Source: an uncultured Lachnospiraceae bacterium (GTDB taxonomy: Bacteria > Bacillota > Clostridia > Lachnospirales > Lachnospiraceae). Taken from it: a stretch of 44,669 nucleotides of DNA. Positions 1 through 44,669 of the stretch are shown one piece after another. Position 1 is the stretch's first letter; every line of letters begins with the position of its first letter. Under the pieces are notes generated by a model. That model saw only the letters and a program-made list of their open reading frames with translations. It made no database searches and was not told the origin of the DNA. Location of the stretch: positions 1-44,669 of the forward strand of contig CADATP010000010.1 of assembly GCA_902790935.1 (NCBI GenBank), in the 5' to 3' direction. The position numbers and the translations under genes were made by a program.

Positions 1-740
1 GTGTATATTCCGTAGAGGAATCCGCCTATAGCAGATACAACTCCGATCATAGTAGCTATACGTAGCGGTTTTATTGAAAAGGCGGTAAAACCGTTAAACC
101 AAAGTCCGAAGAGCTTGCTTAAGGTGTAACCGCTGGTTCCCACTTCTCTTTCCCTGTGGTTAACATTGACATTGGTTATATTCTTGGTTGAGCGAAGGAC
201 AAGGCCTATTACGTAAGGATATGAATTCTCGTATCTTATCATATCCTCCACAACAAACCTTCTTACCGCAAAGTAGCTGGAAACATAAAGTTCCTTCGGC
301 TTTCCCAGCATTACTCTCGTCATAAGATCGTTTACTCTGCTTCCGAAGTTTCTAAAGCCGGAGTGCTGCTTATGTTCGTATTTTGCGTATACGGCATCAA
401 AGCCTTCTTCAATCTTTTCAAGGAGCTTTCCGACTTCGCAGGCGGGTGTCTGTCCGTCGTCGTCAAGGCAGACGCATACATCTCCGTCCGCAGCTCTGAA
501 GCCCGCCATAAGAGCAGCATGCTGTCCAAAGTTTTTGGCAAAGGATATTCCGTGGATATATGGCTTTTCCTCGCACATTTTCTTTATGACTTTCGCAACG
601 CCGTCGGGAGAGCAGTCGTTAACAAGAAACAGGTCGTATTCATACTGCGGAAGAGTTTTCATAGTCTCCTCTACTTCGGAAACAACTTTGCCGATCGTAA
701 GCTCAGATCTGTAGCAAGGTATTATAAAGCTGATCTTCAT
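1..740 (-). CDS. GT2 family glycosyltransferase, DPM1/GtrB-like (3' end outside window)
   Basis: Reading the minus strand from the ATG at 740 gives an open frame that runs off the left edge, so about 246 residues are visible and the C-terminus is missing. The protein opens with a GT-A nucleotide-sugar fold (FIIPCYRSE near residue 5), has a DDD metal-binding triplet in CLDDDGQTP near residue 95, and reaches a hydrophobic segment at the edge (TMIGVVSAIGGFLYGIYT). That is the layout of polyprenyl-phosphate-dependent GT2 enzymes with C-terminal membrane helices, such as GtrB or ArnC. It probably moves a sugar from a nucleotide donor to undecaprenyl phosphate or a lipid-linked glycan on the inner membrane face. 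The ATG directly abuts the TAA of the next gene upstream (741), so the two are translationally coupled. The fold is clear; donor and acceptor are unknown. Confidence 0.85.
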   Translation of the reverse strand, partial: MKISFIIPCYRSELTIGKVVSEVEETMKTLPQYEYDLFLVNDCSPDGVAKVIKKMCEEKPYIHGISFAKNFGQHAALMAGFRAADGDVCVCLDDDGQTPACEVGKLLEKIEEGFDAVYAKYEHKQHSGFRNFGSRVNDLMTRVMLGKPKELYVSSYFAVRRFVVEDMIRYENSYPYVIGLVLRSTKNITNVNVNHREREVGTSGYTLSKLFGLWFNGFTAFSIKPLRIATMIGVVSAIGGFLYGIY

Positions 741-1691
741 TTATAAATCCTTCTCTTTCATGATACTTTTCTTATGGTCATAGACCCTTGTAAATCTATA
801 TTCAAAATCTTTAATATCCTTTGAATTAACTACCGAGAGCATAAATCCCGTAAAGAAGGACTGTACTCCCGCAATTCCGATAAATCCGCTCGCTATAAGA
901 GTAGGAAATCTTGGAACAAGCCCCGTCTCAAAGTACTCTATTACGATAGGGATCATAAGTCCTACGGCGATAAGCGCAAGCACAAGGGCTATAAGCCCGA
1001 AGAAATTAAAAGGCCTGTAGTTTTTATAAAGGGTAAACATCTTTCTTATAACCTTCATTCCGTCGGAGAAGGTATTAAGCTTTGATACGCTTCCGTCAGG
1101 TCTGTCGCGGTAGGTTGCAACAACATTTTCCACCTGCATATTGTAATTTACGGCATGTATCGTCATCTCCGTCTCTATCTCAAATCCTTTTGAGAAAACG
1201 GGGAAGGTCTTTACAAACTCAAATGAAAAAGCCCTGTATCCCGTCATGATATCTCTTATATCCGACTTAAAAAGAGAATTGATGGCCCATCTCATTAAGC
1301 TGTTTCCGAAATTATGAAAAGGCCTCTTATTCTCCGTAAAATAGGTTGAGGAAAGCCTGTCTCCAACAACCATATCTGCGTTATGCTTAAGTACAAGGTC
1401 CGTCATCTCTCTTGCAGTAGAAAGGTCGTAGGTATCGTCTCCATCGATCATCAGATAGCACTCCGCGTTGATCTCGCGAAACATACGCCTTATTACATTT
1501 CCCTTGCCCTGTTTATATTCGTTTCTCACAACGGCCCCGGCAGCCCTTGCAATCTCCTCGGTCCTGTCCTTTGAATTGTTGTTGTAAACGTATATAACAG
1601 CCTCCGGCAGCGCCGCCTTTGCATCTTTTATAACTTTTTCAATTGTCTGCTCCTCATTGTAGCAGGGTATCAATACCGCAATCTTATCCAT
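741..1691 (-). CDS. GT2 family glycosyltransferase with C-terminal membrane helices
   Basis: 316 residues. The N-terminal GT2 domain shows AVLIPCYNEEQTI at the start and a DGDD metal/nucleotide motif (LMIDGDDTYD, near residue 84). Two hydrophobic segments follow (about residues 228-250 and 265-290), then a basic C-terminal tail. The family resembles dolichyl/polyprenyl-phosphate mannose or glucose synthases. It is followed without a gap by a second GT2 gene (740) and lies at the promoter-distal end of the polysaccharide cluster. It likely makes or transfers a lipid-linked sugar used by the GT-C-like membrane proteins nearby. The substrate cannot be read from the sequence. Confidence 0.88.
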   Translation of the reverse strand: MDKIAVLIPCYNEEQTIEKVIKDAKAALPEAVIYVYNNNSKDRTEEIARAAGAVVRNEYKQGKGNVIRRMFREINAECYLMIDGDDTYDLSTAREMTDLVLKHNADMVVGDRLSSTYFTENKRPFHNFGNSLMRWAINSLFKSDIRDIMTGYRAFSFEFVKTFPVFSKGFEIETEMTIHAVNYNMQVENVVATYRDRPDGSVSKLNTFSDGMKVIRKMFTLYKNYRPFNFFGLIALVLALIAVGLMIPIVIEYFETGLVPRFPTLIASGFIGIAGVQSFFTGFMLSVVNSKDIKDFEYRFTRVYDHKKSIMKEKDL

Positions 1692-1798
1692 TATCAGACT
1701 CCCTTTAAAATATTCAAACCCAATTCTAACTTAATTTGCCGTATTTGGGCGCATCCTTAACAAAACTTAATAATACCGGCTTATTTCCTCCTGCCAGG

Positions 1799-3229
1799 TT
1801 AAAATCCTTTAACACTTACTATTTCGCCAAGCCTTTTATCATATATCGTGATGGTCATAAAGTTGCCATAACTGTACGTCGATTCGTCATTTATCATAAT
1901 GTTTTCGCGGGACAGGTAATCTCCTTCGTAAAGGATTCTGAGCGTATTCATATTCCCGAGTTCTTGAATATACGGTTCTTGGCCCTTTACATTCTCATAA
2001 ACCTTTGTAAGCCTTCCGTCTTCAAAAATCCACTTTCCGCCTTTTTCATATTCTTCGTATGTCATGCCGAGGATAGAAAGCGGTTCGTAGTATATGTTGT
2101 TTCGATCTATGTAATCGCCCTCAAGACTTATTACGGAAATAAAATCCTCACCGGCCCCGATCATGCTGCAAAGAGCGCAGAGATCTTCCGCAACCTTCAT
2201 GTCGTTTATGTAATCTTCTCTATTGAAGTTTTCCAGATCTTCGTCCCACTGATAATATCTTTCGTCGCCTCTATGATCCGGAAGATTGTAGCATTCAAAC
2301 TCGTCTTTCAAAAAAAGCTCAACTTTTTTAGCCCCGTTTGCATTGAGGTGTCTCAAGTCATAGAAATCATTACTGTAATCAAATCCGACTTTATGCCTTA
2401 ATCTGTTGAAATCGTAAAAGGTTATGCCCTTTTCCTCGCAGTATTTATTGACAAAATCCATTTTTCTCTGATCTTCACCGGATATATCGTAGGGCAATAC
2501 AACAAATACAAGTTCAAATCCTTTACTTTGAGATAAGCTATACATATTGTCAAGCCACTTTATCTTTGAATCGGAGGGCGCTATCGGACTAACATCTCCG
2601 TCAGAATCTGACGGCTCGTAAGCCTCTCCCGTACCCCAATTCATTTTCTCACCGCGGACAAAGTCATTTAACTTATACTTGTAAAAATCATACTTTTTTA
2701 GTTCCCTGTATCTAGTGTGTATTATAGGAAATCTTATAATATAATCCTGCCTATTATCCTTTTCAACGTATTCGTTAACCATTTTTACCTGTAAGTCCGG
2801 TGCCGGCATAGAAAGATAATTTCTATATTCATTTCCAACAATATTATGGCGTTCGAATACAATTCCGTATAAATCCACACACACAACTTTTGGGGATTGT
2901 GTTCTCAGCAAATACTTGAGATAGTAATAAGTCGATGTTGTATCCTGACCGGAAACAGCCATATCAAAGCAGGCCCAGCCTTTATCTTCCCAGAAATACG
3001 CAGGGTTAAATCCATTATAGGCATGGCTGCTTCCCATAAAAACAACATCAATAAGGTCTTTATCCGTAGCCTTAAGCATTTCGACGCTGGAAAGATAATC
3101 TCCTGTTGTATCTTTCCATTTGAGGACTTTGTATGTCCCCCAAATGCAAAGAAATACAATCACTGCAAATGCCGAGGTAGCGCATATTCTTTTAATCCGC
3201 CTTTTAGCGGTTGTATCAATACTTCTCAT
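1799..3229 (-). CDS. SGNH/DltD-like O-acyltransferase partner protein
   Basis: 476 residues with a single N-terminal membrane anchor (about residues 16-35) and an extracytoplasmic SGNH-like domain. The nucleophile block reads VFMGSSHAYNGFNP near residue 65, and the His/Asp block reads YDLRHLNANG near residue 292 (D-x-x-H). Such anchored proteins (DltD, AlgJ/AlgX-like) work with MBOAT membrane acyltransferases to O-acylate a surface glycan. The MBOAT gene lies immediately upstream with a 9-bp gap if the ORF stop at 3239 is used, so the two form an acylation pair. The C-terminal ~130 residues lie beyond the SGNH core and I do not recognise them. The acyl group (probably acetyl) and the acceptor glycan are inferred. 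Confidence 0.8.
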   Translation of the reverse strand: MRSIDTTAKRRIKRICATSAFAVIVFLCIWGTYKVLKWKDTTGDYLSSVEMLKATDKDLIDVVFMGSSHAYNGFNPAYFWEDKGWACFDMAVSGQDTTSTYYYLKYLLRTQSPKVVCVDLYGIVFERHNIVGNEYRNYLSMPAPDLQVKMVNEYVEKDNRQDYIIRFPIIHTRYRELKKYDFYKYKLNDFVRGEKMNWGTGEAYEPSDSDGDVSPIAPSDSKIKWLDNMYSLSQSKGFELVFVVLPYDISGEDQRKMDFVNKYCEEKGITFYDFNRLRHKVGFDYSNDFYDLRHLNANGAKKVELFLKDEFECYNLPDHRGDERYYQWDEDLENFNREDYINDMKVAEDLCALCSMIGAGEDFISVISLEGDYIDRNNIYYEPLSILGMTYEEYEKGGKWIFEDGRLTKVYENVKGQEPYIQELGNMNTLRILYEGDYLSRENIMINDESTYSYGNFMTITIYDKRLGEIVSVKGF

Positions 3230-3238
3230 ATATGCCTC

Positions 3239-4723
3239 TTAGAAATCAAAATATATAAACTTTCCGGAATCAAAGTCCGTTCCGTATTCGCCAAATACTA
3301 TTATCGAAAGTATCAGCAATATAAATACTGCCCATCTGAATATCATATCCTGGCTGTATAAAAAATCTCCGACATCAAGGCCTTTTTTATATCTGATGAG
3401 AGAAACAATAATAAGGAGCAACACTGCACCGAGCAAAATCATCATCTCTCTGTAATCAAGCCCCCAATTAAGGAGAGATTCATCAAAAATGACCCAGGGG
3501 TTAAAGTGGGTAAACATCCTTTCGATATAGCTAAATGCCTGTTTTACGGAAGAGGCCCTAAAAAAGATCCAAGCAAAGCCTACAAGTAAATCCGTAAGCA
3601 GAATCTGCCCAACCTTATATCCGGCGGTATCTTTGTTTAATCCTAAGATTTTTCCGGTCTTTTCTCTTGCAGGCTTAAGTAAATCTCCGATTACCTGGTA
3701 AAGTCCGTGTAAGCCTCCCCAGATAGCAAAACTCCAGGAAGCTCCGTGCCAGAGTCCGCTGACAATGAATGTAACAAAGATATTTAAATACTTTCTTGCC
3801 TTTCCTTTTCTGTTTCCACCAAGAGGTATATATACATAATCTCTAAACCAGGTAGATAGAGAAATATGCCATCTATGCCAGAAATCTCCGACGCTTGTCG
3901 CAAAGTAAGGAGTGTTGAAATTCTCCATAAGCTCAAAGCCCATTACGCTTGCCGCACCAATGGCTATTGCGGAATAACCCGCAAAATCTGCATAAATCTG
4001 AAGAGAAAAACCGGCGGCTCCAAAGACAGCCTCTACAGTTCCGATACGATAGATATTCTTGAAGATTTCATCCACCATTATTGAAACTCTGTCTGCAACA
4101 ACCATTTTTAGAAAAAGTCCCCAGAGCATCATTCCAAATCCGGAAACAGCCTTTTCGTAGGAGACCATCTTCTTTTCACCGATTTCATTAATCTGAGACA
4201 AGAGATTTTTGCTTCTCTCAATCGGTCCCGCAACAAGCTGGGGAAAGAAGCTTACAAAAAGCGCGTACCTGATAAAGTTTCTCTCAGCCTTAATATCCCC
4301 TCTGTAAACATCAATACAATATCCCACAGCCTGGAAGGTATAGAAAGATATTCCAACCGGAAGAAGGAAATCAAAAGGATTATCTATAACACCTATCTTA
4401 AATACAGAAAGTATTTTGCTTACATTTTCCAAAAAGAAACCAAAATATTTAAAGAAAAAAAGAAGTCCAAAATTAAGCACAAGACCCAACACCAAGAAAA
4501 GTTTCTTTTTGGACAAGGCATCTGCTTTTCCGATAAGAAGTCCGGCGGCGTAGGTAACTACCGTCGTAAACAAGATAAGCACAACGTACTTATAGTTCCA
4601 GCTCATATAAAAGTAATAGCTTGCCAAAAGAAGCCATATAGGTTTTATCTTTTTAGGAAGGAGTAGATATAAGCCTGCCACTATCGGAAAAAATATAAGA
4701 AACGGAATCGAATTAAACAGCAT
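3239..4723 (-). CDS. MBOAT family membrane-bound O-acyltransferase (AlgI/DltB-like)
   Basis: A polytopic membrane protein of about 494 residues with the MBOAT signature: FFPQLVAGPIERSKNL in the first half, DFAGYSAIAIG and FWHRWHISLSTWFRDYVYIP in the middle, then GLWHGASWSFAIWGGLHG with the conserved active-site histidine. It takes an acyl donor from the cytoplasmic side and passes it to the SGNH partner encoded just downstream. A longer start at 4744 exists, but the ATG at 4723 (MLFNSIPFLIFFP) fits the family's usual N-terminus. It also has an AAGGGA ribosome-binding site about 7 nt upstream, formed from the codons of the longer frame. This is one of two MBOAT genes in the locus; the other is at 12060-13550. 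Confidence 0.93.
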   Translation of the reverse strand: MLFNSIPFLIFFPIVAGLYLLLPKKIKPIWLLLASYYFYMSWNYKYVVLILFTTVVTYAAGLLIGKADALSKKKLFLVLGLVLNFGLLFFFKYFGFFLENVSKILSVFKIGVIDNPFDFLLPVGISFYTFQAVGYCIDVYRGDIKAERNFIRYALFVSFFPQLVAGPIERSKNLLSQINEIGEKKMVSYEKAVSGFGMMLWGLFLKMVVADRVSIMVDEIFKNIYRIGTVEAVFGAAGFSLQIYADFAGYSAIAIGAASVMGFELMENFNTPYFATSVGDFWHRWHISLSTWFRDYVYIPLGGNRKGKARKYLNIFVTFIVSGLWHGASWSFAIWGGLHGLYQVIGDLLKPAREKTGKILGLNKDTAGYKVGQILLTDLLVGFAWIFFRASSVKQAFSYIERMFTHFNPWVIFDESLLNWGLDYREMMILLGAVLLLIIVSLIRYKKGLDVGDFLYSQDMIFRWAVFILLILSIIVFGEYGTDFDSGKFIYFDF

Positions 4724-4879
4724 TTTTAGTTCCCTTTTATTCATTTTTCATTATTAACATAATCTGTTTTATTTTACCATAAAAAGTCCCCTAAAACCAC
4801 ATTTTTGACTAATATATAGCCTCAAAAATTGGCAATTTAATAATTGAATTTCTATATCAAAAAAATTATTATTTTGTCT

Positions 4880-7021
4880 ATGAAAAACAAATCATTTAAA
4901 CAACTGCTTATCATATTCATTTCACTTACGGTTCTTTTGATTCCCGGAATAATCTTTCTTTTAACAAAAGGCCCTGTTTTATCCGATTCTATTTCGGATG
5001 AAATATGCCTTATAAACGAAATATCCTCCGGAAAAAGTGTATATTACTTTACGGGAGAAGCTAAGCTGCATAATCTGCTTCTTTTGGTTCCCAGATTTTT
5101 CGCATCGCTTTTCTGGACAGGCTTTGCCGACTGGAAGATTGCCCTTCTTAAGGGATTTCTCTACCCTTATGCGATCTTTGTGCTCATTCTAACGGCTGTC
5201 TGCGTTTTTATTAAATCTGACAAGTATGTCCTTCGATTAATTCCCGTTTTGGCAGGAGTTATTTTAAGTTCCCTGTTTTTGTTTCTGCTTCCCGCACGTT
5301 CATTTCAGGGATTTTTCGGTAAAGAATCTCAAAGCCTTGACGAAGTGTATAATCTTTACAGTTTTCTTTCGGAGAACAATATCAAAAATGTTTACTCAAC
5401 TTACCCCGCCACAAACCTTATAAGAGTATTATCGGATGGTGATATTACCCTTTACCCTATAGCCTCATATAACGACCGCAGGATCAGCCCGGAGTATAAA
5501 TACCCCGAAATGATTTCAGACAATATAAGTCTGACATCCGACCCTTTTTATATGGTGTATTCCAAAGAAGACGAAGAAGTTCTTATTGGTTCAAGAAGGA
5601 ACCTTCTTGGAAAATGTGAATATGCCGGTACTTCTTTTGTTATTTATTCGTATTATTACTCAGACTATGTATTTGACGAAAGACTTATTACTGACCTTTT
5701 GGAATTTAAGGAGTTTGGAGGGGGCGCGGAATACGAAACATACTTTTTGTCTATGTACGACATAAGATCTTATTCCGACGAAATCCTCGACTATATGACG
5801 GGAGAAGATACATACATCTTTTCAAAGTACACTTCTTCAAAACCTTCAGAAAGATATTTTGACATATTTAATGCACTTATCCTTAAATCCGGCGATACCA
5901 AGAAAGTTCTTTGGGGAATCGACCCGATGATCATATATGAACTTACTGAAAGCGATATGGGCTTTAGAACATATGTTGACCAGCATATTACAAGAAACGT
6001 TAAAAACCATCCCGAAATCACATTCAGAATATTCTTCCCTCCTCACAGCCTTTCGTATTATTCGAAATACTCCGAGGAGGAAAGAAGCAGTATTGCAAAA
6101 TACTACGGATTTATTGTTGATGATCTGAAAGATTATTCCAATATCCTTTGGGATTTTCCGGGCGATATCGAATGGATTTACAGCAATCCATATCTTTTTG
6201 AGAAAGAGAACGATGCAGAAACTGTCGCTGACGCAAATATTTCCGCTTTTATAGGGCATCTTCTCTCCGGAAGCTTCGCTTCCACTGCTTCCGGAATAGG
6301 AAGCAGAGCCGGAATGCTACAAAAGCTTGTCTGTGAATATAAACCGGAAGATAGCATTACTTCCGATCTAAGCAACGTTAATGTTGTAATATTCGGCGAC
6401 AGCATATTCGACTACACGCATAACGATACATCAATTCAAGATGTTCTTTCAAACTTTTCCAAAGCGGATATGCTTTGCTACGCTATATGCGGCACTTCCG
6501 CAGCCGAATCCGCAGACGGTATACACGAGGCTTTTGGTGGTGAATTAAAATCTATAACGTCCCTAAAAAATGATATTAAGGCAATCGATAAACCCGGGGA
6601 CAAACTTGTTTTTATCATCGAATTTGGAATCAATGACTACATGTACAGCCTCCCGTTAGATAACCCGGAAAAGCAACCGGAACTTCACTCCTACAAAGGC
6701 TCTATACGCTATTATGTATCTGAGCTGAGAAAAGCCTACCCCGGATGTGAAATACTGCTTTTGTCCCCCGGTTATATCTATGTTTGCGATAACGGGAACC
6801 AAAGTATACTTGGCAATTCCCCGATCCTTTCCGACTATAGAAAAGCCTCTGCCGAATTGGCAGAGGAGCTTAGCGTAAATCGTATGGATTTAACCGAGTT
6901 AAAGTCTATTCCAAAGGAAAGCTACAGGGATTACCTGGTCGGCGATATGGTGCATTATAACGAGCTCGGCCGCCTTTATATCGGCAAGGAGCTTATCGAA
7001 TTTATCGCAGGAATGAAGTAA
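4880..7021 (+). CDS. Membrane-anchored protein with a canonical C-terminal SGNH/GDSL hydrolase and a second SGNH-like module
   Basis: About 713 residues from the ATG at 4880; a TTG start at 4844 would add 12, and neither has a clear Shine-Dalgarno. Residues about 10-140 hold three or four membrane segments. A soluble stretch (VYSTYPATNLIRV, FVIYSYYY) resembles the C-terminal domain of GT-C sugar transferases. A region near residues 330-430 (VLWGIDPM, TFRIFFPPHSLSYY) parallels the SGNH protein at 10907-12010 (VFWGVDTT, EFYIYFPPRSICYW). The C-terminal third is a textbook SGNH hydrolase: GDSIFDY with Ser508, GTSAAESADG, FGINDY, and DMVHYNELG with Asp689 and His692. It is one of only three plus-strand genes in the glycan locus. 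A role as a surface-glycan esterase or acyltransferase is inferred. Confidence 0.75.
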   Translation: MKNKSFKQLLIIFISLTVLLIPGIIFLLTKGPVLSDSISDEICLINEISSGKSVYYFTGEAKLHNLLLLVPRFFASLFWTGFADWKIALLKGFLYPYAIFVLILTAVCVFIKSDKYVLRLIPVLAGVILSSLFLFLLPARSFQGFFGKESQSLDEVYNLYSFLSENNIKNVYSTYPATNLIRVLSDGDITLYPIASYNDRRISPEYKYPEMISDNISLTSDPFYMVYSKEDEEVLIGSRRNLLGKCEYAGTSFVIYSYYYSDYVFDERLITDLLEFKEFGGGAEYETYFLSMYDIRSYSDEILDYMTGEDTYIFSKYTSSKPSERYFDIFNALILKSGDTKKVLWGIDPMIIYELTESDMGFRTYVDQHITRNVKNHPEITFRIFFPPHSLSYYSKYSEEERSSIAKYYGFIVDDLKDYSNILWDFPGDIEWIYSNPYLFEKENDAETVADANISAFIGHLLSGSFASTASGIGSRAGMLQKLVCEYKPEDSITSDLSNVNVVIFGDSIFDYTHNDTSIQDVLSNFSKADMLCYAICGTSAAESADGIHEAFGGELKSITSLKNDIKAIDKPGDKLVFIIEFGINDYMYSLPLDNPEKQPELHSYKGSIRYYVSELRKAYPGCEILLLSPGYIYVCDNGNQSILGNSPILSDYRKASAELAEELSVNRMDLTELKSIPKESYRDYLVGDMVHYNELGRLYIGKELIEFIAGMK

Positions 7022-7039
7022 CCATTGTATATAGGCTTT

Positions 7040-8290
7040 TTATCCGATCATAAAATATGTTTCGCCGGATACAAGCCTTGTAAAGAATATTGCTCCGCAG
7101 ACAATCTGGTAAGCAAACACAGCTCCGCAGACTGCGGCCGGGATCCACTTTCTCTCTTTAATAAATCCGTACCATTTCTTAAAGCTTGTAAGGTACAGGA
7201 AAAAGAGGGCTACGGAATAACCCCAAAGGAAGTTACCGTCCTTAGACCTGTGTCCGGTTTCGATAAGAAGGATTGCCTCGGCAAAACCAACGGCCGCCAT
7301 TACCAATGAAAAAATATAAGTCTTATCCCTAAGAGGAGATGTAAGCATCTTCTCTTTTTTGTATCCTTTATTCTCTTCTTGTTTAGGCGTCTTATTGCCC
7401 GCAAGTCTTATAAGCGTCTCAACTGCCAGACAAACAAATACCACTACCGGGAAAGCCACCGATAAAACCACGGTAACCTTTGGGTGGTCAGCGTGGAAAG
7501 AAAATGTCTCCATAAAAGATATCTTATATCCCGAGTCAGTATCTTCTCCGAAAAGCACGCTATTTTGCCAAAGAATAACCAGCATCGACGGTACAACGGT
7601 TATTCCCATCAAAAACGCTCTAAGAAACTTAACTTTGTTTTTAATCAAATCCCATAAAAGTTTCAAGGCAAGAGCCGGTGCAAATACGGTTAAAAAACTG
7701 GGCTTAACGAACGTAGTAAGGGCAAGCAGCAGCGCCAGGATAAGCCATCTCTTAAAGCTTATAGTTTTTTCCGCATAGTCTTTTTCATACTTTACGTAAA
7801 AATACATAAAGATAACAGCACAAAGCCGCATAACGATATATGTGGAATTATGCCAGACATTTGGCGACTGGTAACTTACGTACCTATACATCCCCGCCCA
7901 CTTTACAAAAAAGGGCATCACAAAGTTAAGAGCAAGAGCACCTGCGCAGGAAATACCATACCGGTCAGAAACAATAAGTTCAAGAAGCTTTTGCGTTGCA
8001 ATAACCGTTCCGGCAGCCACAAAGGCCAAAAATACCGCTATAAGTACAGTACCGCCCGCAATCTTGTATAAAAAAGCATATACAAAAGCAGTAAGACTGT
8101 AATACCAGCCGTCATCCACAACCATACTGATATGGTACGGGAGGTCTGACTCAAAAAGCAGCGAATCTCCGTACACCTGCTGAATTGACTGGTTGTAAAA
8201 TAGATACAGGCAAAGCCCGCCGTACAGGGCGCAGAGAATATAGAAAACTATTCTGATGGGTAATTCATTTATTGCTATCTGTTTTTTCAT
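7040..8290 (-). CDS. Polytopic membrane protein, GT-C-like, unknown function
   Basis: 416 residues with about ten hydrophobic segments beginning with IRIVFYILCALYGGLCLYLF. The first extracytoplasmic loop (residues about 40-60) carries ESDLPYHIS, an acidic-polar loop in the position where GT-C glycosyltransferases place their catalytic Asp/Glu. I do not recognise a named family. It lies 3 bp downstream of a GT2 gene (8294-9139), from which it is probably co-transcribed, and converges tail-to-tail with the SGNH gene ending at 7021. A glycosyltransferase or polymerase role is likely from context but not demonstrated by a diagnostic motif. Confidence 0.7.
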   Translation of the reverse strand: MKKQIAINELPIRIVFYILCALYGGLCLYLFYNQSIQQVYGDSLLFESDLPYHISMVVDDGWYYSLTAFVYAFLYKIAGGTVLIAVFLAFVAAGTVIATQKLLELIVSDRYGISCAGALALNFVMPFFVKWAGMYRYVSYQSPNVWHNSTYIVMRLCAVIFMYFYVKYEKDYAEKTISFKRWLILALLLALTTFVKPSFLTVFAPALALKLLWDLIKNKVKFLRAFLMGITVVPSMLVILWQNSVLFGEDTDSGYKISFMETFSFHADHPKVTVVLSVAFPVVVFVCLAVETLIRLAGNKTPKQEENKGYKKEKMLTSPLRDKTYIFSLVMAAVGFAEAILLIETGHRSKDGNFLWGYSVALFFLYLTSFKKWYGFIKERKWIPAAVCGAVFAYQIVCGAIFFTRLVSGETYFMIG

Positions 8291-8293
8291 AGA

Positions 8294-9139
8294 CTATTTA
8301 CCAAGTAAAATCCTTGCATAGGGCGTAAGACTGAAAATTACCGCCGTAAGGAAATTGTAATTCTTTAAAAGATAATGGAAAAACTCACCAAAGGGTACTC
8401 CCTTGATGCTTTCCTTTTTCTTAAATCTTTCGATGCGCTTTAGGGAAGGATCGTTCCAGGTTCCGGTAGTCGGATTGTTAGGGCAAACTCCGACATATTC
8501 GTCTGAAACGTAGATTTCTCCGCCCCTTCTTCCAAGCATATACCCGTAATCAAAGTCACCCAGGGAATGGTTATAAACGCTGTCCATTATTCCGGTCTTT
8601 ACGAATAAATCCGTGGGAATAAGTACGCAGTTTGCGTTAAAAGTATTTACCTTTCTCCCCTCTCTGGAATCAGCTTTTACTATCCTGAATTTCGGAGCGA
8701 AATTGGACTTTCTCGCTATTCCGCCGTAGGAAAGGCTTGTAAGATCATCCTCGCAGGTAGGCCCTACAAAAATGGCGTTTCGGACGCCTTTTTCATTGTA
8801 CCTCCGGACAAGTCCCGAGATTGCTCCGTCGTAGAAATCTACGTCATCATTAAAAAGCATTATAAAATCAGGCTTTGCCTCATCAAGCAGCTCAAGGGCT
8901 CTCTTCATAGCAAGCCTCATTCCGCCTGTATAAAATGAATTCCCATCCCCCATTACAACATATGTGTTGTCAAGTTCGCTAAGGGCTTCCGGCGTCCCAT
9001 CCTTACTGTTGTCGTCGCAGATGACGAATTCGAATTCTATATCAGGATTTCCTTCCACCAAGCTTTTAAGCGCCTGAAGAGTCTTGTCTTTTCGATTAAA
9101 ACAGGTCGCAAGACCCATCACTTTTATCTTTTTGTCCAT
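8294..9139 (-). CDS. GT2 family glycosyltransferase
   Basis: 281 residues and soluble, with a GT-A fold: MGLATCFNRKDKTLQALKSL at the N-terminus, VICDDNSKDGT near residue 38 and MLFNDDVDFYDG near residue 95 in place of DxD. The sequence GDFDYGYMLGRRGG near residue 190 is typical of rhamnosyltransferase-like GT2 enzymes, where the ED/DY region carries the catalytic base. It adds one sugar to the lipid-linked repeat unit in the cytoplasm. It sits between two membrane-protein genes with gaps of 3 bp on each side, so it is clearly in the same operon. The specific sugar is unknown. Confidence 0.88.
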   Translation of the reverse strand: MDKKIKVMGLATCFNRKDKTLQALKSLVEGNPDIEFEFVICDDNSKDGTPEALSELDNTYVVMGDGNSFYTGGMRLAMKRALELLDEAKPDFIMLFNDDVDFYDGAISGLVRRYNEKGVRNAIFVGPTCEDDLTSLSYGGIARKSNFAPKFRIVKADSREGRKVNTFNANCVLIPTDLFVKTGIMDSVYNHSLGDFDYGYMLGRRGGEIYVSDEYVGVCPNNPTTGTWNDPSLKRIERFKKKESIKGVPFGEFFHYLLKNYNFLTAVIFSLTPYARILLGK

Positions 9140-9142
9140 CTT

Positions 9143-10906
9143 CTATTTCACTTGCAGCTTCCAAACCGACGCACCTTCTATACTGTCTGTTTTGATAGCT
9201 GTAAAGCCTTTCTCATCCAATAGTCTTAATATAAACTCTGTACTTATTTTGTCTGAAATAATCAAGTATCCTTGTCTGTCGGTCTCCTTGTCATACAAGC
9301 CCTTCGTCCCAAGTCTTTCCAATTTTTGACTTCTTAAAGGACTTCCGTATACCCAATCAGCCATCTTTATACAGTTAACCGGTTCATATGTATAGGATTG
9401 ACCTTCTGTGTATACAGGTTCTGATGATGCAATCTGATTTTCAAATACATTCGTATCTATATAGAAAATCGAGTCAGGCCTATCGCCGACGAAGGATTCA
9501 ATTGATTCATATATTTCTCTCTGTTCAATACGTTCGGGAAGATTTACGAATTCTTTACGGACAGCTTTTGTAAAAGGAATAATCAACAGTAGTCCAAGAA
9601 TCGTTGCGGCAATCTCCAAAGTATAGCGGTGCATCTTTTCCGGGCAATTAATTGTAATATACAATGTTCCAAGTATCATCATACAGTCCAATCCATATAT
9701 AACCCTCTCCGGAAGGCGCCCGAGATACGTGAAAAGAAAAATAAAAGCCACATAGTATCCCGCCATCAGCACTACAGCTATAATACCGGCATATTTTCCA
9801 TCTTTCACTGCCGAAATAATGCTAATGACAATTGAAACAGCAAGAAAGAATATAGCAAATTCTGCATGCAATGTTTTAATGTTTTCACATTCAAATTTCC
9901 ATGCATCTTTTACCAGTTTGTGAAAAACATTATAATACTGCTTCCACTCTTCAAGTATTGCATTTTGCCTGTCGGCCATTTTTTTAAGGATCCCGGTATC
10001 AATGTTTTCCACCAGAGCCAAGTCATATTCCACAAGTGCCGAGTACTCATCTTGAGAAACACCTATTTCATCATAAAAGTCTTTTTCCTCGGAATAATTC
10101 GGAAAAAGGGCGTAATCATATACTCTTGTTCTTTCCCGATTGAAATCCTTAAAAGCTTTCCATTCTTCCGAACTATAGGCTGCATAATCAACCCCCACGG
10201 AAACGGCACAAATAACAAATACTGTTAAAAAGAGAATACTTTTTTTAGTCTTAGTAATTTTATCTTTATTAATTCCGGCTTTATAACCCACCATCAATCT
10301 GTAAACAACAGCTATTACCAGAAGCGGTATTGTCATAAAGAATACTTCTTTTCTAATCCAGAGAGAAAGGACAATAAACACTCCCGCCGGAATATCATTT
10401 CCGGAAATCAAGCACAAAAACGAAGTAGCAGCCACAAGTCCTGCCAAAGCAGTATACTGAGAAGCAATTAAAAACTCTAAATCGATGCAAAAAACTATTT
10501 CAAAAGTAACAACCACCAATAAGACCGCAACAAGAAAAAAGCGAGTTCTTTTTTCTGACATATCTATTCCGGCTTTTTTTACTGATGAAACTGTAAGAAC
10601 AGATACTATAGTTACTATGCACATTACATGAATACAGAGAGTAACCAGTTCATACCATGTTACTTTTGGAAAAGCTTTGTAAAGGCTCTTTAAAAGTAGC
10701 CCCATCGGGTAAAGCAGATACACAGCATGGCTGTCGGGAGTCCCGGTATAGTCTCCACTCAATATGCTTCTGATAAGTAGATCATCATTTGACGAGAACC
10801 AGAAATTAAAATACTTGCGTATTATAGCCAAAGTCACGACAACAATGATAACAGCAGCCGGTATCAGTATGAAACTGTAGTTCTCACTTTCTTCTCTCTT
10901 GCTCAT
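9143..10906 (-). CDS. Large polytopic membrane protein, GT-C-like, unknown function
   Basis: 587 residues. After an N-terminal helix (FILIPAAVIIVVVTLAII) comes a loop with SSNDDLLIRSILSGDYTG, the acidic first-loop pattern seen in GT-C-type membrane sugar transferases. About ten more membrane segments follow, interrupted by a charged loop near residues 240-330, and the protein ends in a soluble domain of about 130 residues (YIDTNVFENQ, LEKLGTKGLYDKE-like). No named family was recognised with certainty. It directly abuts the SGNH gene at 10907 and precedes a GT2 gene by 3 bp, so it belongs to the glycan operon. Sugar transfer from a lipid donor on the outer face is a plausible role. Confidence 0.68.
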   Translation of the reverse strand: MSKREESENYSFILIPAAVIIVVVTLAIIRKYFNFWFSSNDDLLIRSILSGDYTGTPDSHAVYLLYPMGLLLKSLYKAFPKVTWYELVTLCIHVMCIVTIVSVLTVSSVKKAGIDMSEKRTRFFLVAVLLVVVTFEIVFCIDLEFLIASQYTALAGLVAATSFLCLISGNDIPAGVFIVLSLWIRKEVFFMTIPLLVIAVVYRLMVGYKAGINKDKITKTKKSILFLTVFVICAVSVGVDYAAYSSEEWKAFKDFNRERTRVYDYALFPNYSEEKDFYDEIGVSQDEYSALVEYDLALVENIDTGILKKMADRQNAILEEWKQYYNVFHKLVKDAWKFECENIKTLHAEFAIFFLAVSIVISIISAVKDGKYAGIIAVVLMAGYYVAFIFLFTYLGRLPERVIYGLDCMMILGTLYITINCPEKMHRYTLEIAATILGLLLIIPFTKAVRKEFVNLPERIEQREIYESIESFVGDRPDSIFYIDTNVFENQIASSEPVYTEGQSYTYEPVNCIKMADWVYGSPLRSQKLERLGTKGLYDKETDRQGYLIISDKISTEFILRLLDEKGFTAIKTDSIEGASVWKLQVK

Positions 10907-12010
10907 TTAATTAACCTGTGTGTTCTCGCTCCGATCAAAGTATACATCGTAATCGTATTCTTCAATCAATTTCCAGAAATCTTCAACAGTCTTTTCGTAG
11001 TTTTCTTTTGTTAATCTGCTTTCTTTAGAGGCCATTCTTCTAAGAATTTCCGCAGAAGTCTCCGCTCCGAAATGCACCCTGTCAAAATAATTATCAAAGT
11101 TCGTTATTATATCTAAGTCATCCTCAAAATAGTACACATTGACATTCTCATACTCGAGAAGCCCCCCGATAAAGTATTTCTCCTCATCGGAAAGCAGCTT
11201 AAGGCTTCCGTCCTGTCTGTAATCATACCAATAGCAAATACTCCTTGGGGGAAAATAGATATAAAACTCTGTATCCGGGTGGTCTTTAAAAAATCCATCA
11301 AAATACAGATCAAAATTGGTACCGATTCTCTCTATTGATTCTTTTATGGAATCTTCATTCGCACCTACCACCTTATCTTTTTTCTCGAATCCGTCAAGAA
11401 CCCTCTCAGGTCCGAAAGTAAAATCCTGATAAGTACAGTAGTATTCGTTGGGATCCGTGGCGGAACTTCGATTGATGAAAGGCTTGATTATATAATCAAG
11501 CAAGACATCTTTGTTAAAAATATAAAAAACATCGTTAAAGGGATTTCTGTCATATAAATACTCCGGGAGAGGGTACTTTATCTCGTCGGGATAAGCCGAA
11601 AGGCTCGTTGTATCAACTCCCCAAAAGACAGCTTTAAGTCCGTTTCCCGAACTGTCGGCTAAAGTAAGTGCATTACTTATGTCCTTCGGATAAGCTCCGT
11701 TGTAGGGAAGCTTTACCGCGTCAAGCCCAAAACTATCCTTAAAATCCGATATCCTCATATTCACGGTCACGGAAGAACCAACGGATATAGCGTTATACTC
11801 TGTATTTGCCGCCAGCCCCGGATTCTGGCTTAATTGATCATCAATTATATATGGAAATCCCGAAAGAGGCTTGTGGTAATGGAAAAAGGGATCCACGATA
11901 ACCACAAGAGCGACTACTCCTGCTGCCAATAACGCCGCCGTAGCAAGGAATAATGCTAAAAATCCGCGATATTTACTTTTATCTGTCTTTATATTCTTTT
12001 CAAAAGCCAT
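10907..12010 (-). CDS. SGNH/DltD-like O-acyltransferase partner protein
   Basis: 367 residues. One N-terminal membrane anchor (LALFLATAALLAAGVVALVVIV, about residues 18-40) precedes an outside SGNH-like domain. The nucleophile block is SVGSSVTVNMRISDF near residue 97 and the His block is YFDRVHFGAETSAEIL near residue 325 (D-x-x-H). It is the second such protein in the locus and, like the first, sits next to an MBOAT gene (12060-13550, 49 bp upstream). Its central part resembles the middle module of the plus-strand protein at 4880-7021. It most likely receives an acyl group through the MBOAT and transfers it to the extracellular glycan. Confidence 0.8.
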   Translation of the reverse strand: MAFEKNIKTDKSKYRGFLALFLATAALLAAGVVALVVIVDPFFHYHKPLSGFPYIIDDQLSQNPGLAANTEYNAISVGSSVTVNMRISDFKDSFGLDAVKLPYNGAYPKDISNALTLADSSGNGLKAVFWGVDTTSLSAYPDEIKYPLPEYLYDRNPFNDVFYIFNKDVLLDYIIKPFINRSSATDPNEYYCTYQDFTFGPERVLDGFEKKDKVVGANEDSIKESIERIGTNFDLYFDGFFKDHPDTEFYIYFPPRSICYWYDYRQDGSLKLLSDEEKYFIGGLLEYENVNVYYFEDDLDIITNFDNYFDRVHFGAETSAEILRRMASKESRLTKENYEKTVEDFWKLIEEYDYDVYFDRSENTQVN

Positions 12011-12059
12011 TTATTTTTGCCATTCCAAGCTTCAAAAATCCTCTAAGCCGTATCAAATA

Positions 12060-13550
12060 TCAAAAATTGTAATAAATATAGGTCGATACCCCTGAAAGGC
12101 TTACAAAACACCATATAAACAGAAAAGCAAGTACTACGCCCTTCCATCTCTTCGGCTTAAACTTAGCCATTATATCCTTGCAATTTGGCGCAAAAACGAT
12201 CAGCGCAAGGGCCGCAAGAATATATAACGTGCAGAGGATCAATGCTCTCGTTCCGCTGTTATTTATATGAAATACCTTCAGAGCGTAATCAAGCTCCGGG
12301 GTTTGGAACATAGGAAGAAGATAGCTCTTGTTTAATGCGAAGGCTCTGTGCTCCGCAGCGGGGATAAGATGCTTTAAAAAGTTTACACTGTTTGCAAAGG
12401 TTTCCCCTTTAAAGAATACCCAGAAGACCGCCAGATAAACTGTATTAAATACCCAAAGGATAGCAGAAGTCACCTTATGGCTTTTTAGCATATCAAGAGG
12501 TTTTTCAAGGACTCGGCAAAGGATGATCCCAATTCCGCCGGATAATCCCCAGATGATATATCCGCTTCCGGCGCCGTGCCAGATCCCGCTGATCAAAAAT
12601 ACGATCAGGACATTGATATATGTTCTTACTTTTCCCTTTCGGCTTCCCCCAAGAGGAATATATAAATACTTCGTCAGAAATCTCGTAAGAGTGATATGCC
12701 ATCTTTTCCAGTAATCCCGCATAGTTACGGCTTTGTACGGCGAATCAAAATTGACTGGGATATCGATATTAAGCATCTTTCCGAGTCCGATTGCCATATC
12801 GCTGTAACCGGAAAAATCAAAGTAAATCTGTACATAATACGCAAACATCGCAAGGGCTGTATCTACAGGAGATAAAAGGTCTGTCGTAAGCCAGGCGTAA
12901 TCCACCGCCTTTGCGAAGATGTCCGCAATAAGGATTTTCTTTCCAAGACCGATTACAAAGCATGTTATACCCATGCTCATATTTTCGGCATTAATATGTT
13001 TTCTGCCTTCTTCGGCAAACTGCGGTATCATCTCGTCGTGGCTGACGATAGGTCCGGCTACAAGCTGCGGAAAGAAAGAAACGAAAAGCGCATAATCAAT
13101 GAATCTGTAATCCCCTGTTTCACCCTTGTAAGCATCTATAATAAATCCAACCTGCTGGAAGGTAAAAAAGCTTATACCCAAAGGAAGTAATATCTCGGGG
13201 ATATTCATTTCGGCCCCGGTCCAGACAGCGAAGCTTTTTAGGATATGTTCAAGATACTTGAAATATCCTAAAGTTCCAAGATTAAGCACTACCGTCGCGA
13301 TCATTAAGGCTTTGCGCTTTCTGCCTGCCGCCTTTTTCTTTGTAAGTAGCAGATAGGCAGCGTAATTAATCAGTATACTAAGAAGCAGGATAATTAAATA
13401 AGCCGGTCTGAAATATCCGTAAAACCAAAGGGACATTCCTATAAGAAAAACCTTTGCGATCTCCGGCTTCCCAAACTTATTAATGCCAAAATATCCAATT
13501 AGTGTGATCGGCAAAAAAGCCAATACAAAAATAAAGGAATTAAATAACAT
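12060..13550 (-). CDS. MBOAT family membrane-bound O-acyltransferase (second copy in locus)
   Basis: 496 residues, polytopic, starting MLFNSFIFVLAFLPITLIG as expected for AlgI-type MBOAT proteins. Signature blocks are FFPQLVAGPIVSHDEMIPQF, YFDFSGYSDMAIGLGKML, YWKRWHITLTRFLTKYLYIP and FLISGIWHGAGSGYIIWG with the conserved histidine. It pairs with the SGNH gene just downstream. It differs clearly from the MBOAT at 3239-4723, so the two are diverged paralogues rather than a recent duplication and could acylate different positions or with different acyl groups. It lies 13 bp downstream of a GT2 gene stop, in the same operon. Confidence 0.93.
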   Translation of the reverse strand: MLFNSFIFVLAFLPITLIGYFGINKFGKPEIAKVFLIGMSLWFYGYFRPAYLIILLLSILINYAAYLLLTKKKAAGRKRKALMIATVVLNLGTLGYFKYLEHILKSFAVWTGAEMNIPEILLPLGISFFTFQQVGFIIDAYKGETGDYRFIDYALFVSFFPQLVAGPIVSHDEMIPQFAEEGRKHINAENMSMGITCFVIGLGKKILIADIFAKAVDYAWLTTDLLSPVDTALAMFAYYVQIYFDFSGYSDMAIGLGKMLNIDIPVNFDSPYKAVTMRDYWKRWHITLTRFLTKYLYIPLGGSRKGKVRTYINVLIVFLISGIWHGAGSGYIIWGLSGGIGIILCRVLEKPLDMLKSHKVTSAILWVFNTVYLAVFWVFFKGETFANSVNFLKHLIPAAEHRAFALNKSYLLPMFQTPELDYALKVFHINNSGTRALILCTLYILAALALIVFAPNCKDIMAKFKPKRWKGVVLAFLFIWCFVSLSGVSTYIYYNF

Positions 13551-13563
13551 TTTGTTTATCCAA

Positions 13564-14565
13564 TCAAAGTCTCTTTATCCGCTTATGCACCTTTCTGACC
13601 GCCTTGGGGGCGATGACAAAAAGAGTCATATAAAGCTTATTTTTACCTGTAAGGAACTTGTTAAACAGTCCTTCAAAATAATGCTTTCGGAGCCATTTTA
13701 CTATCAGTCTGTAATCCTCAAAACATTCCGATTCCTTTTCCATCTTTGAAACCGGGATATGCAAAAGGTACTCTATTCTTTGGAAAATACCGAAACGGCG
13801 GACTATTTTGCTAAGCTCTTTATCCTCCGAATAATCCTTAAGGACGATTTCTTCCGCCATATCCGCATTATTAACCGAGTCCAAAAAAACCCTTGAAAAA
13901 TCTTCTTTTGACTGCTTTCTGGAATTGCTTCCGATACGGTAAAAAACATGGTATTTATAGCCGGGAAGCGATACTATCCTGCCAATCTCGGAAAGCTTTT
14001 TTATAAGGATGTGGAAATCCTCGTTAAGGACTCCTACCGGAAAGAACTCATCAGCCCCCTCAAAAACTTCCCTCGCTATAAGCTTCGTGCAAAAAGAGCA
14101 GTCCCCCCTGTGCATCAAAAGCTCCTTAAAAAAGTCCCTTGCGCTTATCACCTCTTCGGACTCGGGGGGAATACAGATGTCGGGTAATATATTTCCCTCC
14201 TCATCGATCTCGTTTCTTCCAACCTGAGCGCACTTAGCGTTATTCCGTACGATTGCCTCGTATAAAACCTCGTACATATCCGGCTCTATATAATCGTCGC
14301 TGTCAACAAATCCGATATACTCGCCGCTTGCTTCCTTGATCCCCAGATTTCTGGCGCTTGAAGATCCGCCGTTTTCTTTATGAAAAACCTTAACATTAGC
14401 ATTTAAAGATGCATACTCGTCGCAAACATCTCCGCTTCCATCGCTGCTGCCGTCGTCTACAAGGATGATCTCAATGTCTTTATAAGTCTGGGCAAGGACA
14501 GAATCAATGCATCTTTTCAGGTATTTACTTTGTATGTTGTAAACAGGTATGATAACGCTGATCAT
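13564..14565 (-). CDS. GT2 family glycosyltransferase (EpsJ/WcaA-like)
   Basis: 333 residues. A classic GT2 domain occupies the first ~220 residues: ISVIIPVYN at the start, LVDDGSSDGS near residue 35, ENGGSSSARNLGI near residue 64 and the DSDD metal motif in IGFVDSDDYIEPD near residue 90. The C-terminal ~100 residues are basic and helical. Such enzymes add single sugars to the undecaprenyl-linked repeat unit. The stop codon is 2 bp from the start of nothing upstream but only 2 bp downstream of the neighbouring GT4 gene's end (14568), showing tight operon packing. Sugar specificity is not deducible. Confidence 0.9.
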   Translation of the reverse strand: MISVIIPVYNIQSKYLKRCIDSVLAQTYKDIEIILVDDGSSDGSGDVCDEYASLNANVKVFHKENGGSSSARNLGIKEASGEYIGFVDSDDYIEPDMYEVLYEAIVRNNAKCAQVGRNEIDEEGNILPDICIPPESEEVISARDFFKELLMHRGDCSFCTKLIAREVFEGADEFFPVGVLNEDFHILIKKLSEIGRIVSLPGYKYHVFYRIGSNSRKQSKEDFSRVFLDSVNNADMAEEIVLKDYSEDKELSKIVRRFGIFQRIEYLLHIPVSKMEKESECFEDYRLIVKWLRKHYFEGLFNKFLTGKNKLYMTLFVIAPKAVRKVHKRIKRL

Positions 14566-14567
14566 AA

Positions 14568-15782
14568 TTAGTGTCCCGCCGCCTTTTTACTGATAGTTGC
14601 CTCCGTGCCGCCTTCGTCAACGCTTAAGGGGCCGCTTTCGTAGGGCGTAAAACCCTTCCCCTCAAAGAAATCGTCTATAAATCCTTTTAGCCTTTTTGCC
14701 GCCGTCTCCGGATTCCAGAGCCCCGTCACCGTCTCGTAAGCTGCTTTTCCAAGACGTTTTCTAAGGTTGCCATCGGTTACAAGCCTTTCGCATTTTTCAA
14801 AAAGCTCTGACGCGTCCTTGTTTTTATAAACGAATCCGTTCTCCCCGTCTTTTAGAAGATAGGGAACGGCCCCTATCATGCTTCCCGCCACTACAGCGCA
14901 GCCGCTGTTCATTGATTCATTTAATACAGCTCCCCAGCCTTCCTTACGGTCGCTGGTAAATAGATAAATATCCGCCTTTTCCATCATAGAGCGGATCTCT
15001 TCCGGCTTTTTAAACCCTGAGAGCTTAACCCTTCCGAGGAGTCCAAGTTCCTCTGCCATGCCGCGTATTTTGTCCTTTTCCGGGCCGTCTCCCACGATAT
15101 CCATTGTAAAGTCGTATCCCTTATCCTTAAGATACTTAGCCGTTAAAACAGCCATCTCCGGATGCTTCCAGTCAAGCATTCTTCCGGACCAAAGGATGTT
15201 TACATGTCCGTATCCCTTGGCCTCAAGTAGACTGTCTATATCGTAGCTTTTAACCTCGGGAAAATATCCCCATTTATACTTCTTTCCTTTATAAGCCCCA
15301 AACAAAGAAAAATCAGACGCAACATACCCGCCGGAGCAAAGAAGATAAACCGGCAAATCGTTGTATCTGGTGTGATCTAAGTATTTCTTTCTAAGGCCCT
15401 TGGGAGTTATAAACTTCCACTGCCCCTCTTTGTACACTCTCTCGGAGTATCTGAAGGTCAGGTACTTTTTATCATCAGCGCTCCCCTCTTTCAAAGCCTC
15501 AAGCCTCGGCGCTATATAGCTCTCATCCTCGCACCCCCCGAAAATAACAACTTCGCTTTCAAAGATAAGCTCTCTGCAGGCCTTTTTCTCTTCATCGGAG
15601 ATATACGAGAGTCTGACGAACTCCGGAATTTCCTTATCCCACCCCATTTTCTTTCGGTCATCTTCCATTTCCTGCGTCTGGATAAAGGTAAACTGATCTC
15701 CCTCAGAAAGGTTACCGATCATCGCCCTGCAAAAGGGTATCTGGTGGTGGTTTATGTAATTAGATACAAATGTGATCCGCAT
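14568..15782 (-). CDS. GT4 family glycosyltransferase
   Basis: 404 residues with a GT-B fold of two Rossmann-like halves. The C-terminal half carries NILWSGRMLDWKHPEM (near residue 195), DIVGDGPEKDKI, and the GT4 nucleotide-sugar block with the E-x7-E pattern in RKEGWGAVLNESMNSG near residue 285. It retains the anomeric configuration and adds a sugar to the growing repeat unit at the membrane. The N-terminus reads MRITFVSNYINHHQIPF, typical for this subfamily. It lies between a GT2 gene (2-bp gap) and another GT4 gene (11-bp gap). Confidence 0.9.
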   Translation of the reverse strand: MRITFVSNYINHHQIPFCRAMIGNLSEGDQFTFIQTQEMEDDRKKMGWDKEIPEFVRLSYISDEEKKACRELIFESEVVIFGGCEDESYIAPRLEALKEGSADDKKYLTFRYSERVYKEGQWKFITPKGLRKKYLDHTRYNDLPVYLLCSGGYVASDFSLFGAYKGKKYKWGYFPEVKSYDIDSLLEAKGYGHVNILWSGRMLDWKHPEMAVLTAKYLKDKGYDFTMDIVGDGPEKDKIRGMAEELGLLGRVKLSGFKKPEEIRSMMEKADIYLFTSDRKEGWGAVLNESMNSGCAVVAGSMIGAVPYLLKDGENGFVYKNKDASELFEKCERLVTDGNLRKRLGKAAYETVTGLWNPETAAKRLKGFIDDFFEGKGFTPYESGPLSVDEGGTEATISKKAAGH

Positions 15783-15793
15783 CCTGTCCCTCT

Positions 15794-17176
15794 TTATCTG
15801 TAGATACTCTCGTAAATCCCTAAAAGATCGTATACATTCTTCTCCGGGTTATGGTTCTCCCTGGCGTGGAATCCGGCATTAAATCTTCGTCTGTCAACTT
15901 CGTTGCTAAAACGCTTCGGGTCGTAATCCGCTTCCCATCTTTCAAGCAAGGCGTCCTTTAACTTGAAGGCTATATCTTCAAGGGTATCCTCGGCGCTTAC
16001 GCTGTAGGAAAAGCCGTCTTCTCCCGGCTTAAACACGTCCGGTATACCGCCTACTTCGGCAGTTACTATCGGAACCTGAAGCATCATCGCCTCCCCAAGC
16101 GAATTGGGGGAATTCTCTATTGCCGAACAGCAAACGTAGGTATTGCAAAGAAGGTACTGCTCCTTCATCTGTTCCGCGCTGAGCCTTCCTAAGATATGCA
16201 CCCTGCCAAAAAGACCGTACTCTTTCATCAGGTCTCTTAAATACTTCCCATAGGAAGATATCTTGATTTTTTGCATCAGGCTTTCATATCCAACTATGGA
16301 CTGACCGGCAACATATATCTGAATATCCGGGTACTGTCCGCTGCCCTGTTTTTCGGAAAGTATCTCTCCGACAGCTTTAAGAAGGTAGTGGAATCCCTTT
16401 AGCGGGTAGTCTGCCTGGCTGACAAATATACGATATTTCTCGGCTCTTTCCCTGTTCCATGCCCCGCTGTAAAAGATGCTTCGAAGGGTCTCACCGGCAT
16501 GATGATAAACAGCAGAAGGGTTTGTTCTGGAGGCAAAGCTTTTGTCAAAGCCCGTTCTGCCGGCTACATGACCGATGTAAGCCATTGCCTCTTCTTCATT
16601 ATCTGCGCGCAGATCATACTTTTTCTTTTGTTCAAAGATCGAATCCTTTTTGAGGAAATCTCTGAATGTATGCCTCGTAACAATATCTGCCGGCATATGG
16701 GCAGTATAAATTTCGGCGTAATCCCTGCAGATTCCCTGAAGCCCCACAAGTATTCTGTCCGGTCTGTTCCAGACCTTTGCAGCCGCAAGAGTATGGGGAA
16801 ACTCAGTTCCGAAGATGTGAACTATATCCGGCGACGCAAGGTCAAATATTCGACCCATTTCTTCTTCAAGATGAGGATCGTATAAATATTCCTTTGACGT
16901 ATCTTCGTAAAATCCGTAATACTCGACGACATCTCCGCCCGGGATGGTAACCTTTCCGGCAACAACGCCATCTTTTAAAGATACTCCGTTCGCCTTAAGG
17001 ACATCTTTCCCCACAGGAAATGCAAAACATATTTCCGGCACATCGGTTCCGTTATTTTTTTTGGCAAGGATCGCATCAAAAAGGCCCTTTACCCACCCCT
17101 CCTTGGGTATCGTAGGTAAGGACAAAGCTTCCGCTACTGCCGGAAGTATGAGATTACACATCCAAAGTATTTTCAT
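15794..17176 (-). CDS. GT4 family glycosyltransferase
   Basis: 460 residues, GT-B fold. The N-terminus MKILWMCNLILP is typical of a Clostridial GT4 subfamily. In the C-terminal half, FVSQADYPLKGFHYLLKA (near residue 250) and CCSAIENSPNSLGEAMMLQV (near residue 355) form the donor-binding E-x7-E region. Its start overlaps the end of the upstream glycosylphosphotransferase gene by 23 bp. The ATG at 17176 has an AAGGAT ribosome-binding site inside that gene, so it is translationally coupled. This position suggests it adds the second sugar of the repeat unit, an inference from gene order only. Confidence 0.9.
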   Translation of the reverse strand: MKILWMCNLILPAVAEALSLPTIPKEGWVKGLFDAILAKKNNGTDVPEICFAFPVGKDVLKANGVSLKDGVVAGKVTIPGGDVVEYYGFYEDTSKEYLYDPHLEEEMGRIFDLASPDIVHIFGTEFPHTLAAAKVWNRPDRILVGLQGICRDYAEIYTAHMPADIVTRHTFRDFLKKDSIFEQKKKYDLRADNEEEAMAYIGHVAGRTGFDKSFASRTNPSAVYHHAGETLRSIFYSGAWNRERAEKYRIFVSQADYPLKGFHYLLKAVGEILSEKQGSGQYPDIQIYVAGQSIVGYESLMQKIKISSYGKYLRDLMKEYGLFGRVHILGRLSAEQMKEQYLLCNTYVCCSAIENSPNSLGEAMMLQVPIVTAEVGGIPDVFKPGEDGFSYSVSAEDTLEDIAFKLKDALLERWEADYDPKRFSNEVDRRRFNAGFHARENHNPEKNVYDLLGIYESIYR

Positions 17177-18659
17177 CTTTATCAGATCCTTTAGCGGTCT
17201 TAGTATCGTTATAGCTAACGCTGTCCTCGTATTTGTTCTCAGCCATAGCCATATAGAGGTCTTTCATAGCCGTAGTCTGTCCGGGGTCAACCCCTTCCGT
17301 GGAATCGGGCCAAAAGATTATCTTAAGTGTCAGCATCATCAGCTTAAGGTCAAGAAGGACAGAATAGTTCTCAATGTAAATAAGATCAAGCTTAAGCTTA
17401 TCGTAAGGAGTCGTATTGTACTTGCCGTAAACCTGTGCAAAGCCTGCAAGTCCGGCTTTAACTTTAAGTCTGTAGGCAAACTCCGGCATCTGCGCCTGGT
17501 ATTTTTCGATAATCTCAGGTCGCTCCGGTCTGGGACCGATAAAGCTCATATCACCCGCCAAAATATTGAAAAGCTGAGGCAGCTCGTCAAGCCTTACCTT
17601 ACGGATAAACCTTCCGATCGGTGTAACTCTCTTGTCGCCGATATAGTAAAGTCTGACACCGTCTTTTTCCGCATCAACTCGCATTGAGCGGAACTTTACA
17701 ATTTTGAACTGCTTTCCTCCTCTTGTCACACGGACCTGTTTGTAAAGAACCGGGCCGCCGTCGTAGGCCTTAACAAGGATAGCTGTTATAAGCATAAAAG
17801 GCGAAGTAAGTACTATCAGGATAAGGGAAAATACAATATCCATAAGTCTTTTAACAAATCTTTGCTCCATAGTCATCGAGTACTCTCTTGTAAGGAGCAT
17901 CGGAGTATCAAAGACATGGAGCTCTTCGGATCCCTTAAGGATACAATCGTTTATCTTGGGTAAAACATAGAATCTGATTGAATTGCCGTAGCAGTATTTG
18001 ATAAGAGGTTTCCTGTCCGACTCGGCTATATCTCCGAATACTACAGCGTTGCAGACGCCTTCCTGGTAATACTTCTTTATCGTCTCCGTAACCTTTTTTG
18101 TTCCCTCGCTGATGTGGATCTGTTCCGTAATAAGATACTTATCGCTTCTTGTTTCGAATTTGCGCCTAAGCTCTCTGGGGTCTCTGTCCCCGTGAACAAG
18201 TAAAAGCTTCCTGGGTGGGAATATATTCCTGTAAAAGAAATTAGCGATATTTATATATATAAATACAACTATGCACTGAGTAAGGAGCATCACAACAAAG
18301 TATTTAGGATTGAACAATCTCAGCGCCATCAGCGAGATCTCGGCATAGATAAGGATGTCCGCCATAACGGTGGCGAAAATCTGCGAGAAGATCAGCTCGG
18401 CATTTTTCATATATCCGAGTCTCATTCCTCCGTACATATTCGAGAAAAGAATAAGTATTACGAAATATACCGCCACCTCGAGCATATGTCCCTTGATCCA
18501 GAAGGGCTGGTTGCGTCCCGCGATAATTGATACTCTGAAATTAAAATACCAATGGTAAGTAAATACCGCAGTCTCCAAAAGCAGGCAAAGTAAAACAAGC
18601 GAAAGATTAATGATTCGCTTGAAACCTTCCATTCGATTTAATCTACTCTGAGTGGTCAT
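17154..18659 (-). CDS. Exopolysaccharide polyprenyl glycosylphosphotransferase (WbaP/CpsE family)
   Basis: 501 residues. Four or five N-terminal membrane helices (residues about 15-135) are followed by a nucleotide-binding-like middle region (LLVHGDRDPRELRR) and a C-terminal bacterial sugar transferase domain from about residue 265. That domain holds KRLMDIVFSLILIVLTSPF as the re-entrant helix, KFRSMRVDAEKDG, the catalytic DE in VRLDELPQLFNILAGDMSFI, and GPRPERPEI. The enzyme transfers a sugar-1-phosphate from UDP-sugar to undecaprenyl phosphate and so starts repeat-unit synthesis. It is the first minus-strand gene of the glycan operon, with a GAGG ribosome-binding site and an extended -10 promoter candidate upstream. 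Two plus-strand genes diverge from it. Confidence 0.94.
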   Translation of the reverse strand: MTTQSRLNRMEGFKRIINLSLVLLCLLLETAVFTYHWYFNFRVSIIAGRNQPFWIKGHMLEVAVYFVILILFSNMYGGMRLGYMKNAELIFSQIFATVMADILIYAEISLMALRLFNPKYFVVMLLTQCIVVFIYINIANFFYRNIFPPRKLLLVHGDRDPRELRRKFETRSDKYLITEQIHISEGTKKVTETIKKYYQEGVCNAVVFGDIAESDRKPLIKYCYGNSIRFYVLPKINDCILKGSEELHVFDTPMLLTREYSMTMEQRFVKRLMDIVFSLILIVLTSPFMLITAILVKAYDGGPVLYKQVRVTRGGKQFKIVKFRSMRVDAEKDGVRLYYIGDKRVTPIGRFIRKVRLDELPQLFNILAGDMSFIGPRPERPEIIEKYQAQMPEFAYRLKVKAGLAGFAQVYGKYNTTPYDKLKLDLIYIENYSVLLDLKLMMLTLKIIFWPDSTEGVDPGQTTAMKDLYMAMAENKYEDSVSYNDTKTAKGSDKDENTLDV

Positions 18660-18696
18660 AAAACATCCTCACAAAATGCGTACAAAATCTCATCTA

Positions 18697-18705
18697 ATTT
18701 TAGCA
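18697..18705 (-). promoter_or_regulatory. Putative extended -10 promoter of the glycan operon
   Basis: On the minus strand the sequence reads TGCTAAAAT, an extended -10 element about 35 bp upstream of the glycosylphosphotransferase ATG at 18659. No good -35 is visible at 16-18 bp. This is the only sizeable gap upstream of the long co-directional run 18659 to 7040, which makes it a reasonable place for the main promoter. It is a pattern match only. Confidence 0.4.
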
Positions 18706-18803
18706 TACTTAGGGTCTTTATACCATAAACCCCATTCTTAAGATTCATTAATAAAGTGCGTAATATTGCGCCTTTATCGGTCCTTTATGCTATAATTGCT
18801 TTT

Positions 18804-19880
18804 ATGAAAACAATACTTTGCATAGCGTTCCTTCTCCTTTGCCCGATCATACTCGGACTCGGAACCGTAACAGCCTACAACAAAATATCATCGGTTCTTT
18901 CCAAAAGAGCCTCTCTTCCTCAAAAAAAGCCTTTTATTGTAAGGCTTTGCGCCTACTATTCCGCCGGCTTTATGGAGCTGTTTCTTTTGGCGGGAGTAAC
19001 CAATGCTTTGGGAGTCTTTTTATCTCTCACATTTTCCGCAACCGTAAAAGTGTTTGCGCTTTTGCTAATTGCTGTCCTCACCTTTGCGTATCTTGTTTTT
19101 ATACTACTTAAATTTGCATCGTTAAAAAACAGGACTTCTGCTGCAAGCGGAGCTTCTAAAGATGCCAAGGATTCTAAAGAAGACAAAACATCTTCAGACA
19201 GATACTTTATCCTTTTCCTTATCATTTCGCTGTTCTTTTCAGCTTTGGCGCTTTTTATAACCCTTAGGGGCAAAATCTACCTAAGCGGGGATCAGACCGT
19301 AGAAACCGTTAATTCGTTTCTTTCTTCCAATGAAATGTACAACGTAAATCCCTTGACGGGACTTCCTTATGACGGTGATCACCCTTCAAGGCTTGATTAT
19401 ATGTTCCTGCCGTTTTTCTATGCGCTTTTGTGCCGTACATTTAAGCTTAGCGCAATGAAGCTTTTGTACCATATCATTCCGGCAGTCTATGCAGTCTGCG
19501 CTTTCTCTCTTTTTGTAACCGTTGGTGATGCTTTCTTTTTTGAGCGAGCCGGTGAAAACGACCTTTCGGGCGTTTATCCCAAGACTAAAGTTACTTTGTT
19601 TTATATGATCTGCGTATTTTTACTCTTTTGCTGCGGCAGCGCTGCGGGAAGTATCTCTTTTAATCTCTTCCACTCAGGGTTCAGAAGCGGAACTTTCCTT
19701 ATCCTCTTACTTGTAAATTACTGCCTTGCCATGTGCATAAAAAAAAGATGGGCCGCGTGCCTTATCCCTATTGTTTTAGAGCCTCTCGCGGCATCCACTA
19801 AATTCGGGATCGGCGCCTGCTTTGTTATGACCGCCTCTCTTTTTGTAATTTCAAAAATCAGAAAAAAGGAGGAAAAGTAA
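18804..19880 (+). CDS. DUF6077-like polytopic membrane protein, N-terminal part
   Basis: About 358 residues from the ATG at 18804; a GTG at 18756 would add 16, and neither start has a Shine-Dalgarno. The protein has about eight membrane segments and a loop reading SGDQTVETVNSFLSS near residue 165, followed by GDHPSRLDYMFLPFFYALLC. I associate this layout with the DUF6077 membrane family of Lachnospiraceae, but that assignment is from memory. A TGCTATAAT extended -10 lies at 18788-18796, which would put the transcript start at or next to the ATG. The gene ends with TAA directly joined to the ATG of the next gene, which reads like the missing C-terminal half of the same protein. Function is unknown; surface-glycan assembly is suggested by location. 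Confidence 0.65.
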   Translation: MKTILCIAFLLLCPIILGLGTVTAYNKISSVLSKRASLPQKKPFIVRLCAYYSAGFMELFLLAGVTNALGVFLSLTFSATVKVFALLLIAVLTFAYLVFILLKFASLKNRTSAASGASKDAKDSKEDKTSSDRYFILFLIISLFFSALALFITLRGKIYLSGDQTVETVNSFLSSNEMYNVNPLTGLPYDGDHPSRLDYMFLPFFYALLCRTFKLSAMKLLYHIIPAVYAVCAFSLFVTVGDAFFFERAGENDLSGVYPKTKVTLFYMICVFLLFCCGSAAGSISFNLFHSGFRSGTFLILLLVNYCLAMCIKKRWAACLIPIVLEPLAASTKFGIGACFVMTASLFVISKIRKKEEK

Positions 19881-20861
19881 ATGGCTGATGCATTTTCCTC
19901 CATACAAAACTATGTATCAAATAACCATATCCTTGCGCCGCTTTTACTGTGCCTTGTGTTTTCTCTGCTGCTCATTTTTATTAAGATTCCCGTCAGCTCA
20001 GAACCGGCAAGAGAAGTACAGACCGCCCTTAATAAACAGCGCGGGCTACTTTTCTACTCGTTAGTTTCTGCCATCCTGCTGTTAATTCCCGTAAGCGTTT
20101 TTATCCTTAGGAAATTCCAGACCGTTTTCTTCGGATATGACTACCTTTGGGCCCTGGTTCCGATAATCCCCGTTACAGCTTTTGCGCTGACCTGCATGTC
20201 CGGTTTTCTGAAAAATATTGCCAAAAAGAAAGCCGACTTCGTTTGCATTGCGGCAGCTGCCATTCTTTTTATCTGCGGCAGCATGGGATACTTCCAATAT
20301 AACGAGCATGACTATCCGGATCTCAAAGTAGCAGACACCTCCTTTGAAGAATCCATGCCGGTTCTTGAAAAGCTCGAGAGTATGGCAAAGGAGAGCTCGG
20401 GAGACTTTATTATCCTCGCACCCCCGTCCGTTACCGAGTATTCAAGGCTTTACAGCGGCGATATCAAGACTCTTTTCGGCAGAGATATGTGGAACGGTTC
20501 TCTGGCCCCATACAATTACACTGTATACAGCGAGGAGATTAAGGACCTCTATTACTGGATGCTCTACGAGGACAGCTACGGAGCGATCTATTATACTACG
20601 CCAAGAGCGGTTACAACCTTCAATTACGAGGGACTTGACTACGACGCCTTCGATAAGGATCCGGAATCTTTTGGCGGAATAGGCTTTATTAAAAGAGCAA
20701 AAGAACTGGGCGTAAGCTGCATCATCTTTACCATAAATGAAAAAACCGACAGAGCCGCCATCACTCACATTGAAGAAGTGACGGGACTTGTCGGTGAATT
20801 TATAAAGGTTGAAGCTACATACGACGAAGGATATTACATTCTCCCTATACGCGCCTTTTAA
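19881..20861 (+). CDS. Membrane protein with soluble C-terminal domain, likely partner or split half of the preceding gene
   Basis: 326 residues. Four membrane segments (about residues 15-35, 55-75, 85-110 and 118-135) precede a soluble domain of about 180 residues with ILAPPSVTEYSRLYSG, SLAPYNYTVYSEE and GVSCIIFTINEKT. That soluble tail resembles the outside domains that end GT-C and DUF6077-like proteins. The ATG directly follows the upstream TAA and has a strong AAAGGAGG ribosome-binding site inside the upstream gene, so it is translated as a separate chain. Its 3' end overlaps the convergent GT2 gene by 17 bp. The function is not known. Confidence 0.65.
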   Translation: MADAFSSIQNYVSNNHILAPLLLCLVFSLLLIFIKIPVSSEPAREVQTALNKQRGLLFYSLVSAILLLIPVSVFILRKFQTVFFGYDYLWALVPIIPVTAFALTCMSGFLKNIAKKKADFVCIAAAAILFICGSMGYFQYNEHDYPDLKVADTSFEESMPVLEKLESMAKESSGDFIILAPPSVTEYSRLYSGDIKTLFGRDMWNGSLAPYNYTVYSEEIKDLYYWMLYEDSYGAIYYTTPRAVTTFNYEGLDYDAFDKDPESFGGIGFIKRAKELGVSCIIFTINEKTDRAAITHIEEVTGLVGEFIKVEATYDEGYYILPIRAF

Positions 20862-21618
20862 CCGCTCTAACAGCCCAAAAGACAAAGTAATACGCACTCT
20901 TAAAAATATTAAGATGCTCAGCCTTGCGATACAGCATCCAGATACGCCTTATGGCTTCAAGCTTATTTGAAGAAAGGCTCTTTCCGGGACGTCTGTACAA
21001 AACAAGATTTTCATCAAGGCCGTAAGCTATGTTGCCCTCTCTTAAAAGTCCCCACCAAAGAGCGGTGTCCTCGCTCTTTATCTTCGGCATCATAAGCTTT
21101 TCCCTGGGGATTTTATATGTATCAAACATCACGGTACTTGTAAATATCGTGGTGTTTTTTAGTGCCTGTTTATAGTTTAGGCTCTCCGGTACTCTTACAA
21201 CCTTGCCGTTTCCAACAGCATCTGCATCGGCAAACTCGTATCCCGTAAATACAAAGGCCGCATCCTTTTCTTTCATAAAATTAAGCTCTTTTTCGAGCTT
21301 ATCCGAAGTCCAGACGTCATCTCCGTCAAGATAGGCTATATACCTTCCGCGGGATTCCATAACGCCGCGGTTTCTTGCGGCCGCCGCCCCGGTATCTTCC
21401 GTTTGCATAATAAGCCTTGCACGGGTCTCTATACCTTTTTCGACTATGTATTCTTTAATTATCTGTGCAGAACGGTCCGTACCGCCATCCTCAACCATAA
21501 TAAGTTCCCAGTCCGCATAAGTCTGGGCAAGGACACAGTCCATGGTCTGAACTATATATTTCTCAAGCTGATATACCGGTATGATGATACTGACGGTATT
21601 CGCGTAATCTCTATCCAT
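20845..21618 (-). CDS. GT2 family glycosyltransferase
   Basis: 257 residues, compact GT2 domain: VSIIIPVYQLEKYI near the N-terminus, MVEDGGTDRSAQII near residue 40, TGAAAARNRGVMESRGRYIA with YLDGDDVWTSDKL (DGDD metal motif) near residue 93. The length is short because there is little beyond the catalytic domain. It belongs to the cytoplasmic sugar-adding enzymes of the glycan locus but sits beyond the convergent plus-strand pair, so it is not in the main operon. The ptsH terminator lies just upstream, implying its own promoter in the 40 bp between or read-through. Confidence 0.88.
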   Translation of the reverse strand: MDRDYANTVSIIIPVYQLEKYIVQTMDCVLAQTYADWELIMVEDGGTDRSAQIIKEYIVEKGIETRARLIMQTEDTGAAAARNRGVMESRGRYIAYLDGDDVWTSDKLEKELNFMKEKDAAFVFTGYEFADADAVGNGKVVRVPESLNYKQALKNTTIFTSTVMFDTYKIPREKLMMPKIKSEDTALWWGLLREGNIAYGLDENLVLYRRPGKSLSSNKLEAIRRIWMLYRKAEHLNIFKSAYYFVFWAVRAVKRRV

Positions 21619-21644
21619 AAAAAACCTTTACAAGTAAATTTTTC

Positions 21645-21678
21645 CAAACAAAGACAAAGGCGCGCCCATTGGCACGCC
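21645..21678 (-). terminator. Rho-independent terminator after ptsH
   Basis: On the minus strand an 8-bp GC-rich stem (GGCGTGCC / GGCGCGCC, with one G-U pair) closes on an AATG loop and is followed by a T-rich run (TTTGTCTTTGTTT). It begins 7 bases after the ptsH stop and ends the cdaA-cdaR-glmM-ptsH run. Confidence 0.7.
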
Positions 21679-21685
21679 GGAAGAT

Positions 21686-21949
21686 TTATTCGCCAAGTCC
21701 TGTTTCAACAGCATTAACAAGAGCTTTAAGAGCGTCGTTTTCATCTTCGCCGTCACAAACCAGCTCTATCTCGTCTCCGCACTTTACGCAAGCTCCCAAA
21801 ACACTGAGAACACTCTTTGCATTCGCGGTTGTATCCTTGATCTTGAATGTGATCAATGATTTATACTGCATAGCCTCCTTGCACAAAATGCCGGCAGGTC
21901 TTAAATGAAGTCCCGTAGGGTTTTTGATAACCACTTTCTGACTAACCAT
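21686..21949 (-). CDS. ptsH: Phosphocarrier protein HPr
   Basis: 87 residues, the normal HPr length. The active-site histidine is His15 in TGLHLRPAG, and the regulatory serine is Ser46 in NAKSVLSVL, both at canonical positions. HPr accepts phosphate from enzyme I at His15 for PTS sugar uptake, and in Bacillota is phosphorylated at Ser46 by HPr kinase for CcpA-dependent catabolite control. A GGAGG ribosome-binding site lies 7 nt before the ATG. The gene is the last of the run from cdaA, 29 bp after glmM, an unusual place away from ptsI; in this window no enzyme I gene is seen. Confidence 0.96.
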   Translation of the reverse strand: MVSQKVVIKNPTGLHLRPAGILCKEAMQYKSLITFKIKDTTANAKSVLSVLGACVKCGDEIELVCDGEDENDALKALVNAVETGLGE

Positions 21950-21978
21950 CTTTATTCCTCCAAAACTAAACTTACGCT

Positions 21979-23328
21979 CTAAAACATGATATCCTGGATA
22001 AGTGCTGCCAGTTTTTCAGCTTCTTTTTGAATAAGCTGCTGGTCCTTACCTTCGATCATAACTCTGACAAGAGGCTCTGTACCCGAAGGACGGATAAGGA
22101 CTCTGCCCTCTCCCTCGAATTTCTTTTCCAGCTCCTCGATAGCCTTCTTGATCTCGGGATATTCAAGATACTTTTCTTTTTTGTGGTTTGCAACCTTCGC
22201 TCCGACGAGAGCCTGGGGAAGTACTTCCATAACCTTTGCAAGCTCGGATAAGGGCTTTTTCGTCTCAACCATTACCTGTAAAAGGTGAAGGGCACTGAGA
22301 AGTCCGTCTCCCGTTGTATTCTCATCAAGGAAGATAATGTGCCCGCTTTGCTCTCCGCCAAGGGATCCGCCGATCTCCTTCATCCTCTCAAGAACGTATC
22401 TGTCTCCTACTGCGGTTCTCTCAAGGTTTATACCGTTTTTCTCACAGGAAAGGGAGAATCCAAGGTTACTCATTACAGTAGCAACGATCGTATCGCCCTT
22501 AAGCTTACCCTGTTCTTTCATATAATTGCCGACGATTGCCATGATCTGGTCACCGTCAACCAGTTTACCGTTTTCATCAACCGCAAGGAATCTGTCCGCA
22601 TCACCGTCAAAAGCAATTCCGATCGCGGCTTTCTCGTAAACAACGCGGGCCATAAGCTCTTCCATATGGGTGGATCCGCAGTTCGCATTGATATTGGTTC
22701 CGTCAGGATGATTGTGAATCGCTACGATCTCCGCGCCGCAGCGGGAAAGAGCTTCAACCGATGTGTAGTAAGAGGCGCCTTCCGCACAGTCAACAACAAG
22801 CTTCATACCGGAAAGGTCCACACCAACCGCTCTGACGGAATGATTGATGTATTCCTCTTTAGCGTCTGTAAGTATCTTTATCTTGCCGACTCCGGGGCCG
22901 ATAGGGAATTTAATATCCTTCATATTGCTCTTTATCTGAGCCTCTATTTCGTCCTCAAGAGCATCGGGAAGCTTAAATCCGTCCGCATCAAAAAACTTAA
23001 TTCCGTTAAACTCTACAGAGTTGTGGGATGCCGAAATAACAACGCCCGCATCTACCATATGCTTTCTTGTAAGATAAGCGACTGCGGGAGTCGGAACTAC
23101 GCCCACATATACGCAGTTGGCACCGACGCTGCAGGCTCCCGACATAAGTGCGTAAGCAAGCATATCGCCGGAGATTCTTGTATCGCAGCCTACCATAATT
23201 GTGGGCTTGTGGTTTTTGGATTTTGTAAGTACATACGCCCCTGCCTGTCCAAGCTGCATCGCAAGTGTAGGGGTAAGTTCATCATTAGCTACTCCGCGGA
23301 CTCCGTCCGTTCCAAACATTCTACTCAT
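21979..23328 (-). CDS. glmM: Phosphoglucosamine mutase
   Basis: 449 residues, the usual length. The N-terminus FGTDGVRGVAN, the phosphoserine loop ISASHNS (phosphorylated Ser101), the metal-binding loop AFDGDADRFLAVD near residue 240 and the phosphate-binding RPSGTEPLVRVM near residue 417 are all intact. It converts glucosamine-6-phosphate to glucosamine-1-phosphate for UDP-GlcNAc, feeding peptidoglycan and surface glycan synthesis. The order cdaA-cdaR-glmM is widely conserved in Bacillota, where GlmM binds and inhibits the diadenylate cyclase. An AAAGGA ribosome-binding site precedes the ATG. Confidence 0.97.
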   Translation of the reverse strand: MSRMFGTDGVRGVANDELTPTLAMQLGQAGAYVLTKSKNHKPTIMVGCDTRISGDMLAYALMSGACSVGANCVYVGVVPTPAVAYLTRKHMVDAGVVISASHNSVEFNGIKFFDADGFKLPDALEDEIEAQIKSNMKDIKFPIGPGVGKIKILTDAKEEYINHSVRAVGVDLSGMKLVVDCAEGASYYTSVEALSRCGAEIVAIHNHPDGTNINANCGSTHMEELMARVVYEKAAIGIAFDGDADRFLAVDENGKLVDGDQIMAIVGNYMKEQGKLKGDTIVATVMSNLGFSLSCEKNGINLERTAVGDRYVLERMKEIGGSLGGEQSGHIIFLDENTTGDGLLSALHLLQVMVETKKPLSELAKVMEVLPQALVGAKVANHKKEKYLEYPEIKKAIEELEKKFEGEGRVLIRPSGTEPLVRVMIEGKDQQLIQKEAEKLAALIQDIMF

Positions 23329-23346
23329 TATTAACTGTCCTTTGAA

Positions 23347-24609
23347 TTACTTCTTTTTTACCGTCACCTTAACTTCAGCGCCTTTTTTAATGTTTATGGA
23401 ACTGCTGAGACCAAGACTGACAGGCATATGATAATCACCCTCTTCAAGAGTGCTGATATCGTTATTGTCCATAAAGGCGGCAACATCGACCGTCTTGCCG
23501 ATGGTTAATGCATCAATGTCTTCAATATTGGACTTAAGGCCGGATATCGTGACTGATACGATTGACGGTACGATCTCAATGTCATATCCATCGGGTACAT
23601 TCGTAAGTGTGATGCCATCGGCCGGGAAGGTGACTGTCTTTTCTTCCTCAGGCTCGATAAATACCTTCACGGTAACCGTCTTGTCAAAATCATCATCCGC
23701 AAACTGAACATTAGTGGGTACATACTGGCTTAGATCAACTTCTTTTTCCACATCCGCATCGGCATCCGTTATGTCGATAGGTGTAGTGATGTTAATCCTG
23801 CTGAGAGATAAAAGAGCCGCATGCGTTCCGGCTAAAGTAACCGTCTCGGGGTAAACTTCAAGATTTCCGGTATAGAGATACCCCGGAGCAGGCTCTCCGG
23901 TCTTGGATGCGTATATCGCAACCTTCTTTGTCTCAAGGATATTAACATCAACATGTACGTAATCCGACTGTTTTGTTATAGTCGAAAGATTAAGTACGTT
24001 GTTTGAAGCGTCATACAGTTCAATCTCAATATTTGCCGAAAGAGACTCACTCACACCGTCAATATCAATGTTAACCTGGCCGTAGCTGACCATATCGATA
24101 TCTGACTTCGGGCCGTTTATCTCGATCATATTGAGGTCCATGGTAACACCGCCGAACTTGCAGTTTTCAGCAACTTCTCCGGTGGTATTTTTGATGATAC
24201 GGACATATTTCCTTGCGCGATCCTCTATTGAAAGCGTTACGCTGTCCTTGCTTGATGTAAGGGAATCGTATGTCATATCTCCGGCAAGTCTCAGACTGAT
24301 GGGAATCTTTCCGTCTACGATCTTTGAAGCATCAGCCTCTGCTATTATATCGGCAGAACTGAGGCTGTTGATAACTGTCTTGGGAGCTGTTACGGTAACT
24401 CTTACCGTATCGCCGTCAAGGATATCCCAGACTTTCTTCTCGGGATCAAGGGCTTCCTCGTTTATTATCTGAACCTTAATATTTGAAAAATCCTTGGGGA
24501 TCGTAGGGTTTTCAATCTGAATCCAGACAAACCAAATAACAATGGCAAGGAAAACAGATACGATTTTGAGCCACCAATCCTTAAGGAGCCATTCTTTAAA
24601 CTTTTTCAT
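23347..24609 (-). CDS. cdaR: CdaA regulatory protein with YbbR repeats
   Basis: 420 residues. A short basic cytoplasmic N-terminus and one membrane helix (WWLKIVSVFLAIVIWFVW, about residues 12-30) are followed by four YbbR-like beta-rich repeats (roughly 45-120, 130-215, 225-310, 320-405), all extracytoplasmic. CdaR binds CdaA in the membrane and tunes c-di-AMP production, possibly sensing the wall. Its ATG overlaps the cdaA end by 14 bp and has an AAGGAG site inside cdaA, so the two are coupled. The identity rests on the YbbR pattern and the invariant gene order. Confidence 0.94.
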   Translation of the reverse strand: MKKFKEWLLKDWWLKIVSVFLAIVIWFVWIQIENPTIPKDFSNIKVQIINEEALDPEKKVWDILDGDTVRVTVTAPKTVINSLSSADIIAEADASKIVDGKIPISLRLAGDMTYDSLTSSKDSVTLSIEDRARKYVRIIKNTTGEVAENCKFGGVTMDLNMIEINGPKSDIDMVSYGQVNIDIDGVSESLSANIEIELYDASNNVLNLSTITKQSDYVHVDVNILETKKVAIYASKTGEPAPGYLYTGNLEVYPETVTLAGTHAALLSLSRINITTPIDITDADADVEKEVDLSQYVPTNVQFADDDFDKTVTVKVFIEPEEEKTVTFPADGITLTNVPDGYDIEIVPSIVSVTISGLKSNIEDIDALTIGKTVDVAAFMDNNDISTLEEGDYHMPVSLGLSSSINIKKGAEVKVTVKKK

Positions 24610-25510
24610 TGGCAGCTCCTTCCCCGGTCTTTACTTCCGTATTATTTTCATCGCTCCGGCGTCTTCTTGTCTTTCTGCGCTTTTCGCGGGCTTTGGATAC
24701 AAGCTTTGTAAGTCTTGTCTTTAACTGCTCACCGTCGGATATGGGCTCGATCTTGCCGTCGATGGCAAGAGAGATACGTCCCGTCTCTTCGGAAACGATG
24801 ATCGTTACGGCATCCGTCTTTTCGGATACTCCCACAGCCGCTCTGTGCCTTGTGCCAAGATCTTTGCTAAGTCCCATATTGTCTGAAAGGGGGAGGTAGC
24901 AGGTAGCTGCAGTCACGCGATTTCCCACAATAATAACCGCTCCGTCGTGAAGCGGGGTATTTTTCTCGAATATATTGATAAGAAGTCCGCTGGTGATCTT
25001 GCCATCGACCGCTATACCGGTGGTCTCGTACTCGGACAGAAACTCCGCTCTCTGAATTACGATAAGAGCTCCCGTTCTTGCCTTGCCCATCTCGGTACAT
25101 GCTTTGACAATTTCTGAAATAGATTCCGCAGAAATACTCTCCACATCGGTTGAATTGATTCCGGTGGTGGAGAGAATATCGCCCAGAATATTTTTCCGTC
25201 CAAGATTTTCAAGACCCTTTCTAAGCTCCGGCTGAAGGACAAGCAAAAGGGCTATGATAGCGTAGTTAACAACATTTTTGGCGATCCAGATAATGGTATC
25301 AAGCTGCATTATGGAAGCCACAACAAGGAACAGCGCGATTACGATGATTCCTTTAAGCAAAGACCATGCTCTGGTATTTTTCATCCAGGCCAAAATATAG
25401 TACAGCAAAAAAGCAATGATCAGGATCTCCAAAACATCCCGCCACTGTACCGTAGTCATATATATACCCATATTTTTAAGGTAATTTATGGCCTGTGTCA
25501 CAAACTGCAT
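24596..25510 (-). CDS. cdaA: Diadenylate cyclase CdaA (DisA_N domain)
   Basis: 304 residues. Three N-terminal membrane helices (residues about 25-90) are followed by a DAC catalytic domain with the two diagnostic motifs: DGA at 189-191 in PLHDGAVIIVGN, and RHR at 221-223 in LGTRHRAAVGVSE. It joins two ATP into c-di-AMP, which controls potassium and osmolyte balance and wall integrity. The C-terminal ~30 residues are very basic (RKTRRRR) and then acidic, longer than in Bacillus CdaA. A ribosome-binding site AGGGAG lies about 12 nt upstream. It heads the conserved cdaA-cdaR-glmM trio. Confidence 0.96.
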   Translation of the reverse strand: MQFVTQAINYLKNMGIYMTTVQWRDVLEILIIAFLLYYILAWMKNTRAWSLLKGIIVIALFLVVASIMQLDTIIWIAKNVVNYAIIALLLVLQPELRKGLENLGRKNILGDILSTTGINSTDVESISAESISEIVKACTEMGKARTGALIVIQRAEFLSEYETTGIAVDGKITSGLLINIFEKNTPLHDGAVIIVGNRVTAATCYLPLSDNMGLSKDLGTRHRAAVGVSEKTDAVTIIVSEETGRISLAIDGKIEPISDGEQLKTRLTKLVSKAREKRRKTRRRRSDENNTEVKTGEGAANEKV

Positions 25511-25519
25511 TGAAATGAA

Positions 25520-26629
25520 TTACTCCCTGTAATCTTCGGATGAATTTTCGGTATATTCACCGTTTTCCTCATAATACTCCCCATCGGAGCCCTCATAGTA
25601 ACCGTCCTCGGAAAAATATCCGTTCTCGTCGGCATACTCGAGATCATCGTACCCTTCGGCATACAGATCTTCGCCGCTTCCGTTCATAAAGCTCTTTCCG
25701 CCTTTTCTGCGGTTTATCTGACGTACTCTCTGAGCAGACTCGCCAAGAGAAATCTTGGGAACAGCCTTAACATAATAGTAATAATCGTCATCCTCAAACT
25801 GAACATTCTCTGTACGGTTAAAGTCAACGCAGTACTTAAAGAACTTAAGTACAAATCCGGCTGCTACCGCAAGCACAGATACTAAAATAATATTGATAAA
25901 GGATATTCCGGTATCCATTATCACATCTCCTATAAGGAGGGCAATGATATCAACCACAACTCCCGCTCCGATAGCGATCTCCCAGTTTCTCTTGATGGGA
26001 AGACGGCGCAGGAAATATACAACGAGAAATGTAACAACAAAAGCTATGATAACGATTATCATTCCCTTGTTGGCAAGTATATCGTCGATAAGGATCTTAA
26101 GCTGGTCCGCAGCTTCGGCGATAGGCATATTGGCTATCGTCGCGGAATTTGCATTGACAACCTTCAGGAAGTAGTATGCCACTACTCCGCAGGCCATAGC
26201 TACAGTGCATCCGGGAGTAGCCGTAAGACCGAGTACAATAGGAAGCACATAAGGCAGCTTCCAGAGCATAAGGATCGGTGTAATCGCAACTACCAGAGAC
26301 GACTTGGGCGAGAACCTGAGAAAAAGCAGGTACAGCACAAGGTAGAGCAAAACTCCCAAAGCCGCAACTATAAGCGACAGATGATACATATGCAAGAGAG
26401 AGAAAAGTCCCGCAAAGACAAGTATCATTCCGCTTGGAAGGAAGGAACAAAGCAGCGAAGCTACGAGTTCGATCACAATATTATCAATTTTAGTAAAGTA
26501 ACCCATTCTTGAATTTACAGTGTGAAGTACTATAAAAGCCGCAATGAGCTTAAGGGCGGGAACGATGAACGCGTCGTATTTATAATACAGCTGTATCACC
26601 TTTTCCCTTATTTCATACAGATTTTTCAT
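25520..26629 (-). CDS. Polytopic membrane protein of unknown function upstream of cdaA
   Basis: 369 residues with about nine hydrophobic segments in the first 275 residues, then a cytoplasmic-looking tail of ~90 residues that is strongly acidic and tyrosine-rich (EDDDYYYYVKAVP, later runs of Glu, Tyr and Asp). I do not recognise a named family. It overlaps the end of the small upstream gene by 17 bp and ends 9 bp before cdaA, so it is translated from the same message as the c-di-AMP genes. The constant company suggests a role linked to c-di-AMP or the envelope, an inference only. Confidence 0.72.
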   Translation of the reverse strand: MKNLYEIREKVIQLYYKYDAFIVPALKLIAAFIVLHTVNSRMGYFTKIDNIVIELVASLLCSFLPSGMILVFAGLFSLLHMYHLSLIVAALGVLLYLVLYLLFLRFSPKSSLVVAITPILMLWKLPYVLPIVLGLTATPGCTVAMACGVVAYYFLKVVNANSATIANMPIAEAADQLKILIDDILANKGMIIVIIAFVVTFLVVYFLRRLPIKRNWEIAIGAGVVVDIIALLIGDVIMDTGISFINIILVSVLAVAAGFVLKFFKYCVDFNRTENVQFEDDDYYYYVKAVPKISLGESAQRVRQINRRKGGKSFMNGSGEDLYAEGYDDLEYADENGYFSEDGYYEGSDGEYYEENGEYTENSSEDYRE

Positions 26630-27014
26630 TTGTCTTATACAACTTCCTTAATTTTTTAAGATTGCTCTTATATTTTCGGAGATTTGAAGCGGCTATCGAA
26701 TACTTGATGAAAGCCACAAGATATGAAATACCCACATAAACGATCAGGGCAATAACATAGTACTTTCCAAAACTCTTCAAGATGGAAATGATATCTATCT
26801 CATATATATTCGACATAAACTCGTCGAAATTGTAATAAATATATAATGCCAGTCCAAATACAAAGGCTACGGTTATAGCAAAAGCCGCCTTAAGGATTGA
26901 GGCCCAGATATAATCGCTTCTGAAAAAAGAACCGATCCTTAGGTGCTCTTTCCCCTTGCCCTTTTCGTAGGATGACATCCTGGTCATCATTATGACCTTA
27001 TCTCTGTCAAGCAT
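26613..27014 (-). CDS. Small membrane protein of unknown function
   Basis: 133 residues with two membrane helices (ILKAAFAITVAFVFGLALYIYY near residues 37-58 and YYVIALIVYVGISYLVAFI near residues 88-108) and a basic coiled C-terminus (NLRKYKSNLKKLRKLYK). No family recognised. A shorter start at Met10 or Met12 is possible. It lies between the yvyF-like gene and the unknown membrane gene, 22 bp from the former, and is probably in the same operon as cdaA. Confidence 0.7.
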   Translation of the reverse strand: MLDRDKVIMMTRMSSYEKGKGKEHLRIGSFFRSDYIWASILKAAFAITVAFVFGLALYIYYNFDEFMSNIYEIDIISILKSFGKYYVIALIVYVGISYLVAFIKYSIAASNLRKYKSNLKKLRKLYKTNEKSV

Positions 27015-27036
27015 ATATTCACCTTTGCCCGGGAGA

Positions 27037-27453
27037 TTACAGGAATCTCATTCTCGGGTTATCTTTGTCATTTTTATGTGCCGCAGCAAGAGCAGCCGCT
27101 TTTTGTGCGTTATAGTCTCTTGTCATCTGGCTGAAGCTGTTGGTAACGTTTGCCTTACATCTGTCGCAATACTTACCGGATCTGATCGGCGCTCCGCAGC
27201 TCTCGCATGTAAGCATCATAGCAGAATCCTCGGTAACCTCAAGCCTGTCCTCGCGAAGCCACTGTGTTATCTGAGAAGGCTCTACATCGCAGGCTTCGGC
27301 AACTTCGTTGATTCCGACGCCCTTGTGCTCGCGGATATACTCCTTTACTTCCTGGAACTTGGCTTCCATAACCTCTTTGCAGGCCTGGCAGATAGGCATT
27401 CCGGAAATATAGTTAAACATCTTTCCACATTTACGGCAGTTTCTAACGTTCAT
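27037..27453 (-). CDS. YvyF-like (flagellar operon protein family) zinc-ribbon/HTH protein
   Basis: 138 residues. Two Cys4 zinc-ribbon knuckles (NCRKCGKMF with CQAC near the N-terminus; CESCGAPIRSGKYCDRC near residue 88) flank a helix-turn-helix-like middle (GINEVAEACDVEPSQITQWL). This matches the TIGR03826/YvyF family, named for its place in the Bacillus comF-flgM region. The longer ORF starts at 27468, but its first codons form the GGAGGT ribosome-binding site for the ATG at 27453, so the shorter start is correct. It follows comFC, as in Bacillus. Its role is unproven, but the family tracks with motility genes. Confidence 0.82.
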   Translation of the reverse strand: MNVRNCRKCGKMFNYISGMPICQACKEVMEAKFQEVKEYIREHKGVGINEVAEACDVEPSQITQWLREDRLEVTEDSAMMLTCESCGAPIRSGKYCDRCKANVTNSFSQMTRDYNAQKAAALAAAHKNDKDNPRMRFL

Positions 27454-27491
27454 TATCATTACCTCCATGTTTTAAGCTTTGCAAAAGGAGC

Positions 27492-28217
27492 TTAAATACT
27501 CTCCCCTCCTGCAAGCGCTACAAAATACACATCAGGTATACCTGCTTTATGAAGAACCTTTGTAACTTCATCCACAGTCGCTCCCGTTGTGTATATGTCA
27601 TCGATAAGTATAATCGTCTTTAATTTTACAACATTTTCCCCTACAATAAAAGCATTTTTAAGATTTTTTTGCCGCTCCTGCGGCGAGAGCATCTTTAAAG
27701 GCGCGGTATTTCGCCTTCTTTTGACAACCCCCTCCAGATACGGGATCCCGGTATTTTTTGAGACCTCTTTTGCAAGGAGCGCCGCCTGATTATATCCCCT
27801 CTTCGCATATCGCTTTCTGTGTATCGGGATGGGAACAAGGGCATCAGGCTTCAGATCCCTTATAAAGTCCCCGAGATAATCCGCTATCTCCTCCCCATAA
27901 TACTCGGCGTACTCCGGTCTTTTCCCGTATTTAAAGCGGTAGATGGATTTTGCCGCAGAATCGTACTCGTATAGGCATCTTCCCCGCAAAAACTTATGCT
28001 TTCCGCTCGCACATTCCGTGCAATACCTGTCCTCACCCATCAGCTTTTTACCGCATTTAAGGCAATAGGGCGGAGTAAGGAGCCTCAGCTTTTTTATACA
28101 TTTTGCATGGATCTTTTCCCCGTACGGCGTTACTATCTCGTCGCAAAAAGGACATCTACGCGGGAAAACAAGATCCATCAAAAAAATCCCCGCATTCTTT
28201 AGTAAATCAAAAAACAT
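27492..28217 (-). CDS. comFC: ComF family phosphoribosyltransferase-like protein
   Basis: 241 residues. An N-terminal zinc-finger region has four Cys pairs (CPFC, CIKK, CLKCG, CTEC, residues about 18-65) and the C-terminal half is a type I phosphoribosyltransferase fold with the PRPP loop IILIDDIYTTGATVDEV near residue 198. YAKRGYNQAALLAKEV is typical of ComFC/GntX. In transformable bacteria ComFC supports uptake and integration of DNA. It starts 3 bp after recD2 ends, a DNA-processing neighbour, and is followed by yvyF. comFA is not in the window. Confidence 0.92.
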   Translation of the reverse strand: MFFDLLKNAGIFLMDLVFPRRCPFCDEIVTPYGEKIHAKCIKKLRLLTPPYCLKCGKKLMGEDRYCTECASGKHKFLRGRCLYEYDSAAKSIYRFKYGKRPEYAEYYGEEIADYLGDFIRDLKPDALVPIPIHRKRYAKRGYNQAALLAKEVSKNTGIPYLEGVVKRRRNTAPLKMLSPQERQKNLKNAFIVGENVVKLKTIILIDDIYTTGATVDEVTKVLHKAGIPDVYFVALAGGESI

Positions 28218-28220
28218 TTT

Positions 28221-30434
28221 TTATCCCCCGATTTCAAGAATTCTTTCCTTCAGTGAAGTGTATCTGCTCCTTCCCGAAGAATTATCTATCATTTCCCTCA
28301 CAATCTCCGAACTGCCCATAAGAACAACGCATTTTTTTCCTCTTGTGATACCGGTGTAGAGCAGATTCCGATACCGCATTATCTCCGGCACATCCAAAAG
28401 CGGAATTATAACCGCCGGATATTCAGAGCCCTGGGATTTGTGGATGGTTATGGCGTAAGCCATCTCCAGCTCATCCAACAGGTTAAAAGGATACTCCACA
28501 ATCCGCTTATCGTCAAATTCAACCTTGACAGTCTGTGCCGAGTCGTTTATTTCAAGGATTCTTCCCGTATCTCCGTTAAATACGCCGAGCCCCGATGCGA
28601 TCTCTATCCCGAATCTGCCGTATATATTCCACTCGAGCTTATAGTTATTCTTTATCTGCATGACTTTATCCCCTTCACGGTAAATAAAGTCTCCGGAAAT
28701 ATGCTCTCTTTTCGCCGGCGAAGGAGGATTAAGGCTCTCCTGCAGAAACTTATTAAGCTCTATGCAACCTAAAGTGCCCTTTCGCATAGGCGTAAGGACA
28801 GTGATGTCAAACATATCCGCATCGCAGTACTTCGGGAGCTTATCCCTCATCATCCAGATCATATGCTCGATGATCATCTTTGACGAGTTTCTCTCAAGAA
28901 AAAGAAAATCCTTTGAATCCGTTCCAAGCTTTATCTGCTCTCCGGCGTTTATTTTATGTGCATTAACAACGATATCGCTTCCTTCGGCCTGCCTAAATAT
29001 CCGCTTTAAGCTGATGCAGGAAAATCTTCCGCTGTCTATGATATCCCTTAGTACTCTTCCCGGTCCCACACTCGGAAGCTGGGCCGCATCTCCTACCAGT
29101 ATCAGTCTCGTCCCGGGGATTATGGCTTTTAAGAGCCCCTGAAAGAGGAGAATATCCACCATAGACGCCTCGTCCACTATGATAACGTCCGTCTCAAGAG
29201 GATCGTCTTCATTCTTGTTAAAGTAGGTATGGGAATCTCCCTCAATACCGCCTCCGACCTCAAGGAGTCTGTGGATTGTCATAGCCTCATACCCGGTAGC
29301 TTCCGTCATACGCTTGGCGGCTCTTCCAGTAGGCGCCGCAAGAAGGAGACTCATTCCCTTCGAGAGGAAATACTTGATTATAAGATTGATGGTCGTAGTC
29401 TTTCCGGTACCAGGACCTCCCGACAGTATAAAAATACTGTTTTTAACACATTCCTTAACCGCTTCTAACTGTACCGGATCCACCTCCATATTTTGGGCGT
29501 CTGCTATAGTCTTAAGTCTGCCCTGAAGGATTTCTTCCTCTTCCGTCGTAAGTCTTTCGAGAGGCATGCTAAGGTCATCCAAAAGTCTCGCGCAGTTTTG
29601 CTCCGCATAGAAAAAAGCGGAAAGATATACGTTTTCTTCCCGTATGATAAGCTTTCTGTCAAGAGCCAGGTTTTGGAGCTCGTTTTTAATAGTTTCGTCG
29701 TCCATACCCAACATCTTTTTGGCTTCAAAGAAAAGCACCGGGATCGGAAGATAGCAGTGTCCCTCTCCTGCGCTTTGCTGCATAATATAAAGCAGCGCGC
29801 ATCTAAGCCTCATCGGCGAGTTTTCGGGGATACCCACTCTTCTTGCTATGGTATCTGCGGTAATAAACCCTACGCCGGAAATATCCTCCGCAAGCTTATA
29901 GGGATTCTCCTTCATAACCGTGTAAAGACCCTGGCCGTAGGTGTCAAAGATCTTCACCGAAAGAGCCTGTGAAATGTCATATTGTCCAAGAAACATCATG
30001 GCATCCCTTAAGTCTCTTTTTTCCTCCACCTGAACAGCTATCTCCATAGCCCGGCGGACGCTGATCCCCTTTACCTCGGCAAGTCGCTCCGGTTCCTCCT
30101 CGATGATCCGAAGAGTATCCTTTCCGAACATAGACACGATCCTGGCGGCAAGAGCCTGTCCGATCCCCTTGATCGCCCCGGAGCCCAGATATCTTTCGAT
30201 ACTCTCGTTGTCAGCCGGAGGTACGACTTTATAGCTTTTTATCCTAAATTCCTTGCCGTAAACCGGGTCCTCGAAAAATTCCCCCGTAAGCTCTACCGTC
30301 TCGCCTATCTGAAGGTCCTTGCTGTTTCCGATACAGGTTGTTTCCCGTCCCTTGTCCACAAGGACAAAAATATTGTAACCATTGACAGGGTTTTGATGTA
30401 TGAAGTTTTCAATATACCCTCTAATAGTATCCAT
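28221..30434 (-). CDS. recD2: RecD2 family ATP-dependent 5'-3' DNA helicase
   Basis: 737 residues, normal for RecD2 (longer N-terminus than RecD1). It has an N-terminal OB-like and helix-hairpin-helix region (GAIKGIGQALAARI near residue 87, VKGISVRRAMEIA near 121, ISGVGFITADTIARRVGI near 186), then superfamily 1 helicase motifs: Walker A GGPGTGKTTT at 339-348, Walker B VIIVDEASMVD near 413, GDAAQLPSVGPG near 442, and AYAITIHKSQGSEYP near 667. It acts in DNA repair and replication fork processing without RecBC. It sits 7 bp from a PD-(D/E)XK-type gene and 3 bp from comFC. Confidence 0.96.
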   Translation of the reverse strand: MDTIRGYIENFIHQNPVNGYNIFVLVDKGRETTCIGNSKDLQIGETVELTGEFFEDPVYGKEFRIKSYKVVPPADNESIERYLGSGAIKGIGQALAARIVSMFGKDTLRIIEEEPERLAEVKGISVRRAMEIAVQVEEKRDLRDAMMFLGQYDISQALSVKIFDTYGQGLYTVMKENPYKLAEDISGVGFITADTIARRVGIPENSPMRLRCALLYIMQQSAGEGHCYLPIPVLFFEAKKMLGMDDETIKNELQNLALDRKLIIREENVYLSAFFYAEQNCARLLDDLSMPLERLTTEEEEILQGRLKTIADAQNMEVDPVQLEAVKECVKNSIFILSGGPGTGKTTTINLIIKYFLSKGMSLLLAAPTGRAAKRMTEATGYEAMTIHRLLEVGGGIEGDSHTYFNKNEDDPLETDVIIVDEASMVDILLFQGLLKAIIPGTRLILVGDAAQLPSVGPGRVLRDIIDSGRFSCISLKRIFRQAEGSDIVVNAHKINAGEQIKLGTDSKDFLFLERNSSKMIIEHMIWMMRDKLPKYCDADMFDITVLTPMRKGTLGCIELNKFLQESLNPPSPAKREHISGDFIYREGDKVMQIKNNYKLEWNIYGRFGIEIASGLGVFNGDTGRILEINDSAQTVKVEFDDKRIVEYPFNLLDELEMAYAITIHKSQGSEYPAVIIPLLDVPEIMRYRNLLYTGITRGKKCVVLMGSSEIVREMIDNSSGRSRYTSLKERILEIGG

Positions 30435-30441
30435 TGGTTAG

Positions 30442-31131
30442 TTAATTGCCCCTCTTAAGTTTATATACGGTATCCTCAAACTCCTCAAGCGCGGCGTAGC
30501 CCGCATCCGTCACCCGATACACCCCGGTTTCAATCTTTTCAAACCATCCGTAATAATCTGCTCTAAGGATATCCGCGGTTTTCTCTATATTACAGAGTTT
30601 TCTGACCTCTCTACCTTTAACCTCTCCGCCAAGCTCCGCGCAGGCGTCAAGTACAAGGAGAGCATCCTCTCTGTAGGCGCTTATAAGCTTTTCGCCCCTT
30701 ACACCGCCGACATTATTCTTTGTTCTTCTCTTGGAAAACTCCGCATTCAACTTCTTTTTCTTATTTTGATTTTGCCTTTGATATACGGATAGTTCGGTAA
30801 CCACCGGTTCGTTCGCTACCTGAACCTCAAGACTTCTTTTAGATACAAGAAGAAGTCCTATCCCGAGTCTTTTTAAAAGATAGAGTTTATCTCTGTAAGC
30901 GGTATTTTTAAGGCTCTTTGGCTTAAAAACCGCGATATAAACCGTCTCAACATATTTTTGGCGAAGAGCCGCCTGTCTTAGAGCCTTAAAGTCCAAGTCG
31001 ACCTTAAGCTCAACAGCAACGTGCTCTTCGCCCCGTTCCATATACAGATCTATATCCTCAACCTCACCGTCGCAGATATAGCCCTGTTTTTCGAAATATT
31101 CTTTTACCGGCCCGAATAAATCTCTCTCCAT
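30442..31131 (-). CDS. DUF2161-like PD-(D/E)XK nuclease-family protein
   Basis: 229 residues. The N-terminal half has the restriction-endonuclease core: an acidic residue in EVEDIDLYMERGEE and the ExK pair in VAVELKVDLDFKALRQA (residues about 20-52), followed by a region typical of DUF2161 (YIAVFKPKSLKN). The C-terminal half is basic then winged-helix-like (CAELGGEVKGREVRKLCNIE). Whether it cuts nucleic acid is not shown. It precedes recD2 by 7 bp in the same direction, which suggests a linked DNA-repair function. Confidence 0.78.
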   Translation of the reverse strand: MERDLFGPVKEYFEKQGYICDGEVEDIDLYMERGEEHVAVELKVDLDFKALRQAALRQKYVETVYIAVFKPKSLKNTAYRDKLYLLKRLGIGLLLVSKRSLEVQVANEPVVTELSVYQRQNQNKKKKLNAEFSKRRTKNNVGGVRGEKLISAYREDALLVLDACAELGGEVKGREVRKLCNIEKTADILRADYYGWFEKIETGVYRVTDAGYAALEEFEDTVYKLKRGN

Positions 31132-31137
31132 CAGTCT

Positions 31138-32628
31138 CTACTTCGTTTCCTCCGGAAGAAGTGTTATGCTGTTTTTTCCGTACCAGTCCGCCATCGCTCT
31201 GTTGGGCTCTTCAGCGGGATTTTCGGAAATATCCGTCTGGCGAAGATACCAGGGTCTGCAGGTGTAGGGCTTTACGTAAGCATCAGGCCCCTGGGAGTTT
31301 ATATCTTCGATCCTGTCTAAATACTCCGAATACAAAAGCCCGCTCTCAGCAGAGTGAATATCATAAAAAGCTCCGTATGAAGAATAATAATATCTTTCTC
31401 TTCCCATTCCAATAAAAAGTCCCAAAAGAAGTACGATAAGTCCGGCGTAAAACCACCAATATCCGATATCAAGAGAAAACTTCTTTCCCTTATCCGATAC
31501 TTTTCTCTTTATCCATCCGACAATATAGATCTCGCTAAGGACAAGGGCAAGCTGATACATAAGCTTATTCACGTTCCAGATCCTTGCCTGCATAACTCTT
31601 CCCATTCCGTATAAAGGCGCGGTATAGGAGGCAAAATACAGTCCTGCCATAAATAAAGCAAAAACTATAGGCCATCTGAACTTAACCTTGCTGTCCTTAA
31701 GGCCGCACCAAGCCATAGGAATAAGCGCTATCAAAACCGCAAGAAGGAAATGATCGGAAAACTTCTTTACCATATTCATTCCCTCCGGGAATGAATAAAT
31801 TACCGCATCAACCGGTCCGTAGGCGGAGCCGACAAAATATGAACTTCTTACCGAGTTTCCGGGTGCGGATGCGTTCATATAAAATCCGATAATATAAACC
31901 ATAACTACCGGAACAAGCCTAAACGCTGCCTTTTTGTATTTAAAAGCGGTATACAATACAAGAGCAAAAAGGATTATTGCTCCTTCGAGTAAAGAAACAT
32001 AGTTTCCTCCGCTGACAATAAGGGCAAGTACCATGCCGAAAAAGACCTGAAGCACGGTGGCGAGAATTCCCTTTTTCGCCGATAAAAGAACGATCACACC
32101 GACCAAAAGCATTAAAAAGGAGTGAATACCGATGTAATGTACCCCTCCGTTGAACCAGTAAAACCCATGTCCCGGAAAGTACATTCTCTCAATCGTCAAA
32201 ATCGCCGTAAGAAACGCGATCCCAAGACTGCTTGCCCTCTTCATCCCGAACATTTCCTTGCAGAGGGAATACATCATAAACACGACCGATACAGCAAAAA
32301 GCGCGATAAGTGCCATACCTCCGTATCGATAGTACTGTTCTCCCCAGGCTATCGGGCAAAGGGCCATCAAAAAGATAGAGGCAAAGGTTCCCTGCCAGGC
32401 ATACCAGCTCTCTCTGACCTGGAACAGCACGCCCCTCATCAGATTTATAAATGTATCTCCGTAAGCAAGTCTGAAGCTTCTGTTGTATCTGGCGTAATTG
32501 TAATCATCGTACCAGGGGATCATATATTTTGCCTGGGCAAAAAGCGGTATTAAAGCGCATACCAATACAGCCCCGAGTATTACAGCTATTAATACCGGGG
32601 AAAACTTTTTTGAAAACAGTTTCTTCAA
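31138..32628 (-). CDS. DUF6056-like polytopic membrane protein
   Basis: 496 residues with about eleven membrane helices. The first outside loop holds PWYDDYNYARYNRSF near residue 38, an acidic DD motif at the place where GT-C glycosyltransferases hold catalytic acids, then WYAWQGTFASIFLMAL. I associate the pattern with DUF6056, from memory and without certainty. The C-terminal ~100 residues are soluble and outside. It is 16 bp downstream of the CDF transporter gene and 7 bp upstream of the DUF2161 gene. A membrane glycosyltransferase role is plausible. Confidence 0.65.
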   Translation of the reverse strand: MKKLFSKKFSPVLIAVILGAVLVCALIPLFAQAKYMIPWYDDYNYARYNRSFRLAYGDTFINLMRGVLFQVRESWYAWQGTFASIFLMALCPIAWGEQYYRYGGMALIALFAVSVVFMMYSLCKEMFGMKRASSLGIAFLTAILTIERMYFPGHGFYWFNGGVHYIGIHSFLMLLVGVIVLLSAKKGILATVLQVFFGMVLALIVSGGNYVSLLEGAIILFALVLYTAFKYKKAAFRLVPVVMVYIIGFYMNASAPGNSVRSSYFVGSAYGPVDAVIYSFPEGMNMVKKFSDHFLLAVLIALIPMAWCGLKDSKVKFRWPIVFALFMAGLYFASYTAPLYGMGRVMQARIWNVNKLMYQLALVLSEIYIVGWIKRKVSDKGKKFSLDIGYWWFYAGLIVLLLGLFIGMGRERYYYSSYGAFYDIHSAESGLLYSEYLDRIEDINSQGPDAYVKPYTCRPWYLRQTDISENPAEEPNRAMADWYGKNSITLLPEETK

Positions 32629-32643
32629 AGCTAAAACCTCTCT

Positions 32644-33759
32644 CTAATCTGTAATATCCAAATCCGGAGATATCATTATATCATAATCCGGATATTCTTT
32701 CGAAAGCTCTTTATACAATATCTCAAGGCCCTCGGACGGCTTTATATCAAAGCTCATAACAACATCAAAGCGCATATGCTTTTCTTCAAGGTCAACGTAA
32801 AAGCCGTGGAACTGAAGCGCCCAATCGTACTTTAGGACAATTTTCTGGATATTGTTTCTGATCTCGGCGGCCTCGTTGTTTTGTGTGTTGTAGGAGTAAA
32901 CGCCGACTCCGGTAAGGACGACTCCGGTCTCATTATAAACCTTAGCTTCAAGCTTCCTTGTAAGAACGTCAACCTCGCCGGCGGTCATTGTATCCGGAAC
33001 CTCGATATGAACAGAGGCGTAATGCCTGTTTGGTCCGTAATCATTGATCATAAGGTCATATGCGCCGCGAACGCCCTCTTCTGACGAAATCAGCTTTTTG
33101 ATCTTTTGCGTAAGCTCCGGATCTTCCCTGTGTCCAACAATATCGCTTATTGTTTCGAGCATCATCTCGATTCCGGCTTTTATGATAAATCCCGAGATGA
33201 TAACGCCAACGTACGCCTCAAGAGAAAGACCGGTAAAGGTAAAGATAAGAGCCGAGGCAAGTACCGATGCGGAAAGGATTGCATCAAACAAAGCGTCCTT
33301 TCCCGAAGCTTCAAGAGCGCCGCTGGAAACCTGCTTGCCTTTATTTTTTACGTAAAGTCCGAGAACAATCTTTACAGCGACAGCTACGCCGATTATTATC
33401 AGCGAAACAAGACTGTACTCAGCCTCTTCCGGATGGATTATCTTTTTTATCGAAGCTATTCCCGCGGTAATACCGGCGTAGAGAACGATAGCGGAAACCA
33501 CCATAGCGCTCAGGTATTCAAGCCTTCCGTGCCCTAAGGGATGCTTTTTATCCGGCAGTCTGTTGGCCAGCTTTGCTCCCACTATCGTAATCACGCTGGA
33601 AAGCGCATCGGATAAGTTGTTTATCGCATCCAAAGTAATAGCAATGGAGTTGGTTAAAAAGCCAACTGCAGCTTTGAAAAGAACAAGGAACAGATTTGTT
33701 ACTATTCCGACTATACTTGTTCTTGTTATTATTTTGTCACGGCTTTCGTTTTTATTCAT
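32644..33759 (-). CDS. Cation diffusion facilitator family metal transporter
   Basis: About 371 residues. Six membrane helices in the first ~210 residues include the metal-site helix ITLDAINNLSDALSSV (near residue 42) and the helix-5 site GKDALFDAILS (near residue 155). A loop HPLGHGRLEYL lies between helices 2 and 3, and the C-terminal cytoplasmic domain has a ferredoxin-like fold (HYASVHIEVPDTMTAGEVD). It exports divalent metal such as Zn, Mn or Fe by proton exchange. The GTG at 33768 is possible, but the ATG at 33759 has an AAGAAG ribosome-binding site at 9 nt. Site residues D..D rather than H..D hint at Mn or Fe, an inference. Confidence 0.92.
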   Translation of the reverse strand: MNKNESRDKIITRTSIVGIVTNLFLVLFKAAVGFLTNSIAITLDAINNLSDALSSVITIVGAKLANRLPDKKHPLGHGRLEYLSAMVVSAIVLYAGITAGIASIKKIIHPEEAEYSLVSLIIIGVAVAVKIVLGLYVKNKGKQVSSGALEASGKDALFDAILSASVLASALIFTFTGLSLEAYVGVIISGFIIKAGIEMMLETISDIVGHREDPELTQKIKKLISSEEGVRGAYDLMINDYGPNRHYASVHIEVPDTMTAGEVDVLTRKLEAKVYNETGVVLTGVGVYSYNTQNNEAAEIRNNIQKIVLKYDWALQFHGFYVDLEEKHMRFDVVMSFDIKPSEGLEILYKELSKEYPDYDIMISPDLDITD

Positions 33760-33800
33760 TTTGATCACTTCTTTTAAAACAGCGGTTAATTATACCGAAA

Positions 33801-33829
33801 GCAGAGCACCCGTTTCCCGGATGCTCTGC
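33801..33829 (-). terminator. Stem-loop terminator after the phosphofructokinase gene
   Basis: A 12-bp stem with one G-U pair and a GGAAA loop, 37 bp after the pfk stop on the minus strand (GCAGAGCATCCG pairs with CGGGTGCTCTGC). The downstream T-run is short (TTTCGG), so termination may be moderate. It separates pfk from the metal transporter gene. Confidence 0.6.
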
Positions 33830-33866
33830 ATTTTAAATAAACCAAAGTCCCCACCCGTGTCAAGAA

Positions 33867-35126
33867 TTAGAGAAGCTCCTGATATCCCGGTACAAAGAGG
33901 TGGCGAGGTATTCCGTCTACCATAATAGGCGCCACGTCTCCCTGAATAAGAGGTCTTACATATGTCAAAAACTCGTTGGTTACGTACGTTCCGTCCTTTG
34001 TGATCCACTCTCTCGGAACAAGCCTTTCATCGTTGGCGATCTTGTGAACATCCTTAACTTCCGTTCCGGCCTGATAAGGATCGTCGGAGAGACGCTGGAT
34101 AACAACCATCTTTCCGGTATCTCCTTCATCCGCAGCTTTCATAGCCGCACCGCCGACTTCATAAGCCTCAAGAATGTCAACTCTGGATGCGCAGTGGCTT
34201 GCCGCTCTCTGCAGGGTAGAAAGCTCAATCGAGCGGGTTTTGCAGCCAATCTCTTCGGAGAGAACATTGCAAAGATATCTCGCAGTACCGGTAAGCTGTT
34301 TATGACCGAAGGCATCAACATATTCTGTAGCGTTTCCAAGCTCGCTGATGTATTTTCCGTCTTTGGTATGTATTCCTTCGGAAACTGCGATAACGATGGA
34401 ACGCTTTTTCTTCAGCATATCCTTGCATCTTTTCACGAACTTATCAATTTCAAAATCAAGCTCGGGAAGATAAATAGCATCAGGTCCGTCGCAGTCCTCA
34501 CCCTTTGAGAGAGCTGCTGCCGCGGTAAGCCATCCGGCGTTTCTTCCCATGATCTCTACAACGACTATCTGTCCGTTGGAGGTTTCAAGGCTCCATCCGT
34601 CACGGATTATCTCCTTTACGGAAGTTCCGATATACTTGGCCGCGGAGCCGTATCCTGGGGTATGGTCCGTAAGAGCAAGGTCGTTGTCAATTGTCTTGGG
34701 GCATCCTACAAAGCGTATCTCAGAGCCTGTAATAATAGCGTAATCGGAAAGTTTTTTGATGGTGTCCATCGAATCGTTTCCACCGATGTAGATAAAGCAG
34801 TCTATCTCGAGCTTGTCGAGAATATCGAAGATCTTTTCGTAAACTTCTTTATCTTCGCTGATATTAGGAAGCTTGTAACGACAAGAACCCAGATATGCCG
34901 AAGGCGTTCTCTTAAGAAGCTCGGCGTCAAGTCCGGTTCTGATATGCTCGGAGAGATCTATGTATCTTCCCTCGAGAAGTCCCTGAACTCCGTGAAGCAT
35001 GCCGTATACATTTTTGTAACCCCTGTCTTTAGCGGTACGAAAGACACCCGCAAGTGAAGAATTGATGGCGGCTGTAGGTCCGCCTGACTGTCCGACAATA
35101 ACGTTTCTCTTTCCTTTTTTGCTCAT
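33867..35126 (-). CDS. pfp: 6-phosphofructokinase, PPi-dependent type
   Basis: 419 residues. The N-terminus VGQSGGPTAAINSSLAG, the IGGNDSMDT loop (residues 115-121), and the GCPKTIDNDL motif (142-150) define the family. Asp118 and Lys144 stand where ATP-dependent enzymes have two glycines (Escherichia coli positions 104 and 124). By established family rules, this pair indicates pyrophosphate as phosphoryl donor, making the reaction reversible. The metal-binding aspartate before it is Asn117, giving GGND instead of GGDD; I take this as a subfamily trait. It has its own sigma-A promoter, an AAGGGG ribosome-binding site and a terminator, so it is a single-gene unit. Confidence 0.9.
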   Translation of the reverse strand: MSKKGKRNVIVGQSGGPTAAINSSLAGVFRTAKDRGYKNVYGMLHGVQGLLEGRYIDLSEHIRTGLDAELLKRTPSAYLGSCRYKLPNISEDKEVYEKIFDILDKLEIDCFIYIGGNDSMDTIKKLSDYAIITGSEIRFVGCPKTIDNDLALTDHTPGYGSAAKYIGTSVKEIIRDGWSLETSNGQIVVVEIMGRNAGWLTAAAALSKGEDCDGPDAIYLPELDFEIDKFVKRCKDMLKKKRSIVIAVSEGIHTKDGKYISELGNATEYVDAFGHKQLTGTARYLCNVLSEEIGCKTRSIELSTLQRAASHCASRVDILEAYEVGGAAMKAADEGDTGKMVVIQRLSDDPYQAGTEVKDVHKIANDERLVPREWITKDGTYVTNEFLTYVRPLIQGDVAPIMVDGIPRHLFVPGYQELL

Positions 35127-35164
35127 AGCTTGCCCCTTTCTTTGTAAGATTAATACCTTCTTTC

Positions 35165-35194
35165 AGTATAATTAATCGGGGTATTGTAAGTCAA
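35165..35194 (-). promoter_or_regulatory. Sigma-A-type promoter of the phosphofructokinase gene
   Basis: On the minus strand TTGACT (35189-35194) and TATACT (35165-35170) are separated by 18 bp, each one mismatch from consensus. The -10 box lies about 38 bp upstream of the pfk ATG, allowing a leader of about 30 nt. Confidence 0.75.
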
Positions 35195-35247
35195 CAAAAT
35201 GCCGTCTGTTTTATAAGATTTTAAGAGAAAAAATCTTGTTTTTAAGC

Positions 35248-35280
35248 AAAAAAATGACGGTAGTCGTTCCTACCGCCATT
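35248..35280 (-). terminator. Rho-independent terminator of the gene at 35286-36191
   Basis: On the minus strand an 11-bp stem (AATGGCGGTAG / CTACCGTCATT, with one G-U pair) and a GAACGA loop lead into a run of seven T. It starts 5 bp after the stop codon. It insulates the next gene, pfk, which has its own promoter just downstream. Confidence 0.88.
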
Positions 35281-35285
35281 TTGCA

Positions 35286-36191
35286 TTATCCCTTGAAATC
35301 GATCGCAGTTCCTACGCTGAGCTCAGCCTCTGTCTTTACACGAGAAAGGGCGCTGTTATACGAGTAATTACGCACCTTGTTAAGAAGAGCATCCATAGAA
35401 TCCGCTTCAATCTTTATATATTGCTTCGGCTCTAAGGAAATCTCCTCTGCAGCCTCAGTTTCAGCCGCATCCGAGATGCTATCAGTCTTTTCGGGAGCTG
35501 CGCTTTCAGCTCTTTTTTCCTTTATCTTTTCTTCAAGAGCTTCTTCCTGTGCCTTTTCTTTAGCTTTCTTTTCGGCAGCCTTCTTAGCTTCCTTTTTCTC
35601 GACCTGATTCTTTTCGATGCGCTTCTTTTGCATATCCGAGGATTTCTCTAAGGTTGCAAAGAATTTCTCGTTGCCGTTTGAATCAACACTGATCCCGAAG
35701 TTGCTTACGGCTGCGCCGCTGCTCGTCAAGCTGTTTTTGGCCTCAGCGAGCTTTGTCTGGCTCATAGCGATGATGCCTTCATACTTCTTTCTGAAGCTCT
35801 CATCTTCGGCCATCCGCTCAATCTTTTCGACATCGATAAGAACAACCATCTTATTTGCATTGCCGTAAGATGCTGCATTTTTCTTAACCTGTTCTTTCAT
35901 GTCGTTGCTGACCGCGATAAACTCCATGTTGTGGAATTTGGACTTCAGCTTCTCGTAATAGTCTTTAGCCTTATCCGAGAGCTTAACATCGCCGATTGCA
36001 AAGCCATAATCTGTTTTTGTAGGAACAAGGGAACTTTTAGGGCTGATGGAAGTATATTCCTTGTACTCGGTCTTTACTTCTTTAGCCGGAGACTCCTTTG
36101 CCGATCCCGCGGGCGGTGAGGCGCCAAGCTTTTCATTAGGCACCCGGTACTTCCCGTAAGCGGCAATACCTGAATTAGTAATACCTGTCAT
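35286..36191 (-). CDS. Coiled-coil protein of unknown function, sigma-D regulated (possibly DUF6033)
   Basis: 301 residues, soluble, no signal peptide. The N-terminus MTGITNSGIAAYGKYRVPNE leads to a folded part (DYGFAIGDVKLSDKAKDYYE, residues about 59-170) and a long charged coiled coil of Lys, Glu and Ala repeats (about 190-235), then a short C-terminal region. I recall similar proteins in Lachnospiraceae as DUF6033, with low certainty. A strong AAGGAGG ribosome-binding site precedes the ATG. The upstream GCCGATAA box fits a sigma-D promoter, so the protein is probably made with the late flagellar and chemotaxis genes; the function is otherwise unknown. Confidence 0.78.
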   Translation of the reverse strand: MTGITNSGIAAYGKYRVPNEKLGASPPAGSAKESPAKEVKTEYKEYTSISPKSSLVPTKTDYGFAIGDVKLSDKAKDYYEKLKSKFHNMEFIAVSNDMKEQVKKNAASYGNANKMVVLIDVEKIERMAEDESFRKKYEGIIAMSQTKLAEAKNSLTSSGAAVSNFGISVDSNGNEKFFATLEKSSDMQKKRIEKNQVEKKEAKKAAEKKAKEKAQEEALEEKIKEKRAESAAPEKTDSISDAAETEAAEEISLEPKQYIKIEADSMDALLNKVRNYSYNSALSRVKTEAELSVGTAIDFKG

Positions 36192-36217
36192 ACGCTCTAC
36201 CTCCTTGTAGAAAGATG

Positions 36218-36235
36218 CTGAAATCCGTTTCAGCT
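36218..36235 (-). other. Leader-RNA hairpin of the sigma-D gene
   Basis: A perfect 7-bp inverted repeat with a 4-base loop (GCTGAAA CGGA TTTCAGC on the minus strand) lies between the predicted transcript start near 36257 and the ribosome-binding site. There is no T-run, so it is not a terminator; it may stabilise the mRNA or be a protein site. Confidence 0.5.
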
Positions 36236-36263
36236 ACGCTGAGAAGATTATTTCTCAATTTGT

Positions 36264-36291
36264 TTATCGGCAAACGGATATAAATACTTTA
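36264..36291 (-). promoter_or_regulatory. Sigma-D (sigma-28/FliA-type) promoter
   Basis: On the minus strand TAAA (36288-36291) is followed after 16 bp by GCCGATAA (36264-36271). The Bacillus sigma-D consensus is TAAA with 14-16 bp to GCCGATAT. The -10 box is matched at seven of eight bases including the diagnostic GCCGATA core. The predicted start is about 66 bp upstream of the ATG at 36191. Confidence 0.8.
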
Positions 36292-36297
36292 GGGGGT

Positions 36298-36332
36298 AAA
36301 AAAATTTTGTAAAATAGATTACTTTTTTACAT
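36298..36332 (-). terminator. Weak AT-rich terminator overlapping the larB stop
   Basis: On the minus strand TGTAAAA and TTTTACA form a 7-bp stem with a 10-base loop, then AAATTTTTTT. The stem includes the larB stop codon. The low GC makes it a weak candidate, but its place and the T-run fit. Confidence 0.4.
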
Positions 36333-37074
36333 CCATATGGTTTATCATACTTGCGCTGTATCCCGCACCGAATCCGTTATCAATATTGACAACGGTTACT
36401 CCGCTGGCACAGGAATTGAGCATCGATAAAAGGGCCGAGACTCCGCCAAAGGATGCGCCGTATCCGACACTTGTGGGTACAGCTATAACAGGGCAATCCG
36501 AAAGCCCGCCGATAACGCTGGCAAGAGCCCCTTCCATCCCTGCGATGGCGATGATGACCGAAGCATTCATTATCTCATCCATATGATTAAGGAGCCTGTG
36601 AAGGCCGGCAACTCCAACATCGTAGAGCCTTACAACTTCATTTCCGAAGCATTCCGCTGTAAGCGCCGCCTCTTCAGCAACTGGGACATCACTGGTTCCA
36701 CCGGTAGCCACTACGATTTTTCCGATACCGGTCTTTTCAGGCTTTCCGCCTACAATTCCCACCTTGGCGTCCTGAAAATACTCGAAGTTCTCTATCTCCT
36801 TAAGTACCTCCGCCTTGTCATCGGACAGTCTTGTAATAAGGATCCTTTTCTGCCCCTTATCTATCATCGCTCTGACTATTCCGAGTATCTGGTCGGCCGA
36901 CTTTGACGCGCCGTAGATCACCTCAGCCACGCCCTGCCTGACGGACCTGTGCATATCAATTTTTGCATATCCTATATCCTCGAAGGGTTCCTTTTTTAAA
37001 GTCAAAAGCGCCTCATCTACCGAGACGCTTCCGTTTTTAACACCTTCGAGGAGCTGTTTTACATCTGTATTCAT
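36319..37074 (-). CDS. larB: Nickel-pincer nucleotide cofactor biosynthesis protein LarB
   Basis: 251 residues, normal length. The C-terminal half is a PurE-like fold: ILITRLSDDK, IVVATGGTSDVPVAEEAALT near residue 121 with the GTSD-x-PVAEEA signature, GMEGALASVIGGL near 180, and VPTSVGYGASFGG near 198. LarB carboxylates and hydrolyses nicotinic acid adenine dinucleotide, the first step to the nickel-pincer cofactor of lactate racemase. No larC, larE or larA is visible in the window, so the rest of the pathway must be elsewhere or absent. Two small membrane protein genes lie upstream with a 9-bp gap. Confidence 0.94.
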   Translation of the reverse strand: MNTDVKQLLEGVKNGSVSVDEALLTLKKEPFEDIGYAKIDMHRSVRQGVAEVIYGASKSADQILGIVRAMIDKGQKRILITRLSDDKAEVLKEIENFEYFQDAKVGIVGGKPEKTGIGKIVVATGGTSDVPVAEEAALTAECFGNEVVRLYDVGVAGLHRLLNHMDEIMNASVIIAIAGMEGALASVIGGLSDCPVIAVPTSVGYGASFGGVSALLSMLNSCASGVTVVNIDNGFGAGYSASMINHMDVKK

Positions 37075-37083
37075 TTAGTTCCT

Positions 37084-37404
37084 CTATACATCTTTTTTCT
37101 TTTTAAGAGCCTCTTTGATAACGCCCTTAGGATCCTTGATAAGAAGGATAACAAGCCAGATTATCAGTCCAAGGACCACAACAGAAAGTCCAAGGAAAAG
37201 ATCATTAAGCATATCAGCCGGCGCAGGGGTAAAGTACTCCGCCCCCAGCTCTACATACTCAAAGATCGCGTCAACAAGCCACATCAATGTAGCTCCCCAG
37301 TACATCCAGCAAAGTATTCCGACTTTCATCTCATTTTTCGGAGCGTTCTTATACCAGATAATTGTGCAGATAACTGCTGCCGCAGCTGACGTAAGTAAAG
37401 TCAT
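37084..37404 (-). CDS. Small membrane protein of unknown function
   Basis: 106 residues, three hydrophobic segments (about residues 2-18, 28-48 and 68-90) and a basic tail (KEALKKKKDV). It has acidic and aromatic loops (DAIFEYVELGAEYFTP). No family recognised. It lies between another small membrane protein and larB, all co-directional with gaps of 9 and 47 bp, so the three probably share a transcript. Confidence 0.7.
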   Translation of the reverse strand: MTLLTSAAAAVICTIIWYKNAPKNEMKVGILCWMYWGATLMWLVDAIFEYVELGAEYFTPAPADMLNDLFLGLSVVVLGLIIWLVILLIKDPKGVIKEALKKKKDV

Positions 37405-37451
37405 TTTCCTTCTCCCTTTTGCTTTATCAATTTGTCTAAAGACTTTGCAGA

Positions 37452-37862
37452 CTACTTTGCAGAGACCTTCTCAGCGTCGGCTCTTTTTTCAATCCTAGAT
37501 GAAACAACAACCATACCAGCCCAAACAAGGGTTACAAGAACGGCCATAGCGACGCCGACCGTACTCATTTCATGAATCATCTCAGCCGCATCCTCAGGAT
37601 TTGACGCTGCGGTAAGGAACGGAAAGAAAGGTACAACCTCTCCATGCCAAACATGCTCAAACATTAAAAGAGCGGATCCTCCCCAAAGAAGATTTCTAAG
37701 CCACTTAAGTTTCTGCACAAAAGGCTTTTTTGCGGTAGCCGCAAACTCGCTTTGCTCAGCTCCGTTTTGTTCCTTTTCGGCGTCATTTTCCTTCTTTTCA
37801 ATGCCTTTTTCAGCAAGGGTCGTAACAAGCGCCTCAGCGGCAGGTACTAAAAAACATGCCAT
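37452..37862 (-). CDS. Small membrane protein of unknown function
   Basis: 136 residues. A hydrophobic N-terminus (MACFLVPAAEALVTTLA) is followed by a polar linker (residues about 22-48), then a helical region (LWGGSALLMFEHVWHGEV) and a clear membrane helix (VGVAMAVLVTLVWAGMVVVS near residue 102). A GGAGG ribosome-binding site precedes the ATG. A histidine-containing motif (FEHVWHGEVVPFFPF) may bind metal; this is speculation. It is the first gene of the larB run. Confidence 0.7.
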   Translation of the reverse strand: MACFLVPAAEALVTTLAEKGIEKKENDAEKEQNGAEQSEFAATAKKPFVQKLKWLRNLLWGGSALLMFEHVWHGEVVPFFPFLTAASNPEDAAEMIHEMSTVGVAMAVLVTLVWAGMVVVSSRIEKRADAEKVSAK

Positions 37863-37999
37863 AATCTAGTCCTCCATATACATAGTCATTGCTCTTTACC
37901 TCTTCAAAGGAAAGCATTCAGATATAGATATTTTAACATAGTGCCGGGGTAAATACTAATTAAAACATTATAAAGAAGAGGTTTTCAGTAGTTTATCCA
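37863..37999. other. Intergenic region between the housekeeping block and the accessory block
   Basis: 137 bp, AT-rich. On the minus strand a TGTTAAAAT extended -10 (near 37931-37939) could serve the small membrane gene at 37862; no convincing -35 was found. No clear terminator for the AAA gene that ends at 38000 was seen. Confidence 0.4.
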
Positions 38000-39877
38000 T
38001 CATCCGATCAAAACTTTTTTCCCTTCAAAAGCAAAGCCATAATGATGGATATTCTTTTTTAGTATTCCTTTGGAAAGCAATTGCGCATCATAGCCTTTTT
38101 CATCTATTTGCTTTAACGCGTTTTTAACAGTATCCTCCAAAGTTTTTTCATCGTCAGGATCGTGAACTTTAAACTCTAAAACATATGCCTGATCCCTTTT
38201 ATCTTTCGGTTCGAGGCAAACATCATATCTGCCGAATCCGCTCTCTCTGTTCGAAGTAATAAAGTATTTTTCGGATAAATCCACCATAAGTCCTAAGACA
38301 AACCCATGGTAAAACCTTTCCGGCTCATATTTTTCGGAAGAACTCTTTCCGACATCAAAAACCGAGAAAGTGTTAAGAGCTATATCGTTCATAAAACGGT
38401 TCATGTACTTAACATCATTTAATAAGAGTGCTTTGATAAAATCATTGTATCTTACATTATCGCTTTCAAACCAGCGCTTTATCATATCTTCAAAGGTATG
38501 CTTTACTTCAAGATTTGTGAGTGACAAGCTGCTCTTTTTTCGCACGCCGCGCTCCTGTAATACGGCATCGACCTTTAGATAACCCGCCGCCAAAAGCAAG
38601 CTAAAAATACCGGATTCATTTTTATCTATCAGATTAAAAACTATCTCATCGTCAATAAGGGTCTCAACCGGCTCGCCCTTAAGCAGGCATTCCATCGCTG
38701 TTTTAACATCAGCGCTTCCTTCTTTTATAAGTTTATCAACAAGCGAATTCTCGCTTGTATTCGACCAATAATTGTCCAGTCTTTCGGAATCTAAAAACTG
38801 CGTCACCGACCATGGATTATACATTTCGGATACATCGCCGATCCTGAATCCGTCATACCATTCTTTTACCTCGGCGAACACCTCCGCCATTCCATACCGC
38901 TTAAGCTCTGCCTTAACCTCGCTTTCAGTAAAGCCGAAATCAGTGGCATACTTCGCATTCGTTACAGCATCTACTTTAAGATTGTTCAAATCCGAAAAAA
39001 TAGATTCTTTACTTATTCTTGTAATTCCGGTTAAAATCGCTCTCTCTAAGTACCTGTTTGTTTTAAAGGTTGCATTAAACAGATTTCTGACAAATCCCGT
39101 CATTTCTCCCCAAAAGCCGTCAATATAAGCCTCCTGGATCGGAGTGTCGTATTCGTCCATAAAAACAAGCGCTTTTTTTCCGTAATATTTATACATCATT
39201 TCACACAGAAATCTGATCGCTTCGGTAGCTATAGCATCCGACATATCGTAGCCTACCATATTCCAGAAATCTCTGTCCATCTGTGTGATCAGATCAGACT
39301 CGAAAATATGCCCATTGTTCCTATAGAGACCGACGATCTCCTGGACAATCTGTTGTCTGGCTGTGTCATATGTGTTTCCTTTAACAGAGGCAAAGCTCAA
39401 ATAGATTACAGGATATCCGCCTATCATCTTCCGATAATCCGGATATTTCCAGATAGCAAGACCTTTAAACCAGTTCTCACCTTTTTGGTACTTATTTGAA
39501 AAAAAGCAGTCCAACATACTAAGGTTCAGAGTTTTTCCAAATCTGCGCGGTCTTGTGATCAATGTCACAACGTCGCCACTCTCCCACCACCTTTTAATAA
39601 ACTCCGTTTTATCAACGTAAAAGTAATTGTTCTCCCTGATTGCCGCAAAATCCTGGTTGCCGATGGAGATTTCACTACGAGATCCGGCGCCTGCACCATA
39701 TTCGTCCATCGACTCCTCTAAAGCGAAAATAGTAGTTTCTCTCGGGGAGTCAATCTTCCCTCCAAGTACTTTCTGGACAGTACTTAACGGGAGCCCCGAC
39801 CTTTCAGATATTTGTTCATATGTAAGTTTTAGTTCTTTCTTCTTTTTTTGTAATTCTTGTATTCTGGAATATTGCAT
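38000..39877 (-). CDS. HTH-AAA ATPase-PD(D/E)XK (DUF1703) protein
   Basis: 625 residues. An N-terminal XRE-like helix-turn-helix (LTYEQISERSGLPLSTVQKV, residues 18-37) is joined to an AAA-ATPase-like domain with Walker A RPRRFGKT at 109-116 and Walker B ALVFMDEYDTP near 235, then a C-terminal PD-(D/E)XK domain with the Asp in GFGRYDVCLEP and the ExK in YVLEFKVHD near 570. The last two domains are the common AAA-ATPase_like plus PDDEXK_9 pair of anaerobes, thought to be mobile or defence-related. The fused HTH suggests DNA binding and self-control; palindromic ATTGCAAT elements lie immediately upstream. Biological role not established. Confidence 0.88.
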   Translation of the reverse strand: MQYSRIQELQKKKKELKLTYEQISERSGLPLSTVQKVLGGKIDSPRETTIFALEESMDEYGAGAGSRSEISIGNQDFAAIRENNYFYVDKTEFIKRWWESGDVVTLITRPRRFGKTLNLSMLDCFFSNKYQKGENWFKGLAIWKYPDYRKMIGGYPVIYLSFASVKGNTYDTARQQIVQEIVGLYRNNGHIFESDLITQMDRDFWNMVGYDMSDAIATEAIRFLCEMMYKYYGKKALVFMDEYDTPIQEAYIDGFWGEMTGFVRNLFNATFKTNRYLERAILTGITRISKESIFSDLNNLKVDAVTNAKYATDFGFTESEVKAELKRYGMAEVFAEVKEWYDGFRIGDVSEMYNPWSVTQFLDSERLDNYWSNTSENSLVDKLIKEGSADVKTAMECLLKGEPVETLIDDEIVFNLIDKNESGIFSLLLAAGYLKVDAVLQERGVRKKSSLSLTNLEVKHTFEDMIKRWFESDNVRYNDFIKALLLNDVKYMNRFMNDIALNTFSVFDVGKSSSEKYEPERFYHGFVLGLMVDLSEKYFITSNRESGFGRYDVCLEPKDKRDQAYVLEFKVHDPDDEKTLEDTVKNALKQIDEKGYDAQLLSKGILKKNIHHYGFAFEGKKVLIG

Positions 39878-39891
39878 AAGGCTTCTCCTCT

Positions 39892-40016
39892 TATTGCAAT
39901 TTTACGCCACAAATAGCAATATTGCAATATTTTCAATAGCAAATAGCGATTTAATTGCAATATCGGCAGAACATTCTCAAAAAACTATATTTCTAAAATA
40001 TCCTCAATATTGCATT
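39892..40016. repeat. Cluster of ATTGCAAT-type palindromic elements (candidate operator)
   Basis: The gap upstream of the AAA gene holds ATTGCAAT at 39893-39900, a perfect 14-bp palindrome AATATTGCAATATT at 39918-39931 and ATTGCAATAT at 39954-39963; a related CAATATTGCA occurs at about 40005-40014. The repeated core around a single intergenic region fits an operator bound by one of the two adjacent HTH proteins. Confidence 0.6.
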
Positions 40017-40626
40017 TTAAGGCCTTGCTCAGGCGAAGCAGTGTTTCAGCCTGACATTTATTAATATCTCGCTGCCTCTGTTCAAACAACTGAATCTGTC
40101 TAAGCGGAACATCCGAAATCTCGGATAATTCCTTTTGAGTAATCCCGGCGTACTTTCTGATAATGCTAAGTCTTGTTCCGGTACCTCTAGAGGCAGTTTT
40201 CTTATCAACCTCATCGACAAACTGCATGATATCCATCTCGTGAAATACAGGATACATATTAAGCAGTTCTTCTATTGATATGTATTCAAATATCCTCTCG
40301 AAGCTTTTGCCACTGTACCACTGATAAAACGCTATAGCCCATCCGCTCCAGTATTCCGGGCTCTTGTCCAAGTACATTTCTTCCGCAGGAATTTTTATAC
40401 TTAATCCCGATTCCTCGACCATTTTAATAAAAAGCTCGCAGCCGGTCATTCCGGCAACATATGAGGGATTTCCCTTCTCAAATTGGCGGATACTACTTGA
40501 CGTGATCATCATTTTTTGAAGCGTCTCCGGCGATACTCCGGCTGTAACCATCGCAAAATCAAAGAGGTCTCCCATTATTCTTCTTGCTGATTCAAAGTAC
40601 TCCTCATCGTAAGCGTGGATCACCAT
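39985..40626 (-). CDS. HTH domain protein, candidate antitoxin to the DUF3990 protein
   Basis: 213 residues. The N-terminal ~135 residues are helical with SSIRQFEKGNPSYVAGMTG and SPEYWSGWAIAFYQWYSGKS, a pattern I know from genes beside DUF3990 proteins. The C-terminal ~70 residues are an XRE helix-turn-helix (AGITQKELSEISDVPLRQIQ; DINKCQAETLLRLSKALKCN). It overlaps the end of the DUF3990 gene by 23 bp, the coupling seen in toxin-antitoxin pairs. It likely binds its own promoter or the ATTGCAAT elements nearby. The antitoxin role is inferred from layout. Confidence 0.75.
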   Translation of the reverse strand: MVIHAYDEEYFESARRIMGDLFDFAMVTAGVSPETLQKMMITSSSIRQFEKGNPSYVAGMTGCELFIKMVEESGLSIKIPAEEMYLDKSPEYWSGWAIAFYQWYSGKSFERIFEYISIEELLNMYPVFHEMDIMQFVDEVDKKTASRGTGTRLSIIRKYAGITQKELSEISDVPLRQIQLFEQRQRDINKCQAETLLRLSKALKCNIEDILEI

Positions 40627-41281
40627 TTTTGATACCCTCTCTCATGATATCCAAGATATAAATATCATTAATATCCGCCGATGCAGCTTTTGTCTGACGA
40701 TATGCGCGTCTGGCCAAGGCGTCTCTGTTAGCTTTTTTGATTGAATATTCCTCCGCCAAAGCAAGCTCATTACCAATATACTTGATGCGTTCAAATGCCC
40801 TCTTGCTCTTAAGGACAATCTGCTCTCCGAGTCTTCCCAGTCTCATAGCTTCGGAAAGCTTTCCAAGAGATATTGTGCCGGAAACAAAATCCTGCGCAAA
40901 TGAGAAATACGAATCGTCCGCTCTGTAACCAATGATCACGTCGTAACCGGATATATCTACAGCGAAGTTATCCATCAGGTACTGCTTGCGTGCTTCAGCT
41001 GCAGGTACATACGCTTCATCTGTACGATGTTTCAGTACGGTAGCCGCCCACTCCAGCAGGGTGTGATCCTGTGCTGTGAAGTCAAGTACCTGCAAGTCAT
41101 CGATATGCAGGGAATAGCTGTTAATGATACCGTCTTTTGCCGCCCGGCAGGCCCACTCATGCGCCAGATCCCTTGACGGCGTGACATAAAAGCCCGCGCC
41201 GAAATCGTGATGCGCTCCATGGGTATGTACGGGCTCCTCAATGATACGATCTGAGCCATGATATACCGTTATCGTCTTCAT
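40604..41281 (-). CDS. DUF3990-like protein, possible ADP-ribosyltransferase-fold toxin
   Basis: 225 residues. The N-terminus has TITVYHGSDRIIEEP then HDFGAGFYVTPSRDLAHEWA (residues about 3-46), the DUF3990 signature; I recall this family in the ADP-ribosyltransferase clan, where the YHGS and GFYVT segments resemble NAD-binding elements. Catalytic activity is not shown. Hand counts give about 54% GC for 41041-41280 (coding the N-terminal part) and about 45% for 40681-40920, so the gene is compositionally mosaic. Its ATG overlaps a TGA of a short upstream frame (ATGA) and has only a weak ribosome-binding site, as if once coupled to another gene. Confidence 0.78.
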   Translation of the reverse strand: MKTITVYHGSDRIIEEPVHTHGAHHDFGAGFYVTPSRDLAHEWACRAAKDGIINSYSLHIDDLQVLDFTAQDHTLLEWAATVLKHRTDEAYVPAAEARKQYLMDNFAVDISGYDVIIGYRADDSYFSFAQDFVSGTISLGKLSEAMRLGRLGEQIVLKSKRAFERIKYIGNELALAEEYSIKKANRDALARRAYRQTKAASADINDIYILDIMREGIKNGDPRLR

Positions 41282-41372
41282 ATTCCCACGTCCAATTCAT
41301 TGCTCAACCAGCATGTTCTGCCGCCTGCATCTGCCATGCGGTGCAGGGTCAGCTATACGGCTTTTGCCATAC
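41282..41372 (-). pseudogene. Possible remnant of a gene end between Argonaute and DUF3990 genes
   Basis: On the minus strand a frame open from about 41352 to 41279 ends in TGA overlapping the DUF3990 ATG. It would encode about 24 residues ending in TCWLSNELDVGI. The overlap suggests a lost, once-coupled gene whose 5' part was replaced by the Argonaute-ligase block. It is short, so chance is possible. Confidence 0.25.
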
Positions 41373-43727
41373 TCATGCAAAATACAGCTCATGGCAGAAA
41401 ACGCCCTGTGGAACGTAGTCTTTGGCCTTGCATGCCAAATCAGCGAGGCGTGTCGTTATTGGCAGACGGACGTTCCACGTGGATCTGGGGTCCACCTTTG
41501 TCAAGGCATATATCTGCTGTAAACCAGTCAGCAGCGGCACATCGCCGCATGTTTTGGTAATCTGGATAGGACGCTGAGCACCATGATATGGATGTGTTGT
41601 AACCATATAGGCACTTTGACGCACCTCATCGATCAGCACCTTACCGATATCCGGATTGACTACCTTGTGTCCATTTACGCCCATGATACGTGGCGCACCA
41701 CTTTTCCGCACCTCAAAAATGGAATAAGCGATGCCAAGACTTGCAAAGTATTCCTTGTACCAGTCATCGTCCTCATGGGAGAAGCCATCCCTATGGATAA
41801 CGATGGTGGAAGGGTATGTGCCCATCTCCTTACGGTAAGCCGTCAAAATACTGCCAAACATTTCCTCAAGGCAGGCCGTGGTTATTTTTTCACCTTTAAT
41901 AGCCTTGGAAGTCTGAATGAACCCCAGATACTTGCCAGCACCTGTTACTGCTACACTGCATGACGGATAGTGGATACCAGCCTCCTGTGTCCCTACGTCT
42001 ATGCCAATAAACAGGTCCGGTTTTTCCGGAAGGTCGGCCAGCGCAAAGGGAACGCCACCTGTTTTAACGATAAGTCCCAGAACCACATTGCCAGCGGTAT
42101 ATATAGGATTTTTTTGTACACCAGGCTGACCGCAATAGGTTTTTACCATATCCAGTGCATGCCCATACTCAATCATCTGTGTTGGACACATGCGCTTGGC
42201 CGCTGCTTTTTTCAGCCCTTCCCGCACGCGGCTGCTTTCTTTCTGCGTCGCACGCGGCAACACACAGAGCATTGCCTGCACATTAGGGCAATTCTCTTTA
42301 GCCATGTCGGCTATTTCCTCAAAGTACAAGGGTTTGTTCAAAGTATCAGTTTGCAGGGCTATGTACTCCGGATCTAAGTACCCCTTTCCTGCAGGAAGGT
42401 TTGCCTTCAATCCGCCAGATACATAGAGGTAGCTCAACAATGGTATGTAATCTATCTCCGGTGGCGCTACAACAGTAATGTGATACTTCTCATCGTCCGC
42501 AAGGCGAGGCGGCTGAAAACACCCTGCCCCTCTTAGGACCTGCGACTTTGAAGATGAAGAAACGATTTCCTGCCCGCCGATGACGATTTTAGGTTCTGCG
42601 AAGGTTTCAAGCCTATGACCAATATCTTGTGGAGCCACAGGAACAACTGAAAAAGAGAGGTTGTCAAATTCAGCAATCTTCCCTATGTGTGACAGAATTG
42701 TCTTATCCTGTGCATAACGCACCCCCATATGACGTTTGCTGGCCTCGAGTGCAGTAGCAGAAAACCGGCTATCCAGCGACCGCAGGATTTCCGTAGTCAT
42801 AATCGGCCTTACAGTACCTGTCAAGAAGGAAAGCACGTCGCCACGATGATTCATCAGGAACACTACCTCATCATCTTTGGGATCAGTGTCAACGAACCGT
42901 TTGATCATCTCCAGGTCATATTGCCTATAATGTTCAAGTATCTCTTCCCGATTTTTGTATTCAAATTTGTCTTTCTGAATATCTTTTTCATCAACGATAT
43001 GCCCCGTAAATTGGTATACAGGCAGGACATATTTGAATTGCAGGCCCATATCATTATACAGACTCAGCTTATCACCATATTCCTTTTTGAATGTATACAG
43101 CGTATGAGTATAGAGAAAATGCGTATGCGTATCCAGCTCAAGGAATACAGTTCCATCCGGCCTAACATGCGGAGCGTAATTGACCTCCAAAGTAACGCGG
43201 AATTTAGGATTTGCCGAAGATGAGACCACTTCATTAAATTGCAGTCTGCCATTTTTATCATGGTAAAGCCGGTCCGTAACCACGCTTTTCTCAAGCGGAC
43301 GATATATCTTGCGGATTCTCCCTGCATTGTCATTGTAGGTGGGGATAAGCAAGTTACGGTGGATAAGGATTGAGAGATACTGCTCATAGACCTGCGTATT
43401 GCTCAATGGCACCTCTTCCCTGCCTCTCGGCGTCAGCTCCACGGTGATCTGGCTCTTGCGCCCTTCTTTGGTGCATTCCTTCTGGTGCACCAGCAGATCG
43501 TCTCTCACAGCCTTCTGCGTATAGATGCGTTTATAGTCCGTTACAGCCTTATAATCTTCGTAACTATGGTATGCATTCAGGAACCGCAGCTCTGTGTTAA
43601 AGGCCGTATGCAAACTGCTGTCTTTAGACTGCTCACTGCTTGTTACGGTGACATCATATACGAAGAATGCTAACGGTTTAATTTTTTCGGAACCGCGATA
43701 CATTTCGCATCTAACCTCTTTTGTCAC
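41373..43727 (-). CDS. Long-A prokaryotic Argonaute with intact DEDD catalytic tetrad (CbAgo-like)
   Basis: 784 residues, full length for a long pAgo. N-terminal and linker regions (1-200), PAZ (about 200-320; HRGDVLSFLTGTVRPIM), MID (about 415-560; VVAPPEIDYIP, CPTQMIEYGHALDMVK, GLIVKTGGVPF) and PIWI (about 570-784) are recognisable. The RNase H-like tetrad is complete: Asp577 (GIDVGTQ), Glu613 (KGEK), Asp647 (VIHRDGF) and Asp763 (RLADLACK). The C-terminus ends in aromatic YFA, as usual for guide 5'-end placement. The PIWI segment resembles Clostridium butyricum CbAgo, which uses DNA guides to cut DNA, so nuclease activity is likely. The start is GTG with AGGAGGG six bases before it. It follows an RNA ligase gene by 67 bp; guide type is unknown. 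Confidence 0.95.
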   Translation of the reverse strand: MTKEVRCEMYRGSEKIKPLAFFVYDVTVTSSEQSKDSSLHTAFNTELRFLNAYHSYEDYKAVTDYKRIYTQKAVRDDLLVHQKECTKEGRKSQITVELTPRGREEVPLSNTQVYEQYLSILIHRNLLIPTYNDNAGRIRKIYRPLEKSVVTDRLYHDKNGRLQFNEVVSSSANPKFRVTLEVNYAPHVRPDGTVFLELDTHTHFLYTHTLYTFKKEYGDKLSLYNDMGLQFKYVLPVYQFTGHIVDEKDIQKDKFEYKNREEILEHYRQYDLEMIKRFVDTDPKDDEVVFLMNHRGDVLSFLTGTVRPIMTTEILRSLDSRFSATALEASKRHMGVRYAQDKTILSHIGKIAEFDNLSFSVVPVAPQDIGHRLETFAEPKIVIGGQEIVSSSSKSQVLRGAGCFQPPRLADDEKYHITVVAPPEIDYIPLLSYLYVSGGLKANLPAGKGYLDPEYIALQTDTLNKPLYFEEIADMAKENCPNVQAMLCVLPRATQKESSRVREGLKKAAAKRMCPTQMIEYGHALDMVKTYCGQPGVQKNPIYTAGNVVLGLIVKTGGVPFALADLPEKPDLFIGIDVGTQEAGIHYPSCSVAVTGAGKYLGFIQTSKAIKGEKITTACLEEMFGSILTAYRKEMGTYPSTIVIHRDGFSHEDDDWYKEYFASLGIAYSIFEVRKSGAPRIMGVNGHKVVNPDIGKVLIDEVRQSAYMVTTHPYHGAQRPIQITKTCGDVPLLTGLQQIYALTKVDPRSTWNVRLPITTRLADLACKAKDYVPQGVFCHELYFA

Positions 43728-43733
43728 GTCAAT

Positions 43734-43740
43734 CCCTCCT
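43734..43740 (-). promoter_or_regulatory. Ribosome-binding site fixing the GTG start of the Argonaute gene
   Basis: AGGAGGG on the minus strand, six bases upstream of the GTG at 43727. It is the strongest such site nearby and supports GTG over the internal ATG at codon 9. Confidence 0.85.
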
Positions 43741-43795
43741 ACGATGCTCAGCTATTAACGAATAGTACTGCTAAACCAAACGCAACACGTTTTTG

Positions 43796-44669
43796 CTACC
43801 TGTTTTCATCTATACCCCCATCTGCTTCTTCTGCGGATTTCAGGAACTCCTCCACCTCTCGGAACTTCAGGAAATGCTCTGGTTTCGTCTCCAGCAGATT
43901 GTAAGAGAGACCCTTGCGCTTCAGGAACATATAGTGCGCAATGGTCTTGTCAACCGTGCTATATACCTTAGCGGCAAACTCCCTGAGGTCAGTAATACTT
44001 GCCAGTGATGCGTAGGCGCTCTCTATCTTGTCATTTTTCAGCTGCAGATAGCGCTGCACCATATCAAAGATCTTCTGCAGGCGCTCATGGCAGGACATTG
44101 GCATCTTCGCCAGCAGGTCATCAAACGTGCCGCGTGCGATGGCCTTGATAACCGCGTCAGGTGAAGCATAACGGCTCAGGACGGCATGCAGATCAAGGTA
44201 ATCGGTGCATTTCAGTTTGTACATGGACGTACCTGCAGCCGTATGCAGATAGAGCACCCATCCTTCCTTTTGATTAGCGGGTATACGCTCGCGCTGCTGC
44301 AGGCATTCATCAAGGCTGTTCCCTTCAAAGGCCGTAATGGGTACGTCGTATTGCTTGGCATACTCCTCCAGTTCACGATAAGGGGCCAGCCGCCCGGTGA
44401 GTATATCCCGTGCGCCGATCAGGTAGATATCCTGCTCCTGCTCTGTATATTCCACTACGTGCTTGTCGTTCCACGAGATGTACTCAAAGATGAAGGTCAT
44501 ATCCGGATGCTCCCGCAGCATGCGTTGATGGCCTGCTGTCATCCAGCCCTCCGCTTCCTGCAGGCGGAAGGAAATGCTCTTGTCAATGCAGCCCGTGCCC
44601 GCAAGGAAAATCTGTCCGTCATACCAGCGTACCGATACCATGGACCCGTCCAGCTTGTTGGTGATTTCC
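43796..44669 (-). CDS. T4 Rnl1-family RNA ligase (5' end outside window)
   Basis: The open frame continues past the right edge: codons upstream of the first internal ATG (44641) read EITNKLDGS, which is nucleotidyltransferase motif I with the AMP-accepting lysine (44654-44656). The internal ATG is therefore not the true start. Motif III/IIIa reads FEYISWNDKHVVEY and IYLIGARDILTGRL, motif IV EGWVLYL (44266 on), and motif V KLKCTDYLDLH. After motif V, about 130 helical residues match the Rnl1 C-terminal domain. Such ligases join RNA 3'-OH and 5'-phosphate ends using ATP; phage T4 Rnl1 repairs cut tRNA. It is 67 bp upstream of the Argonaute gene in the same direction. GC is about 55% by hand count of three lines, above the neighbouring chromosome. 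Its N-terminal part is not visible. Confidence 0.9.
   Translation of the reverse strand, partial: EITNKLDGSMVSVRWYDGQIFLAGTGCIDKSISFRLQEAEGWMTAGHQRMLREHPDMTFIFEYISWNDKHVVEYTEQEQDIYLIGARDILTGRLAPYRELEEYAKQYDVPITAFEGNSLDECLQQRERIPANQKEGWVLYLHTAAGTSMYKLKCTDYLDLHAVLSRYASPDAVIKAIARGTFDDLLAKMPMSCHERLQKIFDMVQRYLQLKNDKIESAYASLASITDLREFAAKVYSTVDKTIAHYMFLKRKGLSYNLLETKPEHFLKFREVEEFLKSAEEADGGIDENR

Follow-up and report, generated by a model that had tools for sequence, protein, structure and literature searches.

The window (the whole stretch of 44,669 nucleotides of Lachnospiraceae DNA that we analysed) closes on two adjacent genes of the minus strand. The upstream one is the 3' part of a T4 Rnl1-type RNA ligase gene (43796..44668; 290 aa, open at its 5' end), and the downstream one encodes a long-A prokaryotic Argonaute of 784 aa (41373..43727) with a DEDD tetrad and an RK-type 5'-phosphate pocket. 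A preliminary description of this DNA had correctly placed the ligase directly upstream on the same strand, but the gap that it gave as 67 bp comes to 68 bp by the ORF coordinates (43728..43795, minus strand). This spacer holds a Shine-Dalgarno-like GGAGG, 7 nt upstream of the GTG start codon of the Argonaute, and no terminator-like site on the minus strand; such sites are in excess across the region (8 observed vs 3.2 expected), with none in the two spacers. Folding of the 68-bp gap as RNA is no better than that of shuffled sequences (z-score 0.38). A promoter-like site inside the ligase gene (43953-43926) was discounted, the region having 4 such sites vs 6.7 expected. Perhaps the ligase and the Argonaute are co-transcribed. 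Next to them, also on the minus strand, are a DUF3990 ADP-ribosyltransferase-like gene (40604..41281) and the gene of an HTH protein (39985..40626), which overlap by 23 bp and which PADLOC reports as adjacent PDC-M42A (1.4e-40) and PDC-M42B (1.1e-08), a candidate defence pair. An AAA-ATPase-like / PD-(D/E)XK protein (38000..39877, minus strand), whose N-terminal HTH scores under the Pfam cut-off, marks the edge of the variable locus. No tRNA genes were found within the window.

The contig ends at 44669 and the ligase frame runs past it; as the ORF begins at about residue 130 of the nearest relatives, about 130 N-terminal residues are missing. The source assembly consists of 94 contigs and is 82.7% complete. 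The last 150 bases of the contig have only chance matches (<30 bases) elsewhere in this assembly, and a whole phage ligase used as query matched only the known contig-end part, although a short N-terminal piece could escape such a search because the phage query is only 32% identical. Neither a kinase nor a Hen1 gene lies within the window, the DNA upstream of the ligase being beyond the contig end, and a Pnkp query found no match in the incomplete source assembly.

In the sister species G877, the flanking DNA is 95–98% identical up to 40959 and then diverges; the segment 40960..44669 has no counterpart there at the same site, and G877 has no match to either the Argonaute or the ligase. While the left limit of this segment is the end of DNA identity, its right limit is simply the contig end. 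The break in identity falls inside the DUF3990 gene, whose protein is 44/106 identical to that of G877 in its N-terminal half and 113/118 in its C-terminal half, with a reading frame that is intact and homologous on either side. The ligase has a GC3 of 0.65 and the Argonaute one of 0.50, compared to 0.41–0.53 for 13 core genes, but this difference is a hint only, because the two genes have the same low codon-usage index (0.63; core genes 0.68–0.79). A phage origin of the whole locus is ruled out by the core chromosomal genes of the contig, which we take to include glmM and phosphofructokinase, and by the synteny of the left flank in a comparison with eight genomes of the same genus.

The upstream protein is an RNA-repair ligase of the Rnl1 type. 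The residues K5, D7 and G8, E62, E135 and G136, and K151 and K153, which belong to nucleotidyltransferase motifs I, III, IV and V, are invariant in all 27 rows of an alignment of the window ligase with 26 relatives. It passes the cut-off of Pfam PF09511 (RNA_lig_T4_1; 5.4e-10, 39.9 bits vs 28.3) and matches phrog_562 (1.8e-35); with NCBIfam TIGR02308 (1.3e-15) the incomplete protein reaches 57.5 bits, below the equivalog cut-off of 242.25. T4 Rnl1 provides the top three PDB matches (2c5u, 5tt6, 9do4) to the predicted structure (pLDDT 91), although the TM is only 0.46 and the rmsd 11.9, and the N-terminal part is missing. As modelled, with helices between residues 155–251 and at 269–282, the nearest solved fold is Rnl1 with its C-terminal helical region. 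The Rnl1-type identity read earlier from the sequence is correct.

In the 27-row tree, the window ligase groups in a mostly phage Rnl1 clade of 17 rows (support 100/99). The tree takes in 16 of 20 viral loci, leaving out L051 (which looks the same as L049), the contig-cut L059 and the weak L063 and L064, along with 6 of 25 phage records, 1 of 3 plasmid records and, out of eight other genomes with a ligase, G1001, G1063 and G351; among the viral loci, L002 repeats L016 and L003 repeats L015. Leaving aside the window ligase, 14 of the 16 clade relatives have a polynucleotide-kinase-type gene in their locus. It is downstream of the ligase in 13 of these 14, if not always as the next gene, and upstream in one (L056). 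The nearest relative of all is on a 281-kb phage contig, whose record contains, at other positions, a single kinase-like ORF as well as 15 tRNA genes. The nearest bacterial ligases (39–40% identity) are those of G1001, where ligase, kinase, Hen1 and Pnkp are consecutive, and of G1063, where matching ORFs have the same order.

As the preliminary description had proposed, the Argonaute is of the catalytic long-A, CbAgo type. Its tetrad (D577/E613/D647/D763) occupies invariant columns (of 14 aligned sequences, 12 went into the model, two distant ones being dropped), and it matches Pfam Piwi (3.7e-17) and PADLOC pAgo (1.7e-112). CbAgo (6qzk) is the best fold match to the predicted structure (pLDDT 73.6, pTM 0.75), with TM 0.80/0.84 over 811 aligned columns, and judged over the whole model a full-length N-PAZ-MID-PIWI fold is predicted. 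The identity to 11 members of the CbAgo/CpAgo group is 24–29%, outside the 37–68% found among these members themselves, which keeps it out of the subgroup proper; by sequence placement it is a deep side branch of that group, with one known member. The 5'-phosphate guide pocket (R502, K506, Q517, K555) fits the Y/R/H-K-Q-K pattern, with R502 replacing the stacking tyrosine of 11/11 aligned CbAgo-group members (RK vs YK). According to excerpts of PMC6299218, such RK variants are known in subsets of long-A Argonautes, and TtAgo, which was shown with a DNA guide, also has R at this position. We therefore rejected the RK pocket as proof of RNA guides, since it does not imply them.

Does the pair recur? 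The Argonaute was found in 1/31 genomes of a genus sample, 3/200 of a family sample and 1/398 of a phylum sample (own genome counted each time), and a pattern scan of contigs from 84,980 species gave 13 relatives at 13 loci, although altered copies may have been missed because the patterns required exact motifs. None of these searches produced a second copy of its branch. There was no Argonaute in viral contigs and one in 50,697 phage records; 42 plasmid records matched, none covering 80% of the query, and the three plasmid records with a ligase match are absent from the best 40 of the 42. Rnl1-like ligases are also rare (order 2/295, class 5/391, family 4/397, own genome included), and some of these matches are weak: that of G1070 sits in a response-regulator-like protein, and neither G1070 nor G920 has a phmmer match to the window ligase. 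In the eight other genomes with a ligase, that gene never has an Argonaute as its neighbour. Conversely, the flanks of the 13 other Argonaute loci, some of them short, contain no ligase-like ORF (0/13), and just one of the 13 genomes has an Rnl1-like ORF anywhere, which is about 205 aa long and lies some 45 kb away from its Argonaute. The pair is thus a single case, and the "two-gene unit" of the preliminary description is not upheld by conservation. That description would have put the pair down to chance if homologous Argonautes almost never had an Rnl1 neighbour; for the CbAgo group this is what we find (0/13 loci), but the finding does not extend to the Argonaute's own branch, which has one known member.

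We think it probable, though well short of certain, that separate defence and repair modules have been adjoined by shuffling in a variable locus, where they may share a transcript without a dedicated partnership. The kinase-linked relatives of the ligase, the CbAgo-like fold of the Argonaute, the ligase-free flanks of the other Argonautes, the variability of the locus, the PDC-M42A/B neighbours and the GC3 contrast all support this. The segment with the Argonaute and the ligase would have arrived beside a resident ADP-ribosyltransferase/HTH pair in a Lachnospiraceae chromosome. The Argonaute is predicted to load short 5'-phosphorylated guides and to cleave invader DNA, or possibly RNA, that matches them. 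The ligase, for its part, would self-adenylate on K5, accept 5'-phosphate and 3'-hydroxyl ends and reseal cellular RNA, most likely tRNA that nucleases cut when phages infect the cell; a partner kinase/phosphatase would be encoded either upstream, beyond the contig end, or at another site. Such a role in tRNA or RNA repair, put forward before, fits the kinase, Hen1 and Pnkp neighbours of the ligase relatives, so that the earlier interpretation is supported in part. The lack of a kinase in the window, and of a Pnkp match in the incomplete assembly, counts against the repair reading. Moreover, the same strand, the 68-bp gap and the terminator-free spacer would also suit a unit, and chance adjacency of two genes as rare as these (3/200 and 4/397) in one genome is unlikely.

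Alternatively, the two genes could form a dedicated pair in which the Argonaute fills the place of the polynucleotide kinase, and the ligase either joins or circularises RNA pieces made by the Argonaute or reseals its off-target cuts in self RNA. We consider this unlikely. RNase H-type cutting by an Argonaute yields 5'-phosphate and 3'-hydroxyl ends, and for Rnl1 to join these no kinase is needed. Such ends are what ATP-grasp RNA ligases require (PMC7824862, in excerpt), and the position downstream of the ligase, held by a kinase in most of its relatives, is taken here by the Argonaute, on a shared strand and 68 bp away. However, no second case turned up in the genus, family and phylum samples or the 84,980-species scan, the GC3 values differ, the missing DNA may include a kinase gene upstream of the ligase, the order seen in L056, and the studied prokaryotic Argonautes prefer DNA targets, according to PMC6299218. 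More doubtful again is the bolder proposal that the Argonaute replaced the polynucleotide kinase as the Rnl1 partner in a deep CbAgo-group branch, giving a first Argonaute-RNA ligase machine; if true, the Argonaute would supply ligase-ready ends, and guided cutting and joining would yield circular or chimeric small RNAs or a proofreading of its own cuts.

We give little credence to an assembly artefact, in which two pieces of DNA would have been fused into a chimera across a DUF3990 stretch common to both, and the Argonaute/ligase segment would come from a different part of this genome or from another one. The identity to G877 does stop within DUF3990, the contig within the ligase, and the composition shifts, but an intact DUF3990 frame, homologous on both sides, is what homologous recombination would leave, and the Argonaute-ligase junction sits inside the segment and would stand regardless. 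Finally, a part for the ligase in producing or recycling the RNA guides of an RNA-guided Argonaute, for instance through the ligation of fragments up to guide length, is very improbable: R502 and the RK pockets of other long-A proteins would suit such guides, but TtAgo has the same arginine and a DNA guide, and the literature matches listed name no ligase in bacterial Argonaute guide making.

Among the literature matches listed, none describes an RNA ligase gene as the neighbour of a prokaryotic Argonaute gene, though an earlier mention is possible; the word "ligase" is absent from the main text of a 2018 survey of Argonaute operons (PMC6299218). Were the two proteins to cooperate, this would be a guided cutter equipped with a sealing enzyme of its own. 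If adjoined modules are all that we have here, the locus is still notable for its Argonaute, which has an unusual guide pocket and stands alone as a deep branch of the mesophilic group that has been studied best, and for the presence of an RNA-repair ligase of phage type in a bacterial defence locus. With CbAgo and CpAgo (Clostridium butyricum and C. perfringens) the window Argonaute shares the full-length fold, the DEDD tetrad and MID-PIWI sequence similarity, but it differs in its low identity, its R502, its RNA ligase neighbour and its extra N-terminal sequence (784 aa vs 744 aa in two compared members). The ligase resembles that of the phage Rnl1-PNK pair (T4 type; Bacillus phage vB_BauM_KLEB27-3, IMG/VR records) in motifs, T4 Rnl1 fold and clade, yet it is bacterial-chromosomal and the next gene downstream encodes an Argonaute instead of a kinase. 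The bacterial Pnkp-Hen1 and Pnkp1-Rnl-Hen1 systems (PMC4411300, in excerpt) are echoed by the G1001 and G1063 ligases, which adjoin kinase, Hen1 and Pnkp, whereas the window has no Hen1 or kinase and the incomplete assembly no Pnkp. In the haloarchaeal APAP, as excerpts of PMC11442185 describe it, an accessory enzyme gene likewise adjoins a catalytic long-A Argonaute; there the accessory belongs to the PLD nuclease family and recurs in 28/63 Argonaute-bearing haloarchaeal species, whereas here it is a ligase in a single case.

At the right end of the window the genes follow one another in transcription order on a single strand (minus). First comes an RNA ligase gene that runs off the contig (44668-43796; ORF and Pfam), then the Argonaute gene (43727-41373; ORF and Pfam). 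The next three were assigned with Pfam: an ADP-ribosyltransferase-like DUF3990 gene (41281-40604), an HTH gene (40626-39985) that shares 23 bp with DUF3990, and lastly one for an AAA-ATPase/PD-(D/E)XK protein (39877-38000). The minus-strand spacers on either side of the Argonaute are short, 68 bp towards the ligase and 91 bp towards DUF3990. Since our scan of the 68-bp spacer found no terminator-like site, ligase and Argonaute may be on a common transcript. This neighbourhood is real and unusual; as a system it is unproven. Each enzyme adds a member to a known family, and the adjacency of an Argonaute and an Rnl1 ligase is new, seen once.

The preliminary description had presented the two genes as a unit, a claim that gains no support from the comparison with 13 other Argonaute loci (11 of the CbAgo group and 2 distant): none has a ligase-like ORF in the flanks examined, some of which are short (e.g. 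L013, L014, L017). One of those 13 genomes does contain an Rnl1-like ORF (~205 aa), ~45 kb from its Argonaute. A second member of the window's Argonaute branch was found neither in the genus, the family sample or the phylum sample, nor in a scan of 84,980 species genomes with exact motif patterns, which is hence incomplete; the word "ligase" is absent from the main text of the 2018 Argonaute survey (PMC6299218). Of the sampled family genomes, 3 of 200 have an Argonaute of this kind and 4 of 397 an Rnl1-like ORF (the window's genome included in both counts), and the independent presence and adjacency of both would be rare in any single genome. Because genes for defence cluster, and this pair was presumably one choice among many windows read, a single occurrence is not enough to establish a unit. 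The only "phage" record with such an Argonaute (L006, MT835890.1, 9194-11428) is probably a mislabelled bacterial scaffold, since the Argonaute and its neighbours are nearly identical to those of a Fusicatenibacter locus (L016) and a nearby gene is, we assume, urease-like.

Ligase and Argonaute are carried by an accessory segment, at a variable site that adjoins the PADLOC candidate defence pair PDC-M42A/B. This follows from the sister species G877, whose 95-98% identity reaches from the core genes into DUF3990, as far as ~40959, and then gives way to divergent sequence, and from seven other genomes of the genus, none of which has any of the window's accessory genes beside larB (for several, the stretch compared is short or stops with the contig). 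Neither the Argonaute nor the ligase finds a match in the sister genome; beyond its DUF3990 gene come a 145-aa ORF and another that is presumably flagellin-like. With the identity break inside it, DUF3990 is a mosaic gene between the sister species (window 40604-41281 vs 7261-7938 of the sister locus L097): 44 of 106 residues are identical in the N-terminal half, which may have been swapped cassette-like, and 113 of 118 in the C-terminal half. Within the identical stretch the sister carries one additional AAA-ATPase/PD-(D/E)XK gene, its two adjoining copies (L097 2877-6559) sharing 99% and 25% identity with the only copy of the window. Judged by codon-usage index (0.63 for ligase and Argonaute alike; core genes 0.68-0.79) and GC3 (ligase 0.65, Argonaute 0.50; 13 core genes 0.41-0.53), both genes look acquired; that they differ in GC3 is no more than a hint of separate origins.

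That the ligase is of the Rnl1 type, as first proposed, is borne out by its RNA_lig_T4_1 match (Pfam, 5.4e-10), by T4 Rnl1 as the best PDB sequence match and the top three matches of the predicted fold, and by motif residues invariant across 27 aligned rows. With a TM of 0.46 and an rmsd of 11.9, the match of the predicted fold is one of kind, not of detail. Against the NCBIfam T4 RnlA equivalog the protein, which lacks its N-terminal part, scores 57.5 bits, under the 242-bit cut-off; the sequence present starts shortly ahead of motif I, and near relatives are ~130 residues longer. The window is the complete contig C10, and the missing part did not turn up elsewhere in the 94-contig, 82.7%-complete assembly.

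In the ligase tree (27 rows) the window enzyme falls within a 17-row clade (support 100/99), where its closest relative comes from a 281-kb phage record (pair support 96/90). For 14 of its 16 clade relatives the stretch examined includes a polynucleotide-kinase-type gene, which lies downstream of the ligase at 13 loci and upstream at 1. The two loci without one are L045 and L057, the latter from that phage record, which has one kinase-like ORF and 15 tRNA genes away from the ligase locus; the tRNA genes and the ORF (L121 of G1462, 7622-15313 and 18279-19724) lie ~3 kb apart, and the ORF is ~45 kb from the ligase. Both bacterial clade members are inside a repair cluster: ligase, kinase-HD, Hen1 and Pnkp are consecutive in G1001 (L040 7232-15480), with a TROVE/Ro60 gene upstream, and the corresponding ORFs of G1063 (L041 315-6541) have the same order (Pfam was run on G1001 only). 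Each cluster has two RNA ligases, Pnkp having its own ligase domain. In a bacterium of the window's own family (G172, L069 567-2726) another Rnl1-like ligase directly adjoins a polynucleotide-kinase-type gene, an RNA-repair pair with no Argonaute within the 15 kb examined. Work on jumbo phages (PMC7824862) describes Rnl1 ligases as accompanying polynucleotide kinases, repairing cleaved tRNAs and requiring 5'-phosphate and 3'-hydroxyl ends.

From what is known of the two families, the Argonaute would be a guided nuclease against invaders and the ligase would rejoin the cell's own RNA, with tRNA as the likeliest substrate, once infection has triggered its cleavage; nothing shows that either depends on the other. 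An alternative worth testing is that the Argonaute supplies the ends: its place downstream of the ligase is that of the kinase in most relatives and, as Argonaute cuts leave 5'-phosphate and 3'-hydroxyl ends, sealing by Rnl1 without a kinase is conceivable.

As for the putative guided nuclease itself, its initial description as a long-A Argonaute with a full DEDD tetrad stands: the tetrad is D577, E613, D647 and D763, Piwi is matched at 3.7e-17 (Pfam), and the top PADLOC profile is pAgo (1.7e-112; next PprPIWI, 1.3e-94). At the guide-pocket position where the 11 CbAgo-group members have tyrosine it carries R502, the other pocket residues K506, Q517 and K555 being retained; according to the 2018 survey (PMC6299218), RK is among the pocket variants of some long-A subsets, and TtAgo carries R there. 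Overall, the Argonaute is of the long-A kind and outside the CbAgo subgroup proper. It is like that group in predicted fold (mean pLDDT 73.6), which resembles CbAgo and CpAgo across the full length (TM 0.80/0.84 vs CbAgo), but unlike it in having arginine for tyrosine and in sharing only 24-29% identity with the 11 members, which are 37-68% identical among themselves.
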